From: a virus | Strand: one strand, 5' to 3' | Virus record (IMG/VR): IMGVR_UViG_3300015360_000051 | Location: 1 to 57,181 of that record | DNA length: 57,181 nucleotides | Shown: positions 1-57,181 of the stretch, piece after piece | Layout of the letters: every line of letters starts with the position of its first letter | Numbering within the stretch: position 1 is the first letter of the stretch | Notes under the pieces: generated by a model | What the model was told of the DNA's origin: nothing | The model's input: the letters and a program-made list of their open reading frames with translations, nothing else | Databases searched by the model: none | Translations under genes and position numbers: made by a program

Positions 1-245
1 ACGGTCAACTCCACCGTGACGGTGGATTGCCTGCTGTCGAGTGGCCGGACGGGGAAAATTATTGGGTTGTGAAAGGCAAGCGCCACCGTGATGGAGGCCT
101 GCCTGCCGTCGAGTGGGCGGACGGTAGCGAGTCGTGGTATATCAATGGCAAAGAAGTTCCTCCTCCTCCTCCTCCTCCTCCTCCTTCCTGCGCTGGGTTT
201 ATTGAAATTGAAGGTAAGAAATACAAATTGGTTGAATGCGAATGA
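1..245 (+). CDS. MORN-2-like repeat protein, 5'-truncated
   Basis: This reading frame is open from the left edge of the window (first full codon at base 3) and ends at TGA 243-245, so the start lies outside. The visible part holds two 24-residue repeats of the HRDGGLPAVEW type. They are followed by a run of nine prolines coded by (CCT)9 and a C-terminal cap ending GKKYKLVECE. The repeat resembles the MORN-2 repeat of YwqK-type proteins, which are expected to form short beta-hairpins; the molecular role is unknown. It is the first member seen of a tandem family of eight, and its stop overlaps the next start as ATGA. Confidence 0.75.
   Translation, partial: GQLHRDGGLPAVEWPDGENYWVVKGKRHRDGGLPAVEWADGSESWYINGKEVPPPPPPPPPSCAGFIEIEGKKYKLVECE
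159..185 (+). repeat. (CCT)9 microsatellite coding polyproline
   Basis: Nine CCT codons encode a nine-proline linker between the last repeat and the C-terminal cap. Paralogues have six copies (821-838), four copies (3534-3545) and two prolines elsewhere, so copy number differs from gene to gene without breaking the frame. Confidence 0.9.
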
Positions 246-901
246 AAACGTATACAGTAATCATCGATGACCAAGGGACCGTCTACTGGTACAATAAAGA
301 CGGTAAGTATCATCGCGAAGGTGCCCTACCTGCTATCGAACAGGCAGACGGAACCAAGAAATGGTACAAAAACGGTCTCCACCACCGTAATGGTGGCTTG
401 CCTGCCGTCGAGTGGGCAAATGGAGGCAGGGAGTGGTGGGTGGATGGAAATTTTCACCGCGAAGGAGACTTGCCTGCCATCGAATATGCAGACGGAGCCA
501 AGGAGTGGTTTGCGAATGGACTCCTCCATCGTGGCGGAGGCCTGCCCGCCATCGGACTGGCCAGCGGGACCAAGAAATGGTACAAAAACGGCCTTCGCAA
601 TCGTGACGGTGGGTTGCCTGCTATCGAATACGCAGACGGAACCAGGAGCTGGTGGAAAGACGGTCAACTCCATCGAGCAGGAGGGTTGCCTGCTATCGAG
701 TGGTTAGACGGGAAAAGGGAGTGGTTTGTGAACGACCACCGTCATCGTGATGGAGGCCTGCCTGCCGTCGAATACGCAGATGGAAGTAGGGAGTGGTTTG
801 TAAACGGTGAAGAGGTTTTGCCTCCTCCTCCTCCTCCTTCCTGCGCTGGTAAAATTGTTGAAATTGACGGCAAGAAATACAAATTGGTTGAATGCGAATG
901 A
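242..901 (+). CDS. MORN-2-like repeat protein, 7 repeats with polyproline and C-terminal cap
   Basis: ATG at 242 overlaps the previous stop (ATGA) and gives the N-terminus MKTYTVIIDDQG shared with later paralogues; an ATG two codons upstream (236) is a less likely start. After a short leader containing WYN..G come seven consecutive 24-residue repeats (roughly residues 23-190), then six prolines and the cap SCAGKIVEIDGKKYKLVECE. The family is rich in Trp, Tyr, His and charged residues and has no signal peptide or membrane segment. Function is unknown. Its 3' end overlaps the next paralogue, suggesting translational coupling along the array. Confidence 0.8.
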   Translation: MKTYTVIIDDQGTVYWYNKDGKYHREGALPAIEQADGTKKWYKNGLHHRNGGLPAVEWANGGREWWVDGNFHREGDLPAIEYADGAKEWFANGLLHRGGGLPAIGLASGTKKWYKNGLRNRDGGLPAIEYADGTRSWWKDGQLHRAGGLPAIEWLDGKREWFVNDHRHRDGGLPAVEYADGSREWFVNGEEVLPPPPPPSCAGKIVEIDGKKYKLVECE

Positions 902-1269
902 AAACGTATAAGGTAACCATGGACGGCGGGGATACCTGCTGGTACAATAAAGACGGTAAGTATCACCGCGAAGGTGCCCTACCTGCTATCGAACAGGCAG
1001 ACGGAACCAAGAAATGGTACAAAAACGGTCTGTATCATCGTGACAACGACCTGCCTGCCGTCGAGTGGGCAAACGGAGCCAAGTTTTGGTACAAAAAAGG
1101 GGAATGCCATCGAGCAGGAGGGTTGCCTGCCATCGAGTTGCCAAACGGGGATAAGTTTTGGATTGTGAACGGGCATCGTCATCGTAACTGGGGGTTGCCT
1201 GCCGTCGAGTACGCAGATGGAAGCAGGGAGTGGTTTTCAAACGGAGAGAGAATAAATCCTCCTTCCTGA
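898..1269 (+). CDS. MORN-2-like repeat protein, 4 repeats, cap lost to a premature stop
   Basis: Starts at ATG 898 (ATGA overlap with the preceding stop) with the family N-terminus MKTYKVTMDGGDTCWYN. Four 24-residue repeats follow. The frame then reaches Pro-Pro-Ser and a TGA at 1267-1269, exactly where paralogues have the TGC codon of the cap. The bases after that TGA still read, in the same frame, as a diverged cap (AVKIDGEKYRLECK) ending at TGA 1312-1314. The protein therefore appears to have been shortened by a nonsense change. Function is unknown. Confidence 0.75.
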   Translation: MKTYKVTMDGGDTCWYNKDGKYHREGALPAIEQADGTKKWYKNGLYHRDNDLPAVEWANGAKFWYKKGECHRAGGLPAIELPNGDKFWIVNGHRHRNWGLPAVEYADGSREWFSNGERINPPS

Positions 1270-1314
1270 GCTGTTAAAATTGACGGGGAAAAATACAGAT
1301 TGGAATGCAAATGA
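1267..1314 (+). pseudogene. Relic of the C-terminal cap of the preceding repeat gene
   Basis: In the frame of the preceding gene, the codons after TGA 1267-1269 encode AVKIDGEKYRLECK and then TGA. This matches the intact cap seen in paralogues (KIVEIDGKKYKLVECK). The relic's terminal TGA overlaps the next gene's ATG as ATGA, as intact family members do, which supports this being the ancestral end of the gene. Confidence 0.7.
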
Positions 1315-1964
1315 AAAAATATACAGTAATCATCGATGAAGGGGATACCTGCTGGTACAGCGAAAAAGGTGTCCTTCACCGTGAAGGAGGCTTGCCTGCT
1401 ATCGAGCAATCGAACGGCCGCAAGGAATGGCGTGTGAATGGTTCCCTCCATCGTGACGGAGGCCTGCCTGCCGTCGAAAAGGCCGATGGAACCAAGCAGT
1501 GGTACGTAGACGGTCAATTTCATCGTGATGGAGACCTGCCTGCTATCGAGTGGGAAAACGGCGGTAAGGAGTGGTACAAAAACGGCCAATTCCACCGTGA
1601 CGACGACCTACCAGCCGTTCTGCGAGCAGATGGGCGCAAGGAATGGTGGATAAATGGTCGTCTCCACCGTGACAACGACTTGCCCGCCCTTGAGTGGTTA
1701 GACGGAGCCAAGTTTTGGTACAAAAAAGGGGTATGCCACCGAGCAGGAGGGTTGCCCGCAATTGAGAAGGCAGACGGGACCAAATACTGGTATGTGAACG
1801 GGCAGCAACATCGTGACGACGACCTACCTGCCGTCGAGTACGCAGATGGAAGTAGGGAGTGGTGGATAAATGGTCGTCTCCATCGTGACGGCGACTTGCC
1901 AGCCATAGAGAAGGCAGACGAAACCAAATACAGATTGGAATACAAATGGAAACGTATAAAGTAA
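1311..1964 (+). CDS. MORN-2-like repeat protein, 7 full repeats
   Basis: Start chosen at ATG 1311 (MKKYTVIIDEGDTCWYSEKG), which overlaps the relic stop of the preceding gene; an upstream ATG at 1305 would add two residues. Seven full repeats and a broken eighth follow. Where other paralogues have prolines and the cap, this protein ends in a different short basic tail (YRLEYKWKRIK). Part of that tail is coded by bases that overlap the start of the next gene at 1946. The chimeric end suggests a deletion or recombination between neighbouring copies. Function is unknown. Confidence 0.75.
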   Translation: MKKYTVIIDEGDTCWYSEKGVLHREGGLPAIEQSNGRKEWRVNGSLHRDGGLPAVEKADGTKQWYVDGQFHRDGDLPAIEWENGGKEWYKNGQFHRDDDLPAVLRADGRKEWWINGRLHRDNDLPALEWLDGAKFWYKKGVCHRAGGLPAIEKADGTKYWYVNGQQHRDDDLPAVEYADGSREWWINGRLHRDGDLPAIEKADETKYRLEYKWKRIK

Positions 1965-2470
1965 CAGTCGATGACCAAGGGAATACCTACTGGTACAATG
2001 AAAAAGGTCTTCTTCATCGTGACGGAGGCCTGCCTGCCGTCGAGTGGGCAACCGGGAAAAAGGAGTGGTGGAAGGATGGTCAACTCCATCGTGAAGGCGG
2101 GTTGCCCGCTATCGAACACCCAGATGGAGGCGAGTCGTGGTTGGCAGGAACCAAGTGTTGGTATCTGAACGGCCTTCTCAACCGTGAAGGGGGGTTGCCT
2201 GCCGTCGAGTACGCAGACGGAAGTAGGGAGTGGTACAAAAACGGTCAGCTCCACCGTGACGGCGACTTGCCAGCCATAGAGAAGGCAGACAAAACCAAAT
2301 ACTGGTTTGTGAACAACCGCCTCCACCGTGAAGGCAACCTGCCCGCCATCGAAAAGGCAAATGGACTCAGGGAGTTTTTTGTAAATGGCAAAGAAGTTTT
2401 CCCTCCTTCCTGCGCTGGTAAAATTGTTGAAATTGACGGCAAGAAATACAAATTGGTTGAATGCAAATGA
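1946..2470 (+). CDS. MORN-2-like repeat protein, 5 repeats with cap
   Basis: ATG 1946 gives METYKVTVDDQGNTYWYNEKG, the family leader, and overlaps the previous gene by 19 bases. Five repeats follow. The second is irregular, with a few extra residues (GGESWLAGTKCWYLNG) that look like a partial fusion of two units. The protein ends with two prolines and an intact cap (KIVEIDGKKYKLVECK). Its TGA overlaps the next ATG. Function is unknown; placement and architecture match the rest of the array. Confidence 0.78.
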   Translation: METYKVTVDDQGNTYWYNEKGLLHRDGGLPAVEWATGKKEWWKDGQLHREGGLPAIEHPDGGESWLAGTKCWYLNGLLNREGGLPAVEYADGSREWYKNGQLHRDGDLPAIEKADKTKYWFVNNRLHREGNLPAIEKANGLREFFVNGKEVFPPSCAGKIVEIDGKKYKLVECK

Positions 2471-3027
2471 AAACGTATAAAGTGACCATTGACCAAGGGA
2501 CCACCTGCTGGTACAACGAGGAAGACTGTTTTCATCGTGACGGTGACCTGCCTGCTATTGAACAGGCAGACGGCGGAAAACAGTGGTGGAAAGATGGTCA
2601 GCTCCACCGCGATAACGGACTGCCCGCCATCGAATGGCCGCACGGGACCAAGCAGTGGTACGTGAACGGCAAGCGTTTCCGTGACGGAGACCTGCCTACC
2701 ATCGAGTGGGCCAGTGGACATCTGGAATGGTGGGTGGGTGGTCATTTTAATTACCGTGACGGAGACCTACCTGCCATTAAGCGAGAGACCGGATGTAAGA
2801 CAGGTTATGTAGAAAACCGCCTCCACCGTGGCGGTGGGTTGCCTGCGGTCGTGCGAGAGGACGGACACCGGGAATGGTGGGTAGACGGCCAACTCCATCG
2901 TGACGGTGGCCTGCCCGCTATCGAAGGGATAAACGGGGGAAAGTGGTGGTACGTGAACGGCAAGCGTTACAGTGACGGAAACCTGCCTGCCATCGACGGG
3001 CCAGACGAACACAAGGTGAAGGAATAA
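2467..3027 (+). CDS. MORN-2-like repeat protein, 6 repeats, no cap
   Basis: Starts at ATG 2467 (MKTYKVTIDQGTTCWYNEED) in an ATGA overlap with the previous stop. Six repeats are followed by a truncated seventh ending DGPDEHKVKE. The fourth repeat is diverged (ETGCKTGYVENRL). No polyproline or cap is present, so the protein probably ended by recombination inside a repeat. The stop TAA overlaps the next start as TAATG. Function is unknown. Confidence 0.77.
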   Translation: MKTYKVTIDQGTTCWYNEEDCFHRDGDLPAIEQADGGKQWWKDGQLHRDNGLPAIEWPHGTKQWYVNGKRFRDGDLPTIEWASGHLEWWVGGHFNYRDGDLPAIKRETGCKTGYVENRLHRGGGLPAVVREDGHREWWVDGQLHRDGGLPAIEGINGGKWWYVNGKRYSDGNLPAIDGPDEHKVKE

Positions 3028-3605
3028 TGCAAACGTATAAAGTAACAGTCGATGGCCAAGGGAGTATCCACTGGTATACCAAAGAAGGCTCTCGCCATCG
3101 TGAAGGTGGATTGCCTGCCATCGAACACACAGACGGAGGTAAGGAGTGGTGGAAAAATGGTGGGCGTCACCGTGACGGAGGTCTGCCCGCATCCGAATGG
3201 GCAGACGGTACCAAGGAATGGTGGATGGACGGTAAGCAACACCGCGACGGAGGTTTGCCTGCTGTCGAATGGCCAGACTGTTCTAAACAGTGGTGGGTGG
3301 GCGGAAAACTCCATCGCGACAACGACTTGCCCGCCCTTGAGTGGTTAGAAGGGCATAAGGAGTGGCACGTAAATGGCCAGCGCCATCGTGACAACGACTT
3401 GCCCTCTGTCAAGTTCTCAAACGGGGACAATCATTGGTGGAAAAACGGAAAACGTCATCGTGACGGCGGATTGCCTGCTATTATTCGAGCAGACGGTAGA
3501 CAGTCGTGGTATATTGATGGCAAAGAAGTTTCGCCTCCTCCTCCTTCCTGCGCTGGTAAAATTGTTGAAATTGACGGCAAGAAATACAAATTGGTAAGTA
3601 TGTGA
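3027..3605 (+). CDS. MORN-2-like repeat protein, 6 repeats with cap
   Basis: ATG 3027 overlaps the preceding TAA and gives MQTYKVTVDGQGSIHWYTKEG. Six repeats follow, some with substitutions at conserved positions (for example LPSVKFSNG). Four prolines coded by CCT repeats lead to a cap ending GKKYKLVSM. The stop overlaps the GTG start of the next paralogue. Function is unknown. Confidence 0.78.
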   Translation: MQTYKVTVDGQGSIHWYTKEGSRHREGGLPAIEHTDGGKEWWKNGGRHRDGGLPASEWADGTKEWWMDGKQHRDGGLPAVEWPDCSKQWWVGGKLHRDNDLPALEWLEGHKEWHVNGQRHRDNDLPSVKFSNGDNHWWKNGKRHRDGGLPAIIRADGRQSWYIDGKEVSPPPPSCAGKIVEIDGKKYKLVSM

Positions 3606-4276
3606 AAACGTATAAGGTAACCGTGTACGAAATCGGAGATAGTCGTTGGTACAACGAGGATAGTCGCCTCCATCGTGACGACGACTTGCCTGCCGTTGAA
3701 CGACCAGACGGTACCAAAGAGTGGTGGAAGGATGGTCTCCTCCACCGTGAAGGCGGACCTGCTATCGAGCTACTAGACGGTCGTAAGGAGTGGTACAAAA
3801 ACGGGAAACTTTGCCGTGACGACGACTTGCCTGCCGTCGAATATTCGGACGGCTCTAAACAATGGTGGAAAGACGGTCAACTCCACCGCGATGATGATTT
3901 GCCTGCCGCTGAATGGGCGAGTGGGGAAAGGCAGTGGTGGGTGGACGGTAAGCAACACCGCGATGGTAGATTGCCTGCTCGCTCGCGGGCAGACGGAAGC
4001 AAGGAATGGTGGAAAAGGGGGAATCGTCACCGTAATGGTGGCTTGCCTGCCATCGAGTGGGCAAATGGAACTAAAGAGTGGTACAAAAAAGGGAACCTTC
4101 ACCGCGATAAAGACTTGCCTGCCATCGAATATGCAGACGGAACCAAGTTTTGGTATAAAAACGGCCTCCCCCATCGTGACGGAGACCTGCCCGCCGTTGA
4201 ATATCCAAACGGGCATAAGGAATGGTGGGTAGACGGAGACCTCGTAAGGAGTCTTTGTCTCTATAATGAACCATAA
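3602..4276 (+). CDS. MORN-2-like repeat protein, 8 repeats, last of the array
   Basis: GTG at 3602 overlaps the previous stop (GTGA) and begins MKTYKVTVYEIGDSRWYNED. Eight repeats follow; the second has lost one residue (GG-PAIE). There is no polyproline or cap, and the tail VRSLCLYNEP is unique. This is the last gene of the left array and is followed by a short intergenic region with a possible promoter for the SbcC-like gene. Function is unknown. Confidence 0.77.
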   Translation: MKTYKVTVYEIGDSRWYNEDSRLHRDDDLPAVERPDGTKEWWKDGLLHREGGPAIELLDGRKEWYKNGKLCRDDDLPAVEYSDGSKQWWKDGQLHRDDDLPAAEWASGERQWWVDGKQHRDGRLPARSRADGSKEWWKRGNRHRNGGLPAIEWANGTKEWYKKGNLHRDKDLPAIEYADGTKFWYKNGLPHRDGDLPAVEYPNGHKEWWVDGDLVRSLCLYNEP

Positions 4277-4306
4277 TTGGTAGTTATGATAGATTTATGA
4301 TACAAT
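4277..4306 (+). promoter_or_regulatory. Possible sigma70-like promoter before the SbcC-like gene
   Basis: TTGGTA at 4277-4282 and TACAAT at 4301-4306 are separated by 18 bases and lie 31 bases upstream of the GTG start at 4338. The -35 match is partial, so this is tentative. Confidence 0.35.
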
Positions 4307-4337
4307 ACCTCATTAAAACATTCATAGGAGTCGAGCA

Positions 4338-6392
4338 GTGAAAATAGTTCTCAAAACTATCTACGGGCAGGCCTTTCGGTCGTTAGTCGCTCCGTTTTCT
4401 ATTTCAGTCCCTGATTCGGGGCTTACCCTAATTAAGGGCTTGAACCAAGATACTGGAGACAGCTCTGCTTCTGGGAAGTCGTCTCTCGTCCTAGCTATGG
4501 CCCACCTTTTCGGTGGATGCCCTTTTCCTCGAACCGAATTCCAGTCATGGCTAACGGAAGAACCTGCCATGGTAGGAGCAGTGATAAAATGCGGCGACGG
4601 AGACTATACGGTAGAGCGTAGAAGTACAGGGTTGTCGGTACTTCGGCCCGATGGAGTACTAATTAAGGGCAAATCCGCTGAAGCGGAGTTGGACCGATTG
4701 TTCGGGTTAGACGTAAAAATGCGAGCGCTGCTCACCTACAGGGGGCAAGGGCAAGATGGCATTTTTTTGAGTATGTCAGACGCCGAAAAAAAGGAGTTCT
4801 TTGCGCAAACGCTTGGACTCGAACAATATGAGCAATTAGAGTCTCAGGCAGACGAGGCAGCCAAGGTATTGGAGAGGACATTTTTGAGCCTCCAGTCCGT
4901 CATGGAGTACATATCTAAAGACTTCGACCTTGCCTCTACAGAGCTAGTAGAGGCTCGAAAAGCGTCAGACAACATGACGGACGAAAAAATCAAGGAGTTG
5001 GAGACAGTCAAACTCGACCTCGAAAGAAGGGTAAGTAACCTCGCCTCGGAATTTGAAGGAATCAAAGGCTCTATCACTCTAGAGCTGGAGTCGGCAATCG
5101 CAAAAGTTAGGACGAGTATCGAATCGAGCCTAGGAGAAACTTCTACCGTGGTGCCAGAGCTTAGGGCCGCGCTGTCGGTAGCCGAGTCCCGGCTGAACAA
5201 AGTGCTCGAATTTGAAAGGGCTCAAAAGTCCGACCTAGACGGCCAGAGGGCAACGGCTGAGAAAAAAATTCAAGAGATAGACCGTGTCATTATCTGCAAC
5301 GGGGCGGAAATACGTACGAGTAGAAAAAACTTGTTACTCCGTCAGTCCCATCTGGAGGATAGCAAGTGTCCTACTTGTCTACAACAGTGGGCAAATGCTA
5401 AATCGGAACTACTGACAGTCCATGCCAGCCTGGAAGGACTAGGGAAAAAAGAAGAAGAATTAGTACTCTTGCAACAACAAAAAGTAGTGCAAGAATCCCA
5501 GCTTGAGACTGTGCCCACATTCGAGCAACATAAGTTCCACAGCTCCCTATCGATGGAAATATTGCGCCTCCGGGACCAAATAGTCGAGGTAGAAAGCGTA
5601 GGGAAGGAATCAAAAAACAAAGAATTAGCCGAATTAAAAATTCGGGAATCAGACCTAAAACAGGCCGCCGCTACATCCGTGGCCAGCCAGAGGGATGTCT
5701 TCGGCGCAGCGATAACCGAAGTCCGGTGTTTGATTGACCAGACATCTACTCAGATTAACGAAATGCGTCGTTTTTTGCAATCGCTATCGGACAAAAATAG
5801 CAAAGTGACCCAAGTAAGCAAAAAACTTGACACAGCACGTGCCGACAAAATGTCGGCAGAAGTCGAGTACAACAAGGAGAGAGATTTTAAGGCCTTGATT
5901 GGGCGAGAGGGGTTCCTTGGGGTTATTTTTGACGATATATTGGACGAAGTAGCTTCGGCGACGAACAACATCCTATCGATGGTTGCAAACGTCCGTCATG
6001 TAGTTTTTGAATTTGATTCTCAAAAGGAATCAAAATCTGGCAACATCCAAAGGCGCATCACTCCAATAGTAATCGTCGACGGTAGGAAGGTCTCATTTTC
6101 GTCTGGTCTATCGGGAGGAATGCAGTCTGCGGTTAAATTGGCGGTAGACCTAGCCGTAGGAGAGGTCTTGTCCAAGCGCCTGGGGTCCTATCCGGGTTGG
6201 CTAATCCTGGACGAGTCGTTCGATGGCCTTGGGAGAGTTTCAAAAGAAACGTGCATAGAGATGCTGGCCAAATTTGCAGGCGACCGCACAGTATTTGTAA
6301 TCGACCACGCCTCGGAATTTCAGGGTCAATTTTCCCAGATAATATCAGTAACATCTGTTGACGGAAAAAGTGCTGTCAGCTATAGTGGGTGA
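4338..6392 (+). CDS. sbcC: SbcC/gp46-like recombination ATPase
   Basis: A 684-residue SMC-like ATPase of the SbcC/Rad50/T4 gp46 type, the ATPase partner of an SbcD/gp47-type nuclease in recombination and DNA-end processing. Visible motifs are Walker A (GDSSASGKSS, about residues 40-49), a zinc-hook CPTC near residue 345 flanked by long coiled-coil stretches, the ABC signature LSGGM near 590 and Walker B (LILDES) near 625. The start is GTG 4338 with GGAG eight bases upstream (4327-4330). The probable nuclease partner is not adjacent; it lies at 27305. The following small gene starts directly after the stop. Confidence 0.9.
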   Translation: MKIVLKTIYGQAFRSLVAPFSISVPDSGLTLIKGLNQDTGDSSASGKSSLVLAMAHLFGGCPFPRTEFQSWLTEEPAMVGAVIKCGDGDYTVERRSTGLSVLRPDGVLIKGKSAEAELDRLFGLDVKMRALLTYRGQGQDGIFLSMSDAEKKEFFAQTLGLEQYEQLESQADEAAKVLERTFLSLQSVMEYISKDFDLASTELVEARKASDNMTDEKIKELETVKLDLERRVSNLASEFEGIKGSITLELESAIAKVRTSIESSLGETSTVVPELRAALSVAESRLNKVLEFERAQKSDLDGQRATAEKKIQEIDRVIICNGAEIRTSRKNLLLRQSHLEDSKCPTCLQQWANAKSELLTVHASLEGLGKKEEELVLLQQQKVVQESQLETVPTFEQHKFHSSLSMEILRLRDQIVEVESVGKESKNKELAELKIRESDLKQAAATSVASQRDVFGAAITEVRCLIDQTSTQINEMRRFLQSLSDKNSKVTQVSKKLDTARADKMSAEVEYNKERDFKALIGREGFLGVIFDDILDEVASATNNILSMVANVRHVVFEFDSQKESKSGNIQRRITPIVIVDGRKVSFSSGLSGGMQSAVKLAVDLAVGEVLSKRLGSYPGWLILDESFDGLGRVSKETCIEMLAKFAGDRTVFVIDHASEFQGQFSQIISVTSVDGKSAVSYSG

Positions 6393-6584
6393 ATGATTCT
6401 GCTCAAAAAAATCATCTACTATTCACTTCTTCCTTTTTGGTTACTAGGATGGGGGTGTTCCGTGGTGGGGGAATATATCGAATTTTTGCAATGGACGTTC
6501 GTTCGTTCTCTAGACTCGGCTGAGACGGTCGCCTTCGTCAAACAGATTAGAGACGAACAAAAAGCTAAAGAAACCTCAATTTAA
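6393..6584 (+). CDS. Small single-pass membrane protein, unknown
   Basis: A 63-residue protein starting at the ATG immediately after the SbcC-like stop, so probably translationally coupled to it. Residues about 2-27 (IIYYSLLPFWLLGWGCSVVG) form a hydrophobic segment that could be a membrane anchor. The C-terminal half is charged and ends QKAKETSI. No family is recognised. Confidence 0.6.
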   Translation: MILLKKIIYYSLLPFWLLGWGCSVVGEYIEFLQWTFVRSLDSAETVAFVKQIRDEQKAKETSI

Positions 6585-6606
6585 AAAAGAAAGAAGAAAG
6601 AATAAA

Positions 6607-6933
6607 ATGGCAAAAAATGACGACAAGTTTTCAAAACTGGACGAGGAGTGGCGTTCACAAATGCTGTCCTCGCCCAACGAAAACGTCAATTCAACGATTG
6701 TTACATCAGCCGTTAATTTGATTTCGCTAGAGCTAGCGAAAAAGCTAGACGACGACCTACTCTCCCTGAAGGAGCAACTGAAGGTCGCTAACGAGCAATA
6801 TTCAGAGGGCAAAAAAGTAAATCTGCTACGGATGGAATTCCTAATAGAAGTTCTCCGTTCGCGAGGACTAAACGTTCCAGATGTTTCGGATTTTGTCAAA
6901 AAAGCAAAAAACGAAGCAATCTCGGAAGTTTAG
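6607..6933 (+). CDS. Small coiled-coil protein, unknown
   Basis: A 108-residue charged protein with heptad-like patterning (about residues 45-80), suggesting a coiled coil. ATG 6607 follows a purine-rich stretch (AAAGAAAGAAGAAAG) that can act as a ribosome binding site. The stop is TAG, one of several clear uses of TAG as terminator here. No known domain is recognised. Confidence 0.6.
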   Translation: MAKNDDKFSKLDEEWRSQMLSSPNENVNSTIVTSAVNLISLELAKKLDDDLLSLKEQLKVANEQYSEGKKVNLLRMEFLIEVLRSRGLNVPDVSDFVKKAKNEAISEV

Positions 6934-6960
6934 GCTCTGAGCAATAATCTAATTCGCTCA

Positions 6961-7275
6961 ATGCCGCTGAAGGAACCTACAAAGCAGACTCTTGCCCGCT
7001 ATGGCCTATCCGTACTAGAATGGCAGACCATGGCAGAGCAGCAAGAGTCTGCTTGTTATATTTGCAGAAAACAGCCTTCAACTGGTCGTCTCTGTATAGA
7101 CCACGACCACGCTAAGGGGTGGAAGAAGATGCCCCCTCGGCAGCGCGTGCTCTACGTGAGGGGGCTACTTTGTTGGGTCTGCAATCACTACTACGTAGGT
7201 CGCGGGATTTCCGTCGACAAAGCCCAGCAAGTCGTCAACTACCTTAAAGCGTACGAAGAAAGAAAACCCCGTTAA
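6961..7275 (+). CDS. Endonuclease VII-like HNH nuclease
   Basis: A 104-residue protein with the layout of the recombination endonuclease VII family (treble-clef/HNH fold). It shows a first CYIC pair (about residues 33-36), a central DHDH (about 48-51) and RGLLCWVCN, giving the second CxxC pair and the conserved Asn. In T4 this family resolves branched DNA during packaging; in many phages it is a small stand-alone nuclease. Its TAA overlaps the next ATG (TAATG), so it is likely co-translated with the reductase. Confidence 0.85.
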   Translation: MPLKEPTKQTLARYGLSVLEWQTMAEQQESACYICRKQPSTGRLCIDHDHAKGWKKMPPRQRVLYVRGLLCWVCNHYYVGRGISVDKAQQVVNYLKAYEERKPR

Positions 7276-9152
7276 TGTCCACCAGACCATTCAGTAATTT
7301 GTCCAAAGTCGTCTATAAGCGGACATATGCCAGAAACGATGGAGGAATTCCTGAAAATTTCTCCGATACTATTGAGCGCATCATAAGAGGGAATACGGAG
7401 GGGCACAACGTCACCGCTCAGGAGGTTGAGCGCCTTAGGTATTTTATGACTGAACGCAAGGCTGGGCCTGCTGGGCGCGGCTGGTGGTGTTCTGGGTCCC
7501 CTGCGCAAAAACGGTTCGGTGGAGCCGCACTGACCAACTGTTGGTTTTTGACGGGTGATGATTGGGCGAATTTCGTGATGGCTCAAGACCTCCTAATGCT
7601 CGGCGGAGGCGTAGGATATAGCGTAGAGCGCCAATTTATCGACTCTCTACCGAGAATTAAAAAAAATGTGTTGATTACCCATAAATCGACCAAGGATGCT
7701 GATTTTATCATCCCGGATAGCCGAGAGGGGTGGTGTGAGCTTACTCGCAGAACGCTGGAGGCGTTTTTCGTGACCGGCAAGGGATTTAATTTCTCGACGG
7801 TGTGTATTCGGCCCACTGGAGAACCCATTGGAGGGTTTGGCGGGGTCGCCAGCGGCCCAAAACCCTTAATCCGGATGGTAGAAAAACTCTGCGGGATATT
7901 CCATTCAAGAGCTGGCCACAAATTGCGCTCGATAGATGCTGCCGATGTAATGTGCAGCGTCGGTGAAATGGTGGTCGCCGGAAATGTAAGGCGCTCCGCT
8001 ATCATCATCATCGGAGATGCGCATGACAAGGAATTTCTGAAAATTAAACGCTGGGACCTAGGCCCCATCCCTACACAGCGAGCGATGGCGAATTTTTCTA
8101 TCATGGCTGAGGACCCGGAGAACGACTTACGTCCTCTATTCTGGGCTACTTACCACCACGGAGAACCTCTCGGGATTGTTAATCGGCATAATATCAGGAA
8201 TTACGGTCGTGGAAGCGCTAATCCAAAAAAGGATTCGGCGATGGGGGTTAACCCGTGCGCTGAGGCCACGTTGGAGGACGGCGAGCCGTGCAACCTCCAG
8301 GAAATCAACTTGGCAGCTATAGAGTCAACACAGGAATTTGCGGAGGCTGCCCGGTTGATGCACCGATACGGTAAGCGGGTCACCATGGAAAAATACCATT
8401 GGGCCAAATCAGACGAGGTCATTAAACGCAACCGGCGCATCGGAACAGGGATTACGGGTTGTCTTCAAAATACCGCCCTGTTCAATGCAAAAGTCCTGGA
8501 TTATGTCTACGAGCAAATCCAGGAAGAGAACGTGTCTTACTCAAAGGAGTTGGAGATTGCTGAGTCCATCAGGACTACGGTCATAAAGCCGTCTGGTAGT
8601 CAATCGAAATTACTAGGCGCGATGGCCGAAGGCATCCATCCGGCCTATAGTAAATACTTGATTCAGCGCATCAGGATTGCATCCAACGACGCATTAATAG
8701 AGCGACTACAAAAGGCCGGACACTACATGGAGCCGGTTGAGAAATTTGACGGGACCCTCGACCCTGAGACGATGGTCGTCGACTTTTATCTAGAGACTCC
8801 GGATGGGTGCCCCATCGCCGATGAGGGGTTCGGGACTCGGGAACAGCTAGATTCTCTCCTGTTGGCTCAAGAGCACTGGGCGGACCAGGCGGTGAGTATC
8901 ACTGTATACTACAAAGAGGAAGACCTGCCCTTCATCAAGGAGTGGGTATCGGACCATCTCCACCGCATCAAAACGATTTCTTTTCTGAAACACGCAGGAC
9001 ACGGGTTCAAACAGGCCCCCAAGGAGCCAATCTCCCGGGAGCAGTTTTCGGAGCTATCCAGCAACATTAGACCTCTAGATATCGAGGGGGTTGGGGATGG
9101 CGAATTAGTGTCAGGTATTGAGTGTGATGGCGGCGCCTGCCCCATCAGATAA
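7275..9152 (+). CDS. nrdJ: Class II (adenosylcobalamin-dependent) ribonucleotide reductase
   Basis: A 625-residue reductase that makes deoxyribonucleotides with a B12-derived radical, needing no oxygen or second subunit. It shows the N-terminal TNCWFL redox Cys, a glycine-rich stretch (MLGGGVGYSVER), the active-site loop NPCAEATLEDGEPCNLQEIN with the radical Cys, and a C-terminal redox tail CDGGACPIR. Length is somewhat below the roughly 740 residues of the monomeric Lactobacillus enzyme. It overlaps the endonuclease gene by one base and ends the 4.3-9.2 kb block. The dNTP supply fits the phage-encoded replisome downstream. Confidence 0.9.
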   Translation: MSTRPFSNLSKVVYKRTYARNDGGIPENFSDTIERIIRGNTEGHNVTAQEVERLRYFMTERKAGPAGRGWWCSGSPAQKRFGGAALTNCWFLTGDDWANFVMAQDLLMLGGGVGYSVERQFIDSLPRIKKNVLITHKSTKDADFIIPDSREGWCELTRRTLEAFFVTGKGFNFSTVCIRPTGEPIGGFGGVASGPKPLIRMVEKLCGIFHSRAGHKLRSIDAADVMCSVGEMVVAGNVRRSAIIIIGDAHDKEFLKIKRWDLGPIPTQRAMANFSIMAEDPENDLRPLFWATYHHGEPLGIVNRHNIRNYGRGSANPKKDSAMGVNPCAEATLEDGEPCNLQEINLAAIESTQEFAEAARLMHRYGKRVTMEKYHWAKSDEVIKRNRRIGTGITGCLQNTALFNAKVLDYVYEQIQEENVSYSKELEIAESIRTTVIKPSGSQSKLLGAMAEGIHPAYSKYLIQRIRIASNDALIERLQKAGHYMEPVEKFDGTLDPETMVVDFYLETPDGCPIADEGFGTREQLDSLLLAQEHWADQAVSITVYYKEEDLPFIKEWVSDHLHRIKTISFLKHAGHGFKQAPKEPISREQFSELSSNIRPLDIEGVGDGELVSGIECDGGACPIR

Positions 9153-9158
9153 TAGTTC

Positions 9159-9196
9159 TTGACAATGGTTCTAGTATCCATTACCATTGGTAATGG
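9159..9196 (+). promoter_or_regulatory. Promoter candidate with palindromic operator-like site
   Basis: TTGACA (9159-9164) and TACCAT (9182-9187) are 17 bases apart. The perfect palindrome CCATTACC-ATT-GGTAATGG (9178-9196) covers the -10 region, where a repressor dimer could block polymerase. It lies in the gap after the reductase and upstream of the gene starting at 9229. The hairpin has no T-run, so it is unlikely to be a terminator. Confidence 0.5.
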
Positions 9197-9228
9197 GATA
9201 GCTTGCGTTCACATCTGGGGAAATAAAT

Positions 9229-10182
9229 TTGTTTTTTGATAATGATGGTGATGGTGACGGTTACACACAAGAAGACGATGTTGTCGAAGAACTTGAAGAA
9301 AAAATCCCATCAAATTTATTGATGGCCTCTGAATCGCCGGTAGAGGACGACTCAGAGATGGCGGAGGCGGAGAGCCGGCTCCATAAGGCTAACCTGTACC
9401 GTCAATTTTTAGTAGGTCGGGTTTTTGCCGGTCATGACGATGATACTGACAGTATCACGCTGGAAGTAGAGAAAGAGTTTCGCGATTTCGCAAAAACTCG
9501 GCTCTCCATCCTACTAGGTATCTCCTCGGCCAAACCCGAAGCCGCACAGCAGCAGTTTTCTGCTGACGAAGTGGAGGTGCTACGATTGGTGGCCAAACGT
9601 ATGAAGGTCGCTACTTCTACGACTGCACCTAGCGTCCCCCCAAAAAATATCGCACCTAGAAAAATGGCGGAACTTAAGCCACGACAGTTGACCCAGACCC
9701 AGACAAAGTCTGCTATCTCCAAGCCTGCGATGAAGCCTGCGATTAAGCCTGCTATCTCCAAGCCTGCGATGGATGCCTCAAATAAGGCTCCTCCTGTCAC
9801 TGCTAGTCCGGTAGACAAAAAAAGGAAAACCGTACCGCAAGACGAAGAGATTATCGAGGAGAGAGGGAGAAAATACAAAGTCGCGTGGCGTGAAGTAAAT
9901 TTCGATTCACTCGACAGGAACTCCCGAGAGCATCTCTCTCAGATGAAAAATGACTCGGCATCAGTACTGCCGGATGGTGTACAGGTAGTTAAGACCTCTG
10001 GTGGGGATTTTTTTAAGATTGTTAAATGCGATTTAACAACACAAAAGAGAAACTCCGCCAGCGTTCCTATGCCTATGGGGCACCAATTCGATGTTATCAG
10101 TGCGATGAGGGCGGCTGAAGCAGTCTCAACAGTGAGTAATTACACGAACACAATCATCACCAAGCTAGGAACAAAAACATGA
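9229..10182 (+). CDS. Hypothetical acidic/Pro-Ala-Lys-rich protein
   Basis: 317 residues, unrecognised. The TTG start at 9229 is preceded by GGGG eight bases upstream, and the N-terminus is strongly acidic (DNDGDGDGY). A low-complexity middle (about residues 160-190) repeats SKPAM/KPAI units coded by near-identical DNA repeats around 9717-9775. A basic stretch and a compact C-terminal region follow. It could be a flexible, multi-part replication accessory or a structural protein; the sequence does not decide. It overlaps the next start (ATGA). Confidence 0.6.
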   Translation: MFFDNDGDGDGYTQEDDVVEELEEKIPSNLLMASESPVEDDSEMAEAESRLHKANLYRQFLVGRVFAGHDDDTDSITLEVEKEFRDFAKTRLSILLGISSAKPEAAQQQFSADEVEVLRLVAKRMKVATSTTAPSVPPKNIAPRKMAELKPRQLTQTQTKSAISKPAMKPAIKPAISKPAMDASNKAPPVTASPVDKKRKTVPQDEEIIEERGRKYKVAWREVNFDSLDRNSREHLSQMKNDSASVLPDGVQVVKTSGGDFFKIVKCDLTTQKRNSASVPMPMGHQFDVISAMRAAEAVSTVSNYTNTIITKLGTKT

Positions 10183-10688
10183 TAGACACAGAATCGACGA
10201 AGCTCAAGAAAAAGTACCAAAAAACGATACTCGAACGGGTGCAGGACTTGGAGAGCTTCCAGCAGTTCCGCGAAGGGGTTGCTAAGCAAATAGGGGACCT
10301 GTGCCGAGTGGTAGAAGCACTGGTATCCCTAGTAGGAGTAGACGACGTTAACAAGGCAGTTCTCGACGCTCGAATCCGAGAGCTTGAGGAACCGGTACAG
10401 AATCAATTAGAGGCGATTAAAGACGCAGTAGAAAAGGGATTGCTAGTTGTGGAGGATTCAGCCACTTCTGGAGAGGTCCTCCTAATCACTTCGCAAAAGG
10501 CCGCTGACGGTACTCAAATGTATCCTTCACGGGTCATTATCCCGTTTCAGGGATATTCTCCTGACGCGCAAGTCCTATTGACAGGCAAGAAGGTTGGAGA
10601 TTTTGTGACCCTGTCAAACGGTTCGACAGTAGAAGTAGTGGCAATATACAAAGCTGCCACTAAAACCCAAAACAAGGAAGTGCAATAG
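10179..10688 (+). CDS. Hypothetical protein with a GreA-like C-terminal segment
   Basis: 169 residues, starting at an ATG that overlaps the preceding stop. The N-terminal two-thirds look helical and coiled. The last ~70 residues contain LLTGKKVGDFVTLSNG followed by TVEVVAIY, which resembles the C-terminal FKBP-like domain of GreA-type factors (GKKVGD..., then E-I-V-x-I). GreA family proteins bind RNA polymerase; whether this one does is inference from a short motif. The stop is TAG, directly followed by the next gene's ATG. Confidence 0.5.
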   Translation: MIDTESTKLKKKYQKTILERVQDLESFQQFREGVAKQIGDLCRVVEALVSLVGVDDVNKAVLDARIRELEEPVQNQLEAIKDAVEKGLLVVEDSATSGEVLLITSQKAADGTQMYPSRVIIPFQGYSPDAQVLLTGKKVGDFVTLSNGSTVEVVAIYKAATKTQNKEVQ

Positions 10689-11783
10689 ATGTCATCGACC
10701 CAGGACGTAAAAGACTTCTTGATAAAAATGGCGGCGTCACATAGGGCGGCCGACAAAAAATCTATCAACAGTAGGACGGCCAGCATTGCAGGCCGGGACC
10801 TACTGTTTATTCAGAATTTGGATGAAGTCTTGGGTCGAGTCTTCCACACCAAGTGGGCTGGTACTAAATTTAGGGGCTACCAGGGGCCGAAAACTCAACG
10901 AACAGAACGCCTGGTCCACGTTGTTATTTCTGATACGCATTTTCAATCGTTAATTGACGGAGAAGAATGCCCCATAGAATATACCGCTCTGCAAGAGAGT
11001 CGGAGGTTCGGCAAGGTCGTCGCGCAAGTGGCGGACTATAAGCGCCAGTATCGGAAACACACTGGACTGCGCGTGAAGTTGCTGGGCGATTTATTCCAGG
11101 GCCAACTCCACGATTTGCGTGAAGGTGCTCCTATGGCTGCTCAGTTCGCCGCCACCTTGCACTATTTAATCCAAGGTATTTCCTATTGGGCGCACGAATT
11201 TAAAGAGGTCCAGGTAGACTGTGCCTCTGGCAACCACGGCCGAAACAAAGCTCGCCATATGGACCGAGCGGTCCAGCAGAAATGGGACTCCATCGAAACG
11301 ATGGTCTATTACTCGCTCAAACAAGCGCTTAAGCCCATTAAAAACGTCAATGTTAAAATCGGCATGAGGCCGTACGTGGTAGAAGAAGTATTTGGCGACA
11401 AGGCTTTTTGGACGCACGGAGACACCGTGCTGAAACCCGGGTACCCCGGCCGGTCCATTAATGTCCAGGCGTTGTATCAACAAATTTGTAGGTGGAACGC
11501 CGCTCGGAAAATTGAAGGACCATTTAAAATGTTCGGCGTAGGGCACGTCCATTTCGGGTCGATTACGAATATGCCCGGAGAAATCGTGATGCTAACAAAC
11601 GGGTGCTTAGTCCCTCCCGACGCATTTGCTATCAGCATTGGGGCCCCGGACGTTACGTGCGGGCAGTATGTGTTCGAGTCTGCTCCTGGACATATCTGCG
11701 GAGACCAACGTTTCGTAAACGTCGACGATGCAGATGACAATAAATCGTATAACGATATCATAAAACCGTTTGTTAATTTTTAA
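10689..11783 (+). CDS. Calcineurin-like metallophosphoesterase
   Basis: 364 residues with the ordered metal-binding motifs of the metallophosphoesterase superfamily: SDTHF (about residue 80), LLGDLF (about 138), SGNHGR (about 180), a downstream THGD and GVGHVHFGS (about 282-290). Members cleave phosphodiesters of DNA, RNA or nucleotides. The substrate here is unknown, but the position just before the polymerase suggests nucleic acid metabolism. It is distinct from the SbcD-like gene at 27305. Confidence 0.8.
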   Translation: MSSTQDVKDFLIKMAASHRAADKKSINSRTASIAGRDLLFIQNLDEVLGRVFHTKWAGTKFRGYQGPKTQRTERLVHVVISDTHFQSLIDGEECPIEYTALQESRRFGKVVAQVADYKRQYRKHTGLRVKLLGDLFQGQLHDLREGAPMAAQFAATLHYLIQGISYWAHEFKEVQVDCASGNHGRNKARHMDRAVQQKWDSIETMVYYSLKQALKPIKNVNVKIGMRPYVVEEVFGDKAFWTHGDTVLKPGYPGRSINVQALYQQICRWNAARKIEGPFKMFGVGHVHFGSITNMPGEIVMLTNGCLVPPDAFAISIGAPDVTCGQYVFESAPGHICGDQRFVNVDDADDNKSYNDIIKPFVNF

Positions 11784-11785
11784 TT

Positions 11786-12175
11786 GTGGACAATAAAGCG
11801 CGCATAAAAGAGCAGATGGCTGAGGTCTACAAGTTTGTGAGAGATGCCTCTCACAATATCAAGGGCGCTGAAGACCGGAAAATACTCGCAGAGGCAGAAC
11901 TCCAGGATGCACAGATACGGTTAGAAGCGTTTAAAGACATCCACACCAGCATTAAGAACAATCCGGAATTCGTGGACCTGAATATGTTTCGAGCCTCTCG
12001 GAAGAAGCTGATAGAGTTTCAAGAAACGTGCCAGTCTATGTCAATAGTTATAAATACTTTGACCGCAACGGTTGACCAATTGACCAAAAAAAAAGAGACT
12101 CTGACGGCTCTTTATGACGAGCTTACGAGGAAATTGATTGCTATGGTTGGGAAGGTGGTCGCATTTCATGAGTAG
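11786..12175 (+). CDS. Coiled-coil protein, unknown
   Basis: 129 residues, starting with GTG 11786 three bases after the previous stop. Nearly the whole protein has heptad-like helical patterning with many Glu, Lys and Gln. No catalytic motif is seen. It terminates at TAG 12173-12175 inside the beginning of the next gene. Confidence 0.6.
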   Translation: MDNKARIKEQMAEVYKFVRDASHNIKGAEDRKILAEAELQDAQIRLEAFKDIHTSIKNNPEFVDLNMFRASRKKLIEFQETCQSMSIVINTLTATVDQLTKKKETLTALYDELTRKLIAMVGKVVAFHE

Positions 12176-12638
12176 TTTTATAGAAAGAGTCCTGAAGAAA
12201 ATATTGCCGCATAAGGACATCGTCAAGGACGATGTACTCTATCTACGTAGGCATTATCTGACTCCTCGTACCTGGCGCTACAAGCTGGTCTTGCACCTAA
12301 TTGCAATGCCTGATATCGACCGGTCGGTGCATGACCATCCGTGGTGGTTCATTACCCTTGTCCTCCGAGGAGGGTATTTGGAGGAGGTCGTGAATAAGCT
12401 CGGGAGGTCGAGCTACCTTGCTCGACGGGCAGGTAGCTGTTTGTTCCGGACAGCTACTCATACTCATAAAATATTAGCCCTCTTTCGGCCGCGAACTTGG
12501 ACTCTGGTCATGATGGGACCTGCTACTCGGGTGTGGGGTTTTTGGGATGCCCAAAACCTTTACACTCCCTGGCACGAATATCTGGCTGACGAGGACGGCC
12601 TTTCTCCGGTACAGTTGCCGGAGGACGCCATTCGATAA
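12168..12638 (+). CDS. Cupin-like protein
   Basis: 156 residues from ATG 12168, which overlaps the previous stop by eight bases; a longer start upstream would read deep into the previous gene and is less likely. HDHPWWFITLVLRGGYLEE matches cupin motif 1 (HxH...G...E) and ATHTHKI resembles motif 2, so a metal-binding beta-barrel is expected. Cupins include dioxygenases, isomerases and binding proteins; the substrate cannot be inferred. Confidence 0.65.
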   Translation: MSSFIERVLKKILPHKDIVKDDVLYLRRHYLTPRTWRYKLVLHLIAMPDIDRSVHDHPWWFITLVLRGGYLEEVVNKLGRSSYLARRAGSCLFRTATHTHKILALFRPRTWTLVMMGPATRVWGFWDAQNLYTPWHEYLADEDGLSPVQLPEDAIR

Positions 12639-12860
12639 ATGCTGACGAAGGTACAAATGCAACAGATGCTTGAGACAGACCCGGATTTTATTTCTATCCG
12701 ACGCTACGGCTACAGCCTGGCAAAATTGGAGGGCCGGTATCCGGATGGGGTCCCAGACCACATCCTCGCTACTGCTCTCCTCCTGACGACTGAGGAGATG
12801 AATTCGAGATATCACCAGATTGTCCTGACCCTCCGAAACCTAATGAGAATCGAAGTTTAA
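12639..12860 (+). CDS. Small hypothetical protein
   Basis: 73 residues starting at the ATG immediately after the preceding TAA. It is mostly helical with a GRYPDGVPDHIL segment. No known family is recognised; inclusion rests on the tight spacing and open frame. Confidence 0.55.
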   Translation: MLTKVQMQQMLETDPDFISIRRYGYSLAKLEGRYPDGVPDHILATALLLTTEEMNSRYHQIVLTLRNLMRIEV

Positions 12861-12863
12861 TCG

Positions 12864-12892
12864 TTGACATAAAATGCCCGATTTGGTATCTT
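12864..12892 (+). promoter_or_regulatory. Sigma70-like promoter for the polymerase operon
   Basis: TTGACA (12864-12869) and TATCTT (12887-12892) are separated by exactly 17 bases, in the only sizeable gap before the polymerase. The predicted leader is about 30 bases, with AAGGG at 12912-12916 upstream of ATG 12929. Confidence 0.6.
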
Positions 12893-12928
12893 TCGTAAAG
12901 TGAAGAATATCAAGGGACAACAAGCTCT

Positions 12929-14695
12929 ATGAGGCAATTCGCGACATGTCACTGTCATCCTGCGTCGTTGGATTCGGGCTCCACTCCAGAAGTTTTCGCA
13001 AAGCGCGAAGTTGAGCTTGGCAGCGGGGTAATCACCTGCACAGACCACGGTTCCCTGGCCGCTGCGCAGCAAATTTACTCACTAGGGAAAAAGTACAACC
13101 TCACCCCAGTAATAGGGTTAGAGGGGTACTTCCGCGATGACAACTGTCCAATCCTAAAGGATTCTGGGATTGCTAAAACAGATATCATTCCTAGAGGAAT
13201 GGATTCTGACAAGTGGAAGACGGAACACCCTGACGGGTCGTTTTTTGAATACCTCAAATATCAGCACATCACTACCCATTTTATGGATTATGCGGCCTAT
13301 CAAAAGGGCGTGCAGTTGTTGTCTAGGGCCGATGCTCGGGCGGAGCGACATGGGAGCGAACTGAAGCCTTTGTTTGAGTGGTCGGATATCGAGGAACTAG
13401 CGGCGCAGCCGGGTACCGTGGCTACGTCGAGCTGCCTCATCGGAATGATTCAACGTCATTTATTCGACGCAAAAAAGCCGGACATCGCAAAAAAATACTT
13501 CGACAGGATGCTACACCTATTCGGAGACCGATTTTATGTCGAGGTTTTCCCACATGCGTGCACCCATAACTGGAGCAAGGCGATTCTTGTCAAAGCTCTG
13601 GGGCCGGATGGTTCCGAACATGACCTGAAGTTCTATTTCACAAAGAAAATCAAAACTACGACCAATCTCACACTAGATGCCGAGGACCTAGAAGCGAGAT
13701 TTAACGGGGGAGAGAGACTTGGGAAACTCGCTGAGATTTCCCACTATCGGAAGTGGGTCACGTTCGAGAGAGGTCCGTTCGAGGTCGTTTCGGTCGAACG
13801 CCGAGAAGGGTTTTTTAGGAACGAGTGCTCTCCAGTGGCCCCGGATGGGGATATCCAGTGGGGGTGCAATAAATACGTACTCGCAATGGCGGAGAAAAAT
13901 GGAGTTAAGGTCCTTATCGCTGACGACAGCCATTTTGCGTACCCTGAGGAAAAAATCTACCAGGATGTTCGCCTCGCGCAATCCGGAGATTGGAAATTCC
14001 ATAACTCATACCACCGCCAAACTTCGGAAGAAGCCTGGCATCATTTTCGCGACAAGCTCGACATCAAGCTCGACATGTTCGAGGGGTGGGTAGACAACAC
14101 TCAAGAGTGGGCTAGTCGGTTCAAAAATTTTAAACTAGAGACCTCGCCAAGTCTGCCTACTAAATTTTTCCCCTCTGACTCCTTGAAATTTACAAAGGAA
14201 CTGATTCTCAAAAACGGTAGAATGCCGCAGGACCCGAAATACCTTGCAAGACTCAAGCTAGAGATAGACATCCTGCATAAAAACGGGACGATAGACCTGC
14301 TGCCTTATTTTCACATTGACGAGGAGGTTTGCAAGCTCTACGAAAACCAGGGGTGGCTCACGGGGCCGGGTCGTGGGTCCGCTGCTGGATTGCTAATCTG
14401 CTATCTGTTAGGTATTACTCATATCGACCCGATAAAATACGGACTCTCACTAGAGCGCTTTATCACGTTGGACCGTATTAAATCCGGTAAAATGCCAGAC
14501 ATCGACCAGGACCTTCCTTTCCGCGAGCCATTGGCTGGACAGGATGACGTAAATGTGGTAGAATTCGAGGCCGAAGATGGCAGTAAGCATATCCTCCCGG
14601 AAGATTTTAGGATTGAGACCGATATGGGGTTACTAACTGTCAGACAGGCTCTTGCGCAGGGAGCCGATATCGCACCGTGGTGGGAGAGCCGTTAG
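12929..14695 (+). CDS. dnaE: DNA polymerase III alpha-type polymerase, N-terminal part (PHP and palm)
   Basis: 588 residues ending at TAG 14693-14695. It begins with a PHP domain (CHCHPASLDSG, TCTDHG, VIGLEGYF). It continues through the conserved ADDSHF region to the palm motif LTGPGRGSAAG and MPDIDQD, giving catalytic Asp pair D524/D526. After MPDIDQD there is an extra segment (EAEDGSKHILPEDFRIETD and onward) before the stop. The third catalytic Asp lies in the next reading frame, which continues in the same phase after the TAG. Either two subunits assemble, or the TAG is read through. Confidence 0.85.
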   Translation: MRQFATCHCHPASLDSGSTPEVFAKREVELGSGVITCTDHGSLAAAQQIYSLGKKYNLTPVIGLEGYFRDDNCPILKDSGIAKTDIIPRGMDSDKWKTEHPDGSFFEYLKYQHITTHFMDYAAYQKGVQLLSRADARAERHGSELKPLFEWSDIEELAAQPGTVATSSCLIGMIQRHLFDAKKPDIAKKYFDRMLHLFGDRFYVEVFPHACTHNWSKAILVKALGPDGSEHDLKFYFTKKIKTTTNLTLDAEDLEARFNGGERLGKLAEISHYRKWVTFERGPFEVVSVERREGFFRNECSPVAPDGDIQWGCNKYVLAMAEKNGVKVLIADDSHFAYPEEKIYQDVRLAQSGDWKFHNSYHRQTSEEAWHHFRDKLDIKLDMFEGWVDNTQEWASRFKNFKLETSPSLPTKFFPSDSLKFTKELILKNGRMPQDPKYLARLKLEIDILHKNGTIDLLPYFHIDEEVCKLYENQGWLTGPGRGSAAGLLICYLLGITHIDPIKYGLSLERFITLDRIKSGKMPDIDQDLPFREPLAGQDDVNVVEFEAEDGSKHILPEDFRIETDMGLLTVRQALAQGADIAPWWESR

Positions 14696-17188
14696 TTGAA
14701 AATTACAGCTATTACTAATAGTACAACGGAGGGAGACCTCCCTCCTACCTTCCCGGGCTGGTTCGAGGAACGTTATGGGAGGCACTACTCCCAAATCTCG
14801 GTAGACGTTGCCCTCAAGCTAAAATCGGCAGTCAAAGACGTTTCTCGCGCCTTGAGGAAAAAATGTCACAAGTGCGGGGCCCTGCATTTGACTAGGGAGC
14901 CTATTACTGAATGTCCAGACTGCGGGGGGAGGACTGCCGGTTTTGTCCCTCCAGATATTGAGCAATTGGCGAAAGCCTTTTTGACGCCCCCTCAAGGTGT
15001 CGACGACCACAGGTTTGCAATCGGATATGCGGCCGATGATGGTTGGATAATGGGAGCCGCCGAGCCCGGACACAGCGGCACTGATGAGAATTTGATAAAA
15101 TACATCGAACGCTACCCAGACGACTGGGGAATAGTGCAAGGATGTTTGGGTTTGCCCCGGCAAAAGTCCCGCCACGCTTGCGCGTACGTCATCGCAAATC
15201 GCCCTATCTCGGAATTCATTCCATTGACCACGGTGACCGGGGTGAGCGTCACGGCCTTCACGGCCGAGGCGGTGGAGGCGGTAGGAGGGCTCAAAATGGA
15301 TTTTTTGGTGATTTACGCTCTCCGAGATATCCAGGATTGTATCAAAAAGGTCCAAGAGACTTTTGGGTGTCTTCAGACTCAAGCTGCTATCATTAATGGT
15401 CGGAGAGTGCCCGCTCACAGAATGGTGCCCGACCCCAAACAGCCAGATATATTGTTCGATATTTGGGATTTACCAGAAGACTCTGAGGTATTTGCTGATA
15501 TCTCTAGCGGCAAGACTGAATCGGTATTCCAATTCAGTACCCAGGCCGCGAAAAAATGGCTAAAGCATTTTAATTTCAAAAAACCAGACGGTACGACAGC
15601 CATTAACTCTATCCGAGATATGGCTGCATTCACAGCCTTGGACCGACCCGGACCTCTAGACGTTATGGTGACCGACCCGGACACTGGGCTGCAACACAAC
15701 GCCCTGGTGGAGTACGCCAGGAGGGCTAGAGGAGCGGCGGGTAGTCCGGACATTCTCCCGATACTGGATACTCTCATCCCTGAGACCTATTCCGTCCTGA
15801 CCTTCCAGGAGCAGCTACAGCTAATCTACCAAAAAATGACAGGGTGTACGGGGTCTGAGGCCGAGGAGTTCAGGACAAATGCGGCAAAAAAAAGAAAAGA
15901 AAAGGTAGATGCAGCATATCTCTTTTTCATCGAAAAAGCATCTCTACAAATTGGGGCAGAAGACGCTGAAAAACTCTGGGAGTTTCTCAGGACGTGGGCC
16001 CAATACGGTTTCAACCTGTCACACGCAGTCTCGTATTCCTTCATCGCCTATGCTTGCGCCTTTTTGAAGCACCACTACCACCTACAATGGTGGTGGGCGG
16101 TGTTGAAAAATGCCAAGAGAAACGATGTAAATGACAAATTCTGGAGTCATTGCTCTGATATTATCCTACTGCCGGACCTGAAGGTGTCGGAACTAGACTG
16201 GACTATCCACGCAGGGGGGTATCTCCAAGCTCCTATCAGCCTCCTGCACGGGATTGGGGAAAAAGCCCATCAACAGATATGTAAATATTCTCCCTATGTC
16301 GATGTTCAGGATTTTGCGAATAAAATTGCCGATTTCAGAGACTTAGGAGAGATGGTAGTAAAAATCAAGGACGGGAAAGAGTCCTTGGCTTATGTCCTCA
16401 AGCGAAACGCCATCCAGCGTACTCAGGTTTACAATATGCTGGTATCTGGGGTTATGGATGGGTTGTACCCGCCTGGTCTGTCAGTGACCGAGAAGCTGGA
16501 AAAATTCGATGAAGCCATGGTCCTAGCTACGTCTCAAAAATTGGAGATGCACCGAACTCCAGAAAAAAAGAAAACGTGGAAGGCGGCCGTAGCAGCCGCA
16601 AAAAAGGCAAGCAAAACTTACTACGCCACTCTGGACGCTGTCGGTAGGTATCAGGCACGTAAGGGGATTCTACCGGCCTACGGCGAAGACCTGAGGGTCG
16701 TTTTTCGCCCCGTCGTGAATGATTACCCAACCCTGTCTTTGGTCGATACCGATAGCGTTAAAATGCGCTATCGGTGGAAGGCCTGGAATTCTGAAAAAAA
16801 ACAAAACGAACAAAAGGAGTGCCCGATAGTTGACATCGACCTCCTCTCTAGGCTAGAGTTGTCTAGGTCGGTCCCATCTGGCGGCTACCTTTGCGCTGTG
16901 CTAGGATACGTGGAAGAGAAAAAAATCTTCACATACCACAAAACCAAAGAGGCGCTTAAAATTTTGGTAGATATTGGTGGGACAAAGAAAGAGTTCGTAA
17001 TGTGGCCAAACTACAATACGGGGTTAGTCTCCGACGATGCAAAAAAAGACATCCAGCCTGGGGCAATATGCGCCTTTCAGTTGCATCGGCGGGATTTAGA
17101 TACTGATTTCTCCCTAAAAAAATATTCAGTACTCAGAGTTGCACTGTCTCATTCGGAAAAGGTAGAAAAAACAGATGAAGAAGAATAA
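14696..17188 (+). CDS. dnaE: DNA polymerase III alpha-type polymerase, C-terminal part
   Basis: 830 residues in the same frame as the preceding ORF, beginning with TTG directly after its TAG. GGGAG at 14682-14686 could serve as a ribosome binding site, so separate initiation is possible. It resumes the alpha-subunit alignment at GWFEERYG and SAVKDVSRAL, and has a zinc-ribbon-like insert (C57, C60, C73, C76). The third palm Asp is D202 (KMDFL). Then come the fingers (FNLSHAVSYSFIAYACAFLK) and a helix-hairpin-helix (GIGEKAHQQI). The C-terminus is probably OB-like. No exonuclease domain is seen. Confidence 0.85.
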   Translation: MKITAITNSTTEGDLPPTFPGWFEERYGRHYSQISVDVALKLKSAVKDVSRALRKKCHKCGALHLTREPITECPDCGGRTAGFVPPDIEQLAKAFLTPPQGVDDHRFAIGYAADDGWIMGAAEPGHSGTDENLIKYIERYPDDWGIVQGCLGLPRQKSRHACAYVIANRPISEFIPLTTVTGVSVTAFTAEAVEAVGGLKMDFLVIYALRDIQDCIKKVQETFGCLQTQAAIINGRRVPAHRMVPDPKQPDILFDIWDLPEDSEVFADISSGKTESVFQFSTQAAKKWLKHFNFKKPDGTTAINSIRDMAAFTALDRPGPLDVMVTDPDTGLQHNALVEYARRARGAAGSPDILPILDTLIPETYSVLTFQEQLQLIYQKMTGCTGSEAEEFRTNAAKKRKEKVDAAYLFFIEKASLQIGAEDAEKLWEFLRTWAQYGFNLSHAVSYSFIAYACAFLKHHYHLQWWWAVLKNAKRNDVNDKFWSHCSDIILLPDLKVSELDWTIHAGGYLQAPISLLHGIGEKAHQQICKYSPYVDVQDFANKIADFRDLGEMVVKIKDGKESLAYVLKRNAIQRTQVYNMLVSGVMDGLYPPGLSVTEKLEKFDEAMVLATSQKLEMHRTPEKKKTWKAAVAAAKKASKTYYATLDAVGRYQARKGILPAYGEDLRVVFRPVVNDYPTLSLVDTDSVKMRYRWKAWNSEKKQNEQKECPIVDIDLLSRLELSRSVPSGGYLCAVLGYVEEKKIFTYHKTKEALKILVDIGGTKKEFVMWPNYNTGLVSDDAKKDIQPGAICAFQLHRRDLDTDFSLKKYSVLRVALSHSEKVEKTDEEE

Positions 17189-17965
17189 ATGAAAATACAC
17201 GAACTGATTCAAGAGCGCGAGAGAGTAAAAACCCTCTCAGAAGTCGTAGAAGAAAGCGTCCCGTACAAGCTACGAGCTGGTGCAGGTGTTCAAATCGCGG
17301 CGGCAACCCAAAGACTTCAGGAGATTGACGACCAGATTCTAGCGCGTACAGTGCCGGAACGTCTTATCGCCGTTTTTGCCAATTTTCCCAAAACAGAAAC
17401 CCCGTCAACAGCCCTGGAGGATTTGTATGGGTTTGTGACCACTAATTCGATTACTATTTTCCCGAAAACGATGTTCGTCCAGTTTGCGCGGGAACTGGAA
17501 TACTCGTTCGCACAGCCCATCTCGGACATAGTAGAGAAGGACGTGCACGCTAGACCCAAGTTCTCGACGGTACAGTACTCCCTCCTGAAGAATCATCTCC
17601 AAGCGGCCTGCCTTTTTTACAACGTTCCTGAATTCGATTTCGAGTTCCAGGAACGCGAATGCTTGTCCTTTGACGCATTGGCCAATATCGTCACCGACAC
17701 CATCCTGAGCACGGATGGCGGACGAATACTCTTGACTGCGAGAGTAAAAACAGATATTCTAGCTCAGGTGGTGACGAAGTCGTTGTTGGATAGGCGAGTC
17801 CCCGTATTTGTTTTCGGAGACGACAGACAACTAATTCGAGACACCATCAAACCGCTGTTCAATAAAACTATAGACCATACATTTAATCCAGAATTTGCAG
17901 CAACCAAAGACAATATCACAAAAATCCTCAAAGAAGCGAAAGAAACAAACCATGACCACGAATGA
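17189..17965 (+). CDS. Hypothetical protein in the replication operon
   Basis: 258 residues, ATG immediately after the polymerase stop. The N-terminus (MKIHELIQERERVKTLSEVVEES) is helical and charged; the rest looks mixed alpha/beta, with a stretch RVPVFVFGDDRQLIRDTIKP that might be a phosphate- or nucleotide-handling strand-loop. No family is recognised. Its 3' end overlaps the start of the SSB-like gene, and the setting between polymerase and SSB suggests a replication role by association only. Confidence 0.6.
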   Translation: MKIHELIQERERVKTLSEVVEESVPYKLRAGAGVQIAAATQRLQEIDDQILARTVPERLIAVFANFPKTETPSTALEDLYGFVTTNSITIFPKTMFVQFARELEYSFAQPISDIVEKDVHARPKFSTVQYSLLKNHLQAACLFYNVPEFDFEFQERECLSFDALANIVTDTILSTDGGRILLTARVKTDILAQVVTKSLLDRRVPVFVFGDDRQLIRDTIKPLFNKTIDHTFNPEFAATKDNITKILKEAKETNHDHE

Positions 17966-19028
17966 ACCGCAGATGCAAATGCCAGAAGGCTTTGAAGACC
18001 CGAATTATGGAGGGAGCAGTTACGAAAACTGGTCCCTAAAGGAAGATTCGACGGAGCTGTATCGCATCCTCCCGGCCATGAAGAGCCTGACGAAGGTGCG
18101 AGACTACTCACAATTTTGGTATACCCACTGGTGGAAGGGACGGTCCATCAAGGGTGACGACAAGTTGCGGTCATATCCCATCCTGTGCCACCAGGAGAGA
18201 GTTTTCAGCAATGGTTCGTCTACCATTACGAAAGAATGCCCACTCTGTCAAAAACGAGACAAGCACAAGGCCAAAGTCGCCGAGATTGAGGCCATCGGGC
18301 GCAGCAAGGGTGCCTCCAAGATTCAACTGAGCAAGGCCCTTGCGCCATATGTCCAATGGCTCAAAGACCACGGGCACGACGGGAAATACCGTGTCTATGC
18401 TATAAATAAGTCTGGACAGTTCGGTGTCCTACGTCTGACCCCTACCTGTATGCGGAAGCTGCGCGCCAAGGTTAAGGCGCTCATCGCAAACGGTCTGACC
18501 CCGATGGGAGTCCGGGGGGTCTGGTGGGAGTTCTCCAGGACGGGGACTGGATTCAACACTGAGGACGAGGTACACCCTCACCGCATTGAGCGGGACGACG
18601 GGTCATCGATTGTTGATTTCCACATTCTCGACAAGGCTACGGCGGTGACAGCTCTGTCATCTCTACCGGATTTCTCGGAAGAGATTGAAAAAATTCGGTA
18701 CTCGGCAGAAACGATGCAGGCCATCGCATCCAGTAACGATGACCCGGACGAGGTCACGAAGTTGCTGGGGCTGAATGTTGAGGCTCCTAGGGAGGAGGAC
18801 CTGTTCGACGGCGTCCCGGAAGACGCTGCCGCTGCCGCTGCTGCAAATCCACCAAGCGATGACCCGTTTGGAGATATTGCTCCTGTCGCTGCTCCCAAGC
18901 CTGTAGTCGTCGCCGCTGCTGCTCCCAAGCCTGTAGCTGCTACTCCTGCTCCCAAGCCTGTAGTCGCCCCTGCCGAACCTGCGGCGTTGTCTGATGAAGA
19001 TTTTGCGGCCGAGTTCGCAAATCTGTAA
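17952..19028 (+). CDS. Single-stranded DNA-binding protein, gp32-like
   Basis: 358 residues. Start taken at ATG 17952 (MTTNEPQMQMPEGF) rather than 19 codons upstream inside the previous gene. The central domain has a zinc-finger-like set (C79, then CPLC at 96-99) embedded in aromatic, basic sequence as in T4 gp32-type proteins. A flexible linker of Ala/Pro/Lys with repeated APKPV units follows. The acidic tail LSDEDFAAEFANL resembles the protein-interaction tails of SSBs. A strong terminator follows directly, consistent with high expression and an operon end. Confidence 0.75.
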   Translation: MTTNEPQMQMPEGFEDPNYGGSSYENWSLKEDSTELYRILPAMKSLTKVRDYSQFWYTHWWKGRSIKGDDKLRSYPILCHQERVFSNGSSTITKECPLCQKRDKHKAKVAEIEAIGRSKGASKIQLSKALAPYVQWLKDHGHDGKYRVYAINKSGQFGVLRLTPTCMRKLRAKVKALIANGLTPMGVRGVWWEFSRTGTGFNTEDEVHPHRIERDDGSSIVDFHILDKATAVTALSSLPDFSEEIEKIRYSAETMQAIASSNDDPDEVTKLLGLNVEAPREEDLFDGVPEDAAAAAAANPPSDDPFGDIAPVAAPKPVVVAAAAPKPVAATPAPKPVVAPAEPAALSDEDFAAEFANL

Positions 19029-19042
19029 TTAATCTCTTATCC

Positions 19043-19101
19043 GCTCGTATTTTGCCTGTAGTTTTTTGTTCATGGGCTACAGGCAAAATACGAGCCTTTT
19101 T
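19043..19101 (+). terminator. Rho-independent terminator after the SSB-like gene
   Basis: Perfect 19-bp inverted repeat gctcgtattttgcctgtag (19043-19061) and its complement (19077-19095), with a 15-base loop, followed by CTTTTT (19096-19101). It ends the polymerase-SSB transcription unit. Confidence 0.9.
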
Positions 19102-19113
19102 AAGGTGAGATAG

Positions 19114-19725
19114 ATGAAAGACGCACTTATCGACAGCCCTGAGGGAAAATACATTGTGCCATCCGGCGACGGTACTGGCAGTCCTTTAATCCTAGACATA
19201 CAGGAAATCGTTCGGGCTGAGTGCAGGCTGTCAGAGGTCGCGACCGCCAATGCGCACAACTCGGCAGAGTTATTGTCTGTCTATTCCGACAATTGGGGGA
19301 AACTCAACAGGACAGTGACCCTGCTCACCCACCAGCGGAATATGGCACAGCATTCCCTTGATGTTGGATATGCTGAGGCTATACTAGGAGCCGACACATC
19401 ACTGGTCAAGCGAGGAATTCGAGCCTCGAAAGAGACGAGGGAGGCGATTGCGGTTCTAGACCCTGAGGTCCGTAGCTGCACCGAGCGACTGAACGAAATT
19501 AAAACCGTCCTGTCCTATATAGTAGGCAAGGCAGAGTTGTTCATGAACGCCTACAACAGTGTCAAAAAGTTGATTTCCGGGTCCTCAGTCTGGCAACCCA
19601 ATCAACCACTACACTCTCCTAGACCTAATCCTAATCAACAGTTTGCGACTCGGGAGTCGTGGACGGCGGACGATGATGGCGTATTAGATATGCCAGCAGG
19701 ATTCGCAGACCCTCACAAAAGGTAA
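19114..19725 (+). CDS. Hypothetical helical protein before the recombinase
   Basis: 203 residues; ATG 19114 has AAGGTGAG about seven bases upstream. The middle is strongly helical (residues ~35-150) with heptad-like spacing, and the C-terminus is Pro/Asn-rich (SPRPNPNQQ). No motif is recognised. It sits directly upstream of the RecA-like gene, the place where T4-like phages can carry a recombination mediator, but nothing in the sequence proves that role. Confidence 0.6.
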   Translation: MKDALIDSPEGKYIVPSGDGTGSPLILDIQEIVRAECRLSEVATANAHNSAELLSVYSDNWGKLNRTVTLLTHQRNMAQHSLDVGYAEAILGADTSLVKRGIRASKETREAIAVLDPEVRSCTERLNEIKTVLSYIVGKAELFMNAYNSVKKLISGSSVWQPNQPLHSPRPNPNQQFATRESWTADDDGVLDMPAGFADPHKR

Positions 19726-19730
19726 AAAAC

Positions 19731-20876
19731 ATGGCTAACAAATGGACGGAACAACTAAAAAAGCTCGACGGAGCAATGAAAAAGCGGATAGATAGATTTG
19801 CGAATGTCATCCGCACACCTTCCCCATCCACCAATTTCATTTTTGGGAACACTCACGGAATGCCTCTAGGGTATTCGACTCTGTTATGGGGCCCTCCAGG
19901 TGGGGGAAAGTCGTTGTTGACCAATGCTACCATTGGACAACTCCATCGCGACGACCCAGAAGCGATTGCTGTAAAATTTGATACCGAGTTCAGAGACGAC
20001 GGTCAAATGTCTGAGGAGACCTTGCGGTCATTTGGGGTTGACCCCGACCGATATATCGTTTTTGAAGTCAACCGACCTGGAGAGGTATTCGACGTTTTTG
20101 CGGGCGAGATTTACGCCCTAATCCAAAAGGGCGCTCCAATTAAATTAGCGATAATCGACTCCATCAACGGCATTCAGGGCCGGAGAGAGGCCGAGCTAGA
20201 GTCGGTTGAACAGTATACTATCGGAGACCACGCCCAGACACTCCAGATAGGGCTTAAAAAGATTTTGCCAGTGCAGAGGCGTGGAAATCTGCATCTGATT
20301 CTAGCCTGTCAGCAGCGCGCTGAGATGGACAGCCTAGAACAAAAACGAGGTAACAAAACGAAGGCGGCGGCAAGTTTCGGTGTTCTACATCATTGTGAGT
20401 ATTTCGTTTACGTCGAACGGAACAAAAACAAGGCTGGCCGAGTCGATGAGCTAGGAAACTCGTTTGAGGATGCGTCACGAAAAGACGTGACTGACGCTGC
20501 CGATATCACCGGTCACAAAATAGCTGTCTGGATGCAAAAATCATCCGTCGGCCCGGCGGGGAGAAGTGCTGAATTCACCATCGACTACAAGGGAGGGATA
20601 ATAAATCAGCATGAGGAAATTTTCCGTCTTGGAACTAAATGGGGGATTATCGAGCGAGTCAACAATACAACCTACGCCCTGGCCGGTTCAAAATTTGTAG
20701 GAAAACCCGCATTGTTAGACGGGCTAAAGAAGTCTCCAGACCTGCAAAAACTGGTGATTAGAGAGCTTTTGAATGCTGAAAAAAGCGCTCGGATTCCGAC
20801 GGTCATCACCGACGAAATCCTAGAGTCTCCAGACGATGACTCTGACGAAGTCACAAAACTCCTGGCAGGGGGCTGA
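19731..20876 (+). CDS. RecA/UvsX-like recombinase
   Basis: 381 residues with Walker A GPPGGGKS (about residues 54-61), Walker B (LAIIDSINGI, about 141-150) and a conserved Gln in LILACQQR, as in RecA-fold strand-exchange ATPases. Expected to form filaments on ssDNA and promote recombination-dependent replication and repair. It is located just after the terminator in a new transcription unit. Its TGA overlaps the ATG of a small repeat gene (TGATG), implying coupled translation. Confidence 0.85.
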   Translation: MANKWTEQLKKLDGAMKKRIDRFANVIRTPSPSTNFIFGNTHGMPLGYSTLLWGPPGGGKSLLTNATIGQLHRDDPEAIAVKFDTEFRDDGQMSEETLRSFGVDPDRYIVFEVNRPGEVFDVFAGEIYALIQKGAPIKLAIIDSINGIQGRREAELESVEQYTIGDHAQTLQIGLKKILPVQRRGNLHLILACQQRAEMDSLEQKRGNKTKAAASFGVLHHCEYFVYVERNKNKAGRVDELGNSFEDASRKDVTDAADITGHKIAVWMQKSSVGPAGRSAEFTIDYKGGIINQHEEIFRLGTKWGIIERVNNTTYALAGSKFVGKPALLDGLKKSPDLQKLVIRELLNAEKSARIPTVITDEILESPDDDSDEVTKLLAGG

Positions 20877-21166
20877 TGATGGACGAAAATGCTGGTCCAT
20901 GGCTAGACGGGCGCAAGGTATGGAAAGTGAACGGTCAGCTCCACCGTGACGGCGACTTGCCAGCCGTTGAGCGACTAGATGGGCGCAAGGAGTGGTGGAT
21001 AGGCGGCCAGCGTCATCGTGACGGCGGCCTGCCTGCCGTTGAGTGGGCAGACGGGACACGAGCATGGTATAGAGCTGACGAATTGCTGATGATTTTAAGC
21101 GCTGACGAGGTTCAGACTTTGGTACTCTACCTACTCGCCAAAAATGAGCCTGTCAAGGCATCGTAA
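20876..21166 (+). CDS. Small MORN-2-like repeat protein inside the replication operon
   Basis: 96 residues, starting at ATG 20876 overlapping the recombinase stop. It has a partial first unit (GRKVWKVNGQL), two full repeats (HRDGDLPAVERLDG and HRDGGLPAVEWADG) and a non-repeat C-terminal helix (ELLMILSADEVQTLVLYLL). It overlaps the primase start at 21144. Its position between recombinase and primase, coupled at both ends, suggests either insertion by repeat recombination or a link to the replisome. Function is unknown. Confidence 0.75.
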   Translation: MMDENAGPWLDGRKVWKVNGQLHRDGDLPAVERLDGRKEWWIGGQRHRDGGLPAVEWADGTRAWYRADELLMILSADEVQTLVLYLLAKNEPVKAS

Positions 21167-22175
21167 GGTAGACGCCGCTCGACTAGCATCCTATTTGCAG
21201 TCTAGTGGGCTGTCGTACCGCACCGTAAATAAATCCTACATTTTCGACTGCCCCTCCTGTAAAAAAAAAGAAAAACTATATCTGTATCGGGACGGCAGTT
21301 CGTTTGTCTGTTGGGTCTGTAAGGAGTCTCGTGGGTTTGCCGGACGGCCCGAGAAGGCATTGGCGGCGATGACGGGGGTACCGTATTCTCTAATTGGGGA
21401 GGCTATCTGTGGAGGAGCGGTTACCCAGGAGGAGTATGAGGGGGAATTAACCTTAGAGATGGACGAGGAACAACTTGACAATCCCGACCAGTTCAGCATA
21501 GAATCAACACCAGACCTAGTATGGCCAATACATTGCCTACCGATAGATTCACCAGGAGCAAGGTCAGGAGCTGACTATCTGGCCGGGAGAGGGGTCCCGG
21601 TTGAGATTGCTAAGGAGTACGATATCCGGTATTCTCTCGACGATAAGACCGTAGATTTTCCAGTCTGGGTGGGGGATAGGTTAGTCGGTTGGCAGTCGCG
21701 TAAGTTGGTCGTGACTCCTCGATTAATTAAGGATTCGGATTTTGGCCACCTAAAAAAGAGGGGAATGAAGGTCATTAGCACCCCAGAAATTCCTAGAGAG
21801 CATGTTTTAATGTTTCAAAATCGAATTGTAGGGTCTGTAGCAGTATTGTGCGAAGGCCCTATTGACGCGCTCAAGGCTCATAATATTGGCGGAAACGTAG
21901 CCACCATGGGTAAAGAGGTCAGCGATGGACAAATTAACCATCTATATCGGAAGAATGTCAATAAGGTATATATAGCATTTGACCCAGATGCTGCAAATGG
22001 AGTAGATAAATTAATTGCGAGACTAAGGTCCGCAAAGATGGATACGTTTTTAGTTGACATTCCAGATGGTTTCGACGATATTGGGGACATGTCTATCACC
22101 GAGGCGACCGAAGTGATTAAGGCTGCACCGGAAGTGTATCCTTTTAGCCGTATGAATATTTTCTTGGATTTTTAG
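21144..22175 (+). CDS. DNA primase (zinc ribbon plus TOPRIM)
   Basis: 343 residues. The N-terminal zinc ribbon has CPSC (about residues 36-39) and CWVC (about 58-61), as in DnaG and T7 gp4 primases. The TOPRIM core shows VLCEGPIDALKA and a later acidic FDPDA. The product synthesises RNA primers for lagging-strand replication and should work with the helicase encoded just downstream. It begins inside the end of the preceding small repeat gene. The length is short for DnaG, consistent with a separate helicase. Confidence 0.85.
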   Translation: MSLSRHRKVDAARLASYLQSSGLSYRTVNKSYIFDCPSCKKKEKLYLYRDGSSFVCWVCKESRGFAGRPEKALAAMTGVPYSLIGEAICGGAVTQEEYEGELTLEMDEEQLDNPDQFSIESTPDLVWPIHCLPIDSPGARSGADYLAGRGVPVEIAKEYDIRYSLDDKTVDFPVWVGDRLVGWQSRKLVVTPRLIKDSDFGHLKKRGMKVISTPEIPREHVLMFQNRIVGSVAVLCEGPIDALKAHNIGGNVATMGKEVSDGQINHLYRKNVNKVYIAFDPDAANGVDKLIARLRSAKMDTFLVDIPDGFDDIGDMSITEATEVIKAAPEVYPFSRMNIFLDF

Positions 22176-22184
22176 CGCTTCCAC

Positions 22185-22613
22185 ATGAAAACATACAAAC
22201 TGACAGTCTCTCCAGATGGAGCGTCCCGCGTGTATTACGATGACGGATTTGAAAGCCCACACCGTGACAACGACTTGCCCACCGTCGAATGGTTCGACGG
22301 CTCTAAACAATGGTACAAAAACCGTGTCCTCCACCGCGAAGGTGGCTTGCCTGCCGTTGAGTGGGCGTGTGGACATAAAGAGTGGTTTATAAAAGGCAAA
22401 CTCCACCGTGATGGAGACCTGCCTGCAATTGAGAAGGCAGACGGGACCAAGCAGTGGTGGATAAAGGGGGACCTCCATCGCGATGGAGGCCTGCCTGCCG
22501 TCGAGAATGCGGACGGGACCAGAGAGTGGTGGACAAAAGGTGTCCGCCACGGTAAACTTCCTCCTACTGTTATAAACATTGGCAGCAAGAGATATAAATT
22601 GGTGGAGATTTAG
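22185..22613 (+). CDS. MORN-2-like repeat protein between primase and helicase
   Basis: 142 residues starting MKTYKLTVSPDGASRVYYDDG, the family leader. Four repeats and a truncated fifth (TKGVRHGKLPP) follow, then a variant cap (INIGSKRYKLVEI) that replaces the polyproline cap of the left array. TAG 22611-22613 overlaps the GTG start of the helicase. This is the second repeat gene wedged into the replication operon, so the family is not confined to accessory ends. Function is unknown. Confidence 0.78.
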   Translation: MKTYKLTVSPDGASRVYYDDGFESPHRDNDLPTVEWFDGSKQWYKNRVLHREGGLPAVEWACGHKEWFIKGKLHRDGDLPAIEKADGTKQWWIKGDLHRDGGLPAVENADGTREWWTKGVRHGKLPPTVINIGSKRYKLVEI

Positions 22614-24088
22614 TGTCAGAAAAAACTGAATTTTCCAAAATTCACCAACAGGCCGTCATAGGGCACGCACTCCAAACCCCGGTTTTTTGGAGTCAACTAG
22701 AGGCCCTCTCAGTCAATAAGGAATGGTTTTCAACTACTTCCGCCATCGTGGCCGAGGTATATGACCACATTTCTAGTTTTCGCAAGGTTTACAAAAAACC
22801 TCCAACAGCTACAGAACTTGAGGCGTACCTCTACACTCGGGACAGCGAAAATGCTGTAGCTCTAGTAAGGGCGGTAAAGGAATGCACCAAGACCGCCACG
22901 GAGGTTGGGTTTGATGTCATTAGCGCCAAACTCCTAGACTGGGCTAAGAGTCGGTTAATTGTCCAACAAGCCAAGGAAATGGCGGAGACTTTTAACAAGG
23001 GTGACCACGACGCCGCGTTCGCTCTGTGGGAGTCCGGCGCGGCCAAGCTACAAAGGCTTGATTCGTCTATGGGGCTCACCCCGGACGCTATGGAGTCAAT
23101 GGCTGACCGCATCGGGCGCGAACAAGCCGAAAGGTATTCGGAGTCTCAACAGCCTATCCAGTATGGCATGAATTACCTGGATGACGCGTTGATTAGGATT
23201 GCGAGAAAGGATTTAATCATCCTCGGCGCCCGTACTGGGGTTGGCAAGACTGAGATGGCAAAAATCATCGCCAAACACAACGCCGAAAAAGGCATCAGAG
23301 TCTCGGCATTTTTTCTAGAGGCCGAGGAAAACGAGATAGAGCGACGCATAAAGTACAATATACTTTTAGATAAATGGCTTGACGAAAATCCCGGAACCGG
23401 AGACTGTTTTGGCTACGCAGAATGGCGCCTCGGTAAGTACAAACTCACTCTCGACAAATTCAGCGACGAGGCCGACGAAGTAATCAAGGCTAAATACAAG
23501 ACTCTGCGGACCTATTACCGAGTGCGGGGGGATTTCAGCATTGACGACCTCGACCGTGAGGTAATGAAGGTCTACAAAGAGTCAGACCTCATCATTATTG
23601 ACCATTTACATTACATCGACCTCGACTCCAAAAGCGGGAATGATAACTCAGAGATGGGGCGACTGCTTAAAAAACTACGGTACTTGACGTTGGTCCTAGG
23701 AGTTCCTATACTCTGTATAGCCCATCTGCGCAAGGGGGCGTCAAAAAATATTGTCCCAGAACTGGACGATTTCCATGGCTCTTCAGAAATCACAAAAATC
23801 GCAACTACTTGCATCATGCTAGCTCCGTGCAAAGAATTCGTCTCCGCTGACCCAGACCAAGACACGGGACTTGCGACCTTTGTTAGGATAGCGAAATTCC
23901 GCCTAGACGGTTCAAGAACTGGGTATGTAGGGGTTGGATTCTATGACAGGAATAGGGGGATGTATTCATCTAAATATGCTATAGGTCGTTTGAATTTCGC
24001 AGAAACAAAATGGTCTCCCCTAAAAAGTATATGGCCATACTGGACGACCGAAACCAACCTGATAAAAGACGTGCAGGAGGCGGATTGA
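22613..24088 (+). CDS. dnaB: DnaB-like replicative helicase
   Basis: 491 residues, GTG start overlapping the previous TAG. The N-terminal helical domain (about 1-170) is followed by a RecA-like core. Walker A is GARTGVGKTEMAK (about 204-216), Walker B is LIIIDHLHYID (about 326-336), and the downstream CIAHLRKG resembles DnaB motif H4. Expected to be a hexameric 5'-3' helicase that moves on the lagging strand and recruits the primase encoded upstream. The stop overlaps the ClpP-like start. Confidence 0.85.
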   Translation: MSEKTEFSKIHQQAVIGHALQTPVFWSQLEALSVNKEWFSTTSAIVAEVYDHISSFRKVYKKPPTATELEAYLYTRDSENAVALVRAVKECTKTATEVGFDVISAKLLDWAKSRLIVQQAKEMAETFNKGDHDAAFALWESGAAKLQRLDSSMGLTPDAMESMADRIGREQAERYSESQQPIQYGMNYLDDALIRIARKDLIILGARTGVGKTEMAKIIAKHNAEKGIRVSAFFLEAEENEIERRIKYNILLDKWLDENPGTGDCFGYAEWRLGKYKLTLDKFSDEADEVIKAKYKTLRTYYRVRGDFSIDDLDREVMKVYKESDLIIIDHLHYIDLDSKSGNDNSEMGRLLKKLRYLTLVLGVPILCIAHLRKGASKNIVPELDDFHGSSEITKIATTCIMLAPCKEFVSADPDQDTGLATFVRIAKFRLDGSRTGYVGVGFYDRNRGMYSSKYAIGRLNFAETKWSPLKSIWPYWTTETNLIKDVQEAD

Positions 24089-24666
24089 GAAAAAAAAGAA
24101 AATTAACAGAATCGGTATCGCCGATTTTGTCAACAGATGACAGAGCTAGGGAGTTGTATTTGTTTGGCGGTGTGGACATAAACAATGCAGGCGCTCTAAT
24201 CATAGACCTGCGGAGGCTAGACAGAAAACCAGGCGGGATTACTCTAATTATGTCCTCCCTTGGTGGAGAGGAAGGCGCGGGGTGGGCTATCTACGATGCG
24301 ATTAGAGGCGCCAGGAACCCGGTGACTTGTAAGGTATTCGGAGAGTGTCAATCAATCGCCACTCTAATCTTGCAGGCCTGTCATGTTCGCCTCCTCAGCC
24401 CCCATACTCGTTTCATGATTCATAACGGCTCCCTGTCTGCCGACGTTACCGCAAACCAAGCAATTGCTCTAGGGAAGGAAATACAAATTCTATCCGAGAT
24501 GTACTATGGCATACTAGCGCACCATTCTGGAATTCCAGCGGAAGAAATTGAAATTTTGTGTCAAAATGATTATTTTATGTCCGCTGAAGCAGCAGTTCAA
24601 AGAGGATTTGCTGATGGGCTCGTTCCGAAAGAGGTAATAAATTGGAAAAAATCAAGAAAATCATAA
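24085..24666 (+). CDS. clpP: ClpP-like serine protease
   Basis: 193 residues from TTG 24085, chosen because it has AGGAGG at 24075-24080 and overlaps the helicase stop (TTGA); an upstream ATG at 24010 would overlap the helicase by 79 bases. The ClpP fold is recognisable with Ser90 (ECQSIATLIL), His113 (RFMIHNGS) and Asp162 (NDYFMSAEAA). ClpP-type proteases act as prohead proteases in some phages or degrade host proteins. This one is far from the head genes, so its role is open. Confidence 0.8.
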   Translation: MRKKRKLTESVSPILSTDDRARELYLFGGVDINNAGALIIDLRRLDRKPGGITLIMSSLGGEEGAGWAIYDAIRGARNPVTCKVFGECQSIATLILQACHVRLLSPHTRFMIHNGSLSADVTANQAIALGKEIQILSEMYYGILAHHSGIPAEEIEILCQNDYFMSAEAAVQRGFADGLVPKEVINWKKSRKS

Positions 24667-25265
24667 CCAGCCCTATCCTTATCCTAGTTCTGATTAGCGG
24701 CGCGTTTTTTGCAGGGCGTTTTACGTCTCCTGCCAAAATTAAAACAGTAGAGATTGAAAAGCGGGTGGAGATTCACCATGAGTCGTTGACGATTGAGAAG
24801 AAATTAGATATCCAGGAGCTTAAAACCATGATAGCGGAGTTCTCGACGCAGCGTCGTTCAGACCTCCGCAAGGTCACCGTAACCAATACTAAGCCGACAG
24901 GAGAGACGACAACGACAGAGACACTGGTCGACAGGGTCGCTACTGATACGGTATCTAAAACTGATTCCACCACCAAAACTTCAACCTCGGTCGACGAGCT
25001 TGTAAAGCTCTGGAAAGCATCGGTTAAGACTGAGGAGAAAATTAAGATAGTGGAGAAGGACTCCTCTTCTGAGTGGGGACTAGGAATACAGGCAGGGTTA
25101 AATCTACGGTCTCCTCTAGGGGATACCAACAATGTCATCCCGGGGGTGCCCGAACAGATAGTGCTCGGAGCATTCGTAGAGCGGAGGCTCTTTTTAAATA
25201 TCTATACGGGCGTCTGGCTCAACAGTCGTCTCGATGGTGGGTTGCAGGTAAGGATGGGGTTTTAG
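24642..25265 (+). CDS. Membrane-anchored protein with coiled linker
   Basis: 207 residues from TTG 24642, overlapping the protease gene's end. An N-terminal hydrophobic segment (ITSPILILVLISGAFFAG, about residues 7-24) is a likely membrane anchor or uncleaved signal. A long charged, Thr/Ser-rich stalk follows, then a C-terminal region with Gly and alternating hydrophobics (GLGIQAGLNLRSPLG ... GLQVRMGF) that looks beta-rich. The shape recalls an envelope-spanning protein such as a spanin, but no specific family is recognised. Confidence 0.6.
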   Translation: MEKIKKIITSPILILVLISGAFFAGRFTSPAKIKTVEIEKRVEIHHESLTIEKKLDIQELKTMIAEFSTQRRSDLRKVTVTNTKPTGETTTTETLVDRVATDTVSKTDSTTKTSTSVDELVKLWKASVKTEEKIKIVEKDSSSEWGLGIQAGLNLRSPLGDTNNVIPGVPEQIVLGAFVERRLFLNIYTGVWLNSRLDGGLQVRMGF

Positions 25266-25266
25266 G

Positions 25267-26286
25267 ATGGACAGTTTAGTGCAGCGAGAAGAAGTTGACG
25301 GGTGGACCAATCTAGCAATTGGTGACGCGGTGGTCGTGAGAGAGGCCTACAAACACAGTATCCCTACCTCACTCTCCCTGAGCGCCTCAGAGCTAGGTTA
25401 TCCTCCCTGTGACGGCCTGCCGGAGCTACAGGCAGCAATTCTGAAGTGGTGCATCTCAGAGGGTGTATGCACTGAGGACCACCCAGGACACGTCGTAATC
25501 ACTAATGGAGCCACTCAGGGTCTGTTAGCTGTCATCAGCGCCTACGAGGGGATTAAATTGAGCCCCCCTTACTGGCCTCGGATTCCGGTACTGGCAGACT
25601 TCGCAGGAGTCACTCTCAACAATGAGAAACAGGGCTCGGCCTGTCCGGAACTAATTACCTGGCCTAACAATCCATCCGGTTGCGAGTTCGGGACGAACGT
25701 AGCAGATGCGGACAGCGGTGTCATTTGGGACGCCGTTTACGCCTCTGAGATTTACGGATTCGACCCAGCCCTCGTGCCGTTCTTGCAACGGTCGGACGCT
25801 ATTATTGGCTCGGTGTCGAAAATCTTCGGGCTGAGCGGTCTTCGGGTTGGGTGGGTGCTGTTCAAGGACCGGGCTCACTGGGAAAAGGCGTCGCACTATC
25901 TGGAGACCTCCACGTCTGGGGTGTCGGTCATTTCTCAGCTATATACCGCTGACCTACTAGACCGCGTCAATAAGTTCCCGGCCATTTTCCAAAAAATCAA
26001 GAAACTAGCAAAAAAATCGCTAGAAACAAACAGCAGAATCATCCAGGATGTCGTTACCCCGTTTGCGTCGGCCGTCGGAGGCTCTATAGGCGGCCATGGT
26101 GGGCTTTTTGCGTGGTTCCGGCCTAGCAATTATGCCTCTTTCAAGGATGCGCTCAACCGCGCCAAGATTTTCATCGTGCGCGGGGACCTGTGTGGCTTTA
26201 CAAAAGAGTGGATTCGTATCAACGCCGGTGCCGATGCCGTCAAAATACAAGACTCTATGGGTAGGCTTGCAAAAGAACTAGGATGA
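25267..26286 (+). CDS. PLP-dependent aminotransferase, class I/II
   Basis: 339 residues of the fold-type I aminotransferase family. Features in order are NGATQGLL (about residue 80), WPNNPSG (about 131-137), a WDAVYASEIYG segment carrying the cofactor Asp/Tyr (about 155-165), and SVSKIFGLSGLRVGW containing the Schiff-base Lys (about 184). The family includes histidinol-phosphate and related aminotransferases. Phages rarely carry such an enzyme; possible uses are amino-acid supply, building a modified DNA base or surface-sugar chemistry, none provable here. Confidence 0.8.
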   Translation: MDSLVQREEVDGWTNLAIGDAVVVREAYKHSIPTSLSLSASELGYPPCDGLPELQAAILKWCISEGVCTEDHPGHVVITNGATQGLLAVISAYEGIKLSPPYWPRIPVLADFAGVTLNNEKQGSACPELITWPNNPSGCEFGTNVADADSGVIWDAVYASEIYGFDPALVPFLQRSDAIIGSVSKIFGLSGLRVGWVLFKDRAHWEKASHYLETSTSGVSVISQLYTADLLDRVNKFPAIFQKIKKLAKKSLETNSRIIQDVVTPFASAVGGSIGGHGGLFAWFRPSNYASFKDALNRAKIFIVRGDLCGFTKEWIRINAGADAVKIQDSMGRLAKELG

Positions 26287-26290
26287 TGGT

Positions 26291-26539
26291 ATGGTAAGGT
26301 CAATATCGAAGATAAAATTGTCAGAAACGTCCATACGGTATTTTATTCGATTGTTCGACGAGGACAGTTCTGGTAGTCATATTACCCGTAGGCAATTGCC
26401 CTTCCTGAAGGAGGTCGTTGTCGAGGGAGAAATCAATCATATGCTGTACACCGGTCCAGCACTGTTTGAAAAATTGACCATGTGCCACAATGGCGAACGA
26501 TGGATGATTGAACTCGAAGGAGTGGTAGAAGATGGGTGA
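26291..26539 (+). CDS. Small hypothetical protein
   Basis: 82 residues, ATG five bases after the aminotransferase stop. It has mixed strand-like segments (HITRRQLPFLKEVVVEGEI) and no recognisable motif. Its end overlaps the next gene by eight bases, so it probably belongs to the same operon. Confidence 0.55.
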   Translation: MVRSISKIKLSETSIRYFIRLFDEDSSGSHITRRQLPFLKEVVVEGEINHMLYTGPALFEKLTMCHNGERWMIELEGVVEDG

Positions 26540-26936
26540 TGTTGTTTGTATTAGTTGTAGTCTCGAAATAGAGGACTACGAAAATAGACTGATATGGTAT
26601 CTGAATGGACAAGAGGTTCTCATCTACATCCCATTAAGAGAGTCGACGTATCTAAAGCTCAGTTCTCCCTATGCAGACGGCACCAACACCAAAGTTCACC
26701 CCAAGCTAAAAAAAATGGGGTTCTCTGTACAGGTCGAATCTCGGCCTACTAACAGATACGTAGACAAAACGTTTGACGGTGACGAAGACCAGGCACTAGC
26801 GGCTGGCTGGGTCGAAAACGAATTCGGTATGGTGTGCCCAGAATGCAACGGGGGATGCGATACAGGAGACAGCACCTCAAATCTAGAGCTTAAAGACATT
26901 CTAACCACGATGTTAATCACACAGGAAGAGCCATAA
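26532..26936 (+). CDS. Hypothetical protein with paired Cys motifs
   Basis: 134 residues. CISC at residues 6-9 and CPECNGGC near residue 110 could together bind one zinc ion. The middle contains a YLNGQEVLIYIPL strand-like stretch. No family is assigned. It overlaps the previous gene, and its TAATG-type end is coupled to the next one. Confidence 0.6.
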   Translation: MGDVVCISCSLEIEDYENRLIWYLNGQEVLIYIPLRESTYLKLSSPYADGTNTKVHPKLKKMGFSVQVESRPTNRYVDKTFDGDEDQALAAGWVENEFGMVCPECNGGCDTGDSTSNLELKDILTTMLITQEEP

Positions 26937-27301
26937 TGCTAAAATATTTCGTCGAGAACAAGTTCCCCAATAAGGGAATTCTATGTAAACCTCCCGTTAA
27001 GGCCGTCAAGGAAAAAGGCACAGGAGGTCTCGCATTCCTCAACAGCCGGAAGACCGTTATTTCGTTGGAGGTACTGGTAGGGTCTGTCGATATGCAGGAT
27101 ACGGCCCGCATATGGGTAATTGAGGATTGGTCACAGGCTTGGATGTCTGCTACGTATAATTGCTCGGACCTCGGCGAGGACACCCCTTTTATTTTGGTCC
27201 CGTTCGGAGAAATCGTATTTTCAGAAAAGTTCGCCCTGGCATTTGCGGAAAATCTTCGTGGCCCGCAATGGGTTCTATCCCACTCACAAGAGGACCTATA
27301 A
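26936..27301 (+). CDS. Hypothetical protein
   Basis: 121 residues, ATG overlapping the previous stop. It appears beta-rich with several hydrophobic strands (TVISLEVLVGSVD, ARIWVIEDW, PFILVPFGEIVF). No signal, membrane or catalytic motif is seen and no family is recognised. It is encoded immediately upstream of the SbcD-like gene. Confidence 0.55.
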   Translation: MLKYFVENKFPNKGILCKPPVKAVKEKGTGGLAFLNSRKTVISLEVLVGSVDMQDTARIWVIEDWSQAWMSATYNCSDLGEDTPFILVPFGEIVFSEKFALAFAENLRGPQWVLSHSQEDL

Positions 27302-27304
27302 GCT

Positions 27305-28318
27305 TTGCTAAATCTAGTAGTAGGAGACGTACACTGCACTCCAGACGAGCTAGAAGATTGTGAAGCTCTACTTGTGGCGGTACGCCAGTATGCGGCAGAT
27401 TGCGAACTGGTTACATTCCTGGGGGACCAATTTCATACCCATGACGTTGTCAACGTGCGTTGTATCGATTTTTGGCATGAGCATCTAAAGGTTCTAGCCT
27501 GCGGCGGACGCAAAGTCGTATTGATGAGGGGCAACCACGACCAGGTGACTCCTACGCAGGGGTATCCCCACTCTCTGATTCCGTTTGCGGCGATGCCGGG
27601 GGTGTTTGTTGCCGACGGCCTCAATGAGCCCATTCCGGTGGAGGGGGTCGGGTTTCTGCCGTATTATTACAATCAGTCAGATTTTCTGAAGGCGTACTCG
27701 GAGACGGCGAAGCGTTGTCATACCATTTTTTGTCATCAGACGTTTCAGGGGGCGTATTATGAGAATGCCTTCTACGCCAAGGACGGAATAGCGTTGGCGC
27801 TGATGGCGGAGCGGACTGTAATTTCTGGACATATCCACTCCCCCCAACAGGTCGGCTACGTACAATATGTTGGGGCCCCGAGATGGCGGACTCGGTCTGA
27901 CGCCAATCAGGAGAGGTTCATTAATTTGTTTGGTCACTCCGCGACAGGGTCGGAAATTGTGAAGTCTATCTCTACTGCCGAGTATTGCAAAAAGATTCAC
28001 CAATTTGATGACACTCCAGAAAACCCTCTCACCCGCACTCGTCTAGACTCAGTAGTGAGGCCCCACCACAAGGTGCTGGTCGACGTGTATGGCCCCACCA
28101 GGGGGTGGGTCAGAGACCGTGAACAGGAGTGCAAGGGGTGGAGTAGTTCTATGGTTACACGCGGGTTTCCAACAAGGGAGCGGTCGCCGGAGGTCTCCGA
28201 GAGTGAAGGGATTGAAAAGTCTTTTGCCAAATTTGAGGCAAAATTCTTGCCACCTAACGGGACAGATAAGGCCGTTATCTCACAGATGGTAAGAGACAGG
28301 ATGTCGAAGCATGAATAA
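27305..28318 (+). CDS. sbcD: SbcD/gp47-like nuclease
   Basis: 337 residues from TTG 27305 with GAGG upstream. Mre11/SbcD-type metallophosphoesterase motifs appear in order: GDVHCT (residue ~7), LGDQFH (~38), RGNHDQ (~76), CHQTF (~139) and SGHIHSPQ (~173). It should form the nuclease half of an SbcCD/gp46-gp47 complex with the ATPase at 4338, although the genes are about 21 kb apart. After the nuclease core a ~90-residue C-terminal extension probably mediates contact with the ATPase coiled coils. Confidence 0.85.
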   Translation: MLNLVVGDVHCTPDELEDCEALLVAVRQYAADCELVTFLGDQFHTHDVVNVRCIDFWHEHLKVLACGGRKVVLMRGNHDQVTPTQGYPHSLIPFAAMPGVFVADGLNEPIPVEGVGFLPYYYNQSDFLKAYSETAKRCHTIFCHQTFQGAYYENAFYAKDGIALALMAERTVISGHIHSPQQVGYVQYVGAPRWRTRSDANQERFINLFGHSATGSEIVKSISTAEYCKKIHQFDDTPENPLTRTRLDSVVRPHHKVLVDVYGPTRGWVRDREQECKGWSSSMVTRGFPTRERSPEVSESEGIEKSFAKFEAKFLPPNGTDKAVISQMVRDRMSKHE

Positions 28319-28727
28319 ATCGCAAAATCTCAGTGCCGAACAGCAGCTAATAACCCTACGCGGTATGGCCGAGCGGTTTGGGTTTTTGCATGAGGCACAA
28401 ATATTGCAAATCAAATTGTGGCCTTTTTCGGTTGACCCTAAATTAAAATCCTCGACCGCCGAAATCGACATTGAACATACCTCGATTCTGTACAATTGGG
28501 TGGGCAATGGGGTTGTGAATGCAAAATACCTCCAGAGAGTTAACACTCTACACGATACTGTGCGTCATTTTTTTGGAGATGGCTGGGAGATACAAATTTT
28601 GTTAAACGAGAAGGCAATCTATCCTATAGCTGCCGCCCCTAAGAAAAAGGCGTCAAAGAAACCAGCGAAAAAACCAGCGAAGAAAAATGCTAATAAAATC
28701 CGAAAACCAGTCACTACAAGAAAGTGA
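28311..28727 (+). CDS. Hypothetical protein with Lys/Ala-rich tail
   Basis: 138 residues overlapping the SbcD-like gene's end by eight bases. Residues 1-105 form a compact region without recognised motifs. The last ~30 residues repeat KKPAKK-like units, a tail typical of proteins that touch nucleic acid electrostatically. It overlaps the next gene by 41 bases in a different frame. Confidence 0.6.
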   Translation: MNKSQNLSAEQQLITLRGMAERFGFLHEAQILQIKLWPFSVDPKLKSSTAEIDIEHTSILYNWVGNGVVNAKYLQRVNTLHDTVRHFFGDGWEIQILLNEKAIYPIAAAPKKKASKKPAKKPAKKNANKIRKPVTTRK

Positions 28728-29352
28728 CCTTAGCTGGCTGATTCCTGAGGAGCGCACAGCTCTACAGTATTTTATTTCCCATTTGCGCCGGGGTGGGTCT
28801 GAGACTTACCCCATTTCTGATAGCGTAGTAGAAACCCTATTCGTACTCTATCTACAAGGGCGTACAATTTCGGAAATTCGCCGACTGAGGCCAGATTTCG
28901 GGCTCGGACAGATTGTGTATGCCGCCGCTGTCAACGACTGGCAGAGCAGACGGCAGGAACATCTAGACCTCTCAGTGGAGCGAGCCAAGGTTCGAGCCTT
29001 ACTGGCCATAACTGAAGGCGTGGACATCGCTGCCGACATGATGGCCGCACTAAAAAAGATTCATACGGATAATATCTCTATGTACCTTATGTCTGGAGAC
29101 CTTCGCCACCTAAACAAGGGCACGGGTTCTCCGATGCAGGCGATTAAGCAGCTACGAGATATCACTGAGGTATTGATGAAGCTGACCGGACAGGACCAGA
29201 AAAAGAATGTCAGTGGCAGCATCGAGGTAAAGCACAGTGGATTGCCAACAATCCCCTCCAAGAAATTGGAAATAGATTCCACGGTGGAAGGGAACGTACT
29301 GGCCGATTGGGCGGCGGCTGAAAAGGCCAGGCTCAAGAAGAGCATGGAATAA
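28687..29352 (+). CDS. Putative small terminase subunit
   Basis: 221 residues ending directly before the large terminase start. A helix-turn-helix-like stretch (GRTISEIRRLRPDFGLGQIV, about residues 59-78) is followed by a long helical region, the usual plan for a TerS that recognises packaging sites and forms rings. The name rests mainly on position and the DNA-binding-like segment. ATG 28687 overlaps the preceding gene; an internal start closer to 28728 cannot be excluded. Confidence 0.55.
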   Translation: MLIKSENQSLQESDLSWLIPEERTALQYFISHLRRGGSETYPISDSVVETLFVLYLQGRTISEIRRLRPDFGLGQIVYAAAVNDWQSRRQEHLDLSVERAKVRALLAITEGVDIAADMMAALKKIHTDNISMYLMSGDLRHLNKGTGSPMQAIKQLRDITEVLMKLTGQDQKKNVSGSIEVKHSGLPTIPSKKLEIDSTVEGNVLADWAAAEKARLKKSME

Positions 29353-31326
29353 ATGGACGACGACTCCCTACCACTATCCTCCCGGGACGAAACAGAACTT
29401 AGACGTAAGTTTCTGTTTCGCATCTGCAAATCCAAGAAGGAGCTTCACGACTGGGTAGCTGTTTTCCTGGGATTGGACCTGCCAGACGGTATTGTGGACC
29501 AAAACTCTACCTCGTCCCCTATGTCCATGGTCTGGGAGATGTACTCCAAGATGCTGGAGGGCACTGACGAGAGCTTCATGCGGGTCCTGTACTATGCCAG
29601 CCGAGATTCCTTTAAGACCTTGTCCGCAGCGGTAATTGAAGTCCTAGCAATGTTGCATTGCAATCGAAACGTTGCTCATATGGCCGCCATCCAAGACCAA
29701 GCGTTAAAGGCGCAAGAGTATGTCAAGCGCTCGTTCAGGCGGCCTTACATCCGAGATTTCGTCGTCGGAAACAACGAACGGGTCACAAAGGTTTTACGAT
29801 ACTATCACCCCCATACTGAGCATTCCATTACGGGGGCCGAGTACGACGCTTTTGTTGCTGACGAGAGTGGCGAGTTCTCGACGATATCTAAGACCATCGA
29901 TGAATATATCGAGAAGGACCAATACGTTAAAATCGTCATCTGCACCCTAGCTGGTGCCAACAGTGAGCACGCCCCGCTATTCGTCATCGATGAGGTCGAT
30001 GTCGTCTCAAACCCGACAGCTTACGAGGAATCTCAAAACATTCCGGCTGGCCGTGGAAACAAGTTGCCTATTACTATGCTGACCTCGACGAGGAAACAGG
30101 CCTTCGGACTAGTCCAAAAAGAAATCGACAACGCCAACAAATCGGGCCTCAATATCCGGTCGTGGAACATCATAGACGTGACCGAACAGTGCCCTACGTC
30201 GAGGCATAAGCCGGACAAGCCTAAGATTCCTCTGTATGTTAGCTCTGAACATCTGAGACACGTTGACGTACAGACGTATCAGGCGATGAATTTCAAAGAG
30301 GCAGAAACCTACCTGCCAGTGGAGGGGTTTGCTGGTTGTAAATCGTGTAAACTGTTCCCGGCCTGCCGAGGGAGGCTCGCCACTAACCAGACATCTACCT
30401 CCCTAATGCTGAAGAGCATCCCGGAGACTATTGGCAAATTTAACGCCAATTCTACGGACATGGCCAAAGCGCAGCTTTTGTGCCTGAAGCCTTCCTCGTT
30501 TGGGTTGATTTATTCTCGGATGGATAAGACCCATCACGTCATCTCTCCGGCCCAGGCCCATCTAAAGATTTTCGGTGAACTGCCCGAAGACCCCTCTAAT
30601 TTTACAAAAGCAATGCTAATGGCCCTACTGGCCGAGACCAGGGCAGGTCAATTCATCGCAGGTATCGACTGGGGGCATTCTCATAATTTTGTTTATGTCC
30701 AGGCACTGAAAGATGGGTCCCGGTGCTTTGTGACCCATTTTGTATCGATGCCAGGATTGGACCCAGACCAGATGCTCGACGTTTGCGAACCGTATAAGAC
30801 GTTCCAAGCATCCGCCTTCCCGGACAATGCCGACCCCAAAATGGCCAAACTTTTCTCAAAAAAAGGCTACAACATCAAAAAGGCGACCAAAGGGGCGGGG
30901 TCAGTGGTGTCGGGAATCAACGTAGTGCGCTGGCTCCTAAGGCCTCCAGGGCAGGACGAGCCGAATCTGTATTTTATTCACGATATCGGCGAGGACCCCA
31001 TGATGGCGGAATCGATAAACCGCATCTGCCAATACCATTGGAAAAAAGACGCCGCCGGGCAGCCTACAGAAATACCGGCAGACGACGAAGACGACGAAGT
31101 TGACGCACTCCGTTACATGATTGTAGGGTCATTCAAATTAGCTGGAGGGTTGGCGGTGTCGAAATCCGATTTAGACAGCGACTCTCGCTACAAACCAGTA
31201 TACACGGAGGCGAATTGGATGAGTAAGGTGTTGAGGGAAAAAACGGGAAGCGATTATTCCGAGACCAACGACGAACCCCAAGGGGAAAAGAAGGGGCGAA
31301 ATAGTGGCCTGCTGTGGGATATCTAG
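29353..31326 (+). CDS. terL: Terminase large subunit
   Basis: 657-residue packaging ATPase/nuclease. The ATPase has a non-classical P-loop (SRDSFKT, residues 83-89, in place of GxxxxGKT) and Walker B LFVIDEVD (about 216-223). A Cys-rich insertion (CKSCKLFPAC, about 332) follows. The RNase H-like nuclease shows GIDWGHSHNF (about 437) and an acidic C-terminal DDEDDEVDALRYM. It converts concatemeric DNA into unit genomes and docks on the portal encoded two genes downstream. The stop is TAG. Confidence 0.88.
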   Translation: MDDDSLPLSSRDETELRRKFLFRICKSKKELHDWVAVFLGLDLPDGIVDQNSTSSPMSMVWEMYSKMLEGTDESFMRVLYYASRDSFKTLSAAVIEVLAMLHCNRNVAHMAAIQDQALKAQEYVKRSFRRPYIRDFVVGNNERVTKVLRYYHPHTEHSITGAEYDAFVADESGEFSTISKTIDEYIEKDQYVKIVICTLAGANSEHAPLFVIDEVDVVSNPTAYEESQNIPAGRGNKLPITMLTSTRKQAFGLVQKEIDNANKSGLNIRSWNIIDVTEQCPTSRHKPDKPKIPLYVSSEHLRHVDVQTYQAMNFKEAETYLPVEGFAGCKSCKLFPACRGRLATNQTSTSLMLKSIPETIGKFNANSTDMAKAQLLCLKPSSFGLIYSRMDKTHHVISPAQAHLKIFGELPEDPSNFTKAMLMALLAETRAGQFIAGIDWGHSHNFVYVQALKDGSRCFVTHFVSMPGLDPDQMLDVCEPYKTFQASAFPDNADPKMAKLFSKKGYNIKKATKGAGSVVSGINVVRWLLRPPGQDEPNLYFIHDIGEDPMMAESINRICQYHWKKDAAGQPTEIPADDEDDEVDALRYMIVGSFKLAGGLAVSKSDLDSDSRYKPVYTEANWMSKVLREKTGSDYSETNDEPQGEKKGRNSGLLWDI

Positions 31327-31347
31327 CCTCAATCTTTAGTTGACCAT

Positions 31348-32325
31348 ATGTCATCGCTAAACCGCTCTTGCCACGCAGTAATTTTTGAGGATTCCCTATC
31401 CGCGTCTAATTCCCCCCAACGTAGGGTAGCGGACTGGAAACGGGTGAATCAGAACATACCCGTGTCTAACCCCAAAAGCCAAATTGTGGAAGTAGCCCCC
31501 CTGGCGGAGGTTCAGCTTTTTTCGGGGACTCGGTCTCTGACTACCGATAACACTACTGAGTACGCATTGGCGCTAGTATCAAGCTCTACCTACAGAATCA
31601 GGTGGACGGGCACTGGGGCAGCTCCTGGGTTCAGGGTTGACCGAAACGTTGCCGTCACTGGAGGCAACGCCATCGTGACCCTGAACGCGAACCAGACTGT
31701 AACAGTGACTCACTCGGCCGGTGCCGTTTTTGGGGCGGTCGTAGCTGGAGACTCGGTTCGTATTCCGGGCGTTGTGACCAACGAAACAGCGGGGCCTTTC
31801 GATTCATTAAACCAGGGTAACTGGGCGGTTCTGTCCGCCACCGCGACGACTTTGGTATTATCTCGGGCTAGCGGTACCGTATTCACAGGGAGAACTGAAA
31901 CGGTGGCAATTACCAACAATAGCCAGTTCATCTCTTATTCCTCTGCTGGGGTTCAGGTAGGCGACACTATTGACATTGCGGGGGGTTTCTCCGTCCCCAC
32001 TCGTCAGGGATTTGTAGTTTCTCAAGTTACCTCGTCGATGGTCGAATTCGTTTCGACAGTCCCCCTAGCTCAAGAAACTGTCATTCCTGGAGTAGCGGCG
32101 TTTGTGGTTTATTCTTCCTCTAATAGATACCTCTATATCGAGACCAACCAGGCTTGCGCGATTAAGCTCAATGGCGCTATTGACGAAACGAACAGAGTGG
32201 ACCCCATCATTGCCGGGGACCAATCAAAGGTTGGTTTTTTTGAAAAGTGGGGGCCAACGTACTCTCTTTCCGTCAAAAATAGAAGCACGAACATCGCCAC
32301 AATCACGGTCTTCACGGCGGAATAA
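31348..32325 (+). CDS. Putative beta-rich virion protein
   Basis: 325 residues between large terminase and portal. Rich in Thr, Ser, Val and Gly with repeating beta-strand patterns (AIVTLNANQTVTVTHSAGAVFG), typical of phage decoration or fibre-like domains. No signal peptide or membrane segment is seen. The structural role is inferred from composition and its place in the head cluster. Confidence 0.5.
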   Translation: MSSLNRSCHAVIFEDSLSASNSPQRRVADWKRVNQNIPVSNPKSQIVEVAPLAEVQLFSGTRSLTTDNTTEYALALVSSSTYRIRWTGTGAAPGFRVDRNVAVTGGNAIVTLNANQTVTVTHSAGAVFGAVVAGDSVRIPGVVTNETAGPFDSLNQGNWAVLSATATTLVLSRASGTVFTGRTETVAITNNSQFISYSSAGVQVGDTIDIAGGFSVPTRQGFVVSQVTSSMVEFVSTVPLAQETVIPGVAAFVVYSSSNRYLYIETNQACAIKLNGAIDETNRVDPIIAGDQSKVGFFEKWGPTYSLSVKNRSTNIATITVFTAE

Positions 32326-32327
32326 AA

Positions 32328-34400
32328 ATGTCTGAAGCAGAAAAAAAAACAAACAATAGAGTCATTTACGGCCTAGCGAAGGGCGAAGGTCGTTTGACTG
32401 CGACAGCCTTCGTCAGGACTCCTCTGTCGAAAAGTATCCTCAACATTTTAAATGGAGAGGAGGGCTCAGTCGAGCGACTGGCATTCGAGGTAGACCCCTC
32501 GTTACACAGTTCTCTAGCCGGAGTCTATCAGCCCAAGACTCGCGGTATCCCTGACGATATTTTGAAGCGTATTGCGGTTCAGGACTCCCTAGTCTCGAAC
32601 ATAGTGAGGGCTCGTCAGAACCATATCGGAGTATTCGGACACCCACGTCACGACCGGTTCAGCGTTGGTTTTACGCTTGAGCCTAACACTGGCATCATCG
32701 ACACAATGGATGATGGGCAAAAAAAGACCTTCAACGATGAAATCGACAAGGCAGTCCGATTAATCTACAATTGCGGGCACACTCATGGGATGGCAGACCA
32801 TGACAAATTAAATTTTTCAGAATGTTTAGTCCAGCTAGCGAGAAACGCCGTAGTTAATGGGCGTATCGCTATCGAAATAATTAAGACAGGGACTGACAAC
32901 GACAAAAAATTTCACCACTTTGCTCCAATCGACGCTGGCACAATCTACAAGGCCACTGAGAACAACGATGCGGCCCAAAGCTCACTTAGAGAAGGGGCGT
33001 ATCACACCCTCTGTCAGGTCACAGGGAAGAAGCTCATAAAAGAAAAATTTCTAGCTGATGAGTACAGGTGGATTCAGGTTATAGCAGGTCGACCCTATGC
33101 CGCATTCACCAGCGACGAGGTCAAAACATATAACTTCTACGCAGTACCGGATGTCGAGTGGAACGGATATCCCGTCACGCCTATCGATACGGTAATCACC
33201 TCGATTACGACTCATATAAATATCGTAAACCACAATCGACTTTATTTTCAGTCCGGGCGTGCAGCGAGAGGTATGCTGGTTATTACCTCAGACGACATTA
33301 ATCCGTCAGTCATCGGGAATATCAAACAGCAATTTAACGCCTCGATTAACTCCACCAATAACGCTTTCCGTATGCCTGTGTTTGGTTGTGGTACGGGCGA
33401 CCAGATTCAGTGGCAGCCAATTGACAGTGGTGGCGGCAAGGACATGGAGTTCCAATACCTGACCGACATGAACGCTAGAGAAATTCTAACTGCGTTCATG
33501 ATGTCGCCGGATGAGTTGCCGGGGTGGTCGTACCTCTCCAGAGGGACTTCCAATCAGGCACTAAGCGAGGGGAACCAGGAGTACAAACTGACTGCCGCTA
33601 GAGACGTTGGAATTCGCCCCCTCCTTCAGGGGTTCGAGGACTTTTTCAACACCAACATTATGGGCCTAATCAACTTAGAACTTTCCAAAAAGGTAAAGTT
33701 GAGGTTTGTGGGTCTTGACGCAGACAACGCAGAAAAAGAAGCCGTCCGACTCCAACAGGATATGTCGATTTGGGAGACCTACGACGGCCTGATGAAACGT
33801 GTTGAGCGAGACCCACTAGGCGCAGATTGGGGAGGTAGTCTCCCATTCAATCCGAATATTAAGGGGTATATCGACCAGTATTTTACGGTAGGTGAGATAT
33901 TGGAAAAATTTTGCGGCAGGCAAAACGCGTCCAAGGACCCTAATTTAGCATATAGACGCGACCAGTATTTTTTCCAGTGGATACAGATACAACAGGCTCA
34001 ACAGCAGCAGGCTATGGCTCAGCAACAACAGCAGGCTATGGCTCAGCAACAGGGTCAAGCTGAGCAACAGGGTGGTCAAGCTGAGCAACAGGGTGGTCAA
34101 GCTGAGCAACAGGGTGGTTCCAATAATCCCGAGCAGACCGAAAACCAAAAAAACCAAGCAGCCGAACAGTCGTCAGCTTCTGGTGGTGCAGAAGGGGCCG
34201 GGAACGCTCTAGCCCGCAGCATAGACCAGGCCCTCGATAGCTTGACAAAATCTGAAAAAGACCTCCCACCAGGTAAGCGCAGAATCCTTGCTCAGCAGAA
34301 AAAGACGGTAGAGCATTTCCTGCACGGGTGGGAAGAGGACTCTAAGCACGCCATCAAAGAAATTCTAGAAATCGCCGAACATCACGGCAAAAAAAGATAA
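32328..34400 (+). CDS. Portal protein
   Basis: 690 residues. Position after the large terminase, length, and sequences such as KTYNFYAVPDVEWNGYPV, the helical ITTHINIVNHNRLYFQSG region and MNAREILTAFMMSPDELPG fit a portal protein forming the dodecameric DNA gate at the head vertex. The C-terminus carries a Gln-rich low-complexity stretch (about residues 548-600) containing three perfect 21-bp DNA repeats. The stop overlaps the MuF-like gene's ATG. Confidence 0.75.
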   Translation: MSEAEKKTNNRVIYGLAKGEGRLTATAFVRTPLSKSILNILNGEEGSVERLAFEVDPSLHSSLAGVYQPKTRGIPDDILKRIAVQDSLVSNIVRARQNHIGVFGHPRHDRFSVGFTLEPNTGIIDTMDDGQKKTFNDEIDKAVRLIYNCGHTHGMADHDKLNFSECLVQLARNAVVNGRIAIEIIKTGTDNDKKFHHFAPIDAGTIYKATENNDAAQSSLREGAYHTLCQVTGKKLIKEKFLADEYRWIQVIAGRPYAAFTSDEVKTYNFYAVPDVEWNGYPVTPIDTVITSITTHINIVNHNRLYFQSGRAARGMLVITSDDINPSVIGNIKQQFNASINSTNNAFRMPVFGCGTGDQIQWQPIDSGGGKDMEFQYLTDMNAREILTAFMMSPDELPGWSYLSRGTSNQALSEGNQEYKLTAARDVGIRPLLQGFEDFFNTNIMGLINLELSKKVKLRFVGLDADNAEKEAVRLQQDMSIWETYDGLMKRVERDPLGADWGGSLPFNPNIKGYIDQYFTVGEILEKFCGRQNASKDPNLAYRRDQYFFQWIQIQQAQQQQAMAQQQQQAMAQQQGQAEQQGGQAEQQGGQAEQQGGSNNPEQTENQKNQAAEQSSASGGAEGAGNALARSIDQALDSLTKSEKDLPPGKRRILAQQKKTVEHFLHGWEEDSKHAIKEILEIAEHHGKKR
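34056..34118 (+). repeat. Three perfect 21-bp tandem repeats in the portal gene
   Basis: The unit caagctgagcaacagggtgg plus t occurs three times head to tail (34056-34076, 34077-34097, 34098-34118) and encodes QAEQQGG. Less regular CAG-rich repeats precede it (33990-34055). The unit is a multiple of three, so copy changes keep the frame. Confidence 0.9.
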
Positions 34401-35206
34401 TGAAGTTTTTCATCGGCCGGGCGGCCGTCAAGGCCATTCATTCAGCGATAGAAGCGCTTTTTGTAAGAGCTAAACAACGTCTGCTAGCGCGTAGAGGGCC
34501 TAAACAAATAAGGGTCTCGGTCAGCTCCAAGCCTGTAGGTATCCGGGTAGACCTCAGCATTCCGGGGCTGTATCATAGCTCGTCAGAAGAAGAGGGTTTC
34601 CAGGGGTCCAACCATATCGAGAACTCCCTGAGCCGAGTCGTCGAAGGTTATATGGATGCACACCAAGAATTGGCTAAGGTCCAAATGGTTAATGCGGTCC
34701 AGAACTGGCTGCACGAGGCCGAGACCAAAAAAATCAAGACGGACCTCAACACTGTCCTAGGTGGAGAACTCCACGAATTGATGGGGAAGGTCACAAGTAA
34801 CGTCACGCGCATCGTGGGCACAGAGGCAACAAGAGCCAGGAACACCGGCTCGGTGGACGCTATTAGTAGGATTTCTGCGTCAGCCAGTGAATCTGACCCT
34901 AATGTATTTTTCGTCATAGTGAGAGACGAGCACGTCTGCGAGGAATGCCTAGAAATGCACCAATTGGACGGGACACTTTCCGGTCCGCCTAAGGTTTATA
35001 AACTGTCTGAAATAGGGCACGGGTACCACAAACGAGGGCAGACGGAGCCTAAGGTAGGAGGGCTGCACCCCCATTGCCGGTGTACTCTGTGCCGTCTAGG
35101 TTCCGGATACGGATTTGACGGCGGAGGCATGGTAAAATTTATCGACGTAGGGCACGACGAATATAAAAAGCAACGAGGAGAGGGTGACGAGGGTGACGAA
35201 GGATGA
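34400..35206 (+). CDS. MuF/SPP1 gp7-like head morphogenesis protein
   Basis: 268 residues. The C-terminal half matches the Mu F-like minor head protein pattern: RIVGTEATRARNTGSVDAI, then VRDEHVCEECLEMHQLDG, then GGLHPHCRCTLCRL, whose Cys/His residues could bind zinc. These proteins sit on the portal and may be injected with DNA. The start overlaps the portal stop and the end overlaps the next small gene, as expected for a head operon. Confidence 0.8.
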   Translation: MKFFIGRAAVKAIHSAIEALFVRAKQRLLARRGPKQIRVSVSSKPVGIRVDLSIPGLYHSSSEEEGFQGSNHIENSLSRVVEGYMDAHQELAKVQMVNAVQNWLHEAETKKIKTDLNTVLGGELHELMGKVTSNVTRIVGTEATRARNTGSVDAISRISASASESDPNVFFVIVRDEHVCEECLEMHQLDGTLSGPPKVYKLSEIGHGYHKRGQTEPKVGGLHPHCRCTLCRLGSGYGFDGGGMVKFIDVGHDEYKKQRGEGDEGDEG

Positions 35207-35394
35207 AGGTCAGAGTAGTCACTCTAGAGATGGTCCGGGCTGTCCATATAGTTGAGGTACCAGCCGATTTCGTAACGGACGATATAGACGACTACTCGAA
35301 TTTTATCGCAGACCAGGACTCGGAACCGGTGGCCCTAGAGGACGCGCAGATTTACGAAGTCGTCTCGGCCGAAGAGATTCGGCCCCCCAATTAG
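35203..35394 (+). CDS. Small hypothetical protein
   Basis: 63 residues, acidic, ATG overlapping the MuF-like stop (ATGA). No known domain. It ends (TAG) where the oppositely oriented next gene also ends, with the two stop codons overlapping at 35391-35394. A short inverted repeat (AGATACT-gct-AGTATCT, 35393-35409) lies across the junction but lacks a T-run. Confidence 0.55.
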   Translation: MKVRVVTLEMVRAVHIVEVPADFVTDDIDDYSNFIADQDSEPVALEDAQIYEVVSAEEIRPPN

Positions 35395-35636
35395 ATACTG
35401 CTAGTATCTATGTAGATATCTGTGACGGATGGCAGCGCCGAACAGACCACGGTAAAGAGGATATGCCCTCCTAGCCCTTCGTTGAGGGCCTTACAGTCAC
35501 TTTCCGCCTCTTCACGACTCGTGTAGAGCTTGGCTGGCGGGATACCTGCCAGGTACCCAATGGGCCCTTCATAGGGCTCTAGGAGGACGGATAGCCTACG
35601 CTTGTTCACAGCGCCCTTGACAATCATGAACGTCAT
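35391..35636 (-). CDS. Small hypothetical protein, reverse strand
   Basis: 81 residues read on the reverse strand inside a forward operon. It has a beta/alpha-looking sequence (RRLSVLLEPYEGPIGYLAG ... YTSREEAESDCKALNEG) and no recognised family. Support comes from a good promoter just upstream (TTGACA / TAGACT) whose -10 lies seven bases from the ATG. It is convergent with 35203-35394. Confidence 0.6.
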   Translation of the reverse strand: MTFMIVKGAVNKRRLSVLLEPYEGPIGYLAGIPPAKLYTSREEAESDCKALNEGLGGHILFTVVCSALPSVTDIYIDTSSI

Positions 35637-35643
35637 TGGTTAT

Positions 35644-35671
35644 AGTCTACCTTAAATGTTTAGCCTGTCAA
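35644..35671 (-). promoter_or_regulatory. Sigma70-like promoter, leaderless type
   Basis: On the reverse strand TTGACA (35671-35666) and TAGACT (35649-35644) are 16 bases apart. The ATG at 35636 begins only seven bases after the -10 box, so the transcript would start at or next to the start codon. Confidence 0.6.
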
Positions 35672-35690
35672 TTCCCTAAAAATATTTGTG

Positions 35691-35719
35691 TTGACAAAGT
35701 CGCTCTCCAGGATTAAGAT
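35691..35719 (+). promoter_or_regulatory. Sigma70-like promoter, leaderless type
   Basis: TTGACA (35691-35696) and TAAGAT (35714-35719) with a 17-base spacer; six bases (GACGGT) then separate the -10 box from ATG 35726. It is divergent from the reverse promoter at 35644-35671. Confidence 0.65.
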
Positions 35720-35725
35720 GACGGT

Positions 35726-35899
35726 ATGGATTGCAAGTGTGGTAAGAACAAAAAGAGTACGGAACCTTGTCCTCTGTTCCCAGCGAACAAGAAAAGCTAC
35801 CTAGCAGGCGTTATCACCCTGTCGATAGTTGTGAGTATTGGCCTTGTCTGTTATCATTTAATAATGCACCTGTTTAATCGCCTTGGAGGAGGAATATGA
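35726..35899 (+). CDS. Small Cys-containing membrane protein
   Basis: 57 residues from ATG 35726, six bases downstream of a strong promoter. The N-terminus MDCKCGKNKKSTEPCPLF has three Cys that might bind metal. Residues about 26-50 form a hydrophobic segment (AGVITLSIVVSIGLVCYHLI). The stop TGA overlaps the next ATG, and GGAGGAGG near its end is the ribosome binding site for that gene. Function is unknown. Confidence 0.6.
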   Translation: MDCKCGKNKKSTEPCPLFPANKKSYLAGVITLSIVVSIGLVCYHLIMHLFNRLGGGI

Positions 35900-36033
35900 T
35901 GTCAAGAAATTTTGTGGAAAAAGTGGATAATGTCGTAACAATATTGCTGGTAATCCTCATTGGCGTTCTGGCCGTCTCGACTCTAGCGCTAGTAGCATGT
36001 TTCGGTTATCACGTTTTGGTCGGCATCTCCTAA
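35896..36033 (+). CDS. Small single-pass membrane protein
   Basis: 45 residues from ATG 35896 (or 35899), with GGAGGAGG at 35885-35892 immediately upstream. Residues about 13-41 are a long hydrophobic stretch (VTILLVILIGVLAVSTLAL). It overlaps the preceding gene as ATGA. Its TAA overlaps an in-frame ATG at 36033 leading into the RNA ligase frame. Possibly a holin-like or accessory membrane peptide; no family is recognised. Confidence 0.55.
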   Translation: MMSRNFVEKVDNVVTILLVILIGVLAVSTLALVACFGYHVLVGIS

Positions 36034-36149
36034 TGTTATTGGTGGGGTTTTCGCTTTTCTGTTTTCTTGTGCTGGAGTTTTTTTTTGGAGTCAAAAAGTG
36101 GTGCCCGCGTGCGTTAGAGGCTGACCTAAAAGAGAGCAGGGCTTTAAAG
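36033..36149 (+). other. In-frame hydrophobic extension upstream of the RNA ligase start
   Basis: From ATG 36033 (TAATG overlap with the small membrane gene) the frame runs without a stop into the RNA ligase. It encodes a membrane-like segment (MLLVGFSLFCFLVLEFFFG) and a charged linker. If used, it would produce a membrane-tethered ligase. Confidence 0.35.
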
Positions 36150-37127
36150 ATGTCGTCGTTCAAGGTCAGAATCGTAAGGTTCCCAAAGTGCGGAAAACAC
36201 CCAAACGCCGACACTCTATGCATCGTCCATATCCTAGGGTACCAGGTCGTAATGAAGACCGGCCTCTTCAGAGAGGGCGACTGGTGCGTCTACGTCCCGG
36301 CCGACGCCCTAGTTCCCCTAGACCATCCGACTTTTCAGTTCCTGAAAACGCCTGATTCGTCCAAGACTCATTCAAGAATTCGTCCGCGAAAGTTGCGTGG
36401 TATTTTTTCGATTGGGTTTATTATCCCGTTGCCGCCCGGAACGGGAGTGTCGCCTCCCGAAGAGGAGGAGGTCACCAAGGCCCTAGGAATCACTCTCTGG
36501 GAGCCCACAGAGACATACGCTCTAGATGGCAGGCAGGCCAGTCCACCAGACCTTTTTTGCCCGATTTATCAAATCGAACCGCTGTGGAATTCTCCAGACG
36601 CCATTAAGGAAGGCGAAATGGTGTGGATTACCGAAAAAATCCACGGCTGTAATACCCGATTCTGTGTCGACCATTCCGGTAATTTTCATGTCGGGTCTCA
36701 TAATTGTTTTTGGTTAGACTCTGAGGCAAATGTATGGTGGAAGACTTCGAGAGCTTACCCTGAATTAGAGCAGGCTTGTCGGGAAAATCCGGGATGGACC
36801 ATCTACGGCGAAACGTACGGGGTCCAAGATTTAAAATACGGTCTGAAGAATGGGCAAACCGCCTTTGCCGCCTTTGCCGTCTTTGCCGGTTCTGCCTGGT
36901 TGAGTCCGGACGCATTGAGCGACTTTTGTCAGCGATACAAAATACCTACGGTCCCTCACCTATACACAGGACCGTTTAACCTTCAAAGCACCAAGGATTT
37001 AATCAAGCTCTCTGTCCTCTCCGACCATATGATGGAGGGGGTTGTCATTGTCTCAGAACGCGGAGCCCCTCTCAAGCTCCACGGAGAGGAGTACCTGCTG
37101 CGCAAGAACGGGACAGAAGCAAAGTAA
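36150..37127 (+). CDS. RNA ligase, DraRnl/Rnl5-like
   Basis: 325 residues. The N-terminal OB-type domain (MSSFKVRIVRF, KHPNADTL, GDWCVYVPADALVP) is followed by the nucleotidyltransferase core. Motif I EKIHGCN carries the AMP-accepting Lys (about residue 163), and WTIYGETYGVQ and EGVVI resemble motifs III and IV. The start at ATG 36150 is chosen from family-like sequence and AGGG eight bases upstream. The frame stays open back to ATG 36033, which would add a 39-residue hydrophobic extension. It probably seals broken RNA, for example host-cleaved tRNA. Confidence 0.75.
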   Translation: MSSFKVRIVRFPKCGKHPNADTLCIVHILGYQVVMKTGLFREGDWCVYVPADALVPLDHPTFQFLKTPDSSKTHSRIRPRKLRGIFSIGFIIPLPPGTGVSPPEEEEVTKALGITLWEPTETYALDGRQASPPDLFCPIYQIEPLWNSPDAIKEGEMVWITEKIHGCNTRFCVDHSGNFHVGSHNCFWLDSEANVWWKTSRAYPELEQACRENPGWTIYGETYGVQDLKYGLKNGQTAFAAFAVFAGSAWLSPDALSDFCQRYKIPTVPHLYTGPFNLQSTKDLIKLSVLSDHMMEGVVIVSERGAPLKLHGEEYLLRKNGTEAK

Positions 37128-37163
37128 TCGATTGAAACTTAGGGTAACAATCTTTTCGATAGC

Positions 37164-40100
37164 GTGGCTGACCAGAAACCTAAAAAATCTACGGGAATGC
37201 TCATCGATGGCGTTTTCGCATCCGAAGCTATTGACAGCTCAGGCGAAATCGTATCAATAGAAGGCATGGACGTGACCACCATAGAAGAAGGGTGGGGTGT
37301 AGCAAATTATGAACACCTAGACGAAAAAGGTGGCTACGGCAGGGAAATTGTTGGCAAGATAGTAAGTGTCAAGAAAATTTTCACCGAAGGCGATTGCGAA
37401 AACGACCGTCAGAAGGAATACTTCAACAAAATCAAGAAGATTCCTTACCTATATGGCATAGTCAGACTCTATGACGGAGCAGGCCACGAAGGAGCCAAGG
37501 CATTAGCGGCTCAAATCCGAGACGCCGTCGCCAACGACGAGGAAATTATCGTACGATATTCGATTGAGGGGTCGACTACAAAAAAGACCGACAATCGAAT
37601 CGAAGAATCAATCGCAAAAAAAGTTGCGATGACTTTAAGACCATGTAACAAAACCGCTATTTCCGGTCTCATGGACGACCCGAACGCTCCGGACGGGTTC
37701 GACACTGTGCATAAGGCGGAGAGGCAGTTCATCGACCCGGAATTTTCCCCTCTAGGGGCCTCGACCGCGCTGGCATGCAACCCCTGTATGGACCGACAGG
37801 CCGAGGCTCAGATGCGCCTCCTAGGGTCATTCGCGAAGCTCAAGGCTCTCGCCAAGACTACTACCGCCGGGAACTATGACGTTGCCCCTTCTGCTCTTAC
37901 AGGCGGTGCAGCCCTACAGGTCGAAGACCTAGGGAGAACCGTAAGGAACACCGCCAAAGCCGTACTGAGAGACTACGGGTGGGGCACCTTCGATAGAGAT
38001 AAGTTCAAAAAATTTGCGAAATCAAAGTTACCGGAGATGTCCGATGACTTTATCAACCATTTCACTGACGTAGCATCAGATTTTGCCATCCGGAAGGCTA
38101 TCCAGAAGGGCGAGCTGTCGAGGACCTTTGAACCACTTCAGAAAAAACTCGCAACGGAACCTAAAGGCGGTGAGGCAGCCGCAGCACCGGTAGTCGGTAC
38201 TATTAGAGGCAAAAAAATTCGCCCCAATGTCGGGATGGTAGGTTCGTCCTTTGACTCGAAAAAGGGGGTGCTGCATACGGCTATAGGTAGCTTTAAGGCC
38301 TACCTTCCCCATAACGACGGCCCTGACTCCGCCGAAAACTACAATAACATCCTCAAGAGTCCAAAAGTGGAAGACGCTTTAGACCATGCTATGTCGAATT
38401 GGTCAAAGGTTCATCGCCTCAATAAGGCAGGCAAGTTACCACCCGAAGTATTGATGCACGCCGTCATGTTTTCCCAACTGTCTCCCAACAGGGCGGTACC
38501 GGTTCAGGAAATACAGTTTGCTCGAATGGTTGACGCGATGAAGGCATCTGGCCTAGACCCGCGCAAAAAGGGTTTCGAGGCAATCCTACCCAAAATGCGG
38601 GAACTCGACCATCCTACCAACGCCCCCGACACCGGGAGGGAGGCCATCGAATCGAACCTCGCCTACTATATCGGCGGCAAAAAAGGCGTCGAATATGGCA
38701 CTAGCGGCGAAAAGCTAGGACTTAGGTCCAAGACGAATAGATATCCGGGAGAGTTACATTCAGTCGAATCGTTAATCGGCACAAGCATCTCAAACATGTC
38801 TAAATATCATGGACTCCACGACGGTCTAGTAGATATCCTCCACAGACACCGTACTGACTCGGTAGGGGCGGTCGGAGAGCTGCTGGAAAATAAGAGACTA
38901 TCCAGAAACTGGTTGATGACGAATAAAAAAAATGGAGGTGACCCATCGGTCAACCCGCATTCGTCTGTTCCTGGGCTAGCCGCCAAAACAGGCCTGTATA
39001 CCTGGGGTATGATTGGTGGCGGCAACTCGGTAGTCCCGGATACGCACTTCATCCGGAACATGTTCGGACTTGACGTAACCAAGGATGCGAAAACGCTTTT
39101 CTATTTGAAAAGTAATATTTTGCAATCTGACGGAATCAAGCCACTGACTGAATACAACCATTGGTTCGCTAAGAATCATCCATCGGTCCAGTACACACTG
39201 AACCACCCCAAATGGGGCAGCACTTTTGAAAAGCCGGAAGACGCCATCTTTCCAGCATTCTGGCGCCATTGGTTAGCTATTGCTCCCCATGAGAAGTCAT
39301 TAGGGATGCGAAGCTACTCTAATCAACAGGGGACAAACCACGCTCCATTTTGGGAGGCTATTGCCCCGCACGTAGACCCGTTGTTGAAGGCCACCGGCCA
39401 AGGAGATTCCTCAATCCCCTTCAGGACCGCCATTCTACATCAACAGTACGTTAAGGACTACGGCGAGGTCCCCGGGATGTTCCTGTACTACCACCATATA
39501 GTACCCAAGCTACTAGAAGCGGCCAAGGTTAGAGAGAGAATTGGCGACGACCTAAAATTTCTCGCCAAGGCTAGTAAAATCGAGGCTGGGCTAGTAAACC
39601 TGCGTAAGGCTATCTCGGATGCTATTGAACCGTGGCAGCCTCCTCAAGTTCACAACGTCGAAATTAGCATCAAGGGCCGGAACCACCCTGCTGGGCGATA
39701 CCTCATCCACAACGGGAGACTCCACCACCTGGAGGATTATCACGGGATTCTGAGTTCCTTCTTGCCCGAAGGCGACCTCGACGTTGAGGCGGTTAGTCGG
39801 CTAAATGGCCTACAGTGGTCATCCAAACTTCATACTACTCCTCATTATCCTGTCATTGCACCACCTCCTCAGGCCGGTCAGGCTCAGGCTCAGGCTCCAT
39901 CGTACCGGGTGTCCTCTCTATCTGCTCAGGAGCCTAGACCTCCATCAGTATTCGAGTACCACCGCGTCGGAATGTCTCAGCCTCATATCGTGGAGGTAGG
40001 CGGAGGCGGAGCATCACTAGATGGTCGGAAAATCTCTGACCCCGAACTCCAGTTGATTTTGAGAAATGCCGAAAACGGTATTGCAAAAATAAAATACAAG

Positions 40101-40817
40101 CAGTCTCCCGCAGGGCTAAAAAAGGCCGACGACGAGACCCCCGTAATGTCTCCCGACGAGGTAATGCAGCATATCCAGGAGGCAGTCGCTCAAGGACATG
40201 TATCCGCAGATGTTGAGCGAGCCTATCGTCAGCATATTTATGGCGACGCGATGGTTTCAGGAGTCGGTAACAAGTACGCCTATACACAATTCCGGAACCA
40301 AAACAAGCCCGGCGTTTGGCTCTCAATGGACGCAAACAGCTTCAAGCACGTCAACGACAGTCACGGACACGAAGCGGGTGACCACGCAATCAAAGCGGTC
40401 GGAGGCGCGATTAAAAATGCAGCGGCAGTGGTCGGGACTGGTAAGGTGTTTCGCCCGGGTGGCGACGAATTCGCCGCCTATTTCCCCTCCCACGAGGAGG
40501 CATCTAGATTCATGAGGCACGCGACTACCCATTTAGACGCCGTACCGCCCGTCGCCGGGACGCACAAACTGTCCATGAGTTTTGGGGTTGGTGCCGATTT
40601 CCCAACTGCTGACAAAGCACTGTTGCTGGCCAAGGAGCAGAAAAAAGACCCTTTGTCGGGCAGGTTGATGTATCATCCTACCAATACTCCCCATCTAGCG
40701 CATAGCCTGATGCCAGGAAATGAAGGACCGGTGGGCCTACACAGTAAGGCGCCGCATCCAGCAACTATCCCGACCGGGGCAGGGGCAGGGGCAGGGGCAC
40801 CGCCCACAAATCCTTGA
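37164..40817 (+). CDS. 1217-residue head-cluster protein: protease-like N-terminus, capsid-arm-like segment, GGDEF C-terminus
   Basis: GTG start. Residues ~10-165 resemble XkdF/prohead-type proteases (VFASEAIDSSGEIV, ANYEH with His51, VRYSIEGST with Ser133). Residues 235-256 match the capsid protein N-terminus (residues 16-37) at 17 of 22 positions. A middle region (~380-790) contains VVPDTHFIRNMFG, faintly like HhH-GPD glycosylases. A Pro/Gln/Ala linker precedes a GGDEF domain (~1030-1180) with D1056, ND at 1064-1065 and R-P-GGDEF at 1097-1103. No inhibitory RxxD is seen just before GGDEF. Possibly a maturation protease carrying an enzymatic cargo delivered with the virion. Confidence 0.7.
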   Translation: MADQKPKKSTGMLIDGVFASEAIDSSGEIVSIEGMDVTTIEEGWGVANYEHLDEKGGYGREIVGKIVSVKKIFTEGDCENDRQKEYFNKIKKIPYLYGIVRLYDGAGHEGAKALAAQIRDAVANDEEIIVRYSIEGSTTKKTDNRIEESIAKKVAMTLRPCNKTAISGLMDDPNAPDGFDTVHKAERQFIDPEFSPLGASTALACNPCMDRQAEAQMRLLGSFAKLKALAKTTTAGNYDVAPSALTGGAALQVEDLGRTVRNTAKAVLRDYGWGTFDRDKFKKFAKSKLPEMSDDFINHFTDVASDFAIRKAIQKGELSRTFEPLQKKLATEPKGGEAAAAPVVGTIRGKKIRPNVGMVGSSFDSKKGVLHTAIGSFKAYLPHNDGPDSAENYNNILKSPKVEDALDHAMSNWSKVHRLNKAGKLPPEVLMHAVMFSQLSPNRAVPVQEIQFARMVDAMKASGLDPRKKGFEAILPKMRELDHPTNAPDTGREAIESNLAYYIGGKKGVEYGTSGEKLGLRSKTNRYPGELHSVESLIGTSISNMSKYHGLHDGLVDILHRHRTDSVGAVGELLENKRLSRNWLMTNKKNGGDPSVNPHSSVPGLAAKTGLYTWGMIGGGNSVVPDTHFIRNMFGLDVTKDAKTLFYLKSNILQSDGIKPLTEYNHWFAKNHPSVQYTLNHPKWGSTFEKPEDAIFPAFWRHWLAIAPHEKSLGMRSYSNQQGTNHAPFWEAIAPHVDPLLKATGQGDSSIPFRTAILHQQYVKDYGEVPGMFLYYHHIVPKLLEAAKVRERIGDDLKFLAKASKIEAGLVNLRKAISDAIEPWQPPQVHNVEISIKGRNHPAGRYLIHNGRLHHLEDYHGILSSFLPEGDLDVEAVSRLNGLQWSSKLHTTPHYPVIAPPPQAGQAQAQAPSYRVSSLSAQEPRPPSVFEYHRVGMSQPHIVEVGGGGASLDGRKISDPELQLILRNAENGIAKIKYKQSPAGLKKADDETPVMSPDEVMQHIQEAVAQGHVSADVERAYRQHIYGDAMVSGVGNKYAYTQFRNQNKPGVWLSMDANSFKHVNDSHGHEAGDHAIKAVGGAIKNAAAVVGTGKVFRPGGDEFAAYFPSHEEASRFMRHATTHLDAVPPVAGTHKLSMSFGVGADFPTADKALLLAKEQKKDPLSGRLMYHPTNTPHLAHSLMPGNEGPVGLHSKAPHPATIPTGAGAGAGAPPTNP

Positions 40818-41415
40818 GCTTGAGGCCCGTATAGGAATTGTCACTGACCTCTGCCTTCAACGCGTTGGAGAAGGCCTTTGCGTTTTCGAGGTCTCGGAAT
40901 CTGTAGCCCATCGCGTAGAACTTCAGGCACCGACTCAACAATCCCTCCGTCGAGGATTTAGAGAAGTTCGACAAGAAATTTAACGTCCTGCTGTTTACGT
41001 CTTCCAGGAAACTCGAATGAGCTAGTACCTGGGGGTGCCCGTATTCCGTGTAAAAGAGTGAAGCGGAACAGTTAGTAAAATCGAACCCGACCCCCTCCGC
41101 GACACTGACTGGGTTGTACCAGCGGAACTTCACCAACTGGATAGGGACCTCCAGCGGTCTGGACCAGATTGGGCAACCCTTCGGCCCGTTTTCTTCGTAT
41201 CCGTTTTTGGTCAGAATACTCTCCGCTTCCTCTACTATTCCCTTGAAATTGTCTTCAAAAAAAATGTCGATATCTGTTGGAGGAACCTTCTCTACGATGG
41301 AGCGGAGATATCCGCCCGATACGTGAATTTTTGAGGACCTGCTCAGAATCGAGCGGACCGGTTCTGGGAGGGCGTGAAAAGCTTCTACGGCGAACTCTGG
41401 CAGTATCTTTGACAT
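40765..41415 (-). CDS. Nucleotidyltransferase-like protein, reverse strand
   Basis: 216 residues. VSGGYLRSIVEK (about 33-44) and TDIDIFF (about 47-53) match the GG...R and DxD pattern of the polymerase-beta-type nucleotidyltransferase fold, as in CCA-adding enzymes and small transferases. The substrate is unknown. Its last 17 codons overlap the 3' end of the GGDEF-protein gene, antisense, within a (GGGGCA) repeat. That repeat encodes PLPLPLP here and GAGAGAG on the other strand. A weak TTGCAT/TAGTGT promoter lies upstream. Confidence 0.65.
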   Translation of the reverse strand: MSKILPEFAVEAFHALPEPVRSILSRSSKIHVSGGYLRSIVEKVPPTDIDIFFEDNFKGIVEEAESILTKNGYEENGPKGCPIWSRPLEVPIQLVKFRWYNPVSVAEGVGFDFTNCSASLFYTEYGHPQVLAHSSFLEDVNSRTLNFLSNFSKSSTEGLLSRCLKFYAMGYRFRDLENAKAFSNALKAEVSDNSYTGLKLKDLWAVPLPLPLPRSG

Positions 41416-41457
41416 GTGCTCTGGACACTATCACGGCATTTTAATAAATGCAAGTGT

Positions 41458-41790
41458 TTATTTAGCCTGGCCGCCACGACAGGCCTTGCAAGTGCTGCTC
41501 CGGCCATAGAAGGAGAGATATAGGGGCAATAACTTGTTGCATTTTTTGCAATGCCGGAGGCCGGAATCGTCATTGCAAAGCTTGCAAATTTTATTGATGT
41601 CTAGTCTGCGGAATTGCTGACAGCAGGCGCATTGCGTTTTGTATTTTTCGGAAAAGTACAACGCGCTTCGACATTTTTTACATCTCGATGTTACTGCCCT
41701 GTTACGGTCATCTGATTTAAATTCGTGAAATGCTTCTCGCCCTAATTCGAGTTGGCATCCGGAGCATTTGTATTTTACGTCGTCAGTCAT
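41458..41790 (-). CDS. Multi-CxxC zinc-ribbon protein, reverse strand
   Basis: About 110 residues from ATG 41790 (MTDDVKYKCSGC); the frame stays open to TTG 41832. Five CxxC pairs (CSGC, CKKC, CACC, CKLC, CKKC and final CKAC) suggest two or more zinc ribbons. The first resembles the Cys-rich segments found beside endonuclease VII-like nucleases. No His-Asn-His core is present, so it may be DNA- or protein-binding only. Confidence 0.6.
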   Translation of the reverse strand: MTDDVKYKCSGCQLELGREAFHEFKSDDRNRAVTSRCKKCRSALYFSEKYKTQCACCQQFRRLDINKICKLCNDDSGLRHCKKCNKLLPLYLSFYGRSSTCKACRGGQAK

Positions 41791-41930
41791 CAGTTTAAAG
41801 ATTGACGCTCTTTTGTATCGACAGAAAATCAATCTAATAGGAAGTAAATGGGCGCTTTTTTAGTGCTCTTCGCAGCACCTTCAAAAAAAGGACGCTGCCT
41901 CAAAATCAGATAAATGGAGAATTAGAAAAA

Positions 41931-42398
41931 ATGCCAACTACATACAAAGCCATTGCGAGCCTCCGCGAATTGGTAGACCTGCTTAAGAAATCTTGCACCA
42001 CGCTTCCGGTCATCACCGAGTCGTTCGACTCGAACGAAGACCCCGTCGTCACCCTTAGTGCCGATGCTACACCCGCTGCTGGAGAAAAAGTGGTTGTGCT
42101 ACGGATGAAGGCAATCGGCGCAATCGGCGCCAGAGACATTTTTGGTAACGTGGCTCAACAGTTTAGCCACCATGTTATTCAGATTTGTACAGAGGCGAAC
42201 CCGGCCGCTGGCGCAGGGGCAGACATCCTCACTCCCGCTGAAATCCTCCCGATTGTTGTCGAGTGCGGCCGAAAAGGGTCCTTCGTCGAGTGGTATACGA
42301 CGGCTGCTACAGTGATTCCGTCGACTGCGGCGATGGTTGCTGGAAACCTCCGTTCGACCTGGAGAGACCTGTACTGGAACGTCAGCAAGGCTGGTTAA
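41931..42398 (+). CDS. Putative small virion protein
   Basis: 155 residues, Ala/Thr/Val-rich with beta-type patterns and no signal or membrane segment. It sits in the head cluster two genes before the major capsid gene, so a decoration or head-completion role is plausible. No family is recognised by eye. Confidence 0.5.
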   Translation: MPTTYKAIASLRELVDLLKKSCTTLPVITESFDSNEDPVVTLSADATPAAGEKVVVLRMKAIGAIGARDIFGNVAQQFSHHVIQICTEANPAAGAGADILTPAEILPIVVECGRKGSFVEWYTTAATVIPSTAAMVAGNLRSTWRDLYWNVSKAG

Positions 42399-42435
42399 TC
42401 CTTGGTTTCTCCCTGCAAAGAAAGGTTATGAAACC

Positions 42436-43371
42436 ATGAAAAAATTGTCAAAATCGCAAATCTCAAAGATTTTGGAGGAGGTCACTAATGACGTGGCCGA
42501 ACTTCTGAAATCAGAGGCTGAAGAGGCTGTTGCGCTCAGTAAAGCAGACCCCGGGAAAGAGACGGCTGCTGAAGCTACCCCCTCCGGTAGCTCGACAGAG
42601 GAGTCTTCGGCTCCTCCGCCTGAAATGTCCGCTAGCCCTCCGGCTGGCGAACCTGATGGTGGTGGTCTAGAAGGCGGTCCAGAAGGTAGTCCAGAAGGCA
42701 GTCCAGAAGGTAGTCCAGAAGGTAGTCCAGAAGGCGGTCCAGAAGGCGGTCCAGAAGGCGGTCCAGAAGGTGCAGACGGCGGTCAGGAAATGTCGCCCGA
42801 AGCTCTCCAGGGCGAATATTCGCAACTGCCCATCGAAGAACTCAAGATGCATTTTTTGGCGGCGAAAGCCGCTCTCGAAGCTGCATTGCAGGGTGGTGGT
42901 GGTGGTGCAGGGGCTCCAGAAGCTTCGGCTCCTCCGGGTGCTCCTCCGGGACCTCCGGGTGCTCCTCCGGGTGCTCCTCCGGGTGCTCCTCCGGTTCCAG
43001 GCACGGACAAGCTGGAACTCAAAGAGGTTAAAAACTCTTTGGCGGACCTCAAGAAAAACGTATCAGCTAAGGACGCAGAAATCCTGGAGTTGCGGAACAA
43101 ACTCGACCAGTTAGTTACTGGATTTGAGGGAATTCTGACTCGTCAACAGGTTTTGCGCAAGTCGGCAAGAGATTTGTCCTCATTCGCACCTGCGAATGGT
43201 GATGATACTGTCGTCGACATCTCTAATCTGTCCAAAAAAGAAATCGTAGCGAAGCTTAGTGAGGTCACTGCTTCGACCAACAAACTAACTAAATCAGACC
43301 GTGACCTCATCAACCGCTTCGTGGTATCCGATTCAGTGCCCGCTGAGTCCGTAGCCAAGTTCTGCAAGTAA
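42436..43371 (+). CDS. Low-complexity protein before the capsid gene (possible scaffold)
   Basis: 311 residues from ATG 42436 with AAAGG upstream; a longer start would overlap the previous gene. The N-terminus is helical and acidic. Residues ~76-115 repeat PEG-S/G units (12-bp DNA repeats), residues ~165-195 are Pro/Gly/Ala repeats (APPGAPPG), and ~195-240 form a coiled coil (LKKNVSAKDAEILELRNKLDQL). Position directly before the capsid gene and the charged coiled-coil plan fit a scaffold or core protein, but this is inference. Confidence 0.5.
   Translation: MKKLSKSQISKILEEVTNDVAELLKSEAEEAVALSKADPGKETAAEATPSGSSTEESSAPPPEMSASPPAGEPDGGGLEGGPEGSPEGSPEGSPEGSPEGGPEGGPEGGPEGADGGQEMSPEALQGEYSQLPIEELKMHFLAAKAALEAALQGGGGGAGAPEASAPPGAPPGPPGAPPGAPPGAPPVPGTDKLELKEVKNSLADLKKNVSAKDAEILELRNKLDQLVTGFEGILTRQQVLRKSARDLSSFAPANGDDTVVDISNLSKKEIVAKLSEVTASTNKLTKSDRDLINRFVVSDSVPAESVAKFCK
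42668..42771 (+). repeat. 12-bp tandem repeats encoding Pro-Glu-Gly
   Basis: Repeated GG[CT][GA]GTCCAGAA units code for EGGPEGSPEGSP-type sequence. They are in frame and expected to be unstable in copy number. A second proline-rich repeat (GGTGCTCCTCC) lies at 42937-42992. Confidence 0.85.
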
Positions 43372-43389
43372 TTTAAAGGAAATAAAAAA

Positions 43390-44787
43390 ATGGAAACAGT
43401 AGATAAAATCAACTCCCTTATCAAGGCGATGGAGGCTGGCAATTACGATGCCGCTCCTTCCACTCTGACCCAGGGTGGAGCCCTCCAAATCGAGGACCTG
43501 AGCCCCGTCATGAACAACGTCACGTTCGAGGAAGCCAGCCTGAAGCTCCAGAAGAAAATGACCGTTAAATCGTGCAAGTCAACCCTCGCACAGTTTGACC
43601 GTCAGCTTTCGTACGGTAACTTCGGGGGGTCGGCCCAGCTCGAAGGTAACGTTGGTCAAGAAGACACGAGTGACTTCGTTCGTTCGACCGTCCCGATGGC
43701 ATTCTACAGCTCGACTCGTCGGGTTACGATTGCGTCGACGATGGTGGCTACGGTCGATGGCATTTCGAGCGACGACCGCGCCGCCGCTGACGCTGCGAAG
43801 AAATTGGCTGGAGACATCGAATTCGACCTCTTTCGCGGGTTGGATGATTTCTCGAACGCTGGTGTATTCGATGGCAATCCTCTCGTTGTTCCAAACCTCC
43901 CGAATATTCACGGTGTGGGCCTGCAAATCCGTCAGTCGGATTTTCAAGTCAATTCGCGTGACCTCATGTTTGCGGAGTATGGTTCGGATGACTCGGTCAT
44001 CATCTCCGGTGGTGGTGTCGCACTGACTCAGGACAAGGTTGAAGACTCGGCCGTTCGTTCGGCCCTGAATTTCGGCACTGCTGAATCGCTTCTGATTGAC
44101 CCGATTTCGTTGTCTGCGTACAACAAAATCTCGTTTGGTAAGGAACGTATCATCCTGGCTGGTTCGCCTCAAGAGGCCACTGGCGCCGAGCTACGGAAAC
44201 AGTGGGTTTCGGTTGGCACTGTCAACGTAGAGTCCAGCAATTTCCTTCGTGGTAAAAGCAAGCCCGCCCGCACTCGACCGAACGGCCCTGCCGCTCCTTC
44301 GATTACTGGCGCTGCTAGCGGTGGTGGTGCGTTGGGTGCCGGTACGTACGTATACTACGTATCGGGCTTCAATGAGGTTGGTGAATCGGCTGGTTCGACT
44401 TCTATCGCGGTCGTCGTCTCTGCTAACGAAAAGGTCACACTCACAATCACGCATAGCGGCGCAGGCACAACTACGAGAGGCTTCAACGTCTATCGTTCGG
44501 GTGCTGGTGGCACGGCTGTGTCAGCTAAGTTCATTGGTCGCGGTACGACCACTGCTAACTCGGCAACCACCGATTTCGTGGACCTTGGCAACAAGGTTCC
44601 CGGATTCGTTACTGGATACCTAATCCAGAAGGACACGATGGAAATGAAGGAGTTGGCCCCGTACAGCCGTCTAAAGCTGGGCGTTGCCGACCTTTCGACT
44701 CCTGAGGCTCACTTCCGCTTTACTTGTCTTGCGATGCTTCAGCCCCGCAAGAACGTAATTTTGGATAACCTGAAGGGGACGTTCTAA
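43390..44787 (+). CDS. Major capsid protein with Ig-like insertion
   Basis: 465 residues. The N-terminal arm (residues 16-37) and the following NNVTFEEASLKLQKKM lead into a HK97-like order (GNFGGSAQLEGNVGQEDT, DRAAADAAKKLAGDIEFDLFRG). Residues about 295-405 form an Ig/FN3-like insert (GTYVYYVSGFNEVGES ... GFNVYRSGAGG), as on decorated capsids. The C-terminus returns to capsid-like sequence (PEAHFRFTCLAMLQPRKNVILDNLKG). Codon choice here (many TCG, GGT) looks more uniform than in neighbours. A strong terminator follows, fitting a highly expressed late gene. Confidence 0.75.
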   Translation: METVDKINSLIKAMEAGNYDAAPSTLTQGGALQIEDLSPVMNNVTFEEASLKLQKKMTVKSCKSTLAQFDRQLSYGNFGGSAQLEGNVGQEDTSDFVRSTVPMAFYSSTRRVTIASTMVATVDGISSDDRAAADAAKKLAGDIEFDLFRGLDDFSNAGVFDGNPLVVPNLPNIHGVGLQIRQSDFQVNSRDLMFAEYGSDDSVIISGGGVALTQDKVEDSAVRSALNFGTAESLLIDPISLSAYNKISFGKERIILAGSPQEATGAELRKQWVSVGTVNVESSNFLRGKSKPARTRPNGPAAPSITGAASGGGALGAGTYVYYVSGFNEVGESAGSTSIAVVVSANEKVTLTITHSGAGTTTRGFNVYRSGAGGTAVSAKFIGRGTTTANSATTDFVDLGNKVPGFVTGYLIQKDTMEMKELAPYSRLKLGVADLSTPEAHFRFTCLAMLQPRKNVILDNLKGTF

Positions 44788-44813
44788 GAGATAAACGCAA
44801 CATACTGTTGTGT

Positions 44814-44858
44814 GAATGGCCCGGTCGCCCTTTTGGATGACCGGGCCATTCTCTTTTT
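44814..44858 (+). terminator. Rho-independent terminator after the capsid gene
   Basis: Perfect 13-bp stem gaatggcccggtc (44814-44826) with gaccgggccattc (44839-44851), a 12-base loop and TCTTTTT (44852-44858). It separates the forward head operon from the convergent reverse block. Confidence 0.9.
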
Positions 44859-45153
44859 ATTCGGTTTTGGCTGTTGCGGAATACGAACGATAGCTACGAA
44901 TCACTGAGTAGTGTTGTTCGAGTGACCGGTTTTTTGAATGGACCACCTGATATTCGATGTTACGCGCTTTCAGCGTAGTGAAAAGGGTGGTCACGTCAGA
45001 GTCCTCTTCGAGATAGACCGTCTTCCCCTTGACGTAGGAATAATGGGTGATGGCGTCAGCAATCTCTAACTTGTGTAAGAGAGCGAGCTTGACGGCCAAC
45101 CAGCCGTGGCCTGGGTCAGAATAGAACTTGAACTTGAGAATTTTGTTGTCCAT
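44857..45153 (-). CDS. Conserved-looking small protein, reverse strand
   Basis: 98 residues starting MDNKILKFKFYSDPGHGWLAVK. The order FYSDPGHGW ... ITHYSYVKG ... YLEEDSD is of a type seen in uncharacterised plasmid and phage proteins, to the best of my recognition. It is last in the reverse block and expressed from the copied promoter at 45160-45188. Function is unknown. Confidence 0.65.
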   Translation of the reverse strand: MDNKILKFKFYSDPGHGWLAVKLALLHKLEIADAITHYSYVKGKTVYLEEDSDVTTLFTTLKARNIEYQVVHSKNRSLEQHYSVIRSYRSYSATAKTE

Positions 45154-45219
45154 TTATTTAATCTACAGGGAATTGGATTGAATGTCAATCAATTAATTCA
45201 CCTAGACAGTGGTAGGTGA
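45143..45219 (-). repeat. 77-bp perfect direct repeat, copy 1 (promoter cassette)
   Basis: Bases 45143-45219 are identical to 45839-45915, offset 696. The unit includes the first codons of the gene, a TTGACA/TAGATT promoter and an inverted repeat TCACCTA-gacagtgg-TAGGTGA (45198-45219) at its outer end. Confidence 0.95.
45160..45188 (-). promoter_or_regulatory. Sigma70-like promoter, leaderless type
   Basis: Reverse strand TTGACA (45188-45183), 17-base spacer, TAGATT (45165-45160), then AAATAA and the ATG at 45153. No room remains for a ribosome binding site downstream of the expected transcription start. Confidence 0.75.
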
Positions 45220-45228
45220 TTTGCCCGC

Positions 45229-45522
45229 TCAACGGCGGCTATCGTTCACCCACCACTGCTTTTCCCCACTTGCCCATTCGACGGCGGGCAGGCCACCATC
45301 ACGGTGACGCTGGCCACCCACCCACCATTCCTTGCCGCCGTCTGCGTATTCGACGGCGGGAAGGTCACCATCACGATGGAGAACACCGTCCACCCACCAC
45401 GACCTGTCCCCGTCTGCCCATTCGACGGCAGGCAACCCCCCTTCACGATGTAGGCGTCCCTCTTTGTTACGCCAACGGCTGGTTCCGTCTTGGACTGTCT
45501 TGTTTCCTGTGTTGTTGTCCAT
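45229..45522 (-). CDS. MORN-2-like repeat protein, 3 repeats, reverse strand
   Basis: 97 residues starting MDNNTGNKTVQDGTSRWRNKEG, the leader type of the reverse-strand subfamily (MDN/MDD rather than MKTYKV). Three repeats follow, the last ending WWVNDSRR; no cap. Eighteen bases separate it from the preceding repeat gene, and that spacer (AATAACCACCAGGTTGAGT on the coding strand) recurs before the gene starting at 46293. It is probably co-transcribed with that upstream gene. Function is unknown. Confidence 0.75.
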   Translation of the reverse strand: MDNNTGNKTVQDGTSRWRNKEGRLHREGGLPAVEWADGDRSWWVDGVLHRDGDLPAVEYADGGKEWWVGGQRHRDGGLPAVEWASGEKQWWVNDSRR

Positions 45523-45540
45523 TTTTACTCAACCTGGTGG

Positions 45541-45849
45541 TTATTCGCCGTCCCGGACACGGAGTTTTCCGTACACGTACCACTCCTTGCGCCCGCTTGC
45601 CCACTCGACAGCAGGCAAGCCTCCGTCGCGGTGTTGCTGGCCGTCCACCCACCATTCCTTGCCGCTTGCCCGTTCAACGGCAGGCAACCCTCCACCACGG
45701 TGGAGGCGTCCGTTTACGTACCACTCTTTGGTACCGTCTGCCTGTTCGAGGGCGGGCAATCCACCATCACGGTGGAGAAGACCTTGTTTGTTGAGCCAGA
45801 AGACGGTTCTGTCTGCTTCAACTACTTTTCTTTCTTCGTTGTTGTCCAT
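45541..45849 (-). CDS. MORN-2-like repeat protein, 3 repeats, reverse strand
   Basis: 102 residues starting MDNNEERKVVEADRTVFWLNKQG. Three repeats are followed by a short non-repeat end (YGKLRVRDGE). One repeat has lost a residue (ERASGKEWWVDG). Expressed from the second copy of the 77-bp promoter cassette; ATG at 45849 lies six bases after the -10 box. Function is unknown. Confidence 0.75.
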   Translation of the reverse strand: MDNNEERKVVEADRTVFWLNKQGLLHRDGGLPALEQADGTKEWYVNGRLHRGGGLPAVERASGKEWWVDGQQHRDGGLPAVEWASGRKEWYVYGKLRVRDGE

Positions 45850-45915
45850 TTATTTAATCTACAGGGAATTGGATTGAATGTCAATCAATTAATTCACCTA
45901 GACAGTGGTAGGTGA
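45839..45915 (-). repeat. 77-bp perfect direct repeat, copy 2 (promoter cassette)
   Basis: Identical to 45143-45219. It contains TTGACA (45884-45879) and TAGATT (45861-45856) with a 17-base spacer and places ATG 45849 six bases downstream. Duplication of this cassette equipped two different genes with the same promoter. Confidence 0.95.
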
Positions 45916-45918
45916 GTC

Positions 45919-46293
45919 TCATCTACGGTGGTGGACACCGTTTGTCCACCATTCCTTATGACTCGTTATCCGCTCAACGGCAGGCAGGCCGCCACCACGA
46001 TGAAGGCGGTCGTTTATCCACCACTCTTTGGTACCGTCCACTTGCTCAATGGCAGGCAATCCACCGTCACGATGGCGAACACCGTTTGTCCACCACTCCC
46101 TATCTCCGTCTTTCCACTCGATGGCAGGCAAGTCTTTATCTCGATGGAGACTCCCCTTTTTATACCAAAACCTATCCCCATTTACCCACTCGACAGCGGG
46201 CAAGTCTCCTTCGCGATGGATAAGACCTTTTTCGTTATGCCAACGGACAGTTCCGTCTCGGTCGACTGTCTTGTTTCCTGTGTCGTTGTCCAT
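45919..46293 (-). CDS. MORN-2-like repeat protein, 4 repeats, reverse strand
   Basis: 124 residues starting MDNDTGNKTVDRDGTVRWHNEKG, close to the start of the gene at 45522. Four repeats follow; the last is diverged (ERITSHKEWWTNGVHHRR). The region upstream carries the same ACTCAACCTGGTGGTTATT spacer (as written on the + strand) found before 45522. This indicates that a two-gene segment was duplicated. Function is unknown. Confidence 0.75.
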   Translation of the reverse strand: MDNDTGNKTVDRDGTVRWHNEKGLIHREGDLPAVEWVNGDRFWYKKGSLHRDKDLPAIEWKDGDREWWTNGVRHRDGGLPAIEQVDGTKEWWINDRLHRGGGLPAVERITSHKEWWTNGVHHRR

Positions 46294-46315
46294 TTTTTAC
46301 TCAACCTGGTGGTTA

Positions 46316-46642
46316 TTATTCTGAACTGGTAAGGTGTCTTCCGTACCTGTACCACTCTTTACGTCCGTCCGCTCGCACAACGGCAGGCAATCCACCATCA
46401 CGATGGCGCTCGTTGTCCACCCACCAGCTCTTGCTCCCGTCTATGTGTTCGACGGCAGGCAAGCCGCCATCGCGGTGTTGCTTCCCATTCGCGTGCCACT
46501 GCTTGCTTCCGTCTCTCCATTCGATGGAAGGGCGACCTCCCTCACTGTGGAGTTTTCCCTCTTCATTAAAATAACGAATATTTCCTTTTTTGTCTACTAC
46601 TTTATTCCTAGAGTCTACTACTTTGCTCCCGATATCATCCAT
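46316..46642 (-). CDS. MORN-2-like repeat protein, 3 repeats, reverse strand
   Basis: 108 residues from ATG 46642 (MDDIGSKVVD); a GTG one codon upstream is possible. The leader has a small internal repetition (KVVDSRNKVVDKKGN). Three repeats follow, the first in the older-looking form (HSEGGRPSIEW), and the end YGRHLTSSE is unique. A leaderless-type promoter lies at 46649-46677. Function is unknown. Confidence 0.73.
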   Translation of the reverse strand: MDDIGSKVVDSRNKVVDKKGNIRYFNEEGKLHSEGGRPSIEWRDGSKQWHANGKQHRDGGLPAVEHIDGSKSWWVDNERHRDGGLPAVVRADGRKEWYRYGRHLTSSE

Positions 46643-46648
46643 CACAGC

Positions 46649-46677
46649 ATCCTACAAGGAATTGGATTAAATGTCAA
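46649..46677 (-). promoter_or_regulatory. Sigma70-like promoter, leaderless type
   Basis: Reverse strand TTGACA (46677-46672), 17-base spacer, TAGGAT (46654-46649), six bases before ATG 46642. The spacer is nearly the same as in the 77-bp cassettes, showing common origin. Confidence 0.72.
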
Positions 46678-46703
46678 TGAATTCAGTGTCCATCTATTTG
46701 TCT

Positions 46704-47093
46704 CTACTCAGAGACTTCTTTTCCGTCCACCCACCACTCCTTGAGTCCATTAGACCACTCAACGGCAGGCAGTCCGCCGCCACGATGACGCTGGCCGTTT
46801 TTCCACCAAGACGCATCGCTATTTTCGTTCCAACCGGCGGGCTCGTCCCAAACGGCGGGCTCGTCGCCGTCACGGTGGAGACGACCGTTTACGTGCCACT
46901 CCTTATGTCCGTCTAACAACGAGACGGCTGGCAAGTCGCCGTCACGGTGGAGCTGACCGTTTTTATACCATTGCTTGCCTCCGTCTCTCCACTCGATGGC
47001 GGGACGACCTCCCTCACGGTGGAGTTTCCCGTCTTGGTTAAAATAACGAGTATTCCCTATAGGGTCTACTACTTTGTTTTCGATATCATCCAT
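46704..47093 (-). CDS. MORN-2-like repeat protein, 4 repeats, reverse strand
   Basis: 129 residues from ATG 47093 (MDDIENKVVDPIGNTRYFNQDG). Four repeats follow; the third carries an insertion (DEPAVWDEPAGWNENSDASWW) with an internally repeated DEPA. The end GKEVSE resembles the GKEV that precedes polyproline in the left array, here without a cap. Its promoter is nearly identical to that at 46649-46677. Function is unknown. Confidence 0.73.
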   Translation of the reverse strand: MDDIENKVVDPIGNTRYFNQDGKLHREGGRPAIEWRDGGKQWYKNGQLHRDGDLPAVSLLDGHKEWHVNGRLHRDGDEPAVWDEPAGWNENSDASWWKNGQRHRGGGLPAVEWSNGLKEWWVDGKEVSE

Positions 47094-47099
47094 CACAGC

Positions 47100-47128
47100 A
47101 TCCTACAAGGAATTGGATTAAATGTCAA
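47100..47128 (-). promoter_or_regulatory. Sigma70-like promoter, leaderless type
   Basis: Reverse strand TTGACA (47128-47123), 17-base spacer, TAGGAT (47105-47100), six bases before ATG 47093. It is almost the same sequence as the promoter at 46649-46677. Confidence 0.72.
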
Positions 47129-47137
47129 TGAATTAAC

Positions 47138-47605
47138 TCACCCGTCTCTGCTGACCCATGTATTGCCGCAAGTCTGAGAATGACCCCCAAACCCCTGAGC
47201 GTTTCCGATGGTCCATTCGTTTTCGGATATCTTGGTAGTGCCAGAAACTCTAGAGCTGTTAAAAATCTGAGCGTTCCCGTAAACCCGAGCACTGCCGCAG
47301 ACCCTAGCCTCACCATACACCCAGGCGTTGCCGTAAATCGCTGAAGACCCAAAAATTAAAGTATCCCCATAAATCTGTGCACTACCAAAAATCTGAGCAT
47401 TCTCGGAGACCCAGGCGTTGCCAAAAATCTGAGCACGCTCGTAGACCCAGACGTTTTGGCAGACCCTGGCGTTGCCAAAAATCTGAGAATGAGGCCCTAC
47501 CCAGACAGAGTCTGAAACGAAAGCGGTATCGGCCACCCAACCTTTGCCGTTAGGATGCTGGTGAATAGATACTGGCCCATTGCCATCTTGGAAGTCTTTT
47601 TTCAT
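47138..47605 (-). CDS. Hexapeptide-repeat beta-helix protein, reverse strand
   Basis: 155 residues made of many short repeats such as AWVYGEARVCGSARVYGNA and AQIFGNAWVSENAQIFGSA. This is the signature of a left-handed beta-helix, seen in acyltransferase scaffolds and in small phage proteins of unknown role. No catalytic His is obvious. It starts eight bases after the neighbouring reverse gene's stop, so the two share a transcript. The repeat type differs from the MORN-2-like family beside it. Confidence 0.75.
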   Translation of the reverse strand: MKKDFQDGNGPVSIHQHPNGKGWVADTAFVSDSVWVGPHSQIFGNARVCQNVWVYERAQIFGNAWVSENAQIFGSAQIYGDTLIFGSSAIYGNAWVYGEARVCGSARVYGNAQIFNSSRVSGTTKISENEWTIGNAQGFGGHSQTCGNTWVSRDG

Positions 47606-47613
47606 TTTTTTGA

Positions 47614-47835
47614 TTACTCGTCTTGCTGTAATGAGTGTGTAACGATTTTGAGGGCGATTAAATCCCGCAAGATGCCGTGCTTTACGGCTAGCCGCGTTAT
47701 ACGGCCGAGGTCGCCGTGCCTGATGAGGCTAAACCTCCCGCGCTGGAATGCTCTTGCGCCCTTGGGCGACTGGTATTCTGGCGGTAACTCCAGGCTAATG
47801 ATGATAGGTTCTTTAGGCGTCTTCTTCTTTGGCAT
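47614..47835 (-). CDS. Small basic protein, reverse strand
   Basis: 73 residues starting MPKKKTPKEPIIISLELPPEY, rich in Lys/Arg, with a C-terminal helix (ITRLAVKHGILRDLIALKIV). It could bind nucleic acid, but no motif is recognised. ATG 47835 is eight bases from the -10 box of a good promoter. It is the first gene of the reverse block. Confidence 0.65.
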   Translation of the reverse strand: MPKKKTPKEPIIISLELPPEYQSPKGARAFQRGRFSLIRHGDLGRITRLAVKHGILRDLIALKIVTHSLQQDE

Positions 47836-47843
47836 CTAGACCA

Positions 47844-47873
47844 AGATTACCAATGAGTTCGCTTGTTTGTCAA
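47844..47873 (-). promoter_or_regulatory. Sigma70-like promoter, leaderless type
   Basis: Reverse strand TTGACA (47873-47868), 18-base spacer, TAATCT (47849-47844), then eight bases to ATG 47835. It drives the reverse block leftwards. Confidence 0.65.
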
Positions 47874-47914
47874 AGGAATAAGTGCGTCATTTTGCAGGGA
47901 CAACCTTTAAAAAA

Positions 47915-47957
47915 AGAACAAACTTTGTTCTCCAAGTCTGAAAACGTGTGGTAGAAT
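47915..47957 (+). promoter_or_regulatory. Palindrome and possible promoter for the forward block
   Basis: Perfect palindrome AGAACAAA-C-TTTGTTCT (47915-47931) overlaps the expected -35 region of a TAGAAT box (47952-47957). The -35 hexamer itself is poor (TCTCCA at 17-base spacing), so activation or repression through the palindrome is possible. A related block (CGTGTGG[TC]AGAAT...TAACTAAATG) is partly duplicated at 47975-48000. Confidence 0.4.
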
Positions 47958-47966
47958 TGTAACTAA

Positions 47967-48071
47967 ATGAAAGGACGTGTGGCAGAATCGTTACTAAATG
48001 GAGAAGGATTAGAACTCCGTATGAATAAATTCAGTAGCTTGAGCTACGGGAGGATGTCGGAGTGCCTGTAG
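47967..48071 (+). CDS. Possible 34-residue peptide
   Basis: ATG 47967 to TAG 48069-48071 encodes MKGRVAESLLNGEGLELRMN and 14 more residues. The start lies nine bases after a TAGAAT box, like the leaderless genes nearby. The stop overlaps a GTG that opens the next short frame. No family is recognised. It may be a leader peptide or coincidental, since the same bases can fold into an RNA structure. Confidence 0.35.
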   Translation: MKGRVAESLLNGEGLELRMNKFSSLSYGRMSECL

Positions 48072-48139
48072 TGAAAACGTTACTAGTAGGGGTCCTTGGT
48101 CCGAAAAGCCACACGAGGAAAACAGAAATTGAACCGTAA
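48071..48139 (+). CDS. Possible 22-residue peptide
   Basis: GTG 48071 (in TAGTG overlap) to TAA 48139 encodes MKTLLVGVLGPKSHTRKTEI plus EP. It overlaps the TTG start of the following gene. The chain of overlaps from 47967 to 49254 supports real translation, but the frame is very short. Confidence 0.3.
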   Translation: MKTLLVGVLGPKSHTRKTEIEP

Positions 48140-48716
48140 AAATTTAGCATTTGTGTGCAGTGCCCTCCGGGGGGCCAATCTCGAAGAGAATCAAAAATTG
48201 GCCAGGCTCTACTGTCTGTATGCCACCGAGCAGGGAGCTGTCCCGTTTGCCCCTCACCTGTTTTTTACCCAATTCCTGGAAGACACAAACGAGGAGCAGC
48301 GGAGGCTAGGAATCGAATGCGGCAAGGCCATCCTATCTCAGGCGTGTGCGGAGGTTTGGGTGTTTGTGGTGAATTCCTACATTTCGGCTGGCATGTCCGA
48401 AGAGATTGATTTTGCGTACAAAATCGGGAAACCCGTCAAGTGGTTCGTGGCGGGGTGGGACGCCATCTCCGACAACGTGGTGATTACCCGCCTAAACCAC
48501 CTGCCAGATGACGCTATGCCATCTCAGGCCGACCTCCAGACCGATAGCAGTGTTGTAGACGTGTTCAGGAAAATTGCAGACCGGTTGAATTCTGGTGAAT
48601 TCTACGAGGACTGCCTGGACGACCTAGACGGAGTACTAGATACGGCCCTGTCAGAACGCGACAGAGAAATAGAATGTGATTGGCAGCTTGACATGGACAA
48701 CAGGAGAAACCCATGA
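48129..48716 (+). CDS. Nucleoside deoxyribosyltransferase-like/DUF4406-type protein
   Basis: 195 residues from TTG 48129 (MNRKNLAFVCSALRG); a longer start upstream lacks family-like sequence. FVCSALRGANLEENQKLARLYC, then PFAPHLFFTQFLEDTNEEQRRLG, then EVWVFVV and SAGMSEEIDFA follow the order of small Rossmann-like proteins related to nucleoside 2-deoxyribosyltransferases. The active-site Glu would be in the SAGMSEEI segment. It may act in nucleotide salvage or signalling. It overlaps the next gene (ATGA). Confidence 0.65.
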   Translation: MNRKNLAFVCSALRGANLEENQKLARLYCLYATEQGAVPFAPHLFFTQFLEDTNEEQRRLGIECGKAILSQACAEVWVFVVNSYISAGMSEEIDFAYKIGKPVKWFVAGWDAISDNVVITRLNHLPDDAMPSQADLQTDSSVVDVFRKIADRLNSGEFYEDCLDDLDGVLDTALSERDREIECDWQLDMDNRRNP

Positions 48717-49048
48717 AAGACTTTTACGAAGTATTCCAAACAAAAATCAAAACGGAGTACGAGGAAGGGACTCTAGGAGCCGCCGCATTCCACGAGGCGT
48801 CCTTGGACTGCATCTCTAGGTTTATGGAGTCCGGCCATGAACAGGCCGCCCTTAGGGCAATAGCTAGTCTTGACGAGACATACCTAAATAGCGAGAGTTT
48901 TTTGAAGCTGTGCGCGAAAGACAAAAACATAGCGGCAACCTTATCTAAGGCTGCTTCCTGGTTCGAACAAGCCAAAGATTTTTTGGTGGAAGAAGAAGAG
49001 GAAGACCGCGTCGTTACCCAACCTAACGACAGAAAGATGTATTCGTGA
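48713..49048 (+). CDS. Small helical protein, unknown
   Basis: 111 residues, ATG overlapping the previous stop. It is predominantly helical with Ala-rich stretches and an acidic patch (VEEEEEDRVV) near the end. No known family. Its TGA overlaps the next GTG start. Confidence 0.58.
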   Translation: MKDFYEVFQTKIKTEYEEGTLGAAAFHEASLDCISRFMESGHEQAALRAIASLDETYLNSESFLKLCAKDKNIAATLSKAASWFEQAKDFLVEEEEEDRVVTQPNDRKMYS

Positions 49049-49254
49049 GAGTTAAGATTTTGCGGACAATAGCAAAAATCATGCTAGCTATCTGTACAAT
49101 TGGGTTCGCGTTTAATTTGCTCCTCCTAGCGAATCTGCACGAAGTCATCCCCGAGCTGTCTATTCTATGGCTCCTGCTGATGGGGGTATTTTGCTTTGGT
49201 ATCTATGCCAATCTAGAGTACCTCAAGGATACAAAATTCCTCTCGGGGAAGTAG
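49045..49254 (+). CDS. Small two-pass membrane protein
   Basis: 69 residues from GTG 49045 (GTGA overlap). Two hydrophobic segments (about residues 10-28 and 38-56: IMLAICTIGFAFNLLLLA and ILWLLLMGVFCFGIYA) with a short loop between them suggest a hairpin in the membrane. Holin-like in size and topology, but no lysis genes adjoin it to support that. Function is unknown. Confidence 0.58.
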   Translation: MRVKILRTIAKIMLAICTIGFAFNLLLLANLHEVIPELSILWLLLMGVFCFGIYANLEYLKDTKFLSGK

Positions 49255-49282
49255 CAATCTTTTCCCTGAGGTTAATCTAGAG

Positions 49283-49696
49283 ATGCTCCTTTCCGCTCGA
49301 CTATTAGACGATGTTTGCGAAGTAAATGCTTACAAATACGTACCCGAAATCGAAGTCACCGCTAGAGACTCTTTCGATATATATCTCCAGTTAATTGACA
49401 AGTCTCAGAACGTGGCCAGATTGGGGTTCAATCCTTCGGGGTTGCGCCACATGCCTCTGGCTGGGGCTACGCTGACAGCCACGGTCGTCAACGTGAATCC
49501 GGCAGTGGCGTTTTCCCGTGTCGCTACCCAGCCTTTCCCCCGAGATACGTCGATTTGGCGATTGTCTTTTTTGACCACCGACCCCATATCGGCAGGGACT
49601 GTTACTCTGTCTTTTGCTCTGACTGAGGGGGCCGTGGTCCGTCGGTTCACCTTACTCGCAGCCCTGAGGGTGAGTGGCTCTCTGGAGGCCTGCTAA
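49283..49696 (+). CDS. Putative head/neck protein
   Basis: 137 residues, ATG 49283 with GAGG upstream. It is beta-rich and hydrophobic (ATLTATVVNVNPAVAFSRVA, GTVTLSFALTEGAVVRRFTLL) with no signal peptide. It is coupled (TAATG) to the next gene, which looks like a connector or other virion protein. The structural role is inferred. Confidence 0.5.
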   Translation: MLLSARLLDDVCEVNAYKYVPEIEVTARDSFDIYLQLIDKSQNVARLGFNPSGLRHMPLAGATLTATVVNVNPAVAFSRVATQPFPRDTSIWRLSFLTTDPISAGTVTLSFALTEGAVVRRFTLLAALRVSGSLEAC

Positions 49697-50541
49697 TGCC
49701 TTCTGACTACGCAAAAAGCAAGGAAGGGCTAGGAGGTCAGTTACTAGACGGGGTCATTGAGACGACCTGGCAGGACTCTGGGCCGTTGGTTACCGCCGCC
49801 GAAGTCAAGCGGATGCACCTGTTCGGCATCCCATTGGTGTCCGCAATTGTTGACCCCTATACTGGGATGCCGGAGTTCATTGGTCCGGAGACCCTTTCTG
49901 AGTATATAGTCGAGGCTGTCTCAATCGTAGAGACGGAAACCGGGTTGGAAATTTTCCCCCGGCAACGAGACGAGCGGCACCCATATGACCAAAAAGCCCA
50001 AGAATCGTTTGGCTATACGGTTTTACGCCACCGCCCTGTACAGTCTATTGAAAAGCTAGCTGTTACCTCTACGGACGGTGTCGACGTGTGGCAAGTACCC
50101 ACAGCCTGGATTGATACAGGCTACCTCCATCAGGGGCAAATCAATCTGATCCCGTTCGCGATTGCTGGGCAAGGAGGCTCTACAGTGCCTGTTACTGGCC
50201 CGGTCGGGATGGGGCTACTCCCGTCACTGTTTCGATTCCACTGGGTCCCAGGGATTTGGACGGTTACGTACACTACCGGCTTCAAAAATGGCTGTATCCC
50301 AAAAATCGTAAACCACCTGATTGGGGTAGTTGCGTCGATGGAAATTCTCTCGATGTTGGCAACCACCTACTCGAAGAGCCAGTCTTCCTCTCTATCAATT
50401 GACGGCATGTCTCAGTCGGTTTCTACACCGGGGCCTCAACTGTTCGACACTCGGCTAATGGTCCTAGGGGAGAAGCGGAAGTGGCTGGTCAATAAACTCA
50501 AACGACTATTTGGACTAGGATTCTGGTCCGACAACGTGTAA
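49696..50541 (+). CDS. Putative head-tail connector or neck protein
   Basis: 281 residues, ATG overlapping the previous stop. Features such as YIVEAVSIVETETGLEIFPR, SFGYTVLRHRPVQSIEKLAV and WTVTYTTGFKNG.IPKIVNHLIGVVASMEIL recall head-tail connector-type proteins, in which a helical hairpin flanks beta segments. The family assignment is tentative. It lies immediately upstream of the giant multidomain gene. Confidence 0.5.
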   Translation: MPSDYAKSKEGLGGQLLDGVIETTWQDSGPLVTAAEVKRMHLFGIPLVSAIVDPYTGMPEFIGPETLSEYIVEAVSIVETETGLEIFPRQRDERHPYDQKAQESFGYTVLRHRPVQSIEKLAVTSTDGVDVWQVPTAWIDTGYLHQGQINLIPFAIAGQGGSTVPVTGPVGMGLLPSLFRFHWVPGIWTVTYTTGFKNGCIPKIVNHLIGVVASMEILSMLATTYSKSQSSSLSIDGMSQSVSTPGPQLFDTRLMVLGEKRKWLVNKLKRLFGLGFWSDNV

Positions 50542-50543
50542 CA

Positions 50544-53500
50544 ATGGCAACACCTGAGGGCGAAGCTACACATTCTGCTGAGGTTGCCCTAATCCAGGTA
50601 ACCAACGCACAGGGGCATCTGCTCCTGGGCAAACGTAACGATACCGGTAAATGGACGTTGCCTGGTGGTCACCTAGAGCACGGAGAAAGTCCAGAGAGAG
50701 GGGCTATTAGGGAGCTGTTCGAGGAGACCGGGTTGAAGCCTGAGTCTCTAACCTATGCCAGGAAGTTCAGCCCGCACGATGGGTTAACTATTCACTGTTT
50801 CACAGCTCTCTGTCTCGGAGACCCTCATGGGGACAATGACCCAGACAACGAATGCGACAAATGGGAATGGGTGGACGTTAGTGACGGCATTCCTGAGGAT
50901 ATGTGGGAGAACCTAGCGGGGCCCAAAAATGGAAATGTGGTTAAGCAGGTGTTCGACCAGAGTTTGACCAAAATGGACATTAAAGAGGTACACGATTACA
51001 ATTCGTCAATAGACGACCACGTTCCTCCGCCAACTTCCACTAATTTTCCCAGGCCTGTAAAGGATAATCCCCATCAGCATCAAATTCCTGCCAAACCTAT
51101 GGCTAAGGTCGTCCACAAGACTTCGCTAGCACAACTGAATTTATACGACCGGGAATTTCAGGGATATATCCCCGCTCCCAGCCTTGCTATCGTCCATCAG
51201 GACAAGGATTTTGACTCGTTCGGTGACGTGACCCTCATCGCTCATCCTAGGATGGTCGACCCTAGGGTAACGAACACCCATGTCTATTCGGGGGACTCCT
51301 ACTCTCCACGGAGCGGCAAGCCGATATGGCGCTCTGGACTCGAAGCTAATAATAGCTTTGCGTCAGAGGTTCACAACGACCCGACTGCTAGCGATACAGA
51401 CCGAGGAACTAGTAGATATTCAAAAGAATCGTTCGCGAGAGAGTTTGGGGAGTATTTTAATTCTCACCATTCGGTCTCCGTCTTCCACCAAGGACTATTA
51501 GCTGTCCCTGGTTCCTCCAGCGGCGATGTACCAAGAATGGTGGTCGATAGGTTCTATGCCGAACACCCCCTCGTGGGTTTTGGAGAGAGAGGACTAAATC
51601 ACCAATACTTATTTGATAACTGGCTCTCTCAGAAAATGAAGGCTAGCGGATGGCAGCGAAAATTTTCATCCTCGTCGAGTGACGGAGCCGTTGAAGACTC
51701 TGACCCCGAGACAATCCTACGCAGAATGAATAGACGCCCCACGTTCGGCGGAGAAAGTCACCTAACCCACGCCTCCGCCCGCAAGAACCCAACAATGCAA
51801 GGCATCTTGTTGGAGACAAAGAAGTTTCGCTCCTTGAACGAGATAAAGGCACATACCGGTCAATTAATTGGGCATTCCGGTATTGAGGATAATGAAGAAA
51901 AAATAAACGAACAAACACAAACTCTGAGAGATTCTCTAACTGCTGACGCCTCCAAAAGGGGCAGCACTGTCACTGACGAAGACATTGACCATGTCGTCAG
52001 AGGGGTCCACTCAGGCAAATATCGTACCGCCAAAAAAGCAGTTCAGGCGATTCTGGGAGGGGATGTAGAATCAAAATTCCCAGAAGTCAGCGGCCGAATT
52101 GAAGAGATTATCAAGCTCTCTACTAAGAGAGGTCAAGAATATTTTGAGGCCAAGCCCAGGCGCTTGGTTCATTTGTCCGAGTTTCACACCGCCGTTGTCC
52201 CTCCGACCATATTTCCGGAACAGCTCGCGACCCTCAAAAGGTACGGGCTCAATGTCGTCAAACAGGACGCAAACCCCAGCCAGGTAACCAATATAGCAAG
52301 AGACCACAACTTGCTGCTGTCAGAGCATAGCATAGACGAACTCCAGTTCGCCGAACTTCAAAAATCTGATGACATGGATATTGAGTGGCTAGCGAAAGCA
52401 ATGACCACGGAAGACGAAGTGTCGACCTTGCTCCAGCACCACGACCCGATGGAACGCAGGCTCGCGCTGCGGCTCAATACGGCCACCCCTTCCCACATCC
52501 GCCAAGGGGCCTTCGACGCCGATGAAGAAGTCTGGAAGGAGGCACTCGCCCATCCAGACTCCGCAATCGCTAAGAGGGCTGTGCTTGCCTGTACCTCGAA
52601 CGACAAAGGGGAGGACCTGTGGCCCCAACAGCAGCACTTACTAGCAGATGACAACCTGCCAGCCGAGGCCCTGGATACCCTATACTCGACCATCCTACAT
52701 GATAACGACATCGGAGATAGTTCGAGGAAGGCGCGACTAAATGAGATAGCGGGTCACCCAAACTTCGATTTCCCTACAGAGAACCCCGACCAGTCCCTCG
52801 CAAAGCATTGGGGGCACGACCTGATTGAAGGTGCGCATAATATTCACCCTCCTACGGATTCTCTCGCCCCTAATCAGGCTCATAACATTGACCGTCATGC
52901 AGCCTACAAAAACGATTTCGATTCCCACCAACATCTAGTACCGGTCAAAAATGACAAGTTAGCACAGCTAGGCGAAAACAAAAAAGTCATTCACAAGACG
53001 AAGGTTTCGAAATATATGGTCAAGCCGTGGACTGCTGGAGAGAGCATCTCCCAACAGGTATTCCACGCCGCCGGAATGGGACACATCCATCAAAAAAGTT
53101 TCACCACCGAATACGTGGACAAAAAAACGGGTAAGGGTACCCAGGCCACGGTCATCAAGATAGAGCCTTTTCACTCAACAATCGCCAGCCTGAATGGGTG
53201 GGGCGGAACTGGACGAGTTAAACACCCCCTCCCAGACGAGCCGAGGCACGACCCGGATGATTTCATTAAAGGAAACATCTTAGACGCCGCTCTAGGACAG
53301 AATGACCGACATTTAAACAATATCATGATAGATGATATCTCGGGGAAGCCTCTATATATAGATAGCGACGCGTGCGGGAAGTCCATCTATGGGAATTGGG
53401 GGGAATTTAAGGACTCAGTAGAGTTTTCTAATTTTCTCAGCCACAGTAGAAGCCATCTCGACGGACACCTAGCAAAACAATTACTGGGAGACAGAAGCGA

Positions 53501-56500
53501 GGAAGCGTTTCGCCGAAAGGTCCACAGACTGGTACAAACGTGGTGGCCTACAGTGTCAGAGCCAATTAAAGCGAAGTTGGGCGAACTAGGCGACCGAGGC
53601 CGCAGTTCTGTCCTAGAGAATATCCACAACAACGTAAGCCAACTTGACAGACTTGTCCGTGGAAAAAGCGAAGACGGCTCAGAATCTGTTAACGACGAAA
53701 ACGGCGCCCGAAAGGAATGGCGCAACGTCGAAGGTCTCATTCATCGTGATGGTGACTTGCCTGCTATTATTCGCCAAAATGGCGAGAATGCCTATTACAA
53801 AAACGGTAAACGCCACCGTGACGGTGACCTTCCTGCTATCTTGGGCGGCCCTGACGGAGGGGTAACGTATTACAAAAACGGCTTCCGCCATCGTGACGGC
53901 GACCAGCCAGCCCACAAAGACAAAGATGCGGAAGCGCATTACCGAGATGGCAAGCTCCATCGTGACGGAGGCCTGCCTGCCGTTGTGCACGCCAACGGGC
54001 GCAAGGAGTGGTACGAAGGCGGGCTTCATCACCGTGACGGAGACCTGCCCGCTATCGAATACGAAGACGGAGGTAAGGAATACCTATATCGTGGAGTGAG
54101 AGGCCGCAACGGCGAGGACAAGCCATCCATTATCCGTAATGGAACTGAAACCTACTATATGGATGACCTTATTCATCGCATGAATGACTTGCCCTCCGTA
54201 ATAGGCCCTGGGCGGGAGGAATATTTTCGACTTGGTCGTCCCCACCGTGACGGCGGCCTGCCTGCCGTCGTCGTGGACAAACCAGGAGGGGTCAAAGAAC
54301 ATCATTATTTTCTGAATGGAGTCCCGTACCGCCCGCTCGGACTACCCACCTATGATGACGGAGCAGGATATCAGGAGTGGCGGAGTGCGGACGGGCTTCT
54401 CCACCGTCTCGATGGCCCCGCTGTAATCAAGGGCGCCGTTGGAGAACCTTACGAGGAGCATTATTACAAGGATGGCAAGCTCCATCGTGAGGATGGCCCC
54501 GCTATATTCAGACGCGACGGGGGTCACGAATTCTACGAGAAAGGCGTCCAGGTATTTCAAACTGCGGATGGATACAGAACTCTCAGTAGTGGGCTAGGAG
54601 GCATCAAGCTGAAAGAGCTACGAAACAAATCCGGGGACCTCCACAGCAAAAACGACCTTCCGGCCTATATTAAGATAAGGGAGGGCGAGAGAGGGAAGGA
54701 AAGAGTTATTAGAAAAGAGTGGCACAAAGAAGGGAAGGTCCATCGTGATGGAGACCTGCCCGCCATCGAGTTGTCAGACGGAACCAAGTTTTGGTACAAA
54801 GACGGCCTCCCCCATCGTGACGGTGGATTGCCTGCCATCGAGAGACTGGACGGCAGTAAAGAATGGCACGTAAACGGTAAGCGCCATCGTGATAACGACT
54901 TGCCCGCCATCGAACAGGCAGACGGGAGCAAGGAATGGTTTGTAAATGGTAAGCGCCATCGTGACGGTGATTTGCCTGCCGTTGAATGGCAGGACGGGCA
55001 TAAGGCGTGGTATGAAAACGGTCAGCCCCACCGTGACGGCGGCCTGCCTGCGGTCGAGTGGGCAGACGGGCATAAGGAATGGAAGGTAAACGGTTATCTC
55101 CATCGTGACGGAGACCTGCCTGCCATCGAACGGCCAGACGGGGCCAGGCAGTGGTACGTACGCGGGAAACGCCATCGTGACAACGACTTGCCCGCAATCG
55201 AATGGCCAGACGGAACCAGGTCGTGGTGGGTGGACGGCCAGCATTACCGTGACGGAGGACTACCCACTATTGAACGCGCAGGAATACCAGGAGTTAAAAA
55301 AGCCCTCGAAAGCGGCTGGGCGGATAACCTCCACAGCAAACCAGACCAGATGCCCACCGTTTTTAGGGCTAATGATGCTGTAAAAAAATACAAACAATTT
55401 GAAGGAACCCACAAGACGTTTGAGACTCACGAACCCGTACAGCCGTCTAAAGCTCTTTTCCAGAAGCATGTCCAAGACTCTCCGCATCTAATACCAACCC
55501 CTCCCCCTACATCCAATATGGGAGGGGTTGAGAATAAACACGTTCACGAATTCGAGGACGATTCAGGGGCATACCATAGATTCCTAATTAAAGGGTACCA
55601 CAGCAACTACGCCATGCACAGCGGGTTTGGGGAGCTAATGTCACAGGACGCCTACCACGCCGGAAACATTGGACACCTGCATCAAAAATCCTTCGCCACC
55701 ACTGACGACCAAGGCAATCCGGCATTGGTAATTCATATGGACCATAGCAGGAATGTAGGGGTGGATGATTGGCCCGAACATGCGGAAGACTATCATAAAA
55801 TCGCAATGATGGACTTTTTGTTGCAAAATGGTGACAGACATGGTGATAATATAATGTCTCCCCCTCTGGCGATAGACAATGCTGCGTCGAGTTACATGGA
55901 CTTTTACGGGGGGAACGTACCTCCTACCCAAGAAGAACTGTGGAAGGATTCAGACGCCCTAGAAAGGATTCCAAACAACCTAGGGACCAAACACTCTCCT
56001 GGAATTAAGGAGTGGTGGAATCAAAATAAGGTAGCCATTAAGGATTCAGTTCATAGGAATTTCCGAAAAGTGCTCCCCGACGACGATGGAGACGTAAATC
56101 ATGCGCACAGTCGGTTAGATGCCCGATTTGATGACCTGGACAGTTCGGTTAACTTTAAGTTCGGTCAACACACCCGCGTTTCCGAAGGAGTCACAAACAG
56201 CCTAAACGAGCACGGCCTCGCGCACAGTTTTGACGACCAGCCCGCCCTGATAATGAGGGGCGGCGGTCTCAAAATCTGGATGAAAAATGGGGTCAAACAT
56301 CGTGACGGTGGCTTGCCTGCATATGTTGAGGACGACGGATACGAAATCCACTACAAAGACGGCAAAGTCCATCGTGACGGAGGCCTGCCCGCCATCGAAT
56401 ACGCAGACGGTGGTAAGGAGTGGCACGTAAACGGAAAAATCCACCGCGATAACGGACTGCCCGCCGTCGAACGGGCGGACGGGACCAAGGAGTGGTGGGA

Positions 56501-56747
56501 AAATGGTAAGCGCCACCGTTACGACGGCCTGCCTGCCGTTGTGCGAGCGGACGGACACAAGGAATGGCACTGGAACGGGCACCTGCATCGTAACAACGAC
56601 TTGCCCGCAATCGAATGGACAAGCGGAGGTCGGTCGTATTACAAGGACGGGAAACTCCATCGAGACGGTGGCCAGCCCGCCAAGGAACAACCAAACGGTA
56701 ACCATGAGTGGTGGGTGGACGGAAAAAACTATCCCAAACCACAGTGA
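50544..56747 (+). CDS. 2067-residue multidomain protein: Nudix, polyvalent-protein-like, HEAT-like, two kinase-like modules, MORN-2-like repeats
   Basis: Order: Nudix hydrolase (box residues 42-64, G42, E48, R56-E57, E60-E61, G63). Residues ~210-262 resemble domains of phage polyvalent proteins (PAPSLAIV, FGDVTLIA, GDSYSPR). A segment with EAKPRRLVHLSEF and TAVVPP lies near 533. HEAT-like repeats span ~611-750. Kinase-like module 1 (~816-950) has NDRHLNN at 920-926 and YIDSD. Repeat block 1 spans ~1058-1345, including older HREDGPA units, and block 2 spans ~1393-1577. Kinase-like module 2 (~1613-1800) has NGDRHGDN at 1762-1769 and LAID. Repeat block 3 spans ~1910-2066. It may be injected with DNA; activity is unproven. 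Confidence 0.7.
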   Translation: MATPEGEATHSAEVALIQVTNAQGHLLLGKRNDTGKWTLPGGHLEHGESPERGAIRELFEETGLKPESLTYARKFSPHDGLTIHCFTALCLGDPHGDNDPDNECDKWEWVDVSDGIPEDMWENLAGPKNGNVVKQVFDQSLTKMDIKEVHDYNSSIDDHVPPPTSTNFPRPVKDNPHQHQIPAKPMAKVVHKTSLAQLNLYDREFQGYIPAPSLAIVHQDKDFDSFGDVTLIAHPRMVDPRVTNTHVYSGDSYSPRSGKPIWRSGLEANNSFASEVHNDPTASDTDRGTSRYSKESFAREFGEYFNSHHSVSVFHQGLLAVPGSSSGDVPRMVVDRFYAEHPLVGFGERGLNHQYLFDNWLSQKMKASGWQRKFSSSSSDGAVEDSDPETILRRMNRRPTFGGESHLTHASARKNPTMQGILLETKKFRSLNEIKAHTGQLIGHSGIEDNEEKINEQTQTLRDSLTADASKRGSTVTDEDIDHVVRGVHSGKYRTAKKAVQAILGGDVESKFPEVSGRIEEIIKLSTKRGQEYFEAKPRRLVHLSEFHTAVVPPTIFPEQLATLKRYGLNVVKQDANPSQVTNIARDHNLLLSEHSIDELQFAELQKSDDMDIEWLAKAMTTEDEVSTLLQHHDPMERRLALRLNTATPSHIRQGAFDADEEVWKEALAHPDSAIAKRAVLACTSNDKGEDLWPQQQHLLADDNLPAEALDTLYSTILHDNDIGDSSRKARLNEIAGHPNFDFPTENPDQSLAKHWGHDLIEGAHNIHPPTDSLAPNQAHNIDRHAAYKNDFDSHQHLVPVKNDKLAQLGENKKVIHKTKVSKYMVKPWTAGESISQQVFHAAGMGHIHQKSFTTEYVDKKTGKGTQATVIKIEPFHSTIASLNGWGGTGRVKHPLPDEPRHDPDDFIKGNILDAALGQNDRHLNNIMIDDISGKPLYIDSDACGKSIYGNWGEFKDSVEFSNFLSHSRSHLDGHLAKQLLGDRSEEAFRRKVHRLVQTWWPTVSEPIKAKLGELGDRGRSSVLENIHNNVSQLDRLVRGKSEDGSESVNDENGARKEWRNVEGLIHRDGDLPAIIRQNGENAYYKNGKRHRDGDLPAILGGPDGGVTYYKNGFRHRDGDQPAHKDKDAEAHYRDGKLHRDGGLPAVVHANGRKEWYEGGLHHRDGDLPAIEYEDGGKEYLYRGVRGRNGEDKPSIIRNGTETYYMDDLIHRMNDLPSVIGPGREEYFRLGRPHRDGGLPAVVVDKPGGVKEHHYFLNGVPYRPLGLPTYDDGAGYQEWRSADGLLHRLDGPAVIKGAVGEPYEEHYYKDGKLHREDGPAIFRRDGGHEFYEKGVQVFQTADGYRTLSSGLGGIKLKELRNKSGDLHSKNDLPAYIKIREGERGKERVIRKEWHKEGKVHRDGDLPAIELSDGTKFWYKDGLPHRDGGLPAIERLDGSKEWHVNGKRHRDNDLPAIEQADGSKEWFVNGKRHRDGDLPAVEWQDGHKAWYENGQPHRDGGLPAVEWADGHKEWKVNGYLHRDGDLPAIERPDGARQWYVRGKRHRDNDLPAIEWPDGTRSWWVDGQHYRDGGLPTIERAGIPGVKKALESGWADNLHSKPDQMPTVFRANDAVKKYKQFEGTHKTFETHEPVQPSKALFQKHVQDSPHLIPTPPPTSNMGGVENKHVHEFEDDSGAYHRFLIKGYHSNYAMHSGFGELMSQDAYHAGNIGHLHQKSFATTDDQGNPALVIHMDHSRNVGVDDWPEHAEDYHKIAMMDFLLQNGDRHGDNIMSPPLAIDNAASSYMDFYGGNVPPTQEELWKDSDALERIPNNLGTKHSPGIKEWWNQNKVAIKDSVHRNFRKVLPDDDGDVNHAHSRLDARFDDLDSSVNFKFGQHTRVSEGVTNSLNEHGLAHSFDDQPALIMRGGGLKIWMKNGVKHRDGGLPAYVEDDGYEIHYKDGKVHRDGGLPAIEYADGGKEWHVNGKIHRDNGLPAVERADGTKEWWENGKRHRYDGLPAVVRADGHKEWHWNGHLHRNNDLPAIEWTSGGRSYYKDGKLHRDGGQPAKEQPNGNHEWWVDGKNYPKPQ

Positions 56748-56770
56748 TGGATTGATTTTTTGATGACCTG

Positions 56771-56799
56771 TGGACAATGTCCTGACAGTGTAGTAGAAT
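56771..56799 (+). promoter_or_regulatory. Possible sigma70-like promoter
   Basis: TGGACA (56771-56776), 17-base spacer, TAGAAT (56794-56799); ATG 56812 follows after 12 bases that include AAAGAGA. It would separate expression of the last small genes from the giant gene. Confidence 0.5.
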
Positions 56800-56811
56800 A
56801 AAGAGATATAA

Positions 56812-57015
56812 ATGATTGTCAAGATTACAGAAATGCACAGCCATGCTAGTCAGACCTATCGAGGGTCTGCCGATGATTTGCGGCGTCAATTGTTAATCCG
56901 GTACCCGTGGGCGGCGTACAGTTATTACAATCAGCAACATGATACGGAATCGCTCGACGACCTGCTTTTCAGAATTGGCACGAGTCAAAACCTTTCGGTG
57001 GAGTTCAAGAGGTAA
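56812..57015 (+). CDS. Small hypothetical protein, paralogue of the next
   Basis: 67 residues. MIVKITEMHSHASQTYRGSA is followed by DDLRRQLLIRYPW. The same plan (strand, GS-x-x-D-[LI]-[RK], LL-x-x-Y-x-W) appears in the next, incomplete gene, so these look like tandem paralogues. No function is known. It follows a TAGAAT-type promoter. Confidence 0.6.
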   Translation: MIVKITEMHSHASQTYRGSADDLRRQLLIRYPWAAYSYYNQQHDTESLDDLLFRIGTSQNLSVEFKR

Positions 57016-57017
57016 CC

Positions 57018-57181
57018 ATGCCGCACATCGTCATTATAGACCACTACGCCGCTGATGGCGAAGACCGCCAGGATTTTGTCGGTAGCGAGAGCGATATAAA
57101 AAGCGACCTCCTACATCACTACCACTGGCTCTATGACCACGGGGGTCCTGGGGCCTCCCTGCCCACACTACTACACGCTCT
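57018..57181 (+). CDS. Small hypothetical protein, 3'-truncated by window edge
   Basis: ATG 57018, two bases after the previous stop; open to the window end (54 codons visible). MPHIVIIDHYAADGEDRQDF is followed by VGSESDIKSDLLHHYHWLYD. It is similar in layout to the preceding small protein. The C-terminus lies outside the window. Confidence 0.55.
   Translation, partial: MPHIVIIDHYAADGEDRQDFVGSESDIKSDLLHHYHWLYDHGGPGASLPTLLHA

What the first reader, a model, noticed from the sequence alone, without database searches (positions are those of the whole stretch)
1..4276. Large family of 24-residue MORN-2-like repeat genes in a phage
Eight adjacent paralogues, two more in the replication operon, five on the reverse strand and three blocks in a giant protein share one repeat (HRDGGLPAVEWADG.KEWWVNG). 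That is about 15 genes and roughly 90 repeats in 57 kb. Repeat number differs from gene to gene (3 to 8) while frame and gene-overlap architecture are kept. This looks like ongoing expansion and shuffling by unequal recombination between near-identical 72-bp units. The motif resembles YwqK/MORN-2 repeats, known from an antitoxin-type family. A repertoire of variable binders or inhibitors is one hypothesis; no function is shown.
Basis: partly seen in the sequence, partly recalled or inferred. Interest (0 to 1): 0.78.

Follow-up and report, generated by a model that had tools for sequence, protein, structure and literature searches.

The report
Phage's expanded MORN-like repeat gene family
A virus of bacteria has acquired and multiplied a family of small repeat-built proteins, predicted to fold like eukaryotic MORN scaffold proteins, that its closest known relatives lack entirely; their job is unknown, but genome position and predicted promoters point to proteins that grip partner molecules during takeover of the host cell.

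Summary
In detail: 92 repeats of 24 residues lie in 16 ORFs, including three blocks in a 2067-residue protein; reversed and shuffled controls give none. An AlphaFold2 model of an eight-repeat protein (pLDDT 91.7) matches solved MORN1 proteins best, although no Pfam MORN profile reaches its cut-off. So it is a MORN-fold array with its own consensus.

Units are not near-identical (mean about 61% DNA identity; synonymous sites near saturation). Units in one gene are no more alike than units in different genes. Four contigs of another repeat-bearing phage show no copy-number change. What is recently shared is the gene ends: junctions in the forward cluster, promoters in the reverse cluster. That suggests whole-gene duplication and end-swapping.

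None of ten core relatives (capsid protein 57-74% identical) has the repeats, while unrelated phages, bacteria and giant viruses do. The family is probably a horizontally acquired, lineage-specific expansion. It sits in the replication operon, in an accessory slot after the capsid gene with four sigma-70-like promoters, and inside a virion-module protein with NUDIX, PBECR-nuclease and PI3K-like kinase domains.

Best guess (0.45): diversified protein-binding scaffolds for host takeover or counter-defence, some injected. Function is inferred, not shown.

The parts
3..245 (+). MORN-like gene 1, cut by contig start; 2 repeats, poly-Pro linker, SCAG..IEGKKYKLVECE tail
236..901 (+). MORN-like gene 2, 7 repeats, C-tail PPPPPPSCAGKIVEIDGKKYKLVECE
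892..1269 (+). MORN-like gene 3, 4 repeats; first repeat 94% identical in DNA to that of gene 2; tail lost behind an early stop
1305..1964 (+). MORN-like gene 4, 8 repeats
1946..2470 (+). MORN-like gene 5, 5 repeats, C-tail present
2461..3027 (+). MORN-like gene 6, 7 repeats
3027..3605 (+). MORN-like gene 7, 6 repeats, C-tail present
3602..4276 (+). MORN-like gene 8, 8 repeats; the protein that was modelled (pLDDT 91.7)
20876..21166 (+). MORN-like gene, 3 repeats, between RecA-like ATPase and DNA primase; absent at this place in G009/G010 and G011
22185..22613 (+). MORN-like gene, 4 repeats, between primase and DnaB-like helicase; tail VINIGSKRYKLVEI
45229..45522 (-). MORN-like gene, 3 repeats
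45541..45849 (-). MORN-like gene, 3 repeats, behind promoter-like site at 45884-45856
45919..46293 (-). MORN-like gene, 4 repeats
46316..46645 (-). MORN-like gene, 3 repeats, behind promoter-like site at 46677-46649
46704..47096 (-). MORN-like gene, 5 repeats, behind promoter-like site at 47128-47100
45856..45884 (-). Promoter-like site TTGACA-17-TAGATT ending about 6 nt before the ATG; one of four (others 47128-47100, 46677-46649, 45188-45160), also found before MORN-like genes in G022
50544..56747 (+). Giant 2067-residue protein: NUDIX, PBECR5-like, two PI3/4-kinase-like domains, 20 MORN-like repeats in three blocks
53742..54560 (+). MORN block 1 of the giant protein (includes degenerate and 23-residue units), between the two kinase-like domains
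54741..55290 (+). MORN block 2 of the giant protein, between the two kinase-like domains
56211..56735 (+). MORN block 3, C-terminus of the giant protein

Best explanation
These are MORN-fold beta-repeat scaffold proteins. A conserved core (HR..GLPA.E...G..W...G) holds a stack of short beta strands together, and about seven positions per unit vary almost freely. The phage probably acquired the family horizontally and multiplied it by whole-gene duplication, with recombination at constant gene ends: the overlapping tail/start junctions in the forward cluster and the shared promoter/start block in the reverse cluster. The products most likely work as protein-protein interaction modules in host takeover or counter-defence. 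Some are made inside the infected cell from the replication operon and from sigma-70-like promoters. Others are delivered as part of the giant NUDIX/PBECR/kinase protein, which is encoded in the virion module and looks like an injected polyvalent effector. Supported by computation: repeats, predicted fold, absence in relatives, shared ends, promoter-like sites, domain fusion, purifying selection. Inferred: horizontal acquisition, injection, early expression, partner binding, counter-defence.
For: Fold: AF2 model pLDDT 91.7, top PDB matches are the MORN1 proteins 6t69/6t68/6t6q/6t4d (Foldseek E about 1e-8; Z 10.4). Acquisition: 0 of 10 core relatives have repeats (also with positive controls), and none of 16 other repeat-bearing records has this capsid protein. 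Synteny shows both replication-operon genes are insertions relative to G010 and G011, and the giant protein's G011 homologue has about 80 residues where the window has about 586 including two blocks. Shared ends: 62-65 bp exact matches at C-tails and first repeats against 61% unit identity. Selection: dN/dS about 0.3; pN about equal to pS at columns 11, 12, 15, 19, 20, 24. Expression: four TTGACA-17-TAG(A/G)(T/A)T sites directly before reverse-strand start codons. Virion context: NUDIX E 3e-21, PI3_PI4_kinase 2e-10, PBECR5 2e-7 next to head-tail adaptor genes; Mx1 has NUDIX and kinase genes at the same place. PBECR-bearing polyvalent proteins are proposed to be packaged and injected (PMC5512222). 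In G006/G008 the repeat proteins share an N-terminal ENDFMxG(L/V)D motif with neighbouring non-repeat proteins, which could be a targeting signal.
Against: No partner, target, expression or proteomic data exist. No defence or anti-defence family matches. Injection of the giant protein is inferred only from domains and gene order. The small window genes carry no recognisable virion-targeting signal. Conserved junctions could also be kept by double coding, because the tail and the next start codon overlap. The promoter sites are consensus matches, not mapped starts.
Confidence: 0.45

Rival explanations
1. Antitoxin/immunity role: the small proteins neutralise toxin domains, either of competing phages or plasmids or of the phage's own giant protein, like YwqK with YwqJ or polyimmunity loci in polymorphic toxin systems.
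For: The giant protein has a PBECR-type predicted nuclease fused to the same repeats. Arrays of different immunity genes side by side are known from polymorphic toxin systems (PMC3482391). YwqJ/YwqK is a described B. subtilis toxin/antitoxin pair (PMC6562991).
Against: No toxin gene lies next to the clusters. PBECR homologues in G011 are present with no repeat protein anywhere in that 138-kb record. No NCBIfam antitoxin model scores.
Confidence: 0.2
2. Virion or assembly role: the repeats are structural adaptors, for example internal head or decoration proteins that dock to the giant protein, and not counter-defence factors.
For: Same repeats in a virion-module protein; the reverse cluster follows the capsid gene; OspA-like flat sheets and MORN1 rods are structural.
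Against: Ten relatives with the same capsid, portal and connector genes do without any repeat protein. Two genes sit in the replication operon and eight at its head.
Confidence: 0.15
3. Mostly selfish or neutral expansion: repeat DNA that multiplies by recombination and is tolerated.
For: Sporadic distribution; copy number varies greatly between phages.
Against: 16 ORFs with 92 units stay open, and dN/dS between units is about 0.3. Units are old, not recently multiplied. Regulatory ends are conserved.
Confidence: 0.1

Closest known systems
MORN1 proteins of Toxoplasma, Plasmodium and Trypanosoma (PDB 6t69, 6t4d, 6t68)
   Same: Predicted fold: array of short beta hairpins of 23-24 residues with conserved aromatics and a glycine turn.
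   Different: 13-18% identity; the 23-residue MORN consensus has GxG, G10 and YEGEW (PMC7725318), whereas here it is HR..GLPA(V/I)E..(D/N)G.KEW. Hosts and roles differ.
Uncharacterised repeat proteins of phages and giant viruses (BFVD A0A6J5RWU4, mimivirus R871, Powai lake megavirus, Orpheovirus, Agrobacterium phage Atu_ph07, Celeribacter phage P12053L)
   Same: Same fold and recognisable sequence (30-49% identity; tblastn).
   Different: Many use a 23-residue HREDGPA form. None of the annotated phage records is described as having 16 such genes, and none found here has them fused to a NUDIX/PBECR/kinase protein.
YwqK (B. subtilis antitoxin of the LXG toxin YwqJ)
   Different: No adjacent toxin gene here; no profile match.
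Polyvalent proteins of phages (Iyer et al. 2017, PMC5512222)
   Same: Giant multidomain protein with PBECR and kinase-type domains encoded beside virion genes.
   Different: MORN repeats are not mentioned in that survey (0 occurrences), and the kinase is PI3/4K-like here.

Membership tests
Pfam MORN_2 (PF07661) / MORN (PF02493) | Profile score over the curated cut-off | tested here: not met
   PF07661 at best 13.0 bits against a cut-off of 29.6, PF02493 not listed; no match in the whole record at E<=10.
MORN repeat (structural definition, PMC7725318) | Array of about 23-residue beta-hairpin repeats with the MORN1 arrangement | tested here: met
   Predicted model only; the best-scoring solved chains are MORN1 proteins at Z 10.4, rmsd about 6 over 181-190 residues (array curvature differs).
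MORN repeat (structural definition, PMC7725318) | GxG start, G10, YEGEW and LxY motifs | tested here: not met
   Consensus is HRDGGLPAVEWADGTKEWWVNGKL: a glycine turn and NG(K/Q) are shared, but GxG and YEGEW are replaced.
YwqK-type antitoxin | Cognate toxin gene next to it | tested here: not met
   Neighbours of the clusters are SbcC-like, RecA-like, primase, helicase and capsid genes. The only nuclease-like domain is in the giant protein itself.
YwqK-type antitoxin | Neutralises a toxin | not testable with these tools
   Needs co-expression.
Polyvalent protein (giant ORF) | Several conflict-type domains in one polypeptide | tested here: met
   NUDIX, PBECR5 and two PI3_PI4_kinase stretches; the kinase domain model, at moderate pLDDT 72.5, matches PI3K and actin-fragmin kinase.
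Polyvalent protein (giant ORF) | Packaged and injected | not testable with these tools
   Only gene order among head-tail genes.
T4-type capsid targeting sequence (G006/G008 repeat proteins only) | 10-19 residue N-terminal propeptide shared by internal head proteins and cut by the prohead protease | tested here: inconclusive
   Shared N-terminal motif seen; the prohead protease PF03420 was not found in these fragments.

The most novel reading that the evidence does not exclude
The phage carries a modular MORN-fold binder library: a conserved scaffold with free surface positions, duplicated under constant ends, deployed both as separate proteins made in the host and as docking arms of an injected multi-enzyme protein, so that different arrays recruit or block different host factors.
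Probability: 0.25. Interest if true: 0.78.

Novelty: new variant of a known kind. Interest (0 to 1): 0.5.

Why it matters
If the small proteins bind different host targets on one scaffold, phages have a repeat-scaffold binder repertoire comparable in logic to ankyrin or LRR sets. A widespread but unnamed viral and bacterial repeat family would then gain a first testable role. Even without that, the case shows that an ordinary profile search misses a MORN-fold family that is abundant in viral metagenomes (MORN repeats were 37 times more frequent in long reads than in assemblies in PMC9238414), so its copy number in assembled viral genomes is probably underestimated.

Tried and rejected
Unequal exchange among near-identical units: rejected on unit identities. 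Known structure by sequence: only designed beta-propeller ('Cake') proteins scored, from sums of weak repeats, judged spurious. Pfam DUF834, DUF5818, DUF6745, Tcp10_C: weak matches to single short stretches of repeat sequence, taken as compositional or motif-like (DUF6745 at 7e-6 for a G003 protein is the only one worth a second look). NCBIfam and PADLOC: no match for the repeat proteins. Exact search of viral contigs for the forward junction found nothing; for the promoter it found only G022. Search for the N-terminal signal of G008 in known phages: nothing. Looking for a closer sister phage that has the repeats at the same loci: not found; G020/G022 are tail-module contigs of the same clade with the same C-tail, but do not overlap the window, so they may even be the missing part of the same phage.
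Full report
WHAT IS THERE. The window is a whole IMG/VR virus record of 57,181 bases, linear and probably a fragment. A profile built from its own repeat units finds 92 units over 5 bits in 16 ORFs; reversed and shuffled ORFs give none over 5 bits. Eight ORFs fill 3-4276, two lie in the replication operon (20876-21166, 22185-22613), five on the reverse strand (45229-47096), and a 2067-residue ORF (50544-56747) carries 20 units in three blocks. The consensus over 24 residues is HRDGGLPA(V/I)EWADGTKEWWVNGKL.

WHICH PHAGE. The capsid, portal and DnaE proteins are nearest to Myxococcus phage Mx1 among named phages (56, 48 and 50% identity), and to metagenome contigs G009/G010 (one phage in two contigs, 99.9% identical) and G011 (138 kb) at 57-76% for most core genes. 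More relatives were found through the capsid protein.

THE REPEATS ARE ACCESSORY AND PROBABLY ACQUIRED. None of ten core relatives, about 0.9 Mb in all, has a repeat. The same absence was seen with a single-protein query that did find eight other records, and with my own profile (best score in G009 and G010 0, G011 4.4 bits, against 26-38 in other repeat-bearing records other than the window). Conversely, none of 16 further repeat-bearing records has this capsid protein. In G010 the RecA-like and helicase genes are 119 bases apart; the window has repeat gene, primase and repeat gene between them. G011 has primase there but no repeat gene. The reverse cluster occupies the stretch after the capsid gene where G009 has other small genes and Mx1 has thymidylate synthase and a nucleotide kinase. 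The giant protein's G011 homologue has the same NUDIX and two kinase-like domains, but about 80 residues between the kinases instead of about 586. Loss in all ten relatives is the alternative to acquisition, and is less economical.

FOLD. AlphaFold2 on an alignment of 29 window and locus proteins gave pLDDT 91.7 for the eight-repeat protein 3602-4276, with a regular pattern of short strands. Foldseek's best solved matches are MORN1 proteins of Toxoplasma, Trypanosoma and Plasmodium (E about 1e-8), then junctophilin and radial-spoke MORN proteins. VIA-align gives Z 10.4 over 181-190 residues at rmsd about 6, which is expected for arrays of different curvature; CPAP G-box chains, another flat repeat sheet, lie within 1 Z of these, so the assignment rests on the combination of Foldseek rank, period and turn motif. 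Sequence profiles do not see it: PF07661 scores at most 13.0 bits against a cut-off of 29.6 and finds nothing in the whole record. The defining GxG and YEGEW motifs of MORN (PMC7725318) are replaced. It is therefore best called a MORN-fold family with its own consensus. In the viral structure library the same fold occurs in uncultured Caudovirales, mimivirus R871, Powai lake megavirus, Orpheovirus, Agrobacterium phage Atu_ph07 and Celeribacter phage P12053L, none with a named function except generic 'MORN' labels.

HOW IT GREW. Units share on average about 61% of DNA bases. Neighbours in one gene (0.615), other units of the same gene (0.613) and units of other genes (0.613) are equally alike; 270 of 500 label permutations reach the same-gene value. 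Synonymous differences are 0.42-0.68 per site and dN/dS is 0.26-0.33. The units are therefore old and under purifying selection, not freshly multiplied. In contrast, gene ends are recent: exact matches of 62-65 bp join the C-tails of genes 236, 1946 and 3027 and the first repeats of genes 236 and 892, and upstream stretches reach 89-97% identity. In the reverse cluster a block with TTGACA and TAG(A/G)(T/A)T at 17 bases, directly before the start codon, occurs four times, once before a gene that has no repeats; the same block precedes repeat genes in G022. Exchange at constant ends with whole-gene duplication is the simplest reading; constraint on overlapping tail and start codons could explain part of the forward pattern. 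T4 provides a precedent for gene amplification by recombination between short flanking homologies under defence pressure (PMC9391042). For copy-number change, the only population data at hand are four contigs of another phage (G001-G004), 99.8-99.9% identical without gaps across their repeats. This argues against rapid change there, with the caveat that short-read assemblies handle repeats badly (PMC9238414).

WHAT IT MAY DO. The conserved columns are the scaffold. At columns 11, 12, 15, 19, 20 and 24 nonsynonymous change is about as frequent as synonymous change, and it is high at 17 and 23, as expected for a surface with many partners or weak constraint. Genes sit at the head of and inside the replication operon, and behind sigma-70-like promoters. 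Longer versions are fused into a NUDIX/PBECR5/PI3K-like protein beside head-tail genes; PBECR polyvalent proteins are proposed to be packaged and injected (PMC5512222). In two other contigs, G006 and G008, repeat proteins share an N-terminal ENDFMxG(L/V)D motif with several unrelated neighbours. This looks like a targeting signal and has the length of T4 capsid targeting sequences (PMC9026906), but no prohead protease was found in those fragments. I therefore favour binding scaffolds for takeover or counter-defence (0.45), over antitoxin (0.2), virion structure (0.15) and neutral expansion (0.1). No experiment supports any of these directly.

VERDICT. New variant of a known kind; interest 0.5.

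Noticed in passing
12929-14695 and 14696-17188: DNA polymerase III alpha is split into two adjacent ORFs, the first ending about 55-60 residues after the PDIDQD motif; G010 has the same split at the same place, and in G011 the two halves are apart by about 470 bases.
   Followed up: partly
47138-47605 (-): A second kind of repeat protein, a YdcK/hexapeptide-like beta solenoid (PF18836 E 1e-15; phrog_5070), sits at the head of the reverse repeat cluster.
   Followed up: partly
44857-45153 (-): A 98-residue gene without repeats shares about 70 bases of upstream sequence, including an inverted repeat CACCTA..TAGGTG, with the repeat gene at 45849, as if a new gene had been placed behind a copied promoter.
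   Followed up: partly
G006 and G008 (L047, L050, L038): Repeat proteins and at least six unrelated neighbours share an N-terminal motif (F/L)xENDFMxG(V/L)D; possible virion-targeting or sorting signal in an uncultured myovirus.
   Followed up: partly
L094 (Neisseriaceae MAG RXKI01000080.1): At least twelve repeat-bearing ORFs side by side in a bacterial contig; whether it is a prophage was not checked.
   Followed up: no
G020/G022 (L101-L105): Tail-module contigs of the same phage clade (sheath 67% to G011) with seven more repeat genes and the same C-tail; 98.6% identical to each other over 8.2 kb.
   Followed up: partly
44316-44415: ARAGORN calls a 100-base tRNA-Val inside the major capsid gene; almost certainly a false positive.
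   Followed up: no
21144-22175: DNA primase present in the window and G011 but missing between RecA-like and helicase genes in G009/G010.
   Followed up: no

What the first reader, a model, noticed from the sequence alone, without database searches (positions are those of the whole stretch)
40200..40700. GGDEF domain at the C-terminus of a head-cluster protein
The 1217-residue protein ends with a GGDEF domain that keeps D1056, N1064/D1065 and RPGGDEF (1097-1103), residues expected for diguanylate cyclase activity. It lacks an RxxD inhibitory site. A phage protein, possibly packaged in the virion, that makes cyclic di-GMP (or another cyclic dinucleotide) on entry could reset host behaviour or interfere with cyclic-nucleotide defence signalling. 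The fusion to a protease-like N-terminus is striking.
Basis: partly seen in the sequence, partly recalled or inferred. Interest (0 to 1): 0.75.

Follow-up and report, generated by a model that had tools for sequence, protein, structure and literature searches.

The report
Self-cleaving phage polyprotein carrying GGDEF enzyme
A bacterial virus appears to string its capsid-maturation protease, a DNA-glycosylase-like domain and a cyclic-di-GMP synthase into one protein that carries the capsid's own cutting sites between its parts, which would load these enzymes into virus particles for delivery into the next host cell.

Summary
Confirmed and extended. The 1217-aa ORF (37164-40817) ends in a genuine GGDEF domain (Pfam E 2.3e-14; predicted fold matches diguanylate cyclases, Z up to 18) with catalytic and guanine-binding residues intact. 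It is the last module of what looks like a head-maturation polyprotein: T4-gp21-like prohead protease (aa 5-172), 8-oxoguanine-glycosylase-like domain (381-726), unknown domain (830-970), GGDEF. GGDEF is fused to the protease in 13 distinct proteins and encoded just downstream in 14, and accompanies the glycosylase-like domain in 24 of 24 testable cases. New: a cleavage rule, LxK|[AST]. It marks the propeptide boundary of 30 of 30 capsid proteins (supported by a solved mature homolog), is enriched 8-fold in scaffolds, is not enriched in terminases, and in fused proteins concentrates in the linkers between domains (34 sites, 3.9 expected). Right after the first site the protease carries a copy of the capsid protein's N-terminal arm. 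Best reading: the protease cuts this chain inside the prohead and leaves an intact GGDEF enzyme in the virion. Cleavage, packaging, injection and cyclase activity are inferred, not shown. Phage GGDEF domains and injected multidomain proteins are known; a protease-borne, self-processing cargo chain was not found in my searches.

The parts
37164..40817 (+). whole chain, 1217 aa: protease, capsid-arm copy, helical segment, glycosylase-like domain, LINK domain, GGDEF
   Evidence: domain limits
37176..37679 (+). prohead protease domain, aa 5-172; H51 and S133 conserved, D172 candidate third residue
   Evidence: T4 gp21 5jbl Z 9.6, herpesvirus proteases Z about 7-8; H51 57/58, S133 57/58, D172 47/58 with 7 gaps; relatives hit phrog_1028 head maturation protease
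37848..37955 (+). aa 229-264: predicted cleavage site LAK231|T followed by a copy of the capsid protein N-terminal arm
   Evidence: profile of 12 capsid proteins, E 6e-11; K231 invariant in 18 aligned proteases
37932..38108 (+). aa 257-315, conserved helical segment after the arm copy
38304..39341 (+). aa 381-726, 8-oxoguanine-glycosylase-like domain; K608 and D626
   Evidence: 3fhg Z 14.8, rmsd 3.0, 203 of 207 residues; K608 27/28, D626 28/28; no Pfam glycosylase match
39567..39611 (+). predicted cleavage sites LAK802|A and LRK815|A in the glycosylase-LINK linker
39651..40073 (+). aa 830-970, LINK domain of unknown function, a separate gene in Mx1 (WNM70323)
40116..40127 (+). predicted cleavage site LKK987|A just before GGDEF
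   Evidence: site in this linker in 9 of 13 fused proteins; low-confidence linker
40188..40727 (+). aa 1009-1188, GGDEF diguanylate-cyclase-like domain (D1056, N1064, D1073, RPGGDEF 1097-1103, K1157)
42436..43371 (+). scaffold-like protein (called ORF starts at 42337; in-frame ATG at about 42436), 5 LxK[AST] sites
   Evidence: 5 vs 0.56 expected, 0 of 1000 shuffles; matched to relatives by position and profile
43390..44787 (+). major capsid protein; predicted propeptide boundary LIK12|A followed by the arm that the protease copies
   Evidence: phrog_752 E 1.9e-43; solved SPO1-type homologs; one site only

Best explanation
The ORF encodes a head-maturation polyprotein. Step 1 (inferred): the protease part, with its capsid-arm copy, brings the whole chain into the prohead. 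Step 2 (strong sequence evidence, no biochemistry): during maturation the protease cuts LxK|[AST] sites in the capsid protein, in the scaffold and in its own chain, separating protease, glycosylase-like domain, LINK and GGDEF. Step 3 (inferred): the scaffold, with many sites, is cut into small pieces, while the GGDEF piece (about aa 988-1217), with no strict site inside, stays whole in the capsid. Step 4 (inferred): it enters the next cell with the DNA and makes cyclic di-GMP from GTP early in infection, while the glycosylase-like domain acts on DNA. Fusion to the protease would fix the dose, since each protease brings one of each enzyme.
For: GGDEF identity, fold and catalytic residues. Protease fold, its place next to scaffold and capsid genes, and conserved H51 and S133. 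Capsid-arm copy in the protease, found with a profile made from capsid proteins only; all hits with E below 1 are capsid proteins or proteases. Mature capsid homolog as deposited starts right after the Lys that aligns with K12 of the capsid protein. LxK[AST] counts: capsid 30 of 30 with one N-terminal site; scaffolds 141 vs 17.0 expected; terminases 18 vs 22.2. Fused proteins: boundary linkers 11 vs 2.5, 14 vs 0.9 and 9 vs 0.8, each reached by 0 of 1000 shuffles; protease domain 0, LINK 0, GGDEF with tail 2 vs 2.6. Related motifs are not enriched to a like degree. Mx1 has LINK and GGDEF as separate genes, so the predicted cuts fall where another phage has gene ends. SPO1 protease has the same arm copy and the SPO1 scaffold the same sites.
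Against: No cleavage, virion content or activity was measured. The sites are not universal: 10 of 13, 10 of 12 and 9 of 13 fused proteins have one in the three linkers, and L007 has only the first. The glycosylase-like region also holds more sites than expected (12 vs 5.7), which would cut inside it if exposed. Three of six stand-alone GGDEF genes (L003 Mx1, L008, L051) lack a strict site near the start. Some distant proteases have cargo on the protease side of the arm copy. The start of a deposited chain is the depositors' statement, not N-terminal sequencing that I saw. GGDEF enzymes need to dimerise (recalled); nothing here shows how.
Confidence: 0.6

Rival explanations
1. The cleavage is real but GGDEF works in the producing cell, late in infection or during head assembly (as cyclase or GTP sensor), and is discarded or inert in the virion.
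For: The gene lies among late head genes; T4 protease is largely cleared from the mature head (PMC5694885, passages).
Against: Strict sites inside the GGDEF region are rare (2 in 13 proteins), so a piece of about 230 aa would have to leave whole; in three of six phages where GGDEF is its own gene it still has a site 20-23 residues from its start, like a trimmed targeting peptide.
Confidence: 0.2
2. The GGDEF domain is not a cyclase but a nucleotide or c-di-GMP binder, or makes another nucleotide.
For: No activity data; D1065 and F1103 vary among relatives and D1073 is N in 2 of 27.
Against: D1056, N1064, R1097, G1100 and D1101 are in 27 of 27, E1102 in 26 and K1157 in 26; such conservation would not be expected of a degenerate domain.
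Confidence: 0.13
3. LxK[AST] is a compositional or structural feature of helices and linkers in these proteins and not a cleavage motif; the chain acts uncut.
For: No cleavage was measured in this phage group; portals are enriched too (100 vs 30.5); LxK before K, R or H is 2.3-fold enriched in scaffolds.
Against: LxR, LxE, LxD, LxQ, LKx and the reversed order are at most 1.4-fold enriched while LxK[AST] is 8.4 and 8.8-fold; the one capsid site coincides with the start of a deposited mature chain; portal sites sit mostly in the first and last tenths.
Confidence: 0.07

Closest known systems
Myxococcus phage Mx1 WNM70322-WNM70324 (OR576727)
   Same: Same protease with glycosylase-like domain, LINK and GGDEF in the same order beside capsid genes
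   Different: Three genes; a PI3/4-kinase-like end on the protease (sub-threshold, E 0.019) where the window has LINK and GGDEF
SPO1-type prohead proteases (SPO1 gp3.2)
   Same: Capsid-arm copy after an LxK|S site; scaffold rich in LxK[AST]
   Different: 256 aa, short tail and no cargo domains
T4 gp21 and SPN3US gp245 prohead proteases
   Same: Fold (gp21); gp245 removes its own C-terminal propeptide (PMC7411985 and PMC5694885, passages)
   Different: Reported SPN3US motif is AXE, not LxK; no enzyme cargo on the protease reported in the passages seen
Polyvalent proteins (Iyer 2017, PMC5512222)
   Same: Unrelated enzyme domains on one chain, thought to be packaged and injected; a prophage case with GGDEF (passages)
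   Different: There the GGDEF case sits with ATPase, methyltransferase, metallopeptidase and ART domains; here the carrier is the capsid protease and the chain has capsid-type cleavage sites
T4 Alt and internal proteins
   Same: Virion cargo trimmed by the prohead protease and injected (PMC7411985, passage)
   Different: Separate proteins with their own short targeting peptides
Other phage GGDEF proteins (Bacillus phage G Gp350, phage SP-15, Bordetella phage CN1)
   Same: GGDEF fold in phage proteins
   Different: Link to a protease not seen and not tested

Membership tests
GGDEF diguanylate cyclases (PF00990) | Profile score over curated cut-off | tested here: met
   53.9 vs 23.8 bits; TIGR00254 41.9 vs 37.4
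GGDEF diguanylate cyclases (PF00990) | GG[DE]EF loop, metal Asp, guanine-contacting Asn and Asp | tested here: met
   D1056, N1064, D1073, G1099-F1103; residue roles recalled
GGDEF diguanylate cyclases (PF00990) | Fold | tested here: met
   SiaD Z 18.4, rmsd 2.2, 155 aligned; PleD Z 17.2
GGDEF diguanylate cyclases (PF00990) | Makes c-di-GMP as a dimer | not testable with these tools
   needs a cyclase assay
Tailed-phage prohead proteases (T4 gp21 / SPO1 type) | Fold and catalytic His and Ser | tested here: met
   5jbl Z 9.6, rmsd 2.9, 121 aligned; H51, S133 57 of 58
Tailed-phage prohead proteases (T4 gp21 / SPO1 type) | Encoded with portal, scaffold and capsid genes | tested here: met
Tailed-phage prohead proteases (T4 gp21 / SPO1 type) | Cleaves capsid and scaffold proteins and itself | not testable with these tools
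   only motif statistics here
HhH-GPD / OGG2 DNA glycosylases | Fold | tested here: met
   3fhg Z 14.8, 203 of 207 residues, rmsd 3.0; Foldseek alone not significant
HhH-GPD / OGG2 DNA glycosylases | Catalytic Lys and Asp after the hairpin | tested here: met
   K608 27/28, D626 28/28; roles assigned by recalled motif, not by a residue-level superposition
HhH-GPD / OGG2 DNA glycosylases | Sequence profile match | tested here: not met
   no Pfam glycosylase match at E up to 1; so called glycosylase-like only
Polyvalent proteins | Two or more unrelated domains on one mobile-element protein | tested here: met
Polyvalent proteins | Packaged and transferred to the host with DNA | not testable with these tools
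   needs virion proteomics and an infection assay

The most novel reading that the evidence does not exclude
A lineage of SPO1-related tailed phages has turned the self-cleaved tail of its prohead protease into a cargo polyprotein, a tailed-phage counterpart of the Gag-Pol principle: protease, DNA-repair-like enzyme and cyclic-di-GMP synthase are loaded in fixed numbers, cut free at capsid-type sites and injected, so that a second messenger is made in the host before any phage gene is read.
Probability: 0.45. Interest if true: 0.88.

Novelty: new variant of a known kind. Interest (0 to 1): 0.76.

Why it matters
If true, it shows how phages can load enzymes into capsids by riding on the maturation protease, gives a sequence rule (LxK|[AST]) with which virion cargo of SPO1-type phages can be predicted, and makes directly testable whether a phage sets host cyclic-di-GMP at the moment of entry. 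The relative Mx1 and its host Myxococcus xanthus are cultured, so the tests are practical.

Tried and rejected
Artefact of assembly or gene calling: rejected; the fusion is open in 13 distinct proteins.

Prophage or cellular gene: a scan of bacterial and archaeal genomes with the protease/glycosylase alignment gave 15 pattern matches, none confirmed; the method needs exact short patterns, so this is weak. Defence-system reading: no PADLOC match for this protein.

Search with the single protein found nothing in viral contigs; alignments were needed. I first took the conserved A[LM]xxE at the end of the arm copy for a T4-like cleavage site; the solved capsid chains moved the site to the Lys at its start. 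Foldseek on aa 1-840 gave no match under E 0.001; VIA-align gave the domains. The LINK fold was not resolved: the lists are filled by GGDEF. Host of the window phage not determined. Literature searched: GGDEF with prohead protease, phage-encoded diguanylate cyclase, internal proteins and targeting, GGDEF with virion terms, maturation protease with polyprotein and cargo, phage 8-oxoguanine glycosylase (none): no report of this architecture in the listings, abstracts and passages that I saw; the library lacks most subscription papers.

Full report
Observation. ORF 37164-40817 encodes 1217 aa. Its C-terminus is a GGDEF domain by profile (PF00990 E 2.3e-14; TIGR00254 above cut-off) and by predicted fold (model of aa 826-1217 from 10 sequences, GGDEF region mostly above pLDDT 90; Foldseek top matches are diguanylate cyclases; VIA-align SiaD Z 18.4, WspR 18.1, PleD 17.2). 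Among 27 distinct GGDEF domains in or beside these proteases, D1056, N1064, R1097, G1100 and D1101 are invariant, D1073 is D in 25, E1102 is E in 26, K1157 is K in 26 (one gap), F1103 is F in 21. No RxxD inhibitory site was seen in the 20 of 27 domains that the pattern could test. Residue roles are recalled from PleD.

What else the protein holds. A model of aa 1-840 (18-row alignment, mean pLDDT 75) matches T4 prohead protease gp21 over aa 5-159 (Z 9.6) and herpesvirus capsid proteases, and 8-oxoguanine DNA glycosylases over about aa 381-726 (3fhg Z 14.8, rmsd 3.0, 203 of 207 residues). Foldseek alone was not significant and the tool warns that helical domains can score high, so the name is kept as glycosylase-like; in its favour K608 is kept in 27 of 28 and D626 in 28 of 28, where such enzymes have their catalytic Lys and Asp (recalled). 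Pfam gives no glycosylase match. Aa 830-970 (LINK) is of unknown function.

Relatives. The only relative over most of the length in 50,697 phage records is Myxococcus phage Mx1, where the modules are three genes annotated putative prohead protease, hypothetical protein and nucleotide cyclase. The Mx1 genome announcement (PMC10720576, part 1 of 2 of the text) does not discuss them. Scans of viral contigs gave more. After merging identical or contained sequences there are 57 distinct protease ORFs: GGDEF is fused in 13; it is a downstream gene in 14 (13 listed, plus L010, whose GGDEF gene overlaps the protease gene by a few bases and which the script binned as without); it is absent within 4 kb in 13; 9 are cut by a contig end and 8 lie too near one. 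All 24 testable proteins with the glycosylase-like domain have GGDEF; of 16 without it, 3 do. Of 14 records searched whole with PF00990, 8 match, each once; no EAL domain was found in 9 records.

The capsid-arm copy. Residues 229-264 repeat the N-terminal arm of the phage's own major capsid protein. A profile from 12 capsid proteins alone, run over all ORFs of at least 80 aa in the loci then held, has only capsid proteins and proteases among its hits with E below 1; the window protease has E 6e-11. By reading, the copy is present in nearly all complete proteases and degenerate in L006 and L023. In several distant relatives it lies near the C-terminus, after an extra domain.

The cleavage rule. 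The capsid protein matches solved SPO1-type capsid proteins. Chain 9row_B (439 aa) and full-length 5lii_P (463 aa) show the same sequence in the printed alignments with an offset of 24, so the chain as deposited starts after Lys24, which aligns with K12 of the window capsid protein; the protease copy has K231 there, invariant in 18 aligned proteases. The rule read from this, LxK|[AST], was then counted. All 30 distinct capsid proteins have exactly one N-terminal site, with 3 other sites in all; 33 scaffolds have 141 (17.0 expected), 45 portals 100 (30.5), 30 terminases 18 (22.2); 55 of the portal sites lie in the first and 26 in the last tenth of the chain. An earlier, smaller count agrees. 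Of 50 window ORFs only the scaffold (5 vs 0.56) and this protein (6 vs 1.43) pass the script's flag.

Sites between domains. In the 13 fused proteins (12 for parts that need the helical segment or the glycosylase-like domain): protease domain 0 sites (2.1 expected), linker after it 11 (2.5), helical segment 3 (1.2), helical segment to glycosylase 2 (1.1), glycosylase-like domain 12 (5.7; reached by 10 of 1000 shuffles), glycosylase-LINK linker 14 (0.9), LINK 0 (1.0), LINK-GGDEF linker 9 (0.8), GGDEF with tail 2 (2.6). Three linkers (after the protease, before LINK, before GGDEF) are reached by 0 of 1000 shuffles; 10 of 13, 10 of 12 and 9 of 13 proteins have a site there. In the alignment of seven fused proteins the sites near window K231, K815 and K987 coincide in 6, 5 and 5. 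In the window protein 5 of 6 sites lie in low-confidence stretches, against 28 of all 91 lysines (Fisher p 0.0099). Controls: LxK[AST] is 8.4-fold enriched in scaffolds and 8.8-fold in the linkers; LxR, LxE, LxD, LxQ, LKx and the reversed order at most 1.4-fold; LxA 1.6-fold and LxK before D, E, N or Q 1.9-fold in linkers; LxK before K, R or H 2.3-fold in scaffolds; [IVMF]xK[AST] 2.9 and 2.7-fold. Where LINK and GGDEF share a separate gene, a site lies between them in L038, L052, L057, L096 and L099; L045 has one at the edge of GGDEF, L010 and L043 none. Where GGDEF is its own gene, L013, L050 and L105 have a site 20-23 residues from the start; L003, L008 and L051 do not by the strict rule.

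Origin. SPO1 gp3.2 (256 aa) has the capsid-arm copy after LDK|S and a short tail, and its scaffold gp3.3 has 5 LxK[AST] (0.45 expected); Aerococcus phage AVP shows the arm copy with weaker scaffold enrichment, and in Bacteroides phage DAC16 the capsid site is present but the scaffold is unclear. The simplest history (inference) is that the protease tail of an SPO1-type ancestor gained cargo domains, with gene fusion or fission between the window-like and Mx1-like states.

Precedents. SPN3US protease gp245 removes its C-terminal propeptide autocatalytically, and that tail is proposed to target it into the core (PMC7411985, passages; PMC5694885, passages). T4 Alt and internal proteins are trimmed virion cargo (passages). 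Polyvalent proteins include a GGDEF case, with the idea that it could interfere with host nucleotide signalling (PMC5512222, passages). Panoptes shows cyclic dinucleotides used in phage defence (PMC12657218, passages). Phage GGDEF proteins are in structure libraries.

Verdict. Cleavage, packaging, injection, activity and effect remain to be shown.

Noticed in passing
window 50544-56747 (+): 2067-aa protein with NUDIX, PBECR5 nuclease and PI3/PI4-kinase-like matches: a typical polyvalent protein in the same phage; only 2 LxK[AST] sites, not enriched.
   Followed up: partly
L028, L027, L029, L026, L018: Distant or shorter relatives of the protease carry other domains: GNAT acetyltransferase (L028), HEAT repeats (L026), PI3/4-kinase-like end just under cut-off (L018); L029 has a tape-measure family match. 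The protease may be a general cargo carrier.
   Followed up: partly
window 41458-41832 (-): Cys-rich 124-aa minus-strand ORF after the fusion gene; Mx1 has a similar Cys-rich minus-strand ORF at the same place (L003 13821-14312).
   Followed up: no
window 35997-37127 (+): RNA ligase with PHA02142 OB-fold domain between the MuF-like gene and the fusion gene; the called start may be too early.
   Followed up: no
L025 10001-10462; L012 17766-18200: Extra short protease-like ORFs: a 154-aa one in the contig that also holds L009, and a 145-aa partial match after the capsid gene of L012.
   Followed up: no
window 32328-34400 and portals of relatives: Portal proteins carry LxK[AST] sites mainly near both ends (55 and 26 of 100 in first and last tenth), as if portal tails were trimmed too.
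   Followed up: partly
L113 6490-16401: 3304-aa phage ORF with an internal GGDEF match at aa 825-985.
   Followed up: no
L057, L043, L055, L034, L089, L096, L105: GGDEF loop variants in relatives of the domain (for example GGDCF, GGDEG, GGDEI, GGDEM, GGDEL, GGDEN).
   Followed up: no
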